DNA from: an uncultured Amylibacter sp.
GTDB taxonomy: Bacteria > Pseudomonadota > Alphaproteobacteria > Rhodobacterales > Rhodobacteraceae
Direction of reading: 5' to 3'
DNA length: 39,361 nucleotides
Assembly: GCA_905182285.1 (NCBI GenBank)
Contig: CAJJAY010000051.1
Coordinates: forward strand, 1-39,361
Part shown: piece by piece, positions 1 to 39,361 of the stretch
How positions within the stretch are numbered: the stretch's first letter is position 1
Layout: the number at the start of each line of letters is the position of its first letter
The notes under the pieces: generated by a model
Database searches by the model: none
The model's input: only the letters and a program-made list of their open reading frames with translations
What the model was told of the DNA's origin: nothing
Program-made: the position numbers and the translations under genes

Positions 1-1
1 A

Positions 2-1009
2 ATGGTTGAGCGTGGTTTGAAGCCAAATCTAACATTATATCACTGGGAGTTGCCATCTACATTGGCAGATATTGGTGGTTGGTCAAATCGTGAAGTGCCT
101 GAAAGATTTACTGATTTTACAAGTATAATTATTGAACGAATTGGTGATAGAATTGATCATGTCTCAACTATAAATGAACCTTGGTGTGTTGCTTGGTTAA
201 GCTATTTTCTTGGCGGCCAAGCTCCTGGAATAAAAGATATACGTGCAGCCACACGTGCAATGCATCATATTATGCTTGCCCATGGTAATGCTTTAGAAGT
301 CCTTAGATCTAATAATCAAGAAAACTTAGGTATTGTATTAAATTTAGGTCATGGAGAACCTGCAAGTAATAATGCTGCAGATATTTCTGCTACAAAAACA
401 TTTGATGCAATTCATACTAGATGGTTCATGGATAGTTTATTTAAAGGATATTATCCTGCAGATATGATTTCAAAAGTTGGTAAATATATGCCTGATAATT
501 TTGAGAATGACATGAGCTTAATAAGTGCACCAATTGATTGGCTTGGGGTAAATTATTATACCAGAGGATTAATAAAAGCAGCTCCTGATGATCCATGGCC
601 GCATTTTGTGGGAGTTGACGGTTCTTTACCTAAAACCCAAATGGGTTGGGAGATCTACCCTGAAGGATTGGAATTACTTTTAAAGCGAATTTATAATGAC
701 TATACAAATAACTTGCCAATAATGATCACAGAAAATGGTATGGCAAATGATGACGTCATTGATAACAACATTTGCAATGATTTTATTAGAGTGAAGTATT
801 TTGAGGATCACCTACAATCTGTAATTAGAAGCATTGCTTATGGTGTTCCCGTCAAAGGATTCTTTGGGTGGTCATTGTTAGATAATTATGAATGGGCTTA
901 TGGATATGAAAAACGTTTTGGCCTTGTTCACGTTGATTATAAAACACAAAAACGAACGCCTAAAGCATCTTTTAAGGCATTTCAAAAAGCTATATCTGGA
1001 AATCAATAA
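2..1009 (+). CDS. GH1 beta-glucosidase, 5'-truncated by window edge
   Basis: Retaining glycoside hydrolase family 1 enzyme that hydrolyses beta-glucosides, probably in the cytoplasm since no export signal can be seen in the visible part. The fragment is the last 335 residues; the GH1 family is usually about 440-470 residues, so roughly 100-120 N-terminal residues lie before the window and the ATG at position 2 is an internal Met. The acid/base motif TINEP (Glu at fragment residue 59) and the nucleophile motif ITENG (Glu at residue 244) are both present, as are the LYHWELP strand and the late glycone-binding GWSLLDNYEW segment. The frame is intact to the TAA. The next gene starts about 90 bases on. 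The substrate cannot be told from sequence, and the gene upstream is not visible. Confidence 0.93.
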   Translation: MVERGLKPNLTLYHWELPSTLADIGGWSNREVPERFTDFTSIIIERIGDRIDHVSTINEPWCVAWLSYFLGGQAPGIKDIRAATRAMHHIMLAHGNALEVLRSNNQENLGIVLNLGHGEPASNNAADISATKTFDAIHTRWFMDSLFKGYYPADMISKVGKYMPDNFENDMSLISAPIDWLGVNYYTRGLIKAAPDDPWPHFVGVDGSLPKTQMGWEIYPEGLELLLKRIYNDYTNNLPIMITENGMANDDVIDNNICNDFIRVKYFEDHLQSVIRSIAYGVPVKGFFGWSLLDNYEWAYGYEKRFGLVHVDYKTQKRTPKASFKAFQKAISGNQ

Positions 1010-1102
1010 AATATTATTGGCGTAACTAGAAAACTAAATGTCGCTCCTTGATTAACATGCTCTGATTAAAATAACTTACAATTTTATTGAGGAGTAGATA
1101 TT

Positions 1103-1876
1103 TTGAATATGAATCCAAATGAGACTCAAATAAAAAAATTATCTTTTAAGACAGATAAAGGCGCAGGTGAAAGAGCACGAATAGGCGTTTTGGTACTTGA
1201 ATCTGACCAATCTCTAGAATGGGAATTGGGGCAAGTTATAAATATGCCAGGTGTGTCTGTTTATCATTCTAGACTTGCTAATGATCCAATAGTTAATGGT
1301 GAAAATTTAGCAATGATGGAAGATCAGCTTCCAATTGCAGCTAAACTCCTACCTAAATATTTGAATTTAAGTTCAATTGGTTATGGTTGTACGTCTGCTT
1401 CTACAATTATTGGTGAAGGTCGGGTAAAGGAAATTTTAAATAATTATCACCCAGATATTCCTTCAACTAACCCACTAACAGCTGCAAAGGCAGCGTTTAA
1501 AATTCTTAAAATAAATAGAATTGCACTTTTAACACCTTATTCACCAGATGTAACAAATGCCATACAGAAGAAGTTTGAAGAAATTGGAATAAATGTTGCT
1601 ATAATAGGTTCGTATTTTCAAGAAGATGATAAAATAGTTGGGAAAATAGATTCAAATTCAATTTTAAATTCTGTGGTTGAATTAGGCTCAGATAAAAATT
1701 GTGATGGTGTTTTTATTTCGTGTACTAGCTTGAGAGCTATAAGTATTATAAATGACGCAGAAAAAATCATTGGCAAACCTGTTACTTCAAGTAATCATGC
1801 ATTAATATGGCATCTTCTTAGGTTGGCTGGAATTGATGACGTTTTGGATGAATGTGGGCAACTGTTTAATAAATGA
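1103..1876 (+). CDS. Asp/Glu racemase superfamily protein (maleate isomerase / EutA-like)
   Basis: A 257-residue protein of the aspartate/glutamate racemase fold, the group that includes maleate cis-trans isomerase, arylmalonate decarboxylase and ectoine-utilisation EutA. The two family cysteines are both present: Cys96 in GYGCTSAS and Cys207 in FISCTSL. The NPLTAAKAA and ALLTPYSPDV segments also fit the maleate isomerase/EutA branch. The start chosen is TTG at 1103, because the Shine-Dalgarno-like TGAGGAG (1088-1094) lies 8 bases before it; an ATG at 1109 is the alternative. It precedes an M20 deacylase and a PLP lyase on the same strand with small gaps, suggesting one operon. EutA-like function is possible but the other ectoine genes are not here, so the substrate remains open. 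Confidence 0.75.
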   Translation: MNMNPNETQIKKLSFKTDKGAGERARIGVLVLESDQSLEWELGQVINMPGVSVYHSRLANDPIVNGENLAMMEDQLPIAAKLLPKYLNLSSIGYGCTSASTIIGEGRVKEILNNYHPDIPSTNPLTAAKAAFKILKINRIALLTPYSPDVTNAIQKKFEEIGINVAIIGSYFQEDDKIVGKIDSNSILNSVVELGSDKNCDGVFISCTSLRAISIINDAEKIIGKPVTSSNHALIWHLLRLAGIDDVLDECGQLFNK

Positions 1877-1940
1877 ATTTATATAATCAAAATTATAATA
1901 ATTTTATTATTAATCTAATTTATAAAGATAAAAATATGAT

Positions 1941-3092
1941 ATGAAAACAGATCCACTTATTTTAGATTTGATGAATATGATAAGTATTCCAAGTGTAAAT
2001 AATTTTGATTTAGATGAAATCAACCAAAATCCTGAAAAGGGCATGTCTGATTATTTTGAGACTCGGTTAATTGAACTTGGATTAGAGGTGCATAGCCGTG
2101 AAGTATTGGGTGAAAGAAGAAATATTTGGGGACGATTAAAAGGAAATGGGAATGGACCAACAATTATGCTGGCTGGTCATTTAGACACTGTGGGTGTGGA
2201 CGGTTATGAAAGTCCATTTGATCCAAAAATTGAAAATGGAAAAATATTTGGTCGTGGTTCTTGTGATATGAAAGCTGGATTAGCTGCATATTTAGAAGTT
2301 CTCAGGAAAATTAAAGAAAGAAATATTCAATTATCTGGTGATTTAATAATTGCAGGTGTTATTGACGAAGAGCATGCAATGATTGGATCCATTGATTTTG
2401 GAATTAATGGACCAATTATTGATTACGCCATTATAGCTGAGCCAACCAATCTAAAAATTTGTCCAAGTCATAAAGGTCAAATATTGCTATCAATTGAAAT
2501 ATTTGGAAAAGCGGCCCATTCTAGTATGCCTGAAAATGGCGTAAATGCCATTAGTAATATGGGTATTCTTCTACATAAGTTGCAAAAATATTCTTCTTCT
2601 TTGAATGTACATAATGGTGACCAAATGTTTGGAAAACCAAGCTTTAATGTGGGTGTTATAACTGGAGGAGATAATGCATGCTCTGTTCCCGATATTTGTA
2701 AAATTGATATTGACAGAAGAACTATAGACGGCGAGGACCTCCAAAGTTTTGTGTGTGAACTAAATGATATTTGCAAAAAAATTCAGAAAAGGACTCCTGA
2801 TTTTGAATATGTTATTTCAAAACCATTTCTAAATATTGAGCCTCTAACTACCCCGTTAGATTCACCTTTAATGAAATCAATCAAAAAAGCGTCTGATGAA
2901 GAGCTTGGTTATAATACAATAAATGTATTTCCTGGTTCAACTGATGCGCCTAATTTTAAATGCCAAGCAGTAATATGTGGGCCTGGATCTTTGAAACAAT
3001 GTCATTCACTTAACGAATATGTTGATATCAAAGAGGTGAAAAGTGCAGTAAATATTTATTATTCTGCTATTATAAATTTGCAAAATAATTGA
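1941..3092 (+). CDS. M20 family deacylase/peptidase (ArgE/DapE-like)
   Basis: Di-zinc metallohydrolase of the ArgE/DapE/ACY1 type, which removes acyl groups from N-acylated amino acids or cleaves related amides in the cytoplasm. Visible active-site elements in order are GHLDT (His80, Asp82), GRGSCDMKAG (Asp109, bridging ligand), DEEH (Glu143 catalytic base and Glu144 ligand), AEPT (Glu167) and a late CHSLNEY His. The length of 383 residues is normal. The dimerisation lid domain lies between about residues 178 and 290. It sits 21 bases before the beta-lyase gene and follows the racemase-like gene, so all three may handle one substrate. N-acetyl-diaminobutyrate deacetylase (DoeB) belongs to the same superfamily, but nothing here fixes the substrate. 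Confidence 0.85.
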   Translation: MKTDPLILDLMNMISIPSVNNFDLDEINQNPEKGMSDYFETRLIELGLEVHSREVLGERRNIWGRLKGNGNGPTIMLAGHLDTVGVDGYESPFDPKIENGKIFGRGSCDMKAGLAAYLEVLRKIKERNIQLSGDLIIAGVIDEEHAMIGSIDFGINGPIIDYAIIAEPTNLKICPSHKGQILLSIEIFGKAAHSSMPENGVNAISNMGILLHKLQKYSSSLNVHNGDQMFGKPSFNVGVITGGDNACSVPDICKIDIDRRTIDGEDLQSFVCELNDICKKIQKRTPDFEYVISKPFLNIEPLTTPLDSPLMKSIKKASDEELGYNTINVFPGSTDAPNFKCQAVICGPGSLKQCHSLNEYVDIKEVKSAVNIYYSAIINLQNN

Positions 3093-3113
3093 ATCCCATA
3101 AAAGGAAACATTC

Positions 3114-4271
3114 ATGGATTGGCGTACCAAACTTTTAAATCCAACCCAAATAGCTAGACAAGATTATAATTCTCTTGTGACACCGGTATATAGGGGTTCA
3201 ACAGTAGTATTTGATGATCAATCTTCGATTAAAGATGATTGGCAGCAATCTGAAAAAGGTTATTCGTATGGTTTGTATGGAACGCCTACTACTTTGGAGC
3301 TTGCAGCAAGAATCAGCCAAATTGAAGATGCAAGACACACTTTTATAGTTCCAGGGGGGCAATCTGCCATTGCACTTGTATATTTTGCTTATTGTAAGTC
3401 AGGATCGCATGCACTTGTCCCTTATTCAGCATATGGACCCAATAAAGCGATGGCTGAAGGTTTGATGAAAGGTCTGGGAGTTGAAGTAGAGCCTTATGAC
3501 CCAATGGTCGGGAAAGACATTAAAAAACTTATCCGAAAAAATACTACTTTAATTTGGTGCGAAAGCCCTGGATCTGTAACTATGGAAATACAAGATATTC
3601 CTGAAATTGTAAAAGTGGCTCACCAGAAAAATGTTCCAGTTGCGCTTGATAACACTTATGCTGCTGGTGTCCTTTTTGATGCATTTAAATTTAATGTAGA
3701 TATTAGCATCCAAGCATTAACTAAATACGTTGGTGGTCATAGTGATTTGTTACTTGGATCAGTATCTGTGCGAGATGAAAATGCGTATAAGACAGTAGGC
3801 CCTATTTATATGCAGTTAGGCTTGGCTGTATCACCTGATGATTGTAGTTTGGCTTTAAGAGGCTTACAAACTTTAGCATTAAGGTTAGATCAACTTGAAA
3901 AATCAACATTAGAAGTCGCATTATGGCTATCAAAAAATGATATGATTGATGAAGTTTACCATCCAGCTTTAGATACATGCCCAGGTCATGATATTTGGAA
4001 GCGAGACTTTACGGGATCTGCGAGTGTTTTTTCTTTTACATTTATTGAAACTATATCAAGCAAAGAAGTTCAAGAATTTATAAACTCGTTAAATATTTTT
4101 AAGATTGGTTTGAGTTGGGGGGGGGTGACGAGTCTTGCGGTGGTTTATCCAGATCTTGATAGACCCAATAAGGATTTTGGTGGTAGGTTGGTTCGATTAA
4201 ATATTGGCTTAGAAGCGGTTAATGATTTGATTAGTGATTTAGACGAGGCAATATCAACAATTAGATTATGA
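3114..4271 (+). CDS. metC: Cystathionine beta-lyase-like PLP enzyme
   Basis: PLP-dependent fold-type I enzyme of the Cys/Met metabolism family, predicted to cleave C-S bonds of cystathionine or other cysteine S-conjugates to a thiol, pyruvate and ammonia. Visible features are the SYGLYGTPTT active-site loop (about residues 51-60), the ALDNTYAAG segment (Asp179 contacts the PLP ring nitrogen) and the PLP lysine in ALTKYVGGHSD (Lys204). Length is typical. The late SWGGV motif is encoded across an unusual run of nine G at 4117-4125, with the frame intact. A Shine-Dalgarno-like AAAGGAA precedes the ATG. It is the last gene of the racemase-M20-lyase group, ending 10 bases from a convergent M20 gene. 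MetC in methionine synthesis is the simplest reading; the deacylase neighbour makes catabolism of cysteine conjugates an alternative. Confidence 0.85.
   Translation: MDWRTKLLNPTQIARQDYNSLVTPVYRGSTVVFDDQSSIKDDWQQSEKGYSYGLYGTPTTLELAARISQIEDARHTFIVPGGQSAIALVYFAYCKSGSHALVPYSAYGPNKAMAEGLMKGLGVEVEPYDPMVGKDIKKLIRKNTTLIWCESPGSVTMEIQDIPEIVKVAHQKNVPVALDNTYAAGVLFDAFKFNVDISIQALTKYVGGHSDLLLGSVSVRDENAYKTVGPIYMQLGLAVSPDDCSLALRGLQTLALRLDQLEKSTLEVALWLSKNDMIDEVYHPALDTCPGHDIWKRDFTGSASVFSFTFIETISSKEVQEFINSLNIFKIGLSWGGVTSLAVVYPDLDRPNKDFGGRLVRLNIGLEAVNDLISDLDEAISTIRL
4117..4125 (+). repeat. G9 homopolymer inside the beta-lyase gene
   Basis: Nine consecutive G in a strongly AT-rich gene, read as TGG GGG GGG GTG (Trp-Gly-Gly-Val). 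The frame continues correctly on both sides, so this copy is functional. Such tracts can slip during replication. Confidence 0.9.
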
Positions 4272-4281
4272 TATTTAAATC

Positions 4282-5664
4282 TTAAATATATTTTGATGTT
4301 GATATATCCGCAAAAAGTGCTGTCATACAGAGCAATCCTTGTCGGGCTATATCAATAGGCATATGTTCATTTGCTGAATGTTGGCAACATCCAGCATATG
4401 AATGTGGTATCCAAATTGTTGGTAAATTTAAAACTTCAGAAAAACTGTCATTTGGTAAAGATCCACCAAGATTTGGTAGTAAATCTATTTTTTTCCCAGA
4501 TGAAATTTCTAATGATTTCTTTATAAAAGATAACCAAGAATTATTCATATCTAATCTTGTAGCAGGAAATGGATTCATTTTTGATTGTGTAATCTTAACA
4601 TCATTAAATTCAAGTTTATCTAAATGTTTTCTAAGTGCGGGTAGAATATTCTTAACATTAGTTCCAACTACAAATCTTAACTGACATGTTGCTCTAGCAT
4701 TGCCTGCAATGGCATTTAAGGGTGCCTCAGGCTCTCCTGAGGTCATTGCTAAAACAGCGAAGCTATTCCACCCAAATACTCGTTCAGACATAGTTAAATC
4801 TTTCTCACCCCAGTCTTGATCTAATTGAAATCCTGCATCAACGAGTGGTAGCTTTGACAATATTTCTTTTATGTCATGTGTTAAACTATTCGGACGCCAT
4901 TCAGGTATATTGATTTGACCTCTTGCATCAGTAATTGAGGCAAGAGCATGTGCCAGTATTATTGAGGGGTCTTTTAATATACCTCCAAAATTACCTGAAT
5001 GATGAGCGCTATTTCTTAAATTTATGGATAGATCAAAATTTATTCCACCACGAGAACCAGTAAAAATCGTTGGTGTACTTTGTGAAATACGTGGCCCATC
5101 TGATGCAATAAACACATCAGCTTTTAATATCTTTTTATTATTTTTACAAAATTCTTTTAAGCCTGGAGATCCAATTTCCTCACCCATTTCAAATAAAATT
5201 TTGCAATTAAAACCAAGTTTTTTATTAGTAGATAGCAATGATTCAAGAGCTTTAATATTAATTAAATGTTGACCTTTATTATCTGCAGTACCACGCCCAT
5301 AAAACCTATTGTTTTTAACTGTTAATTTATATGGAGATAAACCGCTTTCCCAAGAATTTTTTTGACCTAATACAACATCTCCATGACCATATGTTAAGAT
5401 TGTTTTAAATTCATCATTTTCAAATCGTTCAGCAAAAAGAAACACATTATTATTTGTAATTGAATCTTTCATTATTTTGCAGGTAAACCCCAACTTTAAT
5501 AAAATGGGAATAATGTTATCATCATAGTATTTTTGCAATTCATCTAAAGGAACTTTTTTTTGGCTTTCTGTTTTTAATGCAACTATATCTGCAAGATCTT
5601 CTTGAAAAAGACCATCATCAAAATATTTTGAAGCGTACACAATAGCTTTTTGCTTTACTGTCAT
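4282..5664 (-). CDS. M20 family metallopeptidase (dipeptidase type)
   Basis: Larger M20 enzyme (460 residues) that resembles the carnosine/Cys-Gly dipeptidase branch rather than ArgE. Zinc-site elements are visible: GHGDV (His94, Asp96), GRGTADNKGQ (Asp128), MGEEIGS (Glu162, Glu163), ASDGPR (Asp) and QHSANEHM near the C-terminus (His). Expected activity is hydrolysis of small peptides or N-acyl amino acids in the cytoplasm. It is convergent with the beta-lyase gene, 10 bases apart, and divergent from the IMPase gene across a 184-base gap. The ATG at 5664 gives the full family N-terminus, but no strong Shine-Dalgarno is obvious. It may act on the same class of compounds as the neighbouring racemase-M20-lyase genes, though the opposite strand means independent transcription. 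Confidence 0.85.
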   Translation of the reverse strand: MTVKQKAIVYASKYFDDGLFQEDLADIVALKTESQKKVPLDELQKYYDDNIIPILLKLGFTCKIMKDSITNNNVFLFAERFENDEFKTILTYGHGDVVLGQKNSWESGLSPYKLTVKNNRFYGRGTADNKGQHLINIKALESLLSTNKKLGFNCKILFEMGEEIGSPGLKEFCKNNKKILKADVFIASDGPRISQSTPTIFTGSRGGINFDLSINLRNSAHHSGNFGGILKDPSIILAHALASITDARGQINIPEWRPNSLTHDIKEILSKLPLVDAGFQLDQDWGEKDLTMSERVFGWNSFAVLAMTSGEPEAPLNAIAGNARATCQLRFVVGTNVKNILPALRKHLDKLEFNDVKITQSKMNPFPATRLDMNNSWLSFIKKSLEISSGKKIDLLPNLGGSLPNDSFSEVLNLPTIWIPHSYAGCCQHSANEHMPIDIARQGLLCMTALFADISTSKYI

Positions 5665-5803
5665 GATGATACATGCCTTTTTTTAAACTCAATAATTTAG
5701 CCGATGATTTAGGTATGAGTATAATTAATGCTAATTTTCATTATTTATTCTTATTTTAAATGATCAGTAAAGGCACTTTCGTAAAAATATCTATTAAATC
5801 CTA

Positions 5804-5827
5804 ATTCTATATGTAATCATATAGAAT
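5804..5827. promoter_or_regulatory. Palindromic operator candidate upstream of IMPase gene
   Basis: Perfect inverted repeat with 10-base arms (ATTCTATATG at 5804-5813 and its complement at 5818-5827) around TAAT. It lies 22 bases before the IMPase ATG, in the divergent gap shared with the M20 gene. Symmetry and position suit a dimeric repressor, but AT-rich palindromes also arise by chance. No regulator gene is adjacent. Confidence 0.35.
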
Positions 5828-5848
5828 ATACTCTATGGATGTAGTTAA

Positions 5849-6649
5849 ATGCAAAGCAAACAAATTTCCATAAGGCTTAATTTTGCTAAAGACCTTACAA
5901 AAGATGCTGGTCACAAAGCTTTGTCTTATTTTAAGTCAATAAATGATTTAATAATTCATCAAAAAAATATTCAAGATTTTGTCTCAAATGCAGATTTAGA
6001 AGTAGAAAAATATATAAGGAGTTGCATCTCTAAAAAATTTCCAAATGACGCAATAGTAGGAGAAGAGCATGATAATTTGGATGGATCCAGTGGTTATACA
6101 TGGGTTATAGATCCAATTGATGGTACTACAAATTTCTTAACAGAAATTCCTTCATGGTGTGTTGTTCTTGCTTGTGTCCATGAGGATGAAACAAAATTAG
6201 GAGTTATATACGAACCTTGCCATGACGAATTATTTTGGGGATCATTAAATAATGGAGCATTTTTAAATGATACACCAATAAATGTCTCAAAATCAGATTC
6301 TTTAAGTATTGGATCTACTGGTGTTGGTATGAACAGCCGGACAGCTAGTGATATGACAGTATCATTTATTAAAGAGCTCATTGAGCGTGGTGGAATTTTT
6401 TACCGAAATGCATCAGGTGCTTTAATGTTATCTTATGTAGCATCAGGTAGGCTAATTGGATACGCTGAACCTCATATGAATGCCTGGGATTGTTTGGCTG
6501 GTCAGTTGCTGATAAAAGAAGCTGGCGGTGTCATAGAAACACAAAGTGCTGAAGATATGCTTCTTAATGGTGGAAGGGTTATAGCTTCTGGGCCCGGTAT
6601 ATTTGATGAATTGCTTAAAATAGCAAATGAAACCTATATCCCATCATAA
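5849..6649 (+). CDS. Inositol monophosphatase family phosphatase
   Basis: Mg-dependent, lithium-sensitive phosphatase family (SuhB, HisN, CysQ relatives). Metal-site motifs are all present: GEE (Glu72-Glu73), DPIDGTTN (Asp88, Asp91, residues 88-95) and MNAWDCLAG (Asp214). Length of 266 residues is normal. The substrate could be an inositol phosphate, histidinol phosphate, a sugar phosphate or glycerol phosphate; motifs do not separate these. The stop overlaps the next ATG by one base (TAATG), so translation is probably coupled to the UgpE-like permease at 6649. That link, and the convergent ugp operon, suggest a phosphate ester brought in by a ugp-type transporter. The ATG at 5849 has only a weak Shine-Dalgarno. 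Confidence 0.88.
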   Translation: MQSKQISIRLNFAKDLTKDAGHKALSYFKSINDLIIHQKNIQDFVSNADLEVEKYIRSCISKKFPNDAIVGEEHDNLDGSSGYTWVIDPIDGTTNFLTEIPSWCVVLACVHEDETKLGVIYEPCHDELFWGSLNNGAFLNDTPINVSKSDSLSIGSTGVGMNSRTASDMTVSFIKELIERGGIFYRNASGALMLSYVASGRLIGYAEPHMNAWDCLAGQLLIKEAGGVIETQSAEDMLLNGGRVIASGPGIFDELLKIANETYIPS

Positions 6650-7467
6650 TGCGTACATTTACTAATCATTTTATTTTGCTTGTTGGCGTATTGGTTATGA
6701 TTGCTCCAATTTTACTAATGTTTTTTGCATCAACTGAAAGTTCTGCGAATTTACGTGCTGATGGAATGCAAATGAAATTTGGTCAACATATAATTGAAAA
6801 TTATAACACTATTCTAAGTTATAAGAGTGGTTTTATTGATGAGGTAACTCCATTAGCAATGCTAATAAATTCATTGATTGTTGCTGTTGGAGTAGCACTA
6901 CTTACAACTATACTTTCGTTTTTAACTGCTTATTCTGTTGTATATTTTAAATTTAAACTAGCAACTGGAGTATTCTGGCTAGTATTAATAACATTACTGT
7001 TCCCATTAGAATCAAGATTTATACCAACATTTTTGGTTACTTCTGAACTTGGTTTAATAAATACGCATATTGGAATTATATTACCTGTATTAGCAGCAGC
7101 TTTAGGAACATTCTTTTTTAGACAATTCTTTTTGATTTTACCTGAAGAGTTATTAGAAGCTGCTTTGCTTGATGGTGCTGGTCCATTAAAGTTTTTATGG
7201 GATATACTGATACCTTTATCTTTTCAACGAGCAGGTGCAATTTTTGTAGTTGCATTCATGATAGGCTGGAACCAGTATTTATGGCCATTAATGATAAGTA
7301 CAGATGATACTCTCTATACATTGGTACGTGGTATTCGTTTGATTGGACAAGGTTCAGGACCTGGGATGGCATTTGCGATATTAACTATTATTCCACCGTT
7401 TATATTAGTTCTGATTTTTCAAAGATGGTTTTTCAGCTCATTAAGCGTAGAAAATAAATTATCATAA
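6649..7467 (+). CDS. Orphan UgpE-like ABC permease
   Basis: Inner-membrane permease of the MalG/UgpE type, with about six hydrophobic segments and the cytoplasmic coupling-helix motif EAALLDGAGP. It is a clear paralogue of the UgpE encoded at 8639-9493: shared stretches include VYFKFKLAT versus [16 protein letters not shown] versus [22 protein letters not shown] and GWNQYLWPL. It has no partner permease, binding protein or ATPase on its strand. It overlaps the IMPase stop by one base and is convergent with ugpC. It may swap with UgpE in the neighbouring transporter, or be the remnant of a second system. The ORF is intact and not visibly decayed. Confidence 0.85.
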   Translation: MRTFTNHFILLVGVLVMIAPILLMFFASTESSANLRADGMQMKFGQHIIENYNTILSYKSGFIDEVTPLAMLINSLIVAVGVALLTTILSFLTAYSVVYFKFKLATGVFWLVLITLLFPLESRFIPTFLVTSELGLINTHIGIILPVLAAALGTFFFRQFFLILPEELLEAALLDGAGPLKFLWDILIPLSFQRAGAIFVVAFMIGWNQYLWPLMISTDDTLYTLVRGIRLIGQGSGPGMAFAILTIIPPFILVLIFQRWFFSSLSVENKLS

Positions 7468-7562
7468 TTAAAAAAAGATTTATTTCATAATATCTTTAAA
7501 TATTAAGATAACATAATAGTTAAAAAAACATTTTTATAATCAATTGTGACGCGGTCAAAGTG

Positions 7563-8639
7563 CTATATTAACCTTTCACCACTTTCTTTATTAAATATCA
7601 TTGCAGTTTTCTGATCAAAATGTAGTTTTAAGACACTATCTATATCTGGAAGGGTTCCTTGCGCTGTTTTAAAGCAAATTTCTGTATCGTCTATATCTGC
7701 TTTAGCAGCTCCACTTAAAGCCCCATATATAAGATTATCAGCGCCATGCTGTTCAACTAAATCAACTTTTATTTCAAGTTGTCCGTTTTTATTAGGAGTA
7801 ATAACATCTGGGCGAATACCTAAAACTAATTCTGTATTTTCTGGCAGATCTTTAAATCCAGATAATTCAATATCGCCACTTATAAGTTTATTATTTTTAA
7901 ATTGGACTGGTATTAAATTTATTTGTGGAGCACCTATAAAGGATGCAACGAATAATGTTGCAGGATTATTGTAAAGTTCAATAGGGGCACCCATTTGTTC
8001 GATACGGCCGTCATTGATGACAGCAAGCCTGTCAGCTAAAGTCATCGCCTCGGTTTGATCGTGAGTTACATAAATAGATGTTACTCCCATTCTTCGTTGT
8101 AGTCTTTTAATTTCAATCCGCATTTGTACACGTAATTTTGCATCTAAATTAGAAAGTGGTTCATCAAAAAGAAATACCTTTGGTTCACGAACTATTGCCC
8201 GCCCCATGGCTACACGTTGACGTTGTCCACCTGAAAGTTGATTGGGTTGGCGGTCAAGGTAGTCTTCAATTCTTAACATTTTAGCTGCATCTATTACTTT
8301 TTTATCAATTTCTGCCTTTGGTATGCCACGATTTTTTAATCCGTATGCCATATTCCCTCTAACAGTCATATGCGGATACAGTGCATAGTTTTGAAATACC
8401 ATTGCTACATCACGGTCAGCTGGAGATATATTGTTTATGACTTTGCTATCAATTTCTATTTCTCCATCAGTTATTGTTTCCAATCCTGCTATCATTCGCA
8501 ACATTGTAGATTTCCCACAGCCAGAAGGTCCTACAAAAACTATAAATTCACTGTTTTCAATAACCATGTCTACGCCACGAACTGCAATTGCACCATTAGG
8601 GTAGGTTTTTTTAATGCTATTTAATTTAACTGTGGACAT
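7563..8639 (-). CDS. ugpC: ABC transporter ATPase, sn-glycerol-3-phosphate type
   Basis: Energy-coupling ATPase of a CUT1-family importer, 358 residues. Walker [10 protein letters not shown] (residues 37-45), Q-loop [12 protein letters not shown], signature LSGGQRQRV, Walker B FLFDEP and the H-loop [10 protein letters not shown] are all present, followed by the C-terminal TOBE/OB regulatory domain (from about residue 235). The start overlaps the ugpE stop by one base (TAATG). It is the last gene of a four-gene unit in the order B-A-E-C, the same order as E. coli ugpBAEC. The UgpC assignment rests mainly on that operon and on the strong UgpB match, since these ATPases are interchangeable across sugar importers. 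Confidence 0.9.
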
Positions 8640-9493
8640 TATTTTTCACTTTCTACAAGGCCCTTAACGAACCAATTTTGGAAGAACAATACGACGAGCA
8701 CAGGTGGCAATGTAGCCATTATGGTCAACGCAAAAGCTTTTTGATATTGCGGTAGCTCACCGCCTTCTGAAAGAATTTGGTAAATTTGTTTAATTCCAAT
8801 TACCAACGTGTAATTTTCTTCTTTTGTTGTCATTATCAGTGGCCATAAATATTGGTTCCAACCAACAACAAACATAATAATTAATATCGCTGCGATCATA
8901 GTTTTTGACAATGGAATAAGGATATCTATAAAAAAGCGCCATGGTGTAGCGCCGTCTAAACGCGCTGCTTCTAGTAACTCTTCAGGAACAGACTTAAAAA
9001 ACTGACGAAAATAAAATGTTCCAGTAGCTGAAGCAATAAGTGGAACAATAAGCCCAAAGTTTGTATCTAATAATCCAAGACCTGCAACAATCTCATATGA
9101 TGGAATGATACGTACTTCGAGTGGTAATAATAATGTTAGAAAAATTATCCAGAAAAGTGGTGTTGCAAGTCTAAATCGAAAATAAACAATGGCATATGCA
9201 GCAAGCATTGAGATAATTACTTTACCAACAGCAAACCCTATTCCTAGAATCATACTATTTTTGAGCATAGTTATCCCAAGTACAGATTTCATTACGCCAG
9301 CCTCTTCAAACATAACTTCTTTATATGTTTTTAAGAAATCGGTACCTGGCCAAAACTGCAGGCCTTCTCTTAATATGGTCTCAGCAGAATGGGTTGATGT
9401 AGAAAATGCAACCCATACTGGCAAACTCATAAAAACAACGCCAATCAAAAGAATTATATGATTTGAAATAATACGCCAATTTATATTGTTCAT
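8639..9493 (-). CDS. ugpE: sn-glycerol-3-phosphate ABC permease UgpE
   Basis: MalG-type inner-membrane permease with about six membrane helices and the coupling motif [15 protein letters not shown] place the start at ATG 9493: it is preceded by AAGGATGTGGAT, a good Shine-Dalgarno, and lies 10 bases after the ugpA stop. A longer ORF reaches 9526 but overlaps ugpA by 23 bases. The protein then has 284 residues. It pairs with UgpA to form the channel and with the ATPase immediately downstream. Its paralogue is encoded at 6649-7467 on the other strand. Confidence 0.9.
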
Positions 9494-9503
9494 ATCCACA
9501 TCC

Positions 9504-10382
9504 TTAATAATGTACTTTGCGTTCAATAAATCGGAACTGTATTACTGTTAGGACCAATACAATTACCATTAATACAACTGATTGTGCCGATGAACCACCT
9601 AGGTCAGCACCCCTAAACCCATCCTGAAAAACTTTATATACTAGAGTATTTGTCGAGCCACCTGGTGCGCCACCAGTAGTGGTATCAATAATCCCAAAAG
9701 TTTCAAAAAATGCATAAGTAATGTTAATTACCATGAGAAAAAAAGTAGTTGGAGCTAGCAATGGAAATGTAATTGTCCAGAAACGGCGAGTAGGGCTTTT
9801 ACAATCCATTAAAGCTGCTTCATTTACGGCTTTAGATATTCCCTGAAGTCCTGATAAAAAGAAAATAAAGTTAACACTCACTTGTTTCCATACTGCGATT
9901 AGAACAACCACAAAGCCAGCATCAAAAGAATCAAGCTTATGATTAAAATCCCATCCTATAGCATTAAGGAATTTATAAAGGTCACCAATGAGTGGGTGAA
10001 ACATTAGGTTGCCCATTAACCCAGCAACAGGTGGTGCTATCGCATAAGCCCACATCAATGTAGTTCTGTACGCACGAGCGCCCCTGATGACTTCATTAGC
10101 CTTCACAGCAAGTAAAAGTGCGATGCCTAGTGATAAGAATGTGACTAAAGCAGAAAATACTGCTGTAAACCATGCAGCTTGTAACCAAGAGGCGTCACCA
10201 ATCGTATCGGTGTAATTTTTAAACCAAACAAATTGTGACGAAAGCCCAAACGCATCTTCTAATAAAAAAGATTGATGAACTGCTTGTCCTGCTGGCCATA
10301 AGAAAAATACCGCTATAATTACAATTTGTGGCGCAATAAATAGATATGGTATTGAACTATGTTCAAACTGAACGCGTTTCAT
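9504..10382 (-). CDS. ugpA: sn-glycerol-3-phosphate ABC permease UgpA
   Basis: MalF-type permease of 292 residues with about six membrane helices. The coupling motif starts at about residue 188 (EAALMDCKSP), with Cys where Gly is usual. The N-terminus is short (IPYLFIAPQI), as in UgpA rather than the longer MalF. It is separated from ugpB by 69 bases that hold a strong inverted repeat, and its stop lies just before the ugpE start. Role: channel half of the importer encoded by the ugpBAEC unit. Confidence 0.9.
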   Translation of the reverse strand: MKRVQFEHSSIPYLFIAPQIVIIAVFFLWPAGQAVHQSFLLEDAFGLSSQFVWFKNYTDTIGDASWLQAAWFTAVFSALVTFLSLGIALLLAVKANEVIRGARAYRTTLMWAYAIAPPVAGLMGNLMFHPLIGDLYKFLNAIGWDFNHKLDSFDAGFVVVLIAVWKQVSVNFIFFLSGLQGISKAVNEAALMDCKSPTRRFWTITFPLLAPTTFFLMVINITYAFFETFGIIDTTTGGAPGGSTNTLVYKVFQDGFRGADLGGSSAQSVVLMVIVLVLTVIQFRFIERKVHY

Positions 10383-10416
10383 CTATTGGTCTCCAATGAA
10401 TTAATTTTAAGCTAAC

Positions 10417-10442
10417 ACTGATGGCGATTAATCGCCATCAGT
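10417..10442 (-). other. Intercistronic stem-loop between ugpB and ugpA
   Basis: Perfect 26-base palindrome with 13-base arms (ACTGATGGCGATT and its complement), GC-richer than its surroundings. It lies directly after the ugpB stop. On the minus strand no long U-run follows, so it is more likely an mRNA-stabilising or attenuating hairpin that raises binding protein over permease than a full terminator. Palindromes in this position are known in binding-protein operons such as malE-malF. Confidence 0.75.
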
Positions 10443-10451
10443 TAAAACTAT

Positions 10452-11756
10452 TTATTTATATGTAGCTGCAAAACGAGCTAACAATTTATTTGATTCAGCT
10501 TCCATTTCAGCAAATGCATCATCTACAGATGATTTTCCTGAAAATATGTCATCAAATTTTGAATACATTACGTCACGAATTTGTACATAATATCCTAAGC
10601 GGTAACCTTTTGTCCACTCGCCACCAGGTTGGCTTAACTGCAGAATCCCGACTTCAGCATCAGGAGATTCATTGTAGTATCCTTCAGCTTTGGCCACATC
10701 ATAAGCAGCAGTAGTAATAGGTACATAGCCAGTTTCTTTATGCCAAAAAACTTGATTTGCAGGATTGGTCATATACGAGAAAAAATCAGCAACGCCTTTA
10801 TATTCTGCGTCAGGCTTACCGCTCATCGCAAATAATGCTGCACCGCCAATAAATGTTCCTTTTGGCTCGTCAATAACGCTTTTCCAATATGGCAAGAAAG
10901 TTGTCCCAAATTCAAAATCAGTTGATTTTTTCAAACCACCAAAAGAACCTGATGAACCCATCCACATTGCTACTTTCTTTTGCACAAATGCATCCTGGTT
11001 ATCACCCCAAGCACGGCCATAAAATCCGTAATGACCATTATCTAGCCATTCTTTCATTTTTCCCCAGTGCATTTTCATGCTGTCATTATTGTATAAAATT
11101 TCAACATCAGTTGAATCATATCCATTATTTCCAGTGGCTAACTGTAAGTTATGGCGACTGTGAAAGTTTTCAGATAAAATCCAAGGACTATGACTTTGGG
11201 CTAAAGCTGTATAACCTGCAGCCTTAAGTTTTGGAGCCATTTCTTCAAACTCTTCCCAAGTTGCTGGAGGGTTTGTTATACCAGCTTTGGCAAAAGCTTC
11301 TTTGTTAAAGTACAACAATGGAGTTGAAGCATTAAACGGCATACCAATCATTTTTCCTGCTGAGTCAGCATAGAAATAGCGAACACCTTCAATATAATCT
11401 TCAATATCAAAGCCTTTTCCATATTCTTGCATTAGGTCAGCAACTGGGATTGTTGCACCTGGAGCATTGATAATTGTCGCAGCGCCTGCATCAAATATTT
11501 GAATAATATGAGGTTGCTGTTTTGCACGAAACGCTGCAATCCCTGCAGTCATTGTATCCTCATAACCACCTTTGTATGTTGGTATGATTTCGTATTCACT
11601 TTGGCTAGCATTATAATTTGTAGCGATTTCGTCGACTACTTCTCCAAGGCGACCGCCCATTGCATGCCACCACTGAAGTTCAGTCTTGGCTGATGCCGGT
11701 ATAGCAATAGCTGCTATGCCTGCCGCAAGGATAGTTTTAATAATCGTTTTTTTCAT
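10452..11756 (-). CDS. ugpB: Periplasmic sn-glycerol-3-phosphate binding protein UgpB
   Basis: Solute-binding protein of 434 residues with a clear Sec signal peptide (MKKTIIKTILAAGIAAIAIPASA, likely cut after ASA). Several segments recall E. coli UgpB closely: WWHAMGGRLGE near the N-terminus, PTYKGGYEDTMTAGIAAFRA, the MPFNASTPLLYFNKEAF segment, and late KGYRLGYYVQIR with Arg386 and Arg394, which corresponds to the ligand-arginine region of UgpB. It captures glycerol-3-phosphate or a close phosphodiester for the permeases encoded downstream. AGAGGAAATA gives a good Shine-Dalgarno. The 361-base upstream region is shared with a divergent LysR gene, which may regulate it. Confidence 0.93.
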   Translation of the reverse strand: MKKTIIKTILAAGIAAIAIPASAKTELQWWHAMGGRLGEVVDEIATNYNASQSEYEIIPTYKGGYEDTMTAGIAAFRAKQQPHIIQIFDAGAATIINAPGATIPVADLMQEYGKGFDIEDYIEGVRYFYADSAGKMIGMPFNASTPLLYFNKEAFAKAGITNPPATWEEFEEMAPKLKAAGYTALAQSHSPWILSENFHSRHNLQLATGNNGYDSTDVEILYNNDSMKMHWGKMKEWLDNGHYGFYGRAWGDNQDAFVQKKVAMWMGSSGSFGGLKKSTDFEFGTTFLPYWKSVIDEPKGTFIGGAALFAMSGKPDAEYKGVADFFSYMTNPANQVFWHKETGYVPITTAAYDVAKAEGYYNESPDAEVGILQLSQPGGEWTKGYRLGYYVQIRDVMYSKFDDIFSGKSSVDDAFAEMEAESNKLLARFAATYK

Positions 11757-12117
11757 TATATTTCCTCTATTTTAAGATATCGCCACAAATTTATTAATTG
11801 AACCGATCTAGAGCTTTCCAAATAGGCTTCAAACATAACAAAATTATGACGCTATGACTTCATTTTCGTAACGCTTTTATAAAAGTTTTAATAAATCAAC
11901 TTTTCTCCCTAAAAATATTACACACAGAATTTATAAAACGTAGTTTTATTTACAAAATAATGTTTCTGAACCCTAAAAGAAACATGGTACGACATATAAT
12001 TCAAGTGAATTTATTGGTAAAATTTATAACATTAAGTTATAATATGCTAATATCATTGTATTTTGTTATAAAATATATGAATTTAAAAGTTAAATTTAAT
12101 ATTTGGGGGTCTGATGC
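11757..12117. promoter_or_regulatory. Divergent ugpB/LysR control region
   Basis: 361 AT-rich bases without a gene between the starts of ugpB (minus) and a LysR-type regulator (plus). It holds an inverted repeat, TTATAAC-N5-GTTATAA (12024-12042), with the half-site GTTATAA again at 12065-12071, 29 bases further. It also holds a tandem TATGAC at 11845-11850 and 11853-11858. The 12024 dyad fits the form of LysR boxes (short interrupted dyad, upstream of the regulator). I see no convincing Pho box. Confidence 0.5.
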
Positions 12118-13014
12118 ATGAGTATAAAGTTAAGGCAGCTTGAAGCTTTTTATGCAGTTGGCCAGCTTGGTAGCATGACGCTAGCTGCAAAAAAATTGAA
12201 AATTTCTCAACCAGCTGTGAGTAGGTTGTTGGCGAGTTATTCTGAAAGTATTGAATTTAAACTTTTTCAACGACAAAATGGTAAACTTGTTCCAACTCAA
12301 GATGCGAAATTTCTTTTGCGTGAAGTTGGTCGATTGTTAGATAGTTTGGAGCATATTGATGAAATTACTCACAGTTTAAAATCAAGAAAAGTAGGCCATT
12401 TAAAAATAGCGTGTCTTCCAGGGTTTGCAACGAGCCACATGCCACGTGTTTTATCACAATTTCTAAAAAATCGACCAAATGTTACAGTAAACCTAGAGCC
12501 AGATGGAGCAAACCGCATTTTTGATTGGATAATAAGTGAGCAATATGATTGTGGAATAACGGATGCTTTTTCTAATCATCCAGCAGTTGAATGTGAACGT
12601 ATACCAATGCGAACAGTATGCATTATGGCTGAAGGAAACCCATTAGGTAAAAAAAATTTTATTACGCCAGAAGATTTAACTAATGAGCCTATAATTCACT
12701 CTCGTCGTGAAAGTGATTTTTATAGAAAACTTGAAGAAGTCTTTACTTCTCATAATGTAAAAATAAATAGCTGGATTGAAACACGTCAATTTAACTCTGC
12801 ATGTATGCTAGTGGCAGAGGGTAGTGGCGTTTCAATTGTAAGTGAAATGGATGCACGAGAATATGAAGATAGAGGGTTAATCATCAGACCATTCAAGCCA
12901 GAGATTCCCCACATTTTAATGCTTGTAAGGCCTAACCATAGTGCTTTATCGATGATTGCGCTTGAGTTCCTTGAATTTTTCACTGAAAGTCTTGAGCCAT
13001 TTAGATTAAATTAG
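12118..13014 (+). CDS. LysR-type transcriptional regulator
   Basis: 298-residue LysR-family protein. The N-terminal winged helix-turn-helix is clear (residues about 3-62, with MTLAAKKLKISQPAVSRLL), followed by the linker helix and the two-lobed effector-binding domain (from about residue 92, KVGHLKIACLPGF). The start ATG has GGGGGT 8 bases upstream. LysR proteins usually control the divergent gene, here the ugpBAEC operon; the effector cannot be predicted. The next gene, a conserved hypothetical, begins 79 bases downstream with its own promoter-like sequence, so it is probably not in the same unit. Confidence 0.92.
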   Translation: MSIKLRQLEAFYAVGQLGSMTLAAKKLKISQPAVSRLLASYSESIEFKLFQRQNGKLVPTQDAKFLLREVGRLLDSLEHIDEITHSLKSRKVGHLKIACLPGFATSHMPRVLSQFLKNRPNVTVNLEPDGANRIFDWIISEQYDCGITDAFSNHPAVECERIPMRTVCIMAEGNPLGKKNFITPEDLTNEPIIHSRRESDFYRKLEEVFTSHNVKINSWIETRQFNSACMLVAEGSGVSIVSEMDAREYEDRGLIIRPFKPEIPHILMLVRPNHSALSMIALEFLEFFTESLEPFRLN

Positions 13015-13059
13015 TTATATTCTAGAATTTTAGCATTTTAATTTAAAGAAATGTCTGTG

Positions 13060-13087
13060 TTGGCATTTATAATAATACTGCTATTAT
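13060..13087 (+). promoter_or_regulatory. Candidate promoter for a leaderless transcript
   Basis: TTGGCA (13060-13065), a 16-base spacer and TATTAT (13082-13087). The expected transcription start, about 7 bases after the -10 box, falls at or next to the ATG at 13094. No Shine-Dalgarno is present before this ATG, which agrees with leaderless translation. The prediction is by eye only. Confidence 0.4.
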
Positions 13088-13093
13088 CTAAAC

Positions 13094-13600
13094 ATGAAAT
13101 CCAATCAAACTATTACAGTAAATGATAAGATGCAGACGGGATATAAGTATGTCTTATCTGCAGGGGTTGGTGAAGACTTTTCAAAAGATTTTAATCCATA
13201 TTATTCACCATCTGAAATGCTAAGTATGGGTATATTTGAAGGAAAGTATTGTAACGATTGTAAAAGTGAGTTTCCAATATCTTGGTTTGAAAATGCTAAA
13301 TTGAGTGATTTGCCAAATATAAATATTAATTACTTTAATATTAAGAGTAGACAGCCTTTGGGTGTTTGGAAAGACAAAGGGTGGATTTATGGTCCAGATC
13401 CAAGAGGGTGGTTTCAATGGTATTGTCGATATTACTTAGGTAGGAGATTATCAGAAATTGATGCAATACAGATAAAAAGATGGAGAGCATTTACTCGTCA
13501 TGCTGGTCAGATCAAAGCTAATTGTGATCCTGGGGATGTTTTCTGCCGGCCACGTCAAAGACAAGCTTTATTGCAATGGTCTCATAATCCGTTAATTTGA
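13094..13600 (+). CDS. Conserved hypothetical protein (168 aa)
   Basis: Small soluble protein with no signal peptide or membrane segment. It is rich in conserved-looking aromatic and charged motifs: FEGKYCNDC with Cys pairs and Asp-Cys, a DPRGWFQWYCRYYLGRR block (about residues 121-137), RWRAFTRHAGQI, and a C-terminal CRPRQRQALLQW. I recognise this as a conserved hypothetical family of proteobacteria but know no function. The Cys, His, Trp and Arg content would suit nucleic-acid or metal binding, which is guesswork. It lies between the LysR gene and the convergent Na+/phosphate symporter gene. Confidence 0.8.
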   Translation: MKSNQTITVNDKMQTGYKYVLSAGVGEDFSKDFNPYYSPSEMLSMGIFEGKYCNDCKSEFPISWFENAKLSDLPNININYFNIKSRQPLGVWKDKGWIYGPDPRGWFQWYCRYYLGRRLSEIDAIQIKRWRAFTRHAGQIKANCDPGDVFCRPRQRQALLQWSHNPLI

Positions 13601-13627
13601 TATCTTCAAATAAAATGGTGTATTAAT

Positions 13628-13648
13628 AAAAGAATGTTAAATTCTTTT
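13628..13648. terminator. Weak bidirectional terminator candidate
   Basis: An 8-base stem (AAAAGAAT with its complement at 13641-13648) around a 5-base loop, followed by T on the plus strand and read as A-to-U on the minus strand too. It lies in the 74-base gap between two convergent genes. The stem is almost all A-T, so strength is doubtful. Confidence 0.4.
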
Positions 13649-13674
13649 TTCATGCTAAGTAAAAATATATATAT

Positions 13675-15312
13675 TTAAATATCGTCTGATTTAGATAATA
13701 TAGAATACCCAACAATACAAAATGATGTATTGATTTGCTTAAGAGCGCGAAGTGTTTCTTGATGAATATTGCTAGTTTCAATACTTTCGGCAAGGCCTTC
13801 ACGCAACCTTCCAATGTGTTGGCGTTGTAGTTTTTGCTCTACTGTTCTAATTTTATCTTTTGCTGCAACAAGTTCTTCAGCTTCTCCTGGATTTTGGTTC
13901 ATCATTACATTTAAAGCTAATTGAACATTGCTAAGTATTCTATCTGAAAAGTCATTAATTTCTTTACTACCTTTTTTTGAAAAATGAAGACCTTTGTTTT
14001 CTAATCTCCTTGCTAAGCTGAGCATATTACTTGCAATTGCGGAAGATGCTGCATCAAAGCTAGATGAAATAGCCGCTAGTTCCATGGATCTAGTACTTTG
14101 GTCTTCATCAAGGCCAATTTTGCCAAGTTTAGCTAAGTATAGCTTTACATCTAAATGCATGAGTTTGATTGTTTTATCTTGTGATTTTATAATTTTTGCA
14201 GTTCCTGAATCCCATGAATTATAAAGTGGTTTTACACTTATAAGCATTTGTTCAATTTTTTGACCTATACCTAATAATTCTCGAGCAGCACAATCTAAGC
14301 CCCTTTGGGGTCTATTTAAAGCAGCAGGATCCAATGTGCTTATATTTTTTATGCTGTCAGATCCATTTAACCTTTCTAACATAAATTGTGATAGTAATTT
14401 ATTTACCAATCCAACAAATGGTAATGCTAAAATAAGCAGTGAAAGGTTGAATATAAGGTGAATATTTAGAGTTTGTTGTGCTGGGCCTGAACCAACAAGG
14501 CCTATAACTTCAGGAGTATTAATTATGAAAATTGATGCTAGAACTGCTCCACCGCCCCTTAGAGCGAGATTGGCAAAAATTATTCTCCGTGAGTTAATAG
14601 GTGCTTCTAAAGTTAAAATATAAGCGATTAATGCGCCTCCAAAATTAGCGCCTAAAATCATAATTGATGCAGCTGAAACTGGAAGAATTGACTGTGCAGC
14701 CAAGGTTACAAACAGCAAAACTGCTGCTACACTGGAATGAATAATCCATGCAAAACCTGCACCTATAATAAATGCTACAAGTAAATCCCGGCTAAGATAT
14801 TCTATTACTAATTGTGTGCCCGGATTTGCAACGACAGGCCCCGTAGCCATACGAAGCATATCTAATGATACAAAAATTAAGGATAGACCGATTATTATTC
14901 GACCTATTTGTCTAGTGCTTGAGCCTTTAGATCTCAAGAACATCCATACTCCCACTAGTAATAAAAGTGGTGTAAGAAAAGACATGCGTACCATTAAAAT
15001 CTGTGTGACAATTGCTGAGCCTAAGTCTGCACCTAACAATATTGCAATTCCAGTCGCGGCCGCTAAGTTATTTTTTGCAAAAAAGTTTGAGACAAGAACT
15101 GCCACAGCTGTAGAGCTTTGGAGGAATATTGCAGCACCCATTCCAGAAAATGCAGCTAATAATCTGTTATTTGTAGATTGTTTTAACCAACTTTTAAGAA
15201 GATTTGAAAATCCACGCTCTACACCAGTACGTACTAACCTGACTGCCCAAATTAATAAGGCAGCAGCACCAGCAATATTGAGTAAAAATTGTATCAAGTT
15301 TGGTTCATTCAT
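13675..15312 (-). CDS. Na+/phosphate symporter family protein with PhoU-like C-terminal domain
   Basis: 545-residue inner-membrane protein of the Na/Pi cotransporter family (NptA/YjbB type). The first transport repeat carries the signature QSSTA (Gln65-Ser67); the second repeat has HSSVA (His192-Ser194) in the equivalent place, where QSS is usual. About nine hydrophobic segments cover residues 8-310. A soluble, helical PhoU-like domain with coiled-coil character fills residues about 340-530. It follows the phosphodiesterase gene by 27 bases and looks like the last member of the DeoR-controlled operon. E. coli YjbB of this family is known to export phosphate, so a role in releasing surplus phosphate is as plausible as uptake. 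Confidence 0.88.
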   Translation of the reverse strand: MNEPNLIQFLLNIAGAAALLIWAVRLVRTGVERGFSNLLKSWLKQSTNNRLLAAFSGMGAAIFLQSSTAVAVLVSNFFAKNNLAAATGIAILLGADLGSAIVTQILMVRMSFLTPLLLLVGVWMFLRSKGSSTRQIGRIIIGLSLIFVSLDMLRMATGPVVANPGTQLVIEYLSRDLLVAFIIGAGFAWIIHSSVAAVLLFVTLAAQSILPVSAASIMILGANFGGALIAYILTLEAPINSRRIIFANLALRGGGAVLASIFIINTPEVIGLVGSGPAQQTLNIHLIFNLSLLILALPFVGLVNKLLSQFMLERLNGSDSIKNISTLDPAALNRPQRGLDCAARELLGIGQKIEQMLISVKPLYNSWDSGTAKIIKSQDKTIKLMHLDVKLYLAKLGKIGLDEDQSTRSMELAAISSSFDAASSAIASNMLSLARRLENKGLHFSKKGSKEINDFSDRILSNVQLALNVMMNQNPGEAEELVAAKDKIRTVEQKLQRQHIGRLREGLAESIETSNIHQETLRALKQINTSFCIVGYSILSKSDDI

Positions 15313-15339
15313 TGTTATTGATCACTTAAATATATTTAG

Positions 15340-16137
15340 TTAAAATGGGAATGGCCCAGAGCCACAAGAGAGTCCAATTCGGATTGAATTAAATCCATTA
15401 TTCCAATGATGTAATAAACAACCATCCTCAATATTCATAAATCCAACAGGTGCGTTTGAGCGCGTGTCATATGAAAAAGTACTGCAAGGTGAAGGTGCAG
15501 ATAATGCAATGTGGTTATTTAAATTCGTAACCATCATACAATGAATATGACCACATACAATCCGTATTTCACCTTTATACTCTGATAGAATATTTTTCAG
15601 TGCATTAATATTTTTTAGCCCTATTGCATCCATAAATTTTATATCAGTTTTGAAAGGGGGGTGGTGTAAAGCTATAATTATTGGTTCAGACTTGAGCTTA
15701 TTAATTATTTCTTTTAAAAAATCTAAACTTTCTGGCAGCAATATCCCACCACCTTGACCTTCTATCAGAGTATCAAGACCAATAAGGTTAACGCTTCCAA
15801 TTTTTTTATGCCAATTAAGAGGACCATTCTTTTGAAATATTCCGCTTCCTAAAAAAGCTTTCCTCATATTCTCACGAGAGTCATGGTTTCCTGGAATCAC
15901 ATATATTGGCAATAGAAGAGGGGCTAGAATTAATTTGAAGCGCTCGTAACTTTCACTGCTCCCATCATCACTTATATCGCCACTAACTAAAACACAGTCA
16001 ATATTTTCAATTTGTGGACGTATTTTATTAATTCTTATTACTAATTTTTTAAGTGAGGCACTGGTATCTAAAACATTAGAGACAAGTGATCCTTTTGGTA
16101 TAATATGCGTGTCAGAAATTTGTAGTATGGTGGTCAT
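15340..16137 (-). CDS. Calcineurin-like phosphodiesterase (GpdQ/CpdA family)
   Basis: 265-residue binuclear metallophosphoesterase. Motifs are complete: SDTHI (Asp9, His11), SGDISDDG (Asp54), GNHDSREN (Asn84, His85, Asp86), ALHHPPF and CGHIH. This class III family includes cAMP phosphodiesterase CpdA and the glycerophosphodiesterase GpdQ. The start overlaps the permease stop by four bases (ATGA), so it is translationally coupled to a ugp-like importer. On that context I favour hydrolysis of an imported glycerophosphodiester to glycerol-3-phosphate and an alcohol such as ethanolamine. cAMP hydrolysis cannot be excluded. No signal peptide is seen, so it acts in the cytoplasm. Confidence 0.87.
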   Translation of the reverse strand: MTTILQISDTHIIPKGSLVSNVLDTSASLKKLVIRINKIRPQIENIDCVLVSGDISDDGSSESYERFKLILAPLLLPIYVIPGNHDSRENMRKAFLGSGIFQKNGPLNWHKKIGSVNLIGLDTLIEGQGGGILLPESLDFLKEIINKLKSEPIIIALHHPPFKTDIKFMDAIGLKNINALKNILSEYKGEIRIVCGHIHCMMVTNLNNHIALSAPSPCSTFSYDTRSNAPVGFMNIEDGCLLHHWNNGFNSIRIGLSCGSGPFPF

Positions 16138-16943
16138 TTTATACCTGAACGAAGAAATGCCTGAACGAACTGGCGTTGAAATACAAGGAAAGCAATTAAT
16201 AAAGGTGCAACTGACATCATTGTTGCAGCAGAAATAATGCTAATATCCACACCATTTTCTGGAGCTCCAAAAATCGAAAGACCAACAGTTAATGGCCGGG
16301 TATCAGGTGAGTTTGTTACTATTAATGGCCACAAAAAGTTATTCCAATGTGTTGAAACAGAAACCAATGCATAGGCAAGGTAAGTAGGTTTTGCCAATGG
16401 AACATATACACGCCAGAGTATGCCCAGTAGTCCGCATCCCTCTATTCGAGCAGCCTCGTGCAATTCTATAGGCACAGATTTGAATGACTGGCGCATTAGG
16501 AAAATTCCAAATGCGCTTGCCATGTAAGGCATTCCGACACCAAATAATGAGTCAAATAAGCCTAATCTGGAAACCATAGCATAATTTTCAACGATTAGAA
16601 CTTCTGGTAAAATAAATAACTGCATTAATACAAGAATAAAAACAAAGTTTTTTCCTGGAAACTCAAGTTTAGCAAATGCAAAGCCTGCTAGAGTCGTGAA
16701 AAAGAACTGACCGATTAGAACTATTGTAACCAATAAAAAAGTATTTAAAAAATATTTTAACCAAGGAGCTCCATCCCAAGCTATTCGAAAATTATCCAAT
16801 GTCCAAGCTGAGGTGACGTTAAAATTTACGGCATCCGAAGTTGAGTGGAAGGCCGCCCAAAAAGCAAATAACAGTGGAGAAATCCAAATAATCGCCAAAA
16901 GGATTGCACCTGCAGTTTCAACATAGTGAGATAACTTACTCAT
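16134..16943 (-). CDS. ABC permease, UgpE/MalG type
   Basis: 269-residue inner-membrane permease with about six helices and coupling motif EAARIEGCGLLGILW. It overlaps the preceding permease gene by four bases and the following phosphodiesterase gene by four bases. It forms the transport channel with the product of 16940-17833. The gene pair sits between a binding-protein gene and the phosphodiesterase gene, which points to a phosphodiester or other phosphorylated substrate rather than a free sugar. Confidence 0.88.
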   Translation of the reverse strand: MSKLSHYVETAGAILLAIIWISPLLFAFWAAFHSTSDAVNFNVTSAWTLDNFRIAWDGAPWLKYFLNTFLLVTIVLIGQFFFTTLAGFAFAKLEFPGKNFVFILVLMQLFILPEVLIVENYAMVSRLGLFDSLFGVGMPYMASAFGIFLMRQSFKSVPIELHEAARIEGCGLLGILWRVYVPLAKPTYLAYALVSVSTHWNNFLWPLIVTNSPDTRPLTVGLSIFGAPENGVDISIISAATMMSVAPLLIAFLVFQRQFVQAFLRSGIK

Positions 16944-17833
16944 TGGTAATGCGTCCTTCGATCAAGATAAATGAATTGGATCGCTGCAACAATACAAAGA
17001 ACTAATAATATCAATATTGTCATTGCTGCTGCATGAGGAGCATCAAAGAATGCAAATGCCATTTCCCATATATAATAAAGAATAAGTTTCGAAGCATCTG
17101 ATGGGCCACCTTTTGTTAATATGAATAGGTGATCAATAAGCTTTACTGAATTTATCATAGCATTAACTAGTATAAAAAGTGTGGTAGGCATGAGTAAAGG
17201 CAAGACTATTCTTCGTGTGTAAGTCCAACGACTAGTGCCTTCTATATCTGCAGCTTCTTTATAGTCTTCGGGTATTGTTTGAAGAGCCGCGAGGTAAAAA
17301 ATCATAAAGAAACCAGCTTCTTTCCATATGGTTACAAAGATAATTGCCCATAATGCAGTTTCAGGCTGACCTAACCAATTAACTGAAGGTAAACCAAATA
17401 ATGAACCAATTTGATCAAGCACCCCAAGTCCAGGTGTATAGAAAAATAACCATAAATTCGCAGCGGCAATCATAGGTAAAACTGTTGGAGTAAAGTAAGC
17501 CGTTCTAACGAAACCACGTGCTGGAATTTTAGAGTTTGCCCAGAGTGCCATTGAAAGCGCAATTATAACAGATACGGGAATTGTTATAGCTGCATAAAAA
17601 AGGTTATTTTTAACAACTAACCAAAAAGTTGGGTCAGCAAATAGGTCATTATAATTTTCTATCCCAATGAATTCTGAAGGCCTTCGACGTGTATGTTTTG
17701 AAAATAAACTTGAAAAGAAAGTTGCCCCTGACGGGTAAAAAGCAAATATTGAGAGCATTAGAGCGGCAGGTGACAGCATAAGCCATCCATAAATAGCTTG
17801 TCTGCGTTTCTCTAAATTGATGTGATTGCTCAT
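16940..17833 (-). CDS. ABC permease, UgpA/MalF type
   Basis: 297-residue permease with about six helices and coupling motif EAADIEGTSRWTYTRR. The N-terminal helix LMLSPAALMLSIFAFYPSG is typical of UgpA-type permeases. It is separated from the binding-protein gene by 58 bases that hold a stem-loop, and overlaps the next permease gene by ATGA. Partner of the 16134-16943 product. Confidence 0.88.
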   Translation of the reverse strand: MSNHINLEKRRQAIYGWLMLSPAALMLSIFAFYPSGATFFSSLFSKHTRRRPSEFIGIENYNDLFADPTFWLVVKNNLFYAAITIPVSVIIALSMALWANSKIPARGFVRTAYFTPTVLPMIAAANLWLFFYTPGLGVLDQIGSLFGLPSVNWLGQPETALWAIIFVTIWKEAGFFMIFYLAALQTIPEDYKEAADIEGTSRWTYTRRIVLPLLMPTTLFILVNAMINSVKLIDHLFILTKGGPSDASKLILYYIWEMAFAFFDAPHAAAMTILILLVLCIVAAIQFIYLDRRTHYQ

Positions 17834-17853
17834 AATTTTGCCTTTATAATAAT

Positions 17854-17880
17854 TACCGGCCCCTAAGAATGAGGCCGGTA
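17854..17880 (-). other. Intercistronic stem-loop after the second binding-protein gene
   Basis: GC-rich hairpin with 8-base arms (TACCGGCC and GGCCGGTA) and an 11-base loop, 11 bases after the binding-protein stop. No U-run follows on the minus strand. It stands in the same place as the ugpB-ugpA hairpin but has a different sequence; a role in setting binding-protein level is likely. Confidence 0.7.
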
Positions 17881-17891
17881 TTTCAATTTAA

Positions 17892-19145
17892 TCAACGATA
17901 TGCTTTAAGTAATCGTTCTGCTGAATTTTGAGCTTCACTTAATGCTTCTTCAGAAGATTTAGCACCTGTTAATGCAGACTGGATTGCATTATTTAATCCA
18001 TCGCGAACACGTGCTGTTTCAAATGTAGAAAATTCAGCTACAGCGTTCTCTAGCTGGTTGCGCGCAACCAATGCTGGTGGAAACTCTTTTGTGTATGCTT
18101 TTAATGCATCAGTTTCGTAAGCAGCTGGAGATACACCCATGTAACCTGTAGCAATCGACCATGCTGCAGCTTGCTCTGGAGATGTCATGAATTCAATAAG
18201 CTTTAAAGATGCTGCCTGCTCTTCTGCAGAAGTATCTTTAAATATATAGAAATTACCACCACCTGTTGGTGAGCCTTTTCGAACGTTTGCTGGAAGTTCA
18301 GCAACACCAAAGTCAAAGCTTGCACCTTTCTTAACGGCAGTTAAGTTTCCTGTTGAATGCCACATCATAGAAGTTTGGCCTTCTAAGAATGCTTGGCGTA
18401 ATGTACCCCATTCAACAGTGCCAGTAGGCATAATTCCATGTTCAGTTGATAGAGATTTCCAGAAATCCAATGTATCTACTACAGCTTGATCATCAAAATA
18501 AGTATTTAAGCCATCACCAGACATAACTTCTTTACCATTTTGAATAGCAAGAGCTTGGAACATCCAATATGGATATCCAGTTGATGGTATCATAAGGCCA
18601 TATGTATCGTCATTTGTTAATGCTTTACCTGCAGATATTAGCTCATCCCAAGTAGTTGGAGGAGATTCTGGATCTAATCCTGCTGCTCGGAATTGGTCTT
18701 TATTGTAATATGCAACAATTGTTGAGCGTTGGAATGGAATTCCCCAAGTTTTACCTTCAATTATTCCATTTGCCATTAGCGCTGGGTAAAAGCTGTTTAA
18801 CCATGCTGGATCGCTTACTAAATCGTCAAATGGTAATATTAAATCTTGTTCAATAAGGTCATATGCATCGATTGAAAACATTACTGCTAATTGAGCGCCT
18901 TCACCTGAATTTAATGCTGACAATGCACGAACACGTGTGTCATCATAGTTTCCAGAGTAAACTGCATTTACTTTGATATCAGGGTTTTCTGCTTCAAAAT
19001 CTGCAACTATACCATCAACGACTTGCGTTAACGAACCGCCAACTGCGATTGGATAGTACATTGTAAGTTCTGTATCAGCAGTTGCCGGAATGGCTATGCT
19101 GGCAGCTAAGGTAGCAGCTATGCTGAGTGATTTTAAGTACTTCAT
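17892..19145 (-). CDS. Periplasmic binding protein, UgpB-like family
   Basis: 417-residue solute-binding protein with signal peptide MKYLKSLSIAATLAASIAIPATA (likely cut after ATA). It belongs to the extracellular solute-binding family 1, near UgpB: the N-terminus YYPIAVGGSLTQVVDGI and SGNYDDTRVRALSAL recall that family. It lacks the KGxRLGxxxQIR segment that the other UgpB of this window keeps; the corresponding region reads ETARVRDGLNNA. Its ligand is therefore probably not simple glycerol-3-phosphate. A strong Shine-Dalgarno (GGAGGAT) precedes the ATG. It is the third gene of the DeoR-led operon, after the ATPase, and should feed the permeases that follow. Confidence 0.88.
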   Translation of the reverse strand: MKYLKSLSIAATLAASIAIPATADTELTMYYPIAVGGSLTQVVDGIVADFEAENPDIKVNAVYSGNYDDTRVRALSALNSGEGAQLAVMFSIDAYDLIEQDLILPFDDLVSDPAWLNSFYPALMANGIIEGKTWGIPFQRSTIVAYYNKDQFRAAGLDPESPPTTWDELISAGKALTNDDTYGLMIPSTGYPYWMFQALAIQNGKEVMSGDGLNTYFDDQAVVDTLDFWKSLSTEHGIMPTGTVEWGTLRQAFLEGQTSMMWHSTGNLTAVKKGASFDFGVAELPANVRKGSPTGGGNFYIFKDTSAEEQAASLKLIEFMTSPEQAAAWSIATGYMGVSPAAYETDALKAYTKEFPPALVARNQLENAVAEFSTFETARVRDGLNNAIQSALTGAKSSEEALSEAQNSAERLLKAYR

Positions 19146-19180
19146 TTTTATCCTCCCATGGATGTTAAATGTTTTGGCAA

Positions 19181-20206
19181 CTATTGCCCGGTTATGCTCT
19201 CACCTGCACTGTTGAAGATGTGCAAATCTTGGTCATCAAATGTAATATCTATTTTTTGACCTGAAGGGAGCATTGACAAGCCCGGTTGCAATACATTCAA
19301 CCCAGTTGTCCCTTCATGTTCCAATCCGATAAGTGTTTCGGATCCTAGGAATTCTGCCTCTGAAACTCTGCAGGAAAGGCGACCCTCACCTAGAGGTACA
19401 ATGGTAATATTCTCAGCGCGAAGACCAATTCTATTTCCATTTTCAATACCGTTGATAATATTTGAATCAATTAAAGCCATTGCGGGTGCTCCAATAAATT
19501 CTGCAACAAACGTATTTTGAGGATGATTGTATAGATCGTTTGGAGATCCTATTTGTTGGATGTGTCCATCTTTCATTAATACAACTTTGTCTGCCATACT
19601 CATTGCTTCAGTTTGGTCGTGTGTTACGTAAACTACTGTTATACCCAAATCACGCTGTAATTTTTTTATGTCTTTGCGAACTGATGAACGCAATTTGGCA
19701 TCAAGATTTGAAAGAGGCTCATCCATTAAACACAATCGTTGTCCTGCAACAATAGCTCGAGCTAATGCAACACGTTGACGTTGGCCACCAGACAATTCTC
19801 CTGGTTTGCGCTTCTCAAGTCCTTCTAAACCTGTAATTTTTAATGCTCGTTCCATTTTCTCTTGGCGTTCTGCCTTGGGAACTCGGCGGACTTTAAGGCC
19901 AAAAATCACATTTTCCGCTACAGATAAATGAGGGAATAATGCATAAGATTGAAATACCATTGATAAATTGCGATCCGAAGCCGCACTTGTGGTAACGTCT
20001 GCCCCATCAATAAATATTTTACCTTGATCAGGAATTTCAAGACCGGCCAATAGTCGTAAGGAAGTTGATTTACCGCATCCTGAAGGGCCCAAAAGTGCTA
20101 CAAAAGATCCCTCTTCGATTTCTAAAGAAATACCTTCAACACCCAGTTGCCCATTCCATTGCTTTCCAACATTTTCCAGTACAACAAATGGTTTAGTACT
20201 CATCAT
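19181..20206 (-). CDS. ABC transporter ATPase, UgpC/MalK type
   Basis: 341-residue CUT1-type ATPase. Walker [10 protein letters not shown] (residues 40-48), Q-loop VFQSYALFPHLS, signature LSGGQRQRV, Walker B CLMDEP and [10 protein letters not shown] are present, with a C-terminal OB-type domain from about residue 235. The ATG overlaps the stop of the DeoR gene by one base (TAATG). Having the ATPase before the binding protein differs from the B-A-E-C order of the other ugp operon, which argues against a simple duplication of that operon. Confidence 0.9.
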   Translation of the reverse strand: MMSTKPFVVLENVGKQWNGQLGVEGISLEIEEGSFVALLGPSGCGKSTSLRLLAGLEIPDQGKIFIDGADVTTSAASDRNLSMVFQSYALFPHLSVAENVIFGLKVRRVPKAERQEKMERALKITGLEGLEKRKPGELSGGQRQRVALARAIVAGQRLCLMDEPLSNLDAKLRSSVRKDIKKLQRDLGITVVYVTHDQTEAMSMADKVVLMKDGHIQQIGSPNDLYNHPQNTFVAEFIGAPAMALIDSNIINGIENGNRIGLRAENITIVPLGEGRLSCRVSEAEFLGSETLIGLEHEGTTGLNVLQPGLSMLPSGQKIDITFDDQDLHIFNSAGESITGQ

Positions 20207-20979
20207 TATTCTCTTTCTGCTAACAATAAGCTATCGCCTATGTCATCAAGTAAGTGGTTAAATTCTTTATCGGGGCGTTGATCTAGAATTACATGATCAA
20301 CGTCTTTTATATTTTCGCCGTAAGCAGGGGCTATTCGGCCAAATTTTGTACAATCCATAACTAGAAGTGATACTTGGGAGTTTTCTCTGATGCGTTTTCT
20401 AACGCGTACTTCCGAAGCATGGAATTCTAATAAACTTCCGTCCAAAGCAACACCTGCAACACCAAAGATTCCAAACTCAGCTCGATATCTCCCAAAAAAA
20501 TCTAATACTTCATCGCCTAAGATATCACGATCTGGAAGTCTTATTTCTCCTCCAGGAAGTATTATCCTATTAGATAATTCATCGCTTAATACCATTGCTG
20601 CACTAAGATTATTTGTAATAACTGTTAAGTTTTTGCGGCGCCTTAATGCTTTTGCAACACTCAACGGGGTGGAACCAATAGATATAAAAATTGTGGCCCC
20701 ATCAGGTATGAGCTCAACAGCTGCTTCTCCAATATCACTCTTTTCTAATTTGTTGGTTCCGGTTCGTTGATCAAAGGGTGTATTCAAGTATTCAGCACCA
20801 AGCTCTATGCGGCCGTGGCGTCTAACTAATTTATCGCTTTCGCATAACTTATCTATATCACGCCTTATAGTTTGCATTGAAACACCAAGGTTTTCTGCAA
20901 GATCGCCAACAGAGACTGCTCCATGCTCTAAAACAATAGTTGTTATATCATCTCGTCTTTTATTTTTCTTCTTTGACAC
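20206..20979 (-). CDS. DeoR/GlpR-family transcriptional repressor
   Basis: DeoR-family regulator. An N-terminal helix-turn-helix (VSVGDLAENLGVSMQTIRRDI) is followed by the KLVRRHGR segment and a sugar-phosphate isomerase-like sensor domain with the ISIGSTPLSVAKAL ligand loop. I choose the GTG at 20979 (257 residues), because GGGGA lies about 6 bases before it; a TTG 48 bases upstream extends the ORF but falls in the repeat-rich control region. Such regulators usually sense a phosphorylated intermediate, GlpR being the glycerol-3-phosphate example. It leads the transporter-phosphodiesterase operon and is divergent from a HAD gene across nested inverted repeats, so autoregulation and control of both directions are likely. 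Confidence 0.9.
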   Translation of the reverse strand: MSKKKNKRRDDITTIVLEHGAVSVGDLAENLGVSMQTIRRDIDKLCESDKLVRRHGRIELGAEYLNTPFDQRTGTNKLEKSDIGEAAVELIPDGATIFISIGSTPLSVAKALRRRKNLTVITNNLSAAMVLSDELSNRIILPGGEIRLPDRDILGDEVLDFFGRYRAEFGIFGVAGVALDGSLLEFHASEVRVRKRIRENSQVSLLVMDCTKFGRIAPAYGENIKDVDHVILDQRPDKEFNHLLDDIGDSLLLAERE

Positions 20980-21017
20980 TTTAATCCCCAGATTCGTTTT
21001 GTAAGTGTATTTTACTA

Positions 21018-21139
21018 AAAACAACAAAACAACAAAAAAAAGAAAATATATTAAAATAGTTAATGTTTATCAAAATTTATATTACAAAAATATAAATTTT
21101 GATAGAATTTTGGTATTATTTTTGTTGTTTTGTTGTTTT
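21018..21139. promoter_or_regulatory. Nested inverted repeats, DeoR operator region
   Basis: Two perfectly complementary 21-base elements, 21018-21038 and 21119-21139, made of ACAAC/ACAAA units (TTGTTTTGTTG on the other strand), stand 101 bases apart. Between them is a second perfect inverted repeat: 14-base arms at 21068-21081 and 21091-21104 (ATCAAAATTTATA core) with a 9-base spacer. The whole lies between the divergent DeoR and HAD genes. T- and G-rich repeats of the TTTGTT kind are known targets of several DeoR-family repressors, and paired sites allow looping. Binding here is inferred. Confidence 0.6.
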
Positions 21140-21214
21140 GTGTTTGTTTTATCTTATTTCTTATTATAAATAATTTATAATATTATTTTTAATAAACTCA
21201 TTAAAACTTGGATC

Positions 21215-22108
21215 ATGTCTATTATGTTAACTACTCAATCAATATTTGACAGGTATGAAGAAATTCGACCTAGAATGCCTAAAGTTACAACACCAAAGGA
21301 ATATCAGGATATTGATTCACTATTAGATATAGCTGAAAAAGGGACTACATTCGTATTCGATGCATTTGGAGTTCTTAATGTTGGTGAGACTTTAATAGCA
21401 GGTGCTGACAAAAGATTAGCTCAGTTGAGAGTGCTTGGATGCAATATAAGAATTCTTACAAATGCAGCAAGTTATGACCATAATGGGGCAGTTAATAAAT
21501 TTAATCGACTTGGCTTATCAGTCAGTGGAGATGAAATTATAACGAGTAGGGACGCTACATTGCTTGGGCTAAAATCGGGTCTTTGGGGAATAATTGCAGC
21601 TGATGAGGATGAATTAAACGATATTCCACAAGATTTTTTACGTATTCTTGATAATCCAAATGAATACGATCATGTCGATGGGTTTGTTTTTCTTTCTTCA
21701 TCTAGTTGGACAAATGTACGTCAGAATTTATTAATAAAATCACTATTGAAGCATCAACGTCCTGTATTAATTGGAAATGCCGACCTTGTAGCGCCCAGAG
21801 ATTATGGTTTTTCTTTAGAGCCAGGACATTTTGGACATTTATTAGTTGATAATGGTGTAGAAAATGTACAATTTTTTGGCAAACCTTTTCCGAAAGTTTA
21901 TGAAATCCTTGAAAAAACATTAGCTAAAGTTGATTCACGTAAGATTATAATGTGTGGAGATTCTCTTCATACAGATATTATAGGCGCTGCATCTCGAGGT
22001 TGGCAAACTGTTCTTGTTACTCGTGATGGGCTGTTTTCTGGTTTTGAAACATTAGATTTTTGCAAAAAATCAAATTTATATCCTGATTGGCGATTGCCAG
22101 CCATATAG
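21215..22108 (+). CDS. NagD-like HAD hydrolase (class IIA), copy 1
   Basis: 297-residue HAD-superfamily protein of the class IIA (NagD/PNPP) type. Motif I is FVFDAFGVLN with nucleophile Asp49; the usual second Asp (DxD) is Phe51. Motif II RILTNAA, the FFGKPFPKVYE lysine segment and motif IV CGDSLHTDIIGA are present. Predicted to hydrolyse a small phosphate ester in the cytoplasm, though the altered motif I leaves doubt. It is a paralogue of the protein encoded at 26518-27411, which is also 297 residues. It is divergent from the DeoR gene and probably shares its control. Confidence 0.85.
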   Translation: MSIMLTTQSIFDRYEEIRPRMPKVTTPKEYQDIDSLLDIAEKGTTFVFDAFGVLNVGETLIAGADKRLAQLRVLGCNIRILTNAASYDHNGAVNKFNRLGLSVSGDEIITSRDATLLGLKSGLWGIIAADEDELNDIPQDFLRILDNPNEYDHVDGFVFLSSSSWTNVRQNLLIKSLLKHQRPVLIGNADLVAPRDYGFSLEPGHFGHLLVDNGVENVQFFGKPFPKVYEILEKTLAKVDSRKIIMCGDSLHTDIIGAASRGWQTVLVTRDGLFSGFETLDFCKKSNLYPDWRLPAI

Positions 22109-22213
22109 TATAATAATTATTAAACTAATTAATTACAAATGTTATAATATGAAACCAAATTTGAACTTTTAGATATTTAGATATTAGTTCATAGAAAAAG
22201 CCAGGGCTTTAAT

Positions 22214-22870
22214 ATGAAAACTTTAGAAGCAATAATCTTTGACCTTGATGGAACACTTATTCACAGCGCTCCTGATATACAATATGCGTCGAATGAAGCA
22301 TTAAAGTCTATTGGACGTAATCCATTAGATATAAATACAATTATCTCATTTATTGGGAATGGGTCTGAGGTATTAGTTGATCGAATTATTGATGTTACTG
22401 GAGGTGGAAATGAAGTACTAAAGCGTACGACATTTGAAACGTTTATGGAAATATATGAAAAAAATATTACAACATTTACAGTGCCTTATCCAGGTGTAGT
22501 AAATGCTCTAGCTGAATTTAAGGCAAATGGTATAAAGTTAGGTATTTGTACAAATAAGCCAAATAAAGCTGCCATCGACATATGTGATAAGTTGGGAATT
22601 GCAAACTATTTTGACACTATAACAGGTGCAGTTGTTGATAAACCAAAAAAACCAGATCCATTTTTATTAAAAAAGTGTATAAAAACATTAGAAACTACGA
22701 TTGATAATGCTTTATTTGTTGGTGATAGTACTATTGATTTTAATACTGCTGTCGCAACATCAATTGATTTTAAATTGTATTCTGGCGGTTATCTAAATGA
22801 ACCTTACCCTGATTTTAGTAAATTAAATCAATTTAGTGATTGGAACAATCATAACATTACTTATGCTTAG
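22214..22870 (+). CDS. Phosphoglycolate phosphatase-like HAD hydrolase
   Basis: 218-residue HAD phosphatase of the Gph type (class IA helical cap). Motif I is IIFDLDGTLIHSAPD (Asp10 and Asp12, the complete DxD), motif II ICTNKP, Lys in DKPKKPDP, and motif IV FVGDSTIDF. Length fits Gph (about 220-250). It may serve phosphoglycolate salvage as housekeeping, or dephosphorylate a substrate brought in by the phn-type transporter encoded 162 bases downstream. It differs from PhnX phosphonatase, which has DxAGT in motif I. The start ATG has CAGGG about 7 bases upstream. Confidence 0.82.
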   Translation: MKTLEAIIFDLDGTLIHSAPDIQYASNEALKSIGRNPLDINTIISFIGNGSEVLVDRIIDVTGGGNEVLKRTTFETFMEIYEKNITTFTVPYPGVVNALAEFKANGIKLGICTNKPNKAAIDICDKLGIANYFDTITGAVVDKPKKPDPFLLKKCIKTLETTIDNALFVGDSTIDFNTAVATSIDFKLYSGGYLNEPYPDFSKLNQFSDWNNHNITYA

Positions 22871-23032
22871 TATGTCTCAGATTTAAAATGTTTTTTTTAA
22901 TTTTTTAGATTCTTTCTACTTAATTATACGCCACTAAACGAAAAGAAGCGAACATTCCTTGTTGATGTTCAATTGGATATAGTGTTCGATAACAATACTA
23001 GAAAATATTTTACGAAATTTAGGGAGAGTACT

Positions 23033-24007
23033 ATGAAATTAATTAGCTCACTTTTGTCTGGTGCAGCATTAACTTTAACTATGGCTTTAGCAGCCCCTGT
23101 TTTAGCGAATGATTGTCCAAGAGGCGATTTAGATAAGCGATACTGTGACGTTAATGGAGATCTAATAGCAGATACGCCAACAGATGCGTCTGAACTTGTT
23201 GATCCAGACACTTTAATCTTTGCATATACGCCGGTTGAAGATCCTGCTGTATATAAAACTGCATGGTCTGACTTCTTGACACATTTAGAAAAAGAAACTG
23301 GTAAATCAGTTGTATTTTTCCCAGTACAAAATAATGCTGCTCAAATTGAAGCTATGCGCTCAGGACGATTACACATAGCTGGTTTTAACACTGGATCAAA
23401 TCCATTAGCTGTCAATTGTGCGGGATTTAATCCTTTTACAATAATGGCATCAAAAGATGGTAATTTCGGTTATGAGATGGAAATTATTACTTATCCTGGT
23501 TCAGGTATTGAAAAGGTTGAGGACATTAGGGGTAAGCAATTGGCATTTACGTCGCCTACATCTAACTCTGGCTTCAAAGCTCCATCAGCTATATTAAAAG
23601 GTGATTTCGACATGTTGCCTGATCGTGATTTTGAACCTGTTTATTCAGGTAAACATGATAACTCAATTCTTGGTGTAGCAAATAAAGACTACATGGCAGC
23701 ATCAATTGCTAATTCAGTTAAATCTCGAATGATTAGTCGTGATGTTATTAAAGCTGAAGATGTAAAAGTGATTTATAAGTCACAGACTTTTCCAACTACT
23801 GGGTTTGGAACAGCACATAACCTCACACCACAATTAAAAGAACAAATTAGAAATGCATTTTTAAACTTTGAGTGGGAAGGTACATCACTAGAAGAAGAAT
23901 TTGAGAAATCTAATGAGGGACAATTTTTAGAGATGACATACCAAGTATTTTGGGAAGTTATCCGTAAAATAGACACAGCAAATGGCGTAAGCTACGCGTG
24001 TGAATAA
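23033..24007 (+). CDS. phnD: Phosphonate/phosphate-ester ABC binding protein PhnD-like
   Basis: Periplasmic binding protein of the phosphate/phosphite/phosphonate family (324 residues). I place the start at ATG 23033, which follows AGGGAGAG and begins a proper signal peptide (MKLISSLLSG... cut near VLA); a longer ORF begins upstream at 22973. The mature N-terminus has a paired-Cys, acidic segment (DCPRGDLDKRYC, then DVNGDLIAD) that looks like a small calcium-binding loop ahead of the LIFAYTPVEDPAVY domain start. The late SQTFPTTGFGTAHNL segment and the early AAQIEAMRSGRLHIAGF fit PhnD. An intercistronic hairpin follows. Ligands of the family include 2-aminoethylphosphonate, phosphite and phosphate esters; the exact one is not visible. 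Confidence 0.88.
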   Translation: MKLISSLLSGAALTLTMALAAPVLANDCPRGDLDKRYCDVNGDLIADTPTDASELVDPDTLIFAYTPVEDPAVYKTAWSDFLTHLEKETGKSVVFFPVQNNAAQIEAMRSGRLHIAGFNTGSNPLAVNCAGFNPFTIMASKDGNFGYEMEIITYPGSGIEKVEDIRGKQLAFTSPTSNSGFKAPSAILKGDFDMLPDRDFEPVYSGKHDNSILGVANKDYMAASIANSVKSRMISRDVIKAEDVKVIYKSQTFPTTGFGTAHNLTPQLKEQIRNAFLNFEWEGTSLEEEFEKSNEGQFLEMTYQVFWEVIRKIDTANGVSYACE

Positions 24008-24017
24008 ACATATACAT

Positions 24018-24045
24018 AAAGGGCGAGCTTAATTGCTCGCCCTTT
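24018..24045 (+). other. Intercistronic stem-loop between phnD and phnC
   Basis: Perfect 11-base stem (AAAGGGCGAGC with its complement at 24035-24045) and a TTAATT loop, ending in TTT. It lies in the 57-base gap and so may act as a partial terminator or a stabilising structure. GC content is far above the surroundings. Confidence 0.75.
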
Positions 24046-24064
24046 CATAAAAATGGAGAATTAA

Positions 24065-24856
24065 ATGCTTAAGCTTGATAAACTAGTAAAAACTTATAAG
24101 ACTGGAGACCAAGCTTTAAAAGAAGTGGATATTGATGTTCCACAGGGTCAAGTTTTAGCTCTAATTGGCCCATCTGGAGCGGGAAAATCAACTTTAATAA
24201 GATGTATCAACAGATTAGTAGAGCCTACATCTGGTAAAGTATATTTAGACGATATTGAATTAACGAGCCTTTCTTCTGGTTCATTACGTCGAGAGCGTCG
24301 GCGAATGGGAATGATCTTTCAAGAATATGCACTTATAGAACGCCTCACGGTGATGGAAAATGTTTTGTCGGGTCGATTAGGTTATGTTGGTTTTTGGCGT
24401 AGTTTTTTGCGTAAGTTTCCACAATCAGATATTGATGAAGCTTACAGACTTTTGGATCGAGTTGGATTAGCTCATATGGCAGACAAGCGCGCGGATGAAT
24501 TATCTGGAGGCCAGAGGCAAAGAGTTGGTATTTGTAGAGCTTTAATTCAAAATCCTGCCTTACTATTGGTTGATGAACCAACAGCTTCTCTGGATCCAAA
24601 AACATCTCGTCAAATTATGCGATTGATTTGTGAATTATGTAGAGAGCGTGAACTTGCAGCTATTATTAATATTCATGATGTTGCCTTAGCACAAATGTTT
24701 GTTCAGAGAGTTGTTGGGTTACGATTTGGAGCTGTACAATTTGATGGACCACCAGAAGGCTTAACTCCCGATGTTTTAACCATGATATATGGTGAAGAAG
24801 ATTGGGAAGCCACAATTGAAAGCGTTGATGATGAAGATGATTTGGTGACGCTATGA
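24065..24856 (+). CDS. phnC: Phosphonate-type ABC transporter ATPase
   Basis: 263-residue ATPase. Walker [10 protein letters not shown], the PhnC hallmark segment [19 protein letters not shown] and [11 protein letters not shown], signature LSGGQRQRV, Walker B LLLVDEP and INIHDV are all present. The C-terminus overlaps phnE1 by four bases (ATGA). It powers the importer with the two PhnE proteins and PhnD. The AATGGAGAATTAA Shine-Dalgarno lies just after the hairpin. Confidence 0.93.
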
Positions 24857-25674
24857 ATACAGATATTTTTAATGTTCAAGTAAAAATAGGCAAACCTTGG
24901 AAAAAACCACCGTTTGTTCAAAGCAATTTATTAAGATGGGTATTAATAACAGGTTTCGTTATTTACCTAATAGCGGCTTATATGACGATCGATGTAAATT
25001 GGTCTCGTGTTTATGAAGGTTTGGAACGTGGTAAAAAGTTTGTTTTAGCTTTTACCAATCCAGATTTCACATCACGTTCCTCAGATATCTGGGAGGGCAT
25101 GATAGAAAGTATATTGATGACGGTTGCATCTTCTGTTGTTGGTATTCTTATATCTATTCCCATAGCCCTTGGGGCAGCTAGGAATGTTTCACCTTTACCA
25201 GTATATTTAATTTGTAGAGGGATAATAGCAATTAGCCGAGCGTTACAGGAAATTATCGTTGCAATTCTGTTAGTTGCTATATTTGGGTTTGGACCACTTG
25301 CTGGTTTTCTTACTCTAAGTTTTGCTACAATAGGATTTTTATCAAAGTTATTAGCTGAAGATATTGAAAGCATGGATAAAGTTCAGGCGGAAGCAATAAA
25401 AGCATCTGGAGCTAAATGGACACAGTGGATTAATTATGGCGTTCAACCACAAGTAATGCCCCGATTGATTGGATTAAGCATATATAGAGTTGATATCAAC
25501 TTTCGAGAAAGTGCAATTCTAGGCTTGGTAGGTGCAGGGGGTATTGGTGCAACACTTAATACAGCATTTGATCGTTATGAATATGATACTGCTGCTGCAA
25601 TTCTATTGATTATTATCGTAATTGTTATGGCTCTAGAATATTTATCGGGTATTGTAAGAGCGAGGGTTCAATAA
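24853..25674 (+). CDS. phnE1: Phosphonate-type ABC permease 1
   Basis: 273-residue permease with an N-terminal helix (about residues 27-45), a periplasmic loop and about five more helices. The coupling segment [22 protein letters not shown] and the late [15 protein letters not shown] are typical of PhnE. It is translationally coupled to phnC and overlaps phnE2 by one base (TAATG). It forms a heterodimer with PhnE2. Confidence 0.92.
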
Positions 25675-26489
25675 TGCCATCACAAAATAAAAATGGCTTA
25701 AAGGTTTGGCAAAAGCGCACAGCTCGCGAAAGTATATTCCATTGGGTTCTATGGCTAATTGGTATAATGATTTTTACCTACTGTTGGCAGCAAATTTCAA
25801 AATCAACAACTTGGTTTTTTGTTTGGGATGCACCACGTATAGCCACTGATCTTTGGACGCGTGCTACACCACCAAAATGGGAATATATCTCACAATTGGG
25901 TAAACCAATTTGGGATACTCTAAATATTGCTACATTAGGAACAATCTTTGCACTTATTATTGCTGTACCTGTAGCATTCTTGGCTGCTAGAAATACTACA
26001 CCGTCACGCTTTCTGATACGGCCGTTTGCACTGCTAATTATTGTTTCTACACGGTCCATAAATTCACTTATTTGGGCTCTTCTATTGATTGCGATAATTG
26101 GCCCTGGAGTATTTGCAGGAGTAATTGCAATAGCTATTCGCTCAATTGGGTTTTGTGCTAAATTGCTTTATGAGGCAATAGAGGAAATCGATGAAACACA
26201 AGTAGAAGCAATTACGGCAACTGGTGCTTCGCGATGGCAAGTAATGGTATATGGAATCGTTCCACAAATTTTGCCGGCATTCGCTGGTATTGCGGTTTTC
26301 CGTTGGGATATTAATATTCGAGAAAGCACAGTCCTAGGACTTGTTGGTGCTGGTGGTATTGGATTGCAACTCTCATCATCTCTAAATGTATTGGCCTGGC
26401 CACAAGTATCTCTGATTTTAATTGTTATTTTGATTGCAGTTGTTATTTCTGAGTGGGTATCCGCGAAAGTTCGTGGTGCTATTATTTAA
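25674..26489 (+). CDS. phnE2: Phosphonate-type ABC permease 2
   Basis: 271-residue PhnE paralogue with the coupling segment EAITATGASRWQVMVYGIVPQI and [15 protein letters not shown]. The two-permease arrangement is normal for alphaproteobacterial phn importers. The next gene, a HAD hydrolase, starts 28 bases downstream, which ties a phosphatase-family protein to the importer. Confidence 0.92.
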   Translation: MPSQNKNGLKVWQKRTARESIFHWVLWLIGIMIFTYCWQQISKSTTWFFVWDAPRIATDLWTRATPPKWEYISQLGKPIWDTLNIATLGTIFALIIAVPVAFLAARNTTPSRFLIRPFALLIIVSTRSINSLIWALLLIAIIGPGVFAGVIAIAIRSIGFCAKLLYEAIEEIDETQVEAITATGASRWQVMVYGIVPQILPAFAGIAVFRWDINIRESTVLGLVGAGGIGLQLSSSLNVLAWPQVSLILIVILIAVVISEWVSAKVRGAII

Positions 26490-26517
26490 AGAAAGCTAAT
26501 TAGAGTGAGGCCAAAAT

Positions 26518-27411
26518 TTGCAGTCAAATGAAGCTTTTTTAGCATATGAATCAGTACGCCATAGGTTACCTGCAACTTCTAAAATTGGTGAATGTCGTTA
26601 TTTGTTAAATTTAGAAGATCTAGTAGATGAAATTGATGTTTTTTTTCTTGATGCATTTGGTGTTCTCAATATTGGGGATTCAGCTATTAATGGCGTTCCA
26701 GAACGAATTTCTAAATTACAAAGTATTGGAAAAAAAATATTAATTGTTTCCAACGCAGGTGGTTTTCCTCATGAATTATTAATGAAGAAATATAAAAATT
26801 TAGGCTATAATTTTGCATCTGAAGACGTAATTACAAGTAGAAAAGCTTTATTAAAGGGTTTGACAAATTTGCCTTCAAAAAAATATGGCTTAATGGCTAC
26901 AAAAAGTCTTGGGCGTGCAGATTTAGAAAATATTGATGTAACTTATCTGTCTGAAAATATGACTGAATATGATAATTCAGAAGCTTTTCTCTTATTGGGG
27001 AGTGCTGTTTGGACTGAAGTACGTCAAGAAATGTTATTAGATTCTTTAAGACGTAATTCCCGTCCTATTTATGTTGGCAATCCTGACATCATTGCGCCTC
27101 GTGAAGAAGGCTTCTCTGTAGAGCCAGGAAGTTTTGCTCATAGAATTGCTGACTCCACGGGTATTTCCCCTGAGTTTTTTGGTAAACCATTTAAAAATAT
27201 CTTTGACTTGGCATTTAAACGACTTGGAGATTATAATCCTGAAAGAACAGTAATGGTCGGTGATAGTTTGCATACAGATATTCTTGGAGGTCAAACAGCT
27301 GGATTGAAAACAGCATTAATTTCTGGGCATGGATTTTTCTCTGGCCAAAATGTAGACGGGCCAATTGCTTCTTCAGGTATTGTACCAGATTTTATATTAA
27401 AAGACCCTTAG
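26518..27411 (+). CDS. NagD-like HAD hydrolase (class IIA), copy 2
   Basis: 297-residue paralogue of the protein at 21215-22108, sharing FxxDAFGVLN, ITSRxALLxGL, GNxDxxAPRxxGFSxEPG, FFGKPF and GDSLHTDI. Asp45 is the predicted nucleophile; the second motif I position is Phe47 instead of Asp. I take the TTG at 26518 as start: GAGTGAGG lies 7-8 bases before it and no in-frame ATG is near. It sits between phnE2 and the glutamine-synthetase-like gene, so it probably acts on the imported phosphorylated compound or its product. Phosphatase activity is likely, but the altered motif means it should be treated as unproven. Confidence 0.85.
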   Translation: MQSNEAFLAYESVRHRLPATSKIGECRYLLNLEDLVDEIDVFFLDAFGVLNIGDSAINGVPERISKLQSIGKKILIVSNAGGFPHELLMKKYKNLGYNFASEDVITSRKALLKGLTNLPSKKYGLMATKSLGRADLENIDVTYLSENMTEYDNSEAFLLLGSAVWTEVRQEMLLDSLRRNSRPIYVGNPDIIAPREEGFSVEPGSFAHRIADSTGISPEFFGKPFKNIFDLAFKRLGDYNPERTVMVGDSLHTDILGGQTAGLKTALISGHGFFSGQNVDGPIASSGIVPDFILKDP

Positions 27412-27465
27412 AGTATAAAATCCAAAATTTTTTTAATTTTTTACTCATTTGAAAGATAAATAAAA

Positions 27466-28830
27466 ATGCCAAATTCGTTAACATTCGATGAATTAAAAAC
27501 ATTAGTAAAAAAAGGTTCTGTAGATACTGTACTTGTATGTTTTGTTGATATGCAGGGTCGTTTAATGGGTAAACGATTTCATGGCGTTAATTTTATAGAT
27601 TTCTCATATAATGAAACCCACTGTTGTAATTATTTATTAGCCACTGATCTTGAAATGGCAACACCTGATGGGTACGCATCTACAAGTTGGGAAACAGGTT
27701 ATGGCGATTATGTTATGAAGCCTGATTTAAGCACAATTCGTCCATTGCCTTGGTTGGAAGGGACGGTAATGGTTTTATGCGATATTTTAGATCACAATAC
27801 TCATGAACCAATATCACATTCACCGCGAGCGATTTTAAAAAATCAAATAAAACGTTTAAAGGCAATGGGTATTGAAGCTAAAATGGCTACAGAATTAGAA
27901 TTCTTTTTGTTTGAAAAAAGCTTCGAACAAATTAGAAAAGACGGTTTCCAAAACTTACAACCTATTAGTGGGTACAATGAAGATTATCATATTTTCCAAA
28001 CCACTAAAGAGGAAAGCATAATGCGCCCAATTCGGAATCATCTTTTTGATGCTGGTTTACCTATAGAAAATTCAAAAGGAGAGGCTGAAGCTGGTCAAGA
28101 GGAATTAAATATTCGTTATTCACCAGCACTTGATTGTGCAGATTATCATACGATAGCTAAGCATGCCATTAAAGAAATTTCATGGCAGCAGGGTCATGCA
28201 GTATCTTTTCTTCCTAAATGGCATAAAGATAGAGTTGGATCTTCTAGTCATGTTCATCAATCTCTATGGAAAGATGATGAATCTATATTTTATGATAAAT
28301 TGAAGCCTCATGGCATGTCTGATTTAATGAAACATTATATGGCAGGCTTAATAAAATATGCGCCTGAATACACTTATTTTTTAGCTCCTTATGTAAACAG
28401 TTATAAACGTTTCTCAAAAGGTACATTTGCTCCAACAAAGACTGTATGGTCAATTGATAACAGAACAGCTGGATTCCGGTTATGTGGTGAAAACACTGTT
28501 GGTGTTAGAGTGGAATGTAGGATCGGTGGCTCAGATTTAAATCCATATTTGGCTCAATCAGTTATGTTAGCAGCTGGTATAAAGGGAATTGAAGAAAACT
28601 TAGTACTTTCTTCTGCTACAACTGGTGACATTTATGAAGATTCAAAAGCTGCAGACATTCCTCAATCCTTGAGGCTAGCAACTGAAAATCTAAGAAATTC
28701 TGATTTTTTACGAGAGGCATTAGGTGACGATGTAGTTGACCACTACACACGTGCTGCTGAATGGGAGCAAGAAGAATTTGATCGTGTGATTACTGATTGG
28801 GAAATCGCACGAGGCTTTGAAAGGGCATAA
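27466..28830 (+). CDS. Glutamine-synthetase-like gamma-glutamyl-amine ligase
   Basis: 454-residue member of the glutamine synthetase superfamily, on the PuuA/GlnA3/GlnA4 side rather than the biosynthetic GlnA. Active-site elements are present: TELEFFLF (Glu143, Glu145), EAEAGQEELN (about 206-215), GSSSHVHQSL (His262, His264), the NSYKR loop, and WSIDNRTAGFR with RIGGSDLNPYLA. The adenylylation Tyr segment of GlnA is not seen. Members of this group ligate glutamate to amines such as putrescine, ethanolamine or isopropylamine using ATP. It is followed 5 bases later by an aldehyde dehydrogenase and then an iron alcohol dehydrogenase, the enzyme set expected for gamma-glutamylated amino-alcohol oxidation. 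The actual amine is inferred, not shown. Confidence 0.85.
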   Translation: MPNSLTFDELKTLVKKGSVDTVLVCFVDMQGRLMGKRFHGVNFIDFSYNETHCCNYLLATDLEMATPDGYASTSWETGYGDYVMKPDLSTIRPLPWLEGTVMVLCDILDHNTHEPISHSPRAILKNQIKRLKAMGIEAKMATELEFFLFEKSFEQIRKDGFQNLQPISGYNEDYHIFQTTKEESIMRPIRNHLFDAGLPIENSKGEAEAGQEELNIRYSPALDCADYHTIAKHAIKEISWQQGHAVSFLPKWHKDRVGSSSHVHQSLWKDDESIFYDKLKPHGMSDLMKHYMAGLIKYAPEYTYFLAPYVNSYKRFSKGTFAPTKTVWSIDNRTAGFRLCGENTVGVRVECRIGGSDLNPYLAQSVMLAAGIKGIEENLVLSSATTGDIYEDSKAADIPQSLRLATENLRNSDFLREALGDDVVDHYTRAAEWEQEEFDRVITDWEIARGFERA

Positions 28831-28835
28831 GGTTA

Positions 28836-30212
28836 ATGATGATCAAGTGTATTTCGCCAATTGATGGTTCTGTCTATGCTGAACGCAAAGTTTTGACAGA
28901 TATGGAAGCTAATGTTGCAGTTGAACGTGCGAAATTAGCACAAAAAAAATGGGCACTTCTTTCATTGTCTGAAAGAATAAAGCTCGTTGAATCTGGTGTT
29001 GAAGCTGTTGGTGCAATGAACGAAGAAATTGTTCCAGAAATTGCTTGGCAAATGGGTCGACCAGTTAGGTATGGTGGTGAATTTGGTGGCTTTAAAGAGC
29101 GCGCAGATTATATGGCTAAAATAGCAAAAGAAGCACTTGCTCCAATTGTAGTTGAAAATAGTGACAATTTCCGGCGAGTTATAAAGCGCGTTCCGCATGG
29201 AACAATATTGGTAATAGCGCCTTGGAATTACCCTTATATGACTGCAATTAATACTGTCGCACCAGCATTAATTGCAGGTAATTCAGTGTTGTTAAAGCAT
29301 TCCTCGCAAACCATACTAGTTGGTGAGCGATTAGCTGAGGCTTTTCATTCAGTAGGTATTCCAAAAGATGTGTTTCAAAATGTATTTTTTGACCATAAGA
29401 CAACATTAAATTTGATTAAAAAAAAGGCATTCGGTTTTGTAAATTTCACTGGTTCTGTTAATGGGGGAAAGGCAATAGAAAACGCAGCGGCGGGGTCTTT
29501 TACAGGAATAGGGCTTGAACTTGGTGGTAAAGATCCGGGATATGTTATGGAGGATGCGGATTTAGATTCTGCTGTTGATACATTAATTGATGGTGCAATG
29601 TTTAATTCAGGTCAATGTTGCTGTGGTATTGAACGTATATATGTACATGAAAGTCTTTTTGATAAATTTATTGATAAGGCAGTTAAGATTGTAAATGGAT
29701 ATATATTAGGCAACCCATTAGATAATCAAACAACTCTTGGACCAATGGCGCATGTTCGTTTTGCAGATGAGGTGCGATTGCAAATTTCAGAAGCAGTTGC
29801 AGATGGTGCTATAAGGCATATTGAAAGATCAAATTTTCCAAAAGATGGTGGTGCTTACTTGATGCCACAAATTTTATCAAATGTTTCACATCAAATGCGA
29901 ATAATGCGTGAAGAAAGCTTTGGACCAGTCGTAGGTATAATGTCAGTTAAAGATGATACTGAAGCAATTAAGTTGATGAATGATAGTAATTTTGGATTAA
30001 CTGCTTCGCTTTGGACAAAGGATCTTAATCGAGCTGAAGTGATTGCTGATCAAATTGAAACTGGTACTGTATTCATGAATAGAGCAGACTACCTTGATCC
30101 AGGACTTTGTTGGACTGGATGTAAAGACACGGGGCGAGGTGGTGGGCTTTCAATTATTGGTTATCATAATCTTACACGGCCTAAATCATACCATTTAAAG
30201 AAAGTTAATTAG
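28836..30212 (+). CDS. NAD(P)-dependent aldehyde dehydrogenase
   Basis: 458-residue ALDH-superfamily enzyme. The Rossmann-type segment VIAPWNYPY (about residues 126-134), FTGSVNGGK, the general-base Glu in LELGGKDPGYV (Glu228) and the catalytic Cys in FNSGQCCCGIER (Cys262 by alignment) are present, as are the late EESFGPV and NDSNFGLTAS. It would oxidise an aldehyde to the acid. Two ATGs stand together at the start; GAAAGGGCATAAGG covers the ribosome site inside the preceding gene's end. It is tightly packed between the ligase and the alcohol dehydrogenase, so the three are surely cotranscribed and probably sequential. Confidence 0.92.
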   Translation: MMIKCISPIDGSVYAERKVLTDMEANVAVERAKLAQKKWALLSLSERIKLVESGVEAVGAMNEEIVPEIAWQMGRPVRYGGEFGGFKERADYMAKIAKEALAPIVVENSDNFRRVIKRVPHGTILVIAPWNYPYMTAINTVAPALIAGNSVLLKHSSQTILVGERLAEAFHSVGIPKDVFQNVFFDHKTTLNLIKKKAFGFVNFTGSVNGGKAIENAAAGSFTGIGLELGGKDPGYVMEDADLDSAVDTLIDGAMFNSGQCCCGIERIYVHESLFDKFIDKAVKIVNGYILGNPLDNQTTLGPMAHVRFADEVRLQISEAVADGAIRHIERSNFPKDGGAYLMPQILSNVSHQMRIMREESFGPVVGIMSVKDDTEAIKLMNDSNFGLTASLWTKDLNRAEVIADQIETGTVFMNRADYLDPGLCWTGCKDTGRGGGLSIIGYHNLTRPKSYHLKKVN

Positions 30213-30214
30213 AC

Positions 30215-31360
30215 ATGACTATAATAGCGAACTGGTCTTATCCCACATCAATTCGATTTGGTGCTGGGCGTATATCTGAAATAGCGGATGCTTGTGAGGT
30301 GGCTGGAATAAAAAATCCACTTTTGATAACTGATCGTGGTTTGGCTGACATGGATATAACAAAAAAAACATTAGATTTGTTAGAGTCTGCAGGTCTTGGC
30401 CGTAATATTTTTTCAGATGTAGATCCAAACCCCAATCAAAGAAACGCTGAAAATGGTGTGAAAGCGTATCTAGATGGTGGCCATGATGGTGTTATTGCTT
30501 TTGGTGGTGGATCTGGCCTAGATTTGGGTAAGTTAGTTGCATTCTTAGCTGGTCAAACAAGGCCATTATGGGATTTTGAAGATATTGGAGATTGGTGGAC
30601 TAGGGCTGATGCAGACGCCATTGCCCCAATTGTGGCAGTTCCAACTACTGCTGGAACAGGTTCTGAAGTTGGGAGAGCTTCAGTGATAACAAACTCAGAT
30701 ACTCAAGAGAAAAAAATTATTTTTCACCCAAAGTTCTTACCAAGTGTAGTTATTTGTGATCCTGAACTTACTGTTGGAATGCCATCATTTATAACTGCAG
30801 GTACTGGTCTAGATGCGTTTGCTCATTGTGTGGAAGCGTATTGTTCGCCACATTATCATCCAATGTCACAAGGAATGGCTTTGGAGGGAATGCGACTTGT
30901 AAAAAAATATTTACCAATTGCTTATTCTGATGGAGCTAATATTGAAGCTCGTTCAAATATGATGTCTTCGGCCATAATGGGTGCGACTGCGTTTCAAAAA
31001 GGCCTTGGAGCAATTCATGCCTTGTCTCATCCAATTGGGGCCATCTACCATACACATCATGGTACGACTAATGCTGTTTGCATGCCAGCTGTTCTGCAAT
31101 TTAATAAACCCGCCATAAAAGATTTAATTGAAGATGCTAGTAATTATTTATCCATAAATGGTGGATTTGATGGGTTCTGTTCTTTTGTTGATGACCTTAA
31201 CCAATCATTAAATATCCCTAAAAAGCTTTCTGGCCTTGGGATAGATAATCCAGATATTGAACGTATTGTTTCTGGCGCATTGAAGGATCCAAGTACTGGG
31301 GGTAACCCGATAAAGATGACACCTGAAAATACAAGAGAACTTTTGTCTGATATCATTTAA
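30215..31360 (+). CDS. Iron-containing (group III) alcohol dehydrogenase
   Basis: 381-residue Fe-ADH. The nucleotide-binding GGGSGLDLGK (about residues 97-106), VPTTAGTGSE, and the metal ligands Asp200, His204 (LDAFAHCVEAY), His268 (AIHALSHPIG) and His282 (HTHHG) are complete and spaced as in the family. It would oxidise an alcohol to the aldehyde for the ALDH encoded 2 bases upstream. It ends the operon; a convergent gene ends 11 bases downstream. Members act on many alcohols, and in ethanolamine gamma-glutamylation pathways an alcohol dehydrogenase acts on the glutamyl-amide. Confidence 0.92.
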   Translation: MTIIANWSYPTSIRFGAGRISEIADACEVAGIKNPLLITDRGLADMDITKKTLDLLESAGLGRNIFSDVDPNPNQRNAENGVKAYLDGGHDGVIAFGGGSGLDLGKLVAFLAGQTRPLWDFEDIGDWWTRADADAIAPIVAVPTTAGTGSEVGRASVITNSDTQEKKIIFHPKFLPSVVICDPELTVGMPSFITAGTGLDAFAHCVEAYCSPHYHPMSQGMALEGMRLVKKYLPIAYSDGANIEARSNMMSSAIMGATAFQKGLGAIHALSHPIGAIYHTHHGTTNAVCMPAVLQFNKPAIKDLIEDASNYLSINGGFDGFCSFVDDLNQSLNIPKKLSGLGIDNPDIERIVSGALKDPSTGGNPIKMTPENTRELLSDII

Positions 31361-31379
31361 ACAGCTTTGATTTAAACAG
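31355..31379. repeat. Short direct repeat over two convergent stop codons
   Basis: ATTTAAACAG occurs at 31355-31364 and 31370-31379. The first copy holds the stop of the alcohol dehydrogenase gene and the second the stop of the convergent secreted-protein gene. Probably a small local duplication; no stem able to terminate is visible. Confidence 0.6.
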
Positions 31380-32010
31380 GCTTTCCAAATACAATAAGAA
31401 CTGCATATTTTTTCCTCTTACAGCCTTCAACTGGAGGGGGGTCTTCACCAGGCTTTAATGGAAAGGCCGCTATGTCAGCATCTATTGGAGAGCATGTTCC
31501 AGAGGCATTTTCAGGTGTATAGCGAGTAGATCTGCAAGGCCCATGTGTTACATTTGCTATAGTTTTATTATCTGAAAGTGACCATGTTTGTTCACCATTT
31601 ATATTTGGTGGGTCTATAGTTAATAAGGATATATGTTCTTCGCCATTGGTAACATAATACTTACCTGCTGGCATTGGAAACTCTGGGGCTTTCATAATTA
31701 GTCCATTCTCGTCTAGCCACCAATCATCAATATTAAATCTCCAACCTGCTGGAGCCATATTTCCAGCTTTTTGTAAAAGTTTATAAAATCGCAACCAAAC
31801 CCCTATTGGGCCAGGATCAACACGCCATAAGCCCCAAGTTTCCGCACCACTTCCTGATTTAGCATCACTTGGTGCTAATGCTGCAATATATTGCGTCCTA
31901 ATTCTTCGGTACTTAGTTTGAGCGCTAACTGGATTAACTGCACTGACTAATAAAAGGCTAGAAAATAATGCCATCCATTTGCGTCTTGTTATAAGTGATT
32001 TATGTTTCAT
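31372..32010 (-). CDS. Secreted hypothetical protein with Tat-like signal
   Basis: 212-residue protein with an N-terminal export signal: TRRKWM followed by a hydrophobic run ending VNPVSA. The twin arginine suggests Tat export, though a Sec signal is possible. The mature part has no domain I can name; notable are ETWGLWRVDPGPIGVWL, AGWRFNIDDWWLDENGL, and four Cys (in GPCRST, GTCSP and GCKRKK, plus nearby positions as read). Because Trp- and Cys-rich small exported proteins are diverse, no function is assigned. It lies between the alcohol dehydrogenase and the LacI gene and follows the LacI gene by 74 bases on the same strand. Confidence 0.75.
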   Translation of the reverse strand: MKHKSLITRRKWMALFSSLLLVSAVNPVSAQTKYRRIRTQYIAALAPSDAKSGSGAETWGLWRVDPGPIGVWLRFYKLLQKAGNMAPAGWRFNIDDWWLDENGLIMKAPEFPMPAGKYYVTNGEEHISLLTIDPPNINGEQTWSLSDNKTIANVTHGPCRSTRYTPENASGTCSPIDADIAAFPLKPGEDPPPVEGCKRKKYAVLIVFGKPV

Positions 32011-32084
32011 TTATATATCTCATTAATTGAATAGTATAATATATATATGTCAATTTTTAGATTTGGAAATATATTCCTTATTTT

Positions 32085-33128
32085 TTAAGAAATAGGTCTG
32101 AAGCGCTTTGTAGATAATCCAATAGTTAGTTCGGCCTCTAATAATATACCTTGCGTCTCTTGAGTAGGGTTTTTAATGCTTTCAATTAAAAGGTTCGCAG
32201 TTTTGTAGCCTGCTTCTCGAACAGATGATTTTGTCGATGTGAATAATGGAATTTCCCCATCTTCACGAAAATAAGATAAATCATCATCAAATGTAAGAAT
32301 GGAAATATCTTGACCTATTTTTAGATTTTTTTCTTCCAATGCGCGCCTTATTCCCATTGCAATAATTCTTGATGAGGATAAGATTGCTGATGGAGGATTT
32401 TCCATTTCAAATAATTTAAATGTACTTTTATAGCCATATGGTTCTGTCATTTCACCATTAAAGATTTTAGCTTCATCTATGTTTATAATGTTTTCAGATA
32501 ATGCGCGCCTATACCCAGATGCTCTTCGTATAGCAAAATCCATATCAGCGACGCCATTTATTAAGCCAATTGATTTGTGACCTAAGTCAATTAAAAACTC
32601 AGTAGCTCTAAAGAACGCACTTTCATTATTTACATCTACCCAATTGTAACTCTCCTTTACTCCACTTGATCGGCCATGGACAACATAGGGAAGTTGAAGC
32701 TCATTAAGCATAGTAATCCGGTTGTCATTAATTTTGGGTGCATGGAGCACTACACCGTCAACTGCTGATCTTGCAGCTAAATCTCTGTAAGTTTCATGTT
32801 CGTCTTCATCATTTACTGTTGAAAGAAGTAAATCATAATTACTTTCATTATATCTTCTACTAGCACCAGAAATAAAATCAGAAAAAATTGGATTAACTAA
32901 TTCATGTTCTTTTGATGTTGTCATAATATGAGCTATAGTCATTGTTCGACCTGATGCTAATCGTTTTGCTCGTGAGTTGGGCAAATAATTGTATTTTTTT
33001 GCAGCGAGTTGAGCGCGTATGCGAGTTTTTTCGCTCACCTCTGGAAATCCATTCAAGGCTCTACTCACAGTCGTTTGTGAAAGGCCTAATATTATTGATA
33101 ATTTTTTAAGATCAGTTGTATTTTTCAA
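32085..33128 (-). CDS. aglR: LacI-family repressor of the agl operon
   Basis: 347-residue LacI/GalR regulator. The N-terminal helix-turn-helix (LKKLSIILGLSQTTVSRALNG) and hinge (PNSRAKRLASG) are clear, followed by a periplasmic-binding-like sensor domain (from about residue 60) with DGVVLH, GHKSIGLING and ILTFDDD. The only usable start is TTG at 33128: an in-frame stop lies about 35 bases upstream, no in-frame ATG is present, and no Shine-Dalgarno is evident. The start overlaps a half-operator GCGCTTTGAA, suggesting autoregulation. It is divergent from aglE, so it very probably represses aglEFGAK and is released by an alpha-glucoside or a derivative. Confidence 0.9.
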   Translation of the reverse strand: MKNTTDLKKLSIILGLSQTTVSRALNGFPEVSEKTRIRAQLAAKKYNYLPNSRAKRLASGRTMTIAHIMTTSKEHELVNPIFSDFISGASRRYNESNYDLLLSTVNDEDEHETYRDLAARSAVDGVVLHAPKINDNRITMLNELQLPYVVHGRSSGVKESYNWVDVNNESAFFRATEFLIDLGHKSIGLINGVADMDFAIRRASGYRRALSENIINIDEAKIFNGEMTEPYGYKSTFKLFEMENPPSAILSSSRIIAMGIRRALEEKNLKIGQDISILTFDDDLSYFREDGEIPLFTSTKSSVREAGYKTANLLIESIKNPTQETQGILLEAELTIGLSTKRFRPIS

Positions 33129-33139
33129 AGCGCTACCAA
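33122..33139. promoter_or_regulatory. Degenerate LacI-type operator over aglR start
   Basis: TTCAAAGCGC on the plus strand matches one half of the perfect palindrome at 33271-33288; the other half (TACCAA) is degenerate. Its centre is 148 bases from the centre of the main site, close to 14 helical turns, which would allow looping. It covers the repressor TTG start. Confidence 0.5.
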
Positions 33140-33232
33140 TTTTTTTATAAGATAATAAATATCATTTATTTAATCATAGACCAATATACTTGTAAATATA
33201 ATAGGTTATTTAACTTTTTTTAAATGAATCTA

Positions 33233-33261
33233 TTGACTCATTTTTTAATAAGTGTTTATTT
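33233..33261 (+). promoter_or_regulatory. Candidate agl promoter
   Basis: TTGACT (33233-33238), 17-base spacer, and TTATTT (33256-33261). The -10 is poor, but the perfect palindrome at 33271-33288 would then cover the first transcribed bases, as expected of a repressor site. The rest of this 299-base gap shows no gene. Confidence 0.3.
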
Positions 33262-33270
33262 CAGTGAATA

Positions 33271-33288
33271 ATTCAAAGCGCTTTGAAT
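33271..33288. promoter_or_regulatory. aglO: LacI-family operator before aglE
   Basis: Perfect 18-base palindrome ATTCAAAGCGCTTTGAAT with a central GCGC as in many LacI-family sites. It lies in the divergent gap between the LacI gene and aglE, about 140 bases before aglE. The gene symbol is only a label for this operator. Confidence 0.75.
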
Positions 33289-33427
33289 GTTTTATTAAGA
33301 ATAAATATACACTTGAATATATATATAAAGTATTGCTTAATGCGCCTTCGTAATATGAATTATCGAAAGAAAACACAGTTTAGGATTGTTTTCTGGGATT
33401 TTAAATAAAACTTTTGGGAGGTACTAT

Positions 33428-34765
33428 ATGTCTTTAACTAAAAAATATTTAGGTGTGTCAGCATTTGCTGCATCATTTGCTTTTGCAGGGTTTGCTCAAG
33501 CTGATGTTTGTGACACGCCATCAAAGCTTGGCGATATGGGTAGTTTTGCCGGTGACGTCATTACCATTGCTGGATCAATGGAGGGCAAAGATGAAGAAAT
33601 GCTACTTAACACTGTAAATTGTTTTGAAAAAGCAACAGGTGCTGTTATAAAATATTCTGGATCACGAGATTTTGCAGCTCTTATTGTTGCTGATTTAAGA
33701 TCTAATAACGCACCAAATATATCAATTTTTCCACAACCTGGACTTGCGGGTGATATGGCTAAAGAAGGTCATTTGGTTCCATTAGGTGATGAATTAGCAT
33801 CATGGATGACTAATAATTACGGGGCGGGATCGTCTTGGGTTGATTTAGGAACTTATTCTAATGCTGCTGGGAAAAAAGACTTTTACGGATTTGCCTATAA
33901 AATGGATCTTAAATCTTTAGTTTGGTATTCTCCAGAGCAATTCGAAGATAATGGTTATGAAATTCCAACAACAATGGAAGGTTTGATTGCATTATCAGAC
34001 CAAATGGTGGCTGATGGTAATACTCCTTGGTGTATAGGGGTTGAATCTGGTAATGCTACAGGCTGGACTGCAACTGATTGGATGGAAGATTTAATGCTAC
34101 GTACTACTTCACCTGAAAAGTATGATATGTGGGTTTCCAATGAATTGCCATTTAACAGTCCTGAAGTATTAAATGCTATGGAAGTATATGGTCAATTTTC
34201 TCGAAATGATGATTATGTAGCAGGTGGTGCTTCTTCAGTGGCAACCACATTTTTTGGTGATGCTCCTAAAGGATTATTCTCATCGCCAGCTAGTTGCTTA
34301 ATGCATCGTCAAGCGTCATTCATCCCTGCATTTTTCCCTAAAAAAGGTGAAGAAGTAGCAAATGGTGAAGCTGATTTCTTTTATTTTCCACCATATGAGT
34401 CAGCTAATTTAGGCAATCCAGTTCTAGGTGCCGGAACATTGTGGACTATGACAAAAGACTCACCAGCAACAAGAGCATTTTTTGAATTCATGACAGAAGC
34501 TTCTGCTCATGAGGCCTGGATGTCTCAAGGTACATTCTTGACTGCACATAAAGGTGCTGATTTGTCAGCATACGCAACTCCTGCTCTTCGTAAGCAAGGT
34601 GAGATATTGTCTAATGCAACAACTTTCCGTTTTGACGCTTCAGACTTAATGCCTGGTGCAATAGGGGCGGGTGCGTTTTGGTCTGAAATGACAGCATTTG
34701 CAAATGGACAAGATGCTCAAACTACTGGTGATAATATCCAAGCAGCTTGGGATGCTATAAAATAA
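33428..34765 (+). CDS. aglE: Alpha-glucoside periplasmic binding protein
   Basis: 445-residue solute-binding protein. I start at ATG 33428, after GGGAGG, which opens with signal peptide MSLTKKYLGVSAFAASFAFAGF and cleavage near AQA; an in-frame ORF begins upstream at 33386. Segments VITIAGSMEGKDEEM, NISIFPQPGLAGDMA, the CIGVESGNATGWTATDW region and the C-terminal ATTFRFDASDLMPGAIGAG fit AglE of rhizobial alpha-glucoside systems. Ligands in characterised systems are sucrose, maltose and trehalose; which of these is used here is unknown. It is followed by a strong hairpin before aglF. Confidence 0.92.
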   Translation: MSLTKKYLGVSAFAASFAFAGFAQADVCDTPSKLGDMGSFAGDVITIAGSMEGKDEEMLLNTVNCFEKATGAVIKYSGSRDFAALIVADLRSNNAPNISIFPQPGLAGDMAKEGHLVPLGDELASWMTNNYGAGSSWVDLGTYSNAAGKKDFYGFAYKMDLKSLVWYSPEQFEDNGYEIPTTMEGLIALSDQMVADGNTPWCIGVESGNATGWTATDWMEDLMLRTTSPEKYDMWVSNELPFNSPEVLNAMEVYGQFSRNDDYVAGGASSVATTFFGDAPKGLFSSPASCLMHRQASFIPAFFPKKGEEVANGEADFFYFPPYESANLGNPVLGAGTLWTMTKDSPATRAFFEFMTEASAHEAWMSQGTFLTAHKGADLSAYATPALRKQGEILSNATTFRFDASDLMPGAIGAGAFWSEMTAFANGQDAQTTGDNIQAAWDAIK

Positions 34766-34783
34766 TTCAATAAATAATCTCAT

Positions 34784-34819
34784 ATAGGAGCGCAAATTTC
34801 TTTTGCGCTCCTATTTTTT
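34784..34819 (+). terminator. Attenuator/terminator between aglE and aglF
   Basis: 13-base perfect stem (ATAGGAGCGCAAA with complement at 34802-34814), 5-base loop and a run of five to six T. This has full intrinsic-terminator form, yet lies 18 bases before aglF, so it most likely permits partial read-through and lowers permease expression relative to the binding protein. Confidence 0.8.
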
Positions 34820-34836
34820 AATTTTTACAAAAATTA

Positions 34837-36102
34837 ATGGATATAATAATGCGATCTATAAAACCTGTTGTGGCAAGTAATGGTTTTGCAATTTTACTAA
34901 CAGTAGTGTTCTTATTACCAACAACAGCTATTTTTTTATATATTTTTACTTCCCCGATTGACACTTTAGCTTCTAATATTGGCTTATGGTTACATGCTGT
35001 AAATGAGTGGCCTTTTCCCGAATTTGATACAAAAGAAAGATTTGCAAAAATAGGCTTTGCAATAAGGTCAGTAGTAATTGCGGTAGGTATATCCTTTCTT
35101 TATTTTTGGATTTCAAACTGGCTAAACATGAGTCTTGCCCGTTATAAAGAACGAGATTCTATAGGGCGACAATCAAAAATAATTGAAACTATTCAACCTT
35201 GGATATTCGTTGGTCCAACTTTAATTTTATTATTGTTATTTTTGTTAATTCCAGCTCTTTCAACGCTGAACTTATCATTTCAAGAATCTGATGGCACAAT
35301 ATCATCAAAAAATTATGCTTTTTTATGGGACTCTAGTGCTTTGGGGTACCTACAGTTTCGATTAGCAATGAGAAATAGTTTAATGTGGCTAATTTTAGTC
35401 CCCTCAGTTTGTATTATTTTAGGTCTTTTAATAGCAGTTTTGGCAGACTCTGTTAGATGGGGTGTGATCGCTAAAACTTTCATATTTGTGCCTTTAGCGA
35501 TTTCGTTTGTAGGTGCCGCAGTTATATGGCGTAATATATTTGCTGGAGGTGGGATAGAAGCATTAACCACAATAAATGGTCAAACGCCATCATATCAAAT
35601 TGGATTATTAAAAGCACTTCTTGGGCATACTGCAGAATATAATGAACCTTTATATAGCCTTAAGTTTTGGGGTAATTTTTTCTTAATGTGGATATTAGTT
35701 TGGGTCCAAACTGGATTTGCAATGGTGATTTTTTCTGCTGCTTTACGTGGAGTTCCTGAGGATACAATTGAAGCAGCAACCATTGATGGGGCCAATCCAT
35801 TTCAAATGTTTTTTCGGGTAAAGCTCCCACAAATTTATTCCACTGTGTTAGTAGTTTGGACTACGTTAGTCATCCTCGTTTTAAAAGTTTTTGATATTCC
35901 ATACGCTTTATCTGCAAATGATGACGACAAATTACTACTTGCAACAATGATGGAAAATGCTCGGAATAATTGGTCGATTGGTGGTGATAATGTTGATAAT
36001 CTTTATGCCGCAATTGCAGTTATGTTGATGTTAACTGTAGTTCCTAACATGATATTTAATGGATGGCGTATTAGGCGAGAACAAAAAGAACTTGGTAATT
36101 GA
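34837..36102 (+). CDS. aglF: Alpha-glucoside ABC permease AglF
   Basis: 421-residue permease. An N-terminal part with two helices (about 15-35 and 70-90) precedes a second pair near FVGPTLILLLLFLLIPAL, then the core transport helices and coupling motif EAATIDGANPFQMFFRVKLPQI. Two in-frame ATGs (34837 and 34849) are possible starts. It is longer than MalF-type minimal permeases because of the N-terminal extension. It forms the channel with AglG. Confidence 0.9.
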   Translation: MDIIMRSIKPVVASNGFAILLTVVFLLPTTAIFLYIFTSPIDTLASNIGLWLHAVNEWPFPEFDTKERFAKIGFAIRSVVIAVGISFLYFWISNWLNMSLARYKERDSIGRQSKIIETIQPWIFVGPTLILLLLFLLIPALSTLNLSFQESDGTISSKNYAFLWDSSALGYLQFRLAMRNSLMWLILVPSVCIILGLLIAVLADSVRWGVIAKTFIFVPLAISFVGAAVIWRNIFAGGGIEALTTINGQTPSYQIGLLKALLGHTAEYNEPLYSLKFWGNFFLMWILVWVQTGFAMVIFSAALRGVPEDTIEAATIDGANPFQMFFRVKLPQIYSTVLVVWTTLVILVLKVFDIPYALSANDDDKLLLATMMENARNNWSIGGDNVDNLYAAIAVMLMLTVVPNMIFNGWRIRREQKELGN

Positions 36103-36114
36103 GGAAATTAAGTA

Positions 36115-37341
36115 ATGATAACTAAGACACTTAGTAATTTTGTTTTGGCTTTAATTGTGTTTATTTGGGTTGTACCATTTGTTGCTCTTGTATCAACATC
36201 TCTTCGATCAGAAACTGAAGCAAAAACTGCTGGCTTTTGGACAGCATTTACGCCAACTGAATTAGGGCACAGATTTAGCACAAATGATAAATCAGATGGG
36301 AATAAAGTTTTCTCAATCAAAGGAAATATTTTTGAAAGATTGAATAAAGATAAAAATAGTTTTTTAGTATCGGGTGAGGTTAAATCTATTTTAATAAAAC
36401 AAAGAATAACAGATCCAGATAACTCTGAAAAAACTAAATTAGTTAAAAAGTTAGTTCCTGCAGGTGAAGTTATGAAAGTTCGTAATGGGGATTTTGTGTT
36501 TAAAGGTAACGGTGATTTTACTTGGACATTTTCTAAAGAAACTTCACCAAAACCAAAAAATTTAGATGTTTTTATTAATCAAAATCCAATATTTGGTGCT
36601 GATGCATACATTGAAGTGCTTTTTGATAATAAGAATGTTCCTAATGCTTTAATATCATCATTTATTGTTACAATCCCTGCAACAATTATACCGATAACTA
36701 TAGCAGCTTTTGCTGCATACGCATTTGCATGGATGCAGTTCCCTGGTCGAGATTGGTTGTTTGTAATTGTTGTATCGTTAATGGTCGTACCAACACAGTT
36801 AGCATTTTTGCCAATTTTACAGGGTTTTAGTGGTATAGCTTCTTGGGCAACAGCTTTAAATCAATGGCTGACTGATTGTGAAATAACCGATAGTTGCCAG
36901 GTTGCATCTAAATCTTTTGCAAGCCTTTGGATTACGCATACTGCATTTGGCCTTCCATTAGCAATATATTTACTTAGAAATTATATTGTAGGATTGCCAA
37001 AAGAGTTATTGCAAAGTGCTCGTATTGATGGAGCAAGTCATTTACAAATTTTTACTAAATTAATTATACCTTTATCTGTTCCAGCATTAGCATCATTTAG
37101 TATCTTTCAGTTTTTGTGGGTATGGAATGATTTAATTGTTGCTTTATATATCGGGCCAAACAATGCTTCAGATTTAGTTTTTCCAATCAGATTACAAAAA
37201 CAACTGGGCACCTTCAAAGATCAACTTCATCTTTTAAATGCATCTGCTGTAATTTCTATGATTGTCCCTGTTTTGGTATTTTTATCAATGCAGAGATACT
37301 TCATTCGAGGTCTACTAGCTGGGTCAGTGAAAGGGGGCTGA
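36115..37341 (+). CDS. aglG: Alpha-glucoside ABC permease AglG
   Basis: 408-residue MalG-type permease. After the first helix comes a periplasmic insertion of about 140 residues (about 30-170, hydrophilic, with many Lys and Asp), a feature of AglG, then five helices with coupling motif QSARIDGASHLQIFTKLIIPLS. The GAGGAAATTAAG Shine-Dalgarno is clear. The gene is 12 bases after aglF and 3 bases before aglA. Confidence 0.92.
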   Translation: MITKTLSNFVLALIVFIWVVPFVALVSTSLRSETEAKTAGFWTAFTPTELGHRFSTNDKSDGNKVFSIKGNIFERLNKDKNSFLVSGEVKSILIKQRITDPDNSEKTKLVKKLVPAGEVMKVRNGDFVFKGNGDFTWTFSKETSPKPKNLDVFINQNPIFGADAYIEVLFDNKNVPNALISSFIVTIPATIIPITIAAFAAYAFAWMQFPGRDWLFVIVVSLMVVPTQLAFLPILQGFSGIASWATALNQWLTDCEITDSCQVASKSFASLWITHTAFGLPLAIYLLRNYIVGLPKELLQSARIDGASHLQIFTKLIIPLSVPALASFSIFQFLWVWNDLIVALYIGPNNASDLVFPIRLQKQLGTFKDQLHLLNASAVISMIVPVLVFLSMQRYFIRGLLAGSVKGG

Positions 37342-37344
37342 ATA

Positions 37345-38895
37345 ATGAGTGATTTGAAATGGTGGGAAACAGCAGTTATCTATCAAATTTACCCACGTTC
37401 TTTTCAAGATTCTAATTCTGATGGTATAGGTGATTTACCAGGAATAACATCACGCCTAGATTACATTTCAGATCTTGGGGTGGATGCAATTTGGATAAGT
37501 CCTTTTTTTCCGTCACCACAGAAAGATTTTGGTTATGATGTGTCTAATTATTGTGACATAAATCCGGAATATGGCACCCTTAATGATTTTGATATACTCA
37601 TTAAAAAAACCCATAAGTTGGGCTTACGTTTGATGATCGATATAGTACCCGCTCATTGTTCAGATATGCATCCATGGTTTGAAGAAAGTAGGCAATCTCG
37701 AGATAACCCGAAATCAGAATGGTTTCATTGGGTGGACCCAATGCCTGATGGGTCAGCACCAACAAATTGGTTATCTTTTTTTGGTGGGCAGGCATGGTCT
37801 TGGGAGCCGCGTCGCCAACAATATTATTTACATAATTTTTTATCCAGCCAACCGAACCTTAATCATGCAAACACAGAAGTAATAAATGCATTTTCGAATA
37901 TAGCTGAGTTTTGGTTTGATCGAGGAGTAGATGGATTTCGTATGGATGCTGTTCATACAATAAATGCCGATAGTGCTCCATATAAAAACAATCTTGCCGA
38001 TCCTAACTTCAAAATAGGAAATTTACCTCAAGACCAGCAACCCTTTTTTCGACAATTGCACGATACAGCACAATTAAATCAGTCATCAATTCAGAACTTT
38101 ATTGAAAGCTTTCGATCCGTTGCTGACAAATATACTGGTGATAGATTTTTAATGGGAGAGTTAGATGGCGATGATGCCGTATTAGCAAGTGAGAATTTTA
38201 CAGCGCCGGGGCGTTTACATGCAACATACAATTTTAATTTACTCGAATGGGGTGGGTTGGACGTTGAAGGAATGAAGGCTGCAATTTCGTCTGCTATTTA
38301 TGCTTTTAATGGAAGTGGTCGACTTACATTTGCTTTTTCAAATCATGATGTACCAAGATCTGCATCACGACAATTAAATCCTCTTGGTTTAAATGAAACA
38401 CATCAAGAAGCGCTTCAATTATTGTTACTAAAATTAGAAATTAGTTTAATTGGGTCTACTTGCATATATCAAGGTGAGGAACTTGCACTTAGTGATGTTA
38501 AAGATATTCCAATTGATCTTATGCAAGACCCATGGGGTAAAGAATTTGCGCCAAATTTCCTTGGAAGGGATACATGTCGTACACCAATGGTATGGGAGCG
38601 CTCAAATAACCAATGGGCGGGGTTTTCGGATGCAAAAACCACATGGTTACCTATATCAGAGGACCATTTATTGCGAGCTGGATTGGACGAAGCTGCAAGA
38701 CCTAAATCAATATATAACCAGATTTCATCATTCTTAAAATGGCGGAAAAAGCAACCAGCTATGATGGATGCAAATACTATGAAGCAAATAAATTGTGGTT
38801 CAAAACAGATTATTTTTGACCGGATTTCAGATACACAATCATTAAGGTGCTTTTTTGATTTTGAAACTTTAACAGCATCTTTTACGGAGAATTAA
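37345..38895 (+). CDS. aglA: Alpha-glucosidase, GH13 (AglA)
   Basis: 516-residue glycoside hydrolase family 13 enzyme with a (beta/alpha)8 barrel. The four conserved regions are seen: DIVPAHCSD (region I, His104), GFRMDAV (region II, nucleophile Asp201), LMGELDG (region III, acid/base Glu272) and FSNHDVPR (region IV, His334-Asp335). WWETAVIYQIYPRSFQDSNSDGIGDL at the N-terminus is typical. Region I has AHC where NHT or SHT is usual. No export signal, so it acts in the cytoplasm on sugars brought in by AglEFGK, releasing glucose. The aglK start follows its stop directly (TAAATG). Confidence 0.93.
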   Translation: MSDLKWWETAVIYQIYPRSFQDSNSDGIGDLPGITSRLDYISDLGVDAIWISPFFPSPQKDFGYDVSNYCDINPEYGTLNDFDILIKKTHKLGLRLMIDIVPAHCSDMHPWFEESRQSRDNPKSEWFHWVDPMPDGSAPTNWLSFFGGQAWSWEPRRQQYYLHNFLSSQPNLNHANTEVINAFSNIAEFWFDRGVDGFRMDAVHTINADSAPYKNNLADPNFKIGNLPQDQQPFFRQLHDTAQLNQSSIQNFIESFRSVADKYTGDRFLMGELDGDDAVLASENFTAPGRLHATYNFNLLEWGGLDVEGMKAAISSAIYAFNGSGRLTFAFSNHDVPRSASRQLNPLGLNETHQEALQLLLLKLEISLIGSTCIYQGEELALSDVKDIPIDLMQDPWGKEFAPNFLGRDTCRTPMVWERSNNQWAGFSDAKTTWLPISEDHLLRAGLDEAARPKSIYNQISSFLKWRKKQPAMMDANTMKQINCGSKQIIFDRISDTQSLRCFFDFETLTASFTEN

Positions 38896-39361
38896 ATGGC
38901 GCAAGTAGAATTAAAAGGCGTTAGTAAGTCCTTTGGTAAAATTGAAGTAATTCGCAACGTTGATTTGGAAATTAATAAAGGTGAATTTGTTGTTTTTGTT
39001 GGTCCATCGGGATGTGGAAAATCTACACTTCTAAGATTAATTTCAGGATTGGAAAGCTTAACAACTGGTGATATTGTCATTGCTGATAATGTTGTTAGTG
39101 ACTTGCCTCCATCAAAAAGAGGTATTGCGATGGTTTTTCAATCATATGCATTATATCCTCATATGACAGTTTTCCATAATATGGCATTTTCACTTGATTT
39201 GCAGGGTGTAGCAAAAAAAGAAATTAAAGAAAGAGTCGAGGCAGCAGCAAAAATACTACAAATGGAAGATTTACTTGATAGGAGGCCTGCTGCTTTATCT
39301 GGTGGGCAGAGACAAAGGGTTGCAATTGGAAGAGCGATAGTCAGAAATCCTGATGTGTTCC
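38896..39361 (+). CDS. aglK: Alpha-glucoside ABC transporter ATPase, 3'-truncated by window edge
   Basis: The first 155 codons are visible. My translation from the ATG at 38896 begins [18 protein letters not shown] and includes Walker [11 protein letters not shown] (about residues 36-45), the Q-loop [12 protein letters not shown] and the signature [12 protein letters not shown]. It is a MalK/UgpC-type CUT1 ATPase that powers AglEFG. Walker B and the regulatory domain lie beyond the window. ACGGAGAATTAA before the ATG serves as ribosome site. Confidence 0.93.

Follow-up and report, generated by a model that had tools for sequence, protein, structure and literature searches.

A putative glycerol-phosphate import operon with an ethanolamine gamma-glutamylation trio inserted behind it in an uncultured Amylibacter

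What does a PhnD-like ABC importer carry when it is followed, on the same strand, by a HAD hydrolase and by genes of ethanolamine gamma-glutamylation? The question is raised by the window, by which we mean the whole stretch of DNA analysed, 39,361 nucleotides of contig CAJJAY010000051.1 from an uncultured Amylibacter sp. (assembly GCA_905182285.1). An earlier note had read the locus as a pathway in which phosphoethanolamine is imported, dephosphorylated and oxidized as a gamma-glutamyl derivative; as a whole, that interpretation was half right. We favour, with a probability of about 0.64, a glycerol-phosphate import operon with a HAD, behind which an ethanolamine trio has been inserted, and in which the two would jointly exploit phosphatidylethanolamine for its backbone as well as its head group. 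The features of the + strand are as follows.

21215-22108, +, HADx, paralogue of the operon HAD (36% identity), motif DAFGVL
22214-22870, +, PGP-like HAD (HAD-IA), opens the interval; TIGR01449 160 bits, under the cut-off of 180
22973-24007, +, gpxB-like gene, putative glycerol-1/3-phosphate binding protein, PhnT family; phmmer match to PDB 9lf9, E 1e-146
24065-24856, +, gpxA, ABC ATPase (PhnC-like) of the putative gpx importer; TIGR02315 over cut-off
24853-25674, +, gpxC, permease (PhnE-like) of the same importer; TIGR01097 over cut-off
25674-26489, +, gpxD, second permease (PhnE-like); TIGR01097 over cut-off
26518-27411, +, HAD-IIA hydrolase, often the fifth gene of gpx operons; candidate glycerol-phosphate phosphatase
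27208-27237, +, promoter-like site within the HAD gene, TTGGCA-18-TATAAT, 11/12, a consensus match only
27433-31365, +, segment missing from colinear DNA of L209 and L210; holds the trio
27466-28830, +, putative ethanolamine gamma-glutamyl ligase (ETAGA position), glutamine-synthetase family
28836-30212, +, aldehyde dehydrogenase (ALDH), GAADDH position of the MED193 operon
30215-31360, +, Fe-dependent alcohol dehydrogenase (Fe-ADH), GETADH position of the MED193 operon

The importer, HAD, ligase, ALDH and Fe-ADH genes are collinear, as had been noted, with spacings of -4 to 57 bases: 57 between gpxB and gpxA, overlaps of 4 (gpxA/gpxC) and 1 (gpxC/gpxD), then 28 between gpxD and HAD, 54 between HAD and ligase, and 5 and 2 within the trio. 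The genes named in the earlier note are present, with the correction that a second, different HAD gene (22214-22870) opens its interval. This PGP-like HAD gene ends at least 102 bases upstream of the binding-protein gene, whose start is ambiguous (TTG at 22973, chosen by the ORF finder, or ATG at 23033); most homologues align only from residue 10 of the long form or beyond, that of G678 from residue 4. A PGP-like HAD gene also lies upstream of gpxB in L145, L152 and L209-L212.

The ethanolamine trio and its insertion

Judged by gene neighbourhood, the trio represents the ethanolamine gamma-glutamyl pathway already described, a point on which the earlier note was supported: the families and order of ligase, ALDH and Fe-ADH match the EtoVWX / ETAGA-GAADDH-GETADH operon reported for Phaeobacter MED193 (PMC10132767). 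As in the described operon, the ligase would couple glutamate with ethanolamine; oxidation of the product to gamma-glutamylglycine would then fall to the Fe-ADH and ALDH. The window trio, which is that of an EtoX-type ethanolamine operon, differs from the MED193 operon in having no adjacent EtoVWX, gamma-glutamylglycine hydrolase or RpiR, and in being preceded by a putative glycerol-phosphate importer and a HAD (PMC10132767). By description it also resembles the GlnA4 pathway of Streptomyces coelicolor, where a glutamine-synthetase homologue gamma-glutamylates ethanolamine, although lineage and gene set are different (PMC6529630). Across 80 fetched trio loci, the ligase was present in 80, ALDH in 71 and Fe-ADH in 72, with the TRAP transporter EtoX (65), the hydrolase (65) and RpiR (60) as neighbours; the EtoX representative matched 4uab/4xf5 (E 4e-189), and EtoX-bearing loci carry the gene set reported for MED193 (PMC10132767).

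The statement that phnW, phnX, phnA, phnY, phnZ and C-P lyase genes are missing held for those window ORFs that were covered by an NCBIfam profile scan, where no C-P-cleaving or aminoethylphosphonate-degrading family reached its cut-off among the matches listed, up to 25 families per protein (for example TIGR01422, 30.9 versus 220, and TIGR03250, 199.6 versus 635.65). Assignments of the ALDH as phosphonoacetaldehyde dehydrogenase (199.6 versus 635.65) and of the Fe-ADH as PsrA (142.2 versus 423.7) were rejected, both falling far short of the NCBIfam cut-off.

Two same-genus genomes, L209 and L210, show the empty site, and the trio is inserted in the window. In L210, the counterparts of positions 22203-27432 and 31366-39359, matching at ~78%, stand 36 bases apart; L209 is likewise colinear with 15653-27432 and 31366-32074, a 36-base spacer taking the place of the trio segment. 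An 11-pair hairpin at the empty site of both genomes is replaced in the window by a weaker, interrupted one. The GC content of the stretch (0.35-0.40) lies inside the range of the window (0.31-0.41). Trees were built for the ligase (47 sequences), ALDH (42) and Fe-ADH (43) from the window, the usable loci of the genus and alternate members of the remaining usable loci. The window ligase fell among mostly EtoX-linked ligases, apart from those of L227/L228. Support at the nearest nodes, by the first of the values given, was 50 for the ligase, 74 for ALDH and 69 for Fe-ADH, and so no donor of the trio is named.

It had been suggested to check whether the HAD-ligase-ALDH-ADH block stays with the importer elsewhere; it did so in no other locus examined. 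The ligase was found in 0/73 other gpx loci (40 and 20 from the family set, 13 from the genus set; stretches of 5 to 20 kb), and a conserved block of trio and gpx was rejected, gpxB, gpxC and gpxD occurring in 0/80 trio loci. Among the matches listed, which gave a ligase position for 48/80 gpx-bearing family genomes, the window alone had gpx and ligase within 6 kb, the next distance being 81 kb. Two lists of plasmid matches (best 25 of 51 and best 25 of 26) had no record in common. The gpx-trio junction was seen in one assembly only. Although every component has known counterparts, none of the relatives examined shows gpx, HAD and trio in this arrangement.

Transcription of the trio may continue from gpx by read-through or begin at a separate promoter within the HAD gene. 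The promoter-like site at 27208-27237, which lies 229 bases before the ligase gene and is missing in the aligned L209 and L210, was the best-scoring of a scan that gave no excess of sites (22 promoter-like against 36.4 expected, 4 terminator-like against 5.0).

The window genome also departs from the EtoX-type operon in what accompanies the trio. An EtoX query gave a best match of 28% in this 84% complete genome, with none beside the trio, and best matches of 27-29% across the window genome and the same-genus genomes G696, G678 and G698, all of which keep the trio. No match to gamma-glutamylglycine amidohydrolase was found in any of the four, in agreement with the earlier remark that the last-step hydrolase is missing; both EtoX and the hydrolase were present in the positive controls G697, G705 and G686. 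At 84% completeness, these absences are weak for the window genome alone.

These data bear on whether gpx and trio are merely neighbours by chance. On that view the genome is a streamlined one in which the trio happened to settle 3' of gpx, possibly under a separate promoter; ethanolamine comes in through another permease, and no metabolic link exists. Such an explanation, which we consider unlikely but worth weighing, would fit a junction seen in a single genome and a promoter-like site that the window has but the aligned L209 and L210 do not. It would also fit G696, G678 and G698, where EtoX is missing and yet the trio was not seen beside gpx (the trio contig of G698 begins inside the ligase gene). 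It is harder to reconcile with the shared orientation, the short HAD-ligase gap and the exchange of the empty-site hairpin for a weaker one, and both halves would handle products of the same lipids.

The importer and the HAD behind it

The binding protein is closest to GpxB, first described in December 2025, for which a glycerol-1/3-phosphate (G1P/G3P) binder has been solved (PDB 9lf9/9lfb; PMC12718374). The window protein is identical to that Marinobacter GpxB at 217 of 309 aligned residues (70%). We defined the GpxB class (PhnT family) by its phosphate ligands, its tail ligands and micromolar binding of G1P and G3P. All phosphate ligands (T111, G112, Y138, S168, N169, S170 and H199 in 9lf9 numbering) and both tail ligands (R223 and T247) are kept in the window, and the nine are conserved in 70/70 sequences (the window and 69 loci). 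The four-gene ABC set likewise resembles GpxBACD of Phaeobacter sp. MED193 and Marinobacter DSM11874, except that the HAD is the next gene in the window and the ethanolamine trio follows (PMC12718374). Homology and ligand residues together suggest that the importer would bring sn-glycerol-1- or 3-phosphate into the cell. Counting against this reading, a gpx-like cassette is also present in an arsenic island.

The proposal that a PhnD imports phosphoethanolamine was therefore not upheld: the protein is GpxB-like, with every reported glycerol-phosphate ligand residue present, and scored 149.7 bits against the PhnD profile TIGR03431 (cut-off 261.1). At the positions equated with Glu177/Asp205, the amine-binding acids of PhnD, it has Arg252/Thr276, and Arg and Thr are described as standing in for these acids in GpxB (PMC12718374). 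Retention of the nine ligand residues argues against phosphoethanolamine as ligand, and its import was dropped as the main reading. The word 'ethanolamine' does not occur in the main text of PMC12718374, where GpxB was described, and so we go no further than calling phosphoethanolamine binding by the window protein unlikely.

The HAD travels with gpx rather than with the trio. It lies immediately 3' of gpxD in 47 of the 68 loci with room for it (two being of the HADx type), and 21/68 lack it. Among HAD matches of at least 55% identity, 18/19 lay within 6 kb of gpxB, as did 20/24 of those at 45-55%. Counting against the favoured reading are the 21 loci without the HAD and a plasmid of Pseudosulfitobacter pseudonitzschiae strain SMR1 that likewise lacks it; GpxB of another strain of this species was shown to bind G1P/G3P. 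A role for the HAD as a phosphoethanolamine phosphatase serving the trio was accordingly not sustained, as it accompanies gpx without an adjoining trio in many genomes.

Linkage and fold indicate that the operon HAD is probably a glycerol-phosphate phosphatase, which inside the cell would release glycerol and phosphate. It passed the HAD-IIA profile TIGR01460 (113.7 bits versus 100.15), and the nearest folds to its model (pLDDT 95) were HAD-IIA phosphatases, including mouse PGP and the glycerol phosphate phosphatase Rv1692. It shares the fold and the Mg-site motif GD[ST]LHTD with mouse PGP (7po7), Rv1692 (4i9f), chronophin and NagD, but its motif I reads D-A-F/Y-G-V-L-N, without the second Asp of DxD. 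This residue is usually present in HAD phosphatases, as the acid/base. At its site, 44/44 aligned HADs carry an aromatic residue, Phe in 32 and Tyr in 12, and 4/4 HADx proteins have Phe, which speaks against ordinary phosphatase chemistry. G1P is not known to be used by the ordinary bacterial G3P dehydrogenase. Neither 'phosphatase' nor 'haloacid' appears in the main text of PMC12718374, which gives no phosphatase for the step after uptake. A HAD gene that follows gpx in numerous marine genomes offers a direct candidate for this step. Within a literature search mostly outside subscription journals, no report was found of a gpx-linked HAD or of gpx with an ethanolamine trio.

Import of phosphoethanolamine, its dephosphorylation by the HAD and oxidation of the ethanolamine by the trio would account for an ethanolamine pathway directly 3' of importer and HAD and, with EtoX missing, for the need of another route for ethanolamine; import of intact head groups is left possible in the discussion of PMC10132767. 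We nevertheless judge it improbable, given the nine GpxB ligand residues, with Arg and Thr in place of the PhnD amine-binding acids (PMC12718374), and the pairing of importer and HAD in dozens of genomes without an adjoining trio. An assembly or binning artefact joining unrelated pieces, conceivable for a junction seen once in a draft of 56 contigs, is very improbable, as it would require two false junctions despite flanks both colinear with L210, uniform gene orientation, a GC content within the range of the window and no other close ligase in the genome (next best 31%).

Neighbouring importers and the source of ethanolamine

The favoured reading, in which gpx and trio would together consume the backbone and head group of phosphatidylethanolamine, calls for a source of ethanolamine. 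The loss of EtoX and hydrolase with retention of the trio in four genomes suggests that ethanolamine may arise inside the cell. Upstream of HADx, the - strand carries genes of relevance here.

20206-21027, -, GlpR/DeoR-type regulator
15340-20206, -, UgpB-like CUT1 importer and GpdQ-like phosphodiesterase, whole block: ATPase 19181-20206, cutB binding protein 17892-19145, permeases 16134-17833, phosphodiesterase 15340-16137
7563-11756, -, ugpBAEC-type importer; binding protein matches MED193 UgpB (9lff), E 1e-108

Compared with MED193 UgpB, cutB keeps 4/4 phosphate and 2/3 glycerol ligands, and 7/9 ligand and clamp residues overall, with Glu88 replaced by Ser and Trp188 by Tyr; it scored 145.9 bits against NCBIfam UgpB (cut-off 411). 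The phosphodiesterase (15340-16137) is nearest to 2dxl, which we take to be GpdQ. Glycerophosphoethanolamine is described as the natural substrate of GpdQ (PMC4926365). Ethanolamine would then most likely be formed in the cell from glycerophosphoethanolamine, taken up by the UgpB-like importer and cut by the GpdQ-like phosphodiesterase. This is the weakest step of the proposal, and the specific source a guess.

If this is correct, the bacterium may jointly exploit the glycerol and the ethanolamine half of a widespread membrane lipid. Two findings, an insertion whose empty site is seen within the genus and a trio that persists where EtoX is gone, are relevant to the question raised in PMC10132767 of whether cells import lipid head groups whole and break them down afterwards. 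A bolder version, which we hold to be speculative and rather doubtful, is that the HAD is the missing cytosolic G1P phosphatase, working without the second Asp, and that the locus forms one unit importing lipid-derived phosphodiesters and monoesters and burning glycerol and ethanolamine intracellularly, in place of hydrolysis outside the cell and EtoX.

The CUT1 importer adjoins gpx in other loci as well, together with the phosphodiesterase in L145, L174 and L209 and without it in L172 and L163.

Gene order and the importer

The window corresponds to contig C51 in a 1.9-Mb draft genome (56 contigs, 84% complete). The genes named in the earlier note (importer, HAD, ligase, ALDH and Fe-ADH) were all found on the forward strand, with intergenic gaps of -4 to 57 bases from the binding protein onward:

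22214-22870, +, PGP-like HAD
22973-24007, +, PhnD-like binding protein (start uncertain, TTG 22973 or ATG 23033)
between binding protein and HAD-IIA hydrolase, +, ABC ATPase, then two permeases
26518-27411, +, HAD-IIA hydrolase (hereafter HAD)
27466-28830, +, glutamine-synthetase-family ligase
28836-30212, +, ALDH
30215-31360, +, Fe-ADH

The closest solved relative of the binding protein was 9lf9/9lfb (E 1e-146), with 217 of 309 aligned residues identical to 9lf9 (70%). PMC12718374 describes these structures as GpxB of Marinobacter DSM11874 with glycerol-1-phosphate (G1P) and glycerol-3-phosphate (G3P), and places GpxB Arg223 and Thr247 at the sites where PhnD binds the 2-aminoethylphosphonate amine with a Glu and an Asp. 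The nine GpxB ligand residues given in that paper were kept in all 70 aligned sequences (the window and 69 loci), and the window protein did not reach the PhnD equivalog cut-off (149.7 versus 261.1 bits). Taken together, the identity to GpxB, the kept ligand residues, the Arg223/Thr247 sites and the missed cut-off suggest that this importer, gpx, is most likely for glycerol phosphate; the phosphoethanolamine proposed earlier is probably the wrong substrate. Residue conservation alone does not fix the substrate, since the nine residues were also present in gpx loci lacking HAD (e.g. L178, L179, L244-L248) and a related cassette occurs in an arsenic island. That cassette, on plasmid pSinA, is GpxB-like (66% identity), lacks HAD and lies between pst and ars genes. 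Three further records among the matches listed (66-68%) come, by title, from arsenite-oxidising or arsenic-site bacteria.

The HAD gene as partner of gpx

We read 73 gpx loci besides the window (60 chosen from 83 family places, and 13 of the 14 genus-set genomes with a match) and set aside five without room or without a second permease. A HAD of the operon family lay directly downstream of gpx in 47 of the remaining 68, two of these being nearer to HADx, the window paralogue at 21215-22108; there was none in the other 21, one of which (L174) carried a more distant HAD-like ORF at that place. Among 295 family genomes, gpxB (E up to 1e-30) and HAD (E up to 1e-45) were each matched in 80: both in 53, gpx only in 27, HAD only in 27 and neither in 188 (Fisher p 7e-19, a descriptive value as the genomes are related). 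A place no more than 6 kb from gpxB was held by 18/19 HAD matches with an identity of 55% or more, 20/24 of those at 45-55%, 8/25 at 40-45%, and 1/18 below 40%, this one being the window's HADx. These counts and distances indicate that HAD is the partner of gpx and not of the downstream trio of ligase, ALDH and Fe-ADH.

The structure model of HAD, a confident one (pLDDT 95.2), was nearest in fold to HAD-IIA phosphatases; mouse PGP headed the ranking, and the glycerol phosphate phosphatase Rv1692 took ranks 38-47. The second-Asp place of motif I held Phe in 32 and Tyr in 12 of the 44 aligned HADs (44/44), and Phe in four of four HADx, which counts against a plain phosphatase. A phosphatase for G1P is our best guess, at about even odds.

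The region holds three HAD genes (21215-22108, 22214-22870 and 26518-27411), of which the first and last are paralogues (36%, motif DAFGVL in both). On plasmid pSC52_2 (L250, 11382-15625), two genes that serve to make phosphatidylethanolamine, phosphatidylserine decarboxylase and pssA, come after gpx and HAD with one gene in between.

The ethanolamine trio and its insertion behind HAD

A genome scan with the ligase gave at least 592 relatives, of which the best 80 loci, some on short contigs, were kept. Among these best 80, ligase was present in 80, ALDH in 71, Fe-ADH in 72, the transporter genes EtoX, EtoW and EtoV in 65, 64 and 62, the regulator RpiR in 60, and an N-formylglutamate-amidohydrolase-like gene at the reported place of the gamma-glutamylglycine hydrolase in 65; gpx stood beside the trio in none. 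The EtoX representative matched PDB 4uab/4xf5 (E 4e-189). Together these genes make up the ethanolamine gene set of MED193 in PMC10132767, and Pfam agrees. The amino-alcohol gamma-glutamyl pathway of the earlier note holds for the trio. EtoX was lacking despite at least 2.5 kb upstream at nine of the best 80 of at least 592 loci. Some of the nine have other genes at that place. At L038 (3603-9893), an apparent peptide-type ABC importer precedes the trio in place of EtoX, and a transporter exchange ahead of this trio may not be unique.

EtoX had no close match in the window genome, G696, G678, G698 (best 27-29%) or G700 (24%), and was present in G697, G705 and G686 at 83-96%. The hydrolase had no match in the window genome, G696, G678 or G698; the G700 match was 36%. 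The window genome is incomplete, but the listed completeness is 100% for G696 (contamination 6) and 99% for G678 (contamination 4). As the absences include these two near-complete genomes, this group of four retains the trio without its EtoX-type transporter and hydrolase.

Blastn of the window against the gpx locus of G696 (L210, same genus) matched two stretches, 22203-27432 and 31366-39359, which are colinear and about 78% identical; in L210 just 36 bases separate them. The gpx locus of G678 (L209, same genus) gave the same pattern for 15653-27432 and 31366-32074. The intervening window segment, 27433-31365, is the trio. The earlier note had suggested checking whether HAD and trio stay with the importer in other genomes; the gpx-trio junction was found in none of the other loci examined and is known from one assembly, and L209 and L210 carry the empty site. 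Both genomes have a trio elsewhere (L227 in G678, L228 in G696), in which the ligase is just 63% identical. By eye, this trio, without EtoX, adjoins a 162-aa GNAT-acetyltransferase-like ORF and a 326-aa membrane-bound-looking ORF.

The empty sites of L210 and L209 contain an 11-pair, mostly A-U hairpin: in L210 it has -8.8 kcal/mol (z -1.8) and was equalled by 11 of 200 shuffles, in L209 -8.5 kcal/mol (z -2.2), equalled by 5 of 200. The window junction is without that sequence, and the hairpin into which it folds is interrupted and weaker, at -6.2 kcal/mol (z -0.9). The change would fit loss of a terminator, but a terminator scan of the window found no terminator-like site at the junction and no excess elsewhere. 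Inside the HAD gene, 229 bases before the ligase, lies a promoter-like site, TTGGCA-18-TATAAT (11/12; 27208-27237), whose exact form is expected 0.03 times per window, for a pattern chosen after being seen. Both hexamers differ in the aligned L209 and L210, where the site is absent. It would count against plain read-through from gpx into the trio. The ten bases ATTTAAACAG occur in the window only twice, at 31355-31364 (end of the Fe-ADH gene) and 31370-31379 (start of the native right flank), and are a possible microhomology at the insertion border.

The locus is an arrangement of known parts that is itself new. Comparison at the sequence level establishes to which families importer and trio belong, that HAD is linked to gpx, and the empty site. 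We infer the manner of trio transcription and a route in which the importer would take up G1P/G3P, HAD would remove the phosphate and the trio would oxidise ethanolamine, glycerophosphoethanolamine being, as the weakest step, its putative internal source. Of the pathway first proposed, the trio stands, and the substrate given for the importer is probably wrong.

Neighbouring importers and phosphodiesterase

Further genes lie on the opposite strand:

7563-11756, opposite strand, ugpBAEC-type set (binding protein nearest MED193 UgpB, E 1e-108)
opposite strand, Na/Pi symporter
opposite strand, phosphodiesterase (nearest solved relative 2dxl, E 7e-22; then Rv0805, E 1e-15)
opposite strand, UgpB-like importer (binding protein gene cutB, 17892-19145)
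opposite strand, GlpR-type regulator

We take 2dxl to be GpdQ. A UgpB-like set was beside gpx in 5 of the 73 loci, with a phosphodiesterase in L145, L209 and L174 and without one in view in L172 and L163. For MED193, Table 1 of PMC10132767 gives one locus-tag block in which sugar ABC genes stand together with a 'predicted phosphodiesterase' induced by phosphate stress.

Of the UgpB residues, cutB retains Trp191, Gly303, Arg393 and the four that bind phosphate; Glu88 is replaced by Ser and Trp188 by Tyr, substitutions that would suit a larger glycerophospho-compound. The window UgpB (10452-11756), compared with that of MED193, has Asp for Glu88 and His for Trp188, the other seven residues being kept; given these two changes it may, like cutB, bind a diester rather than G3P.
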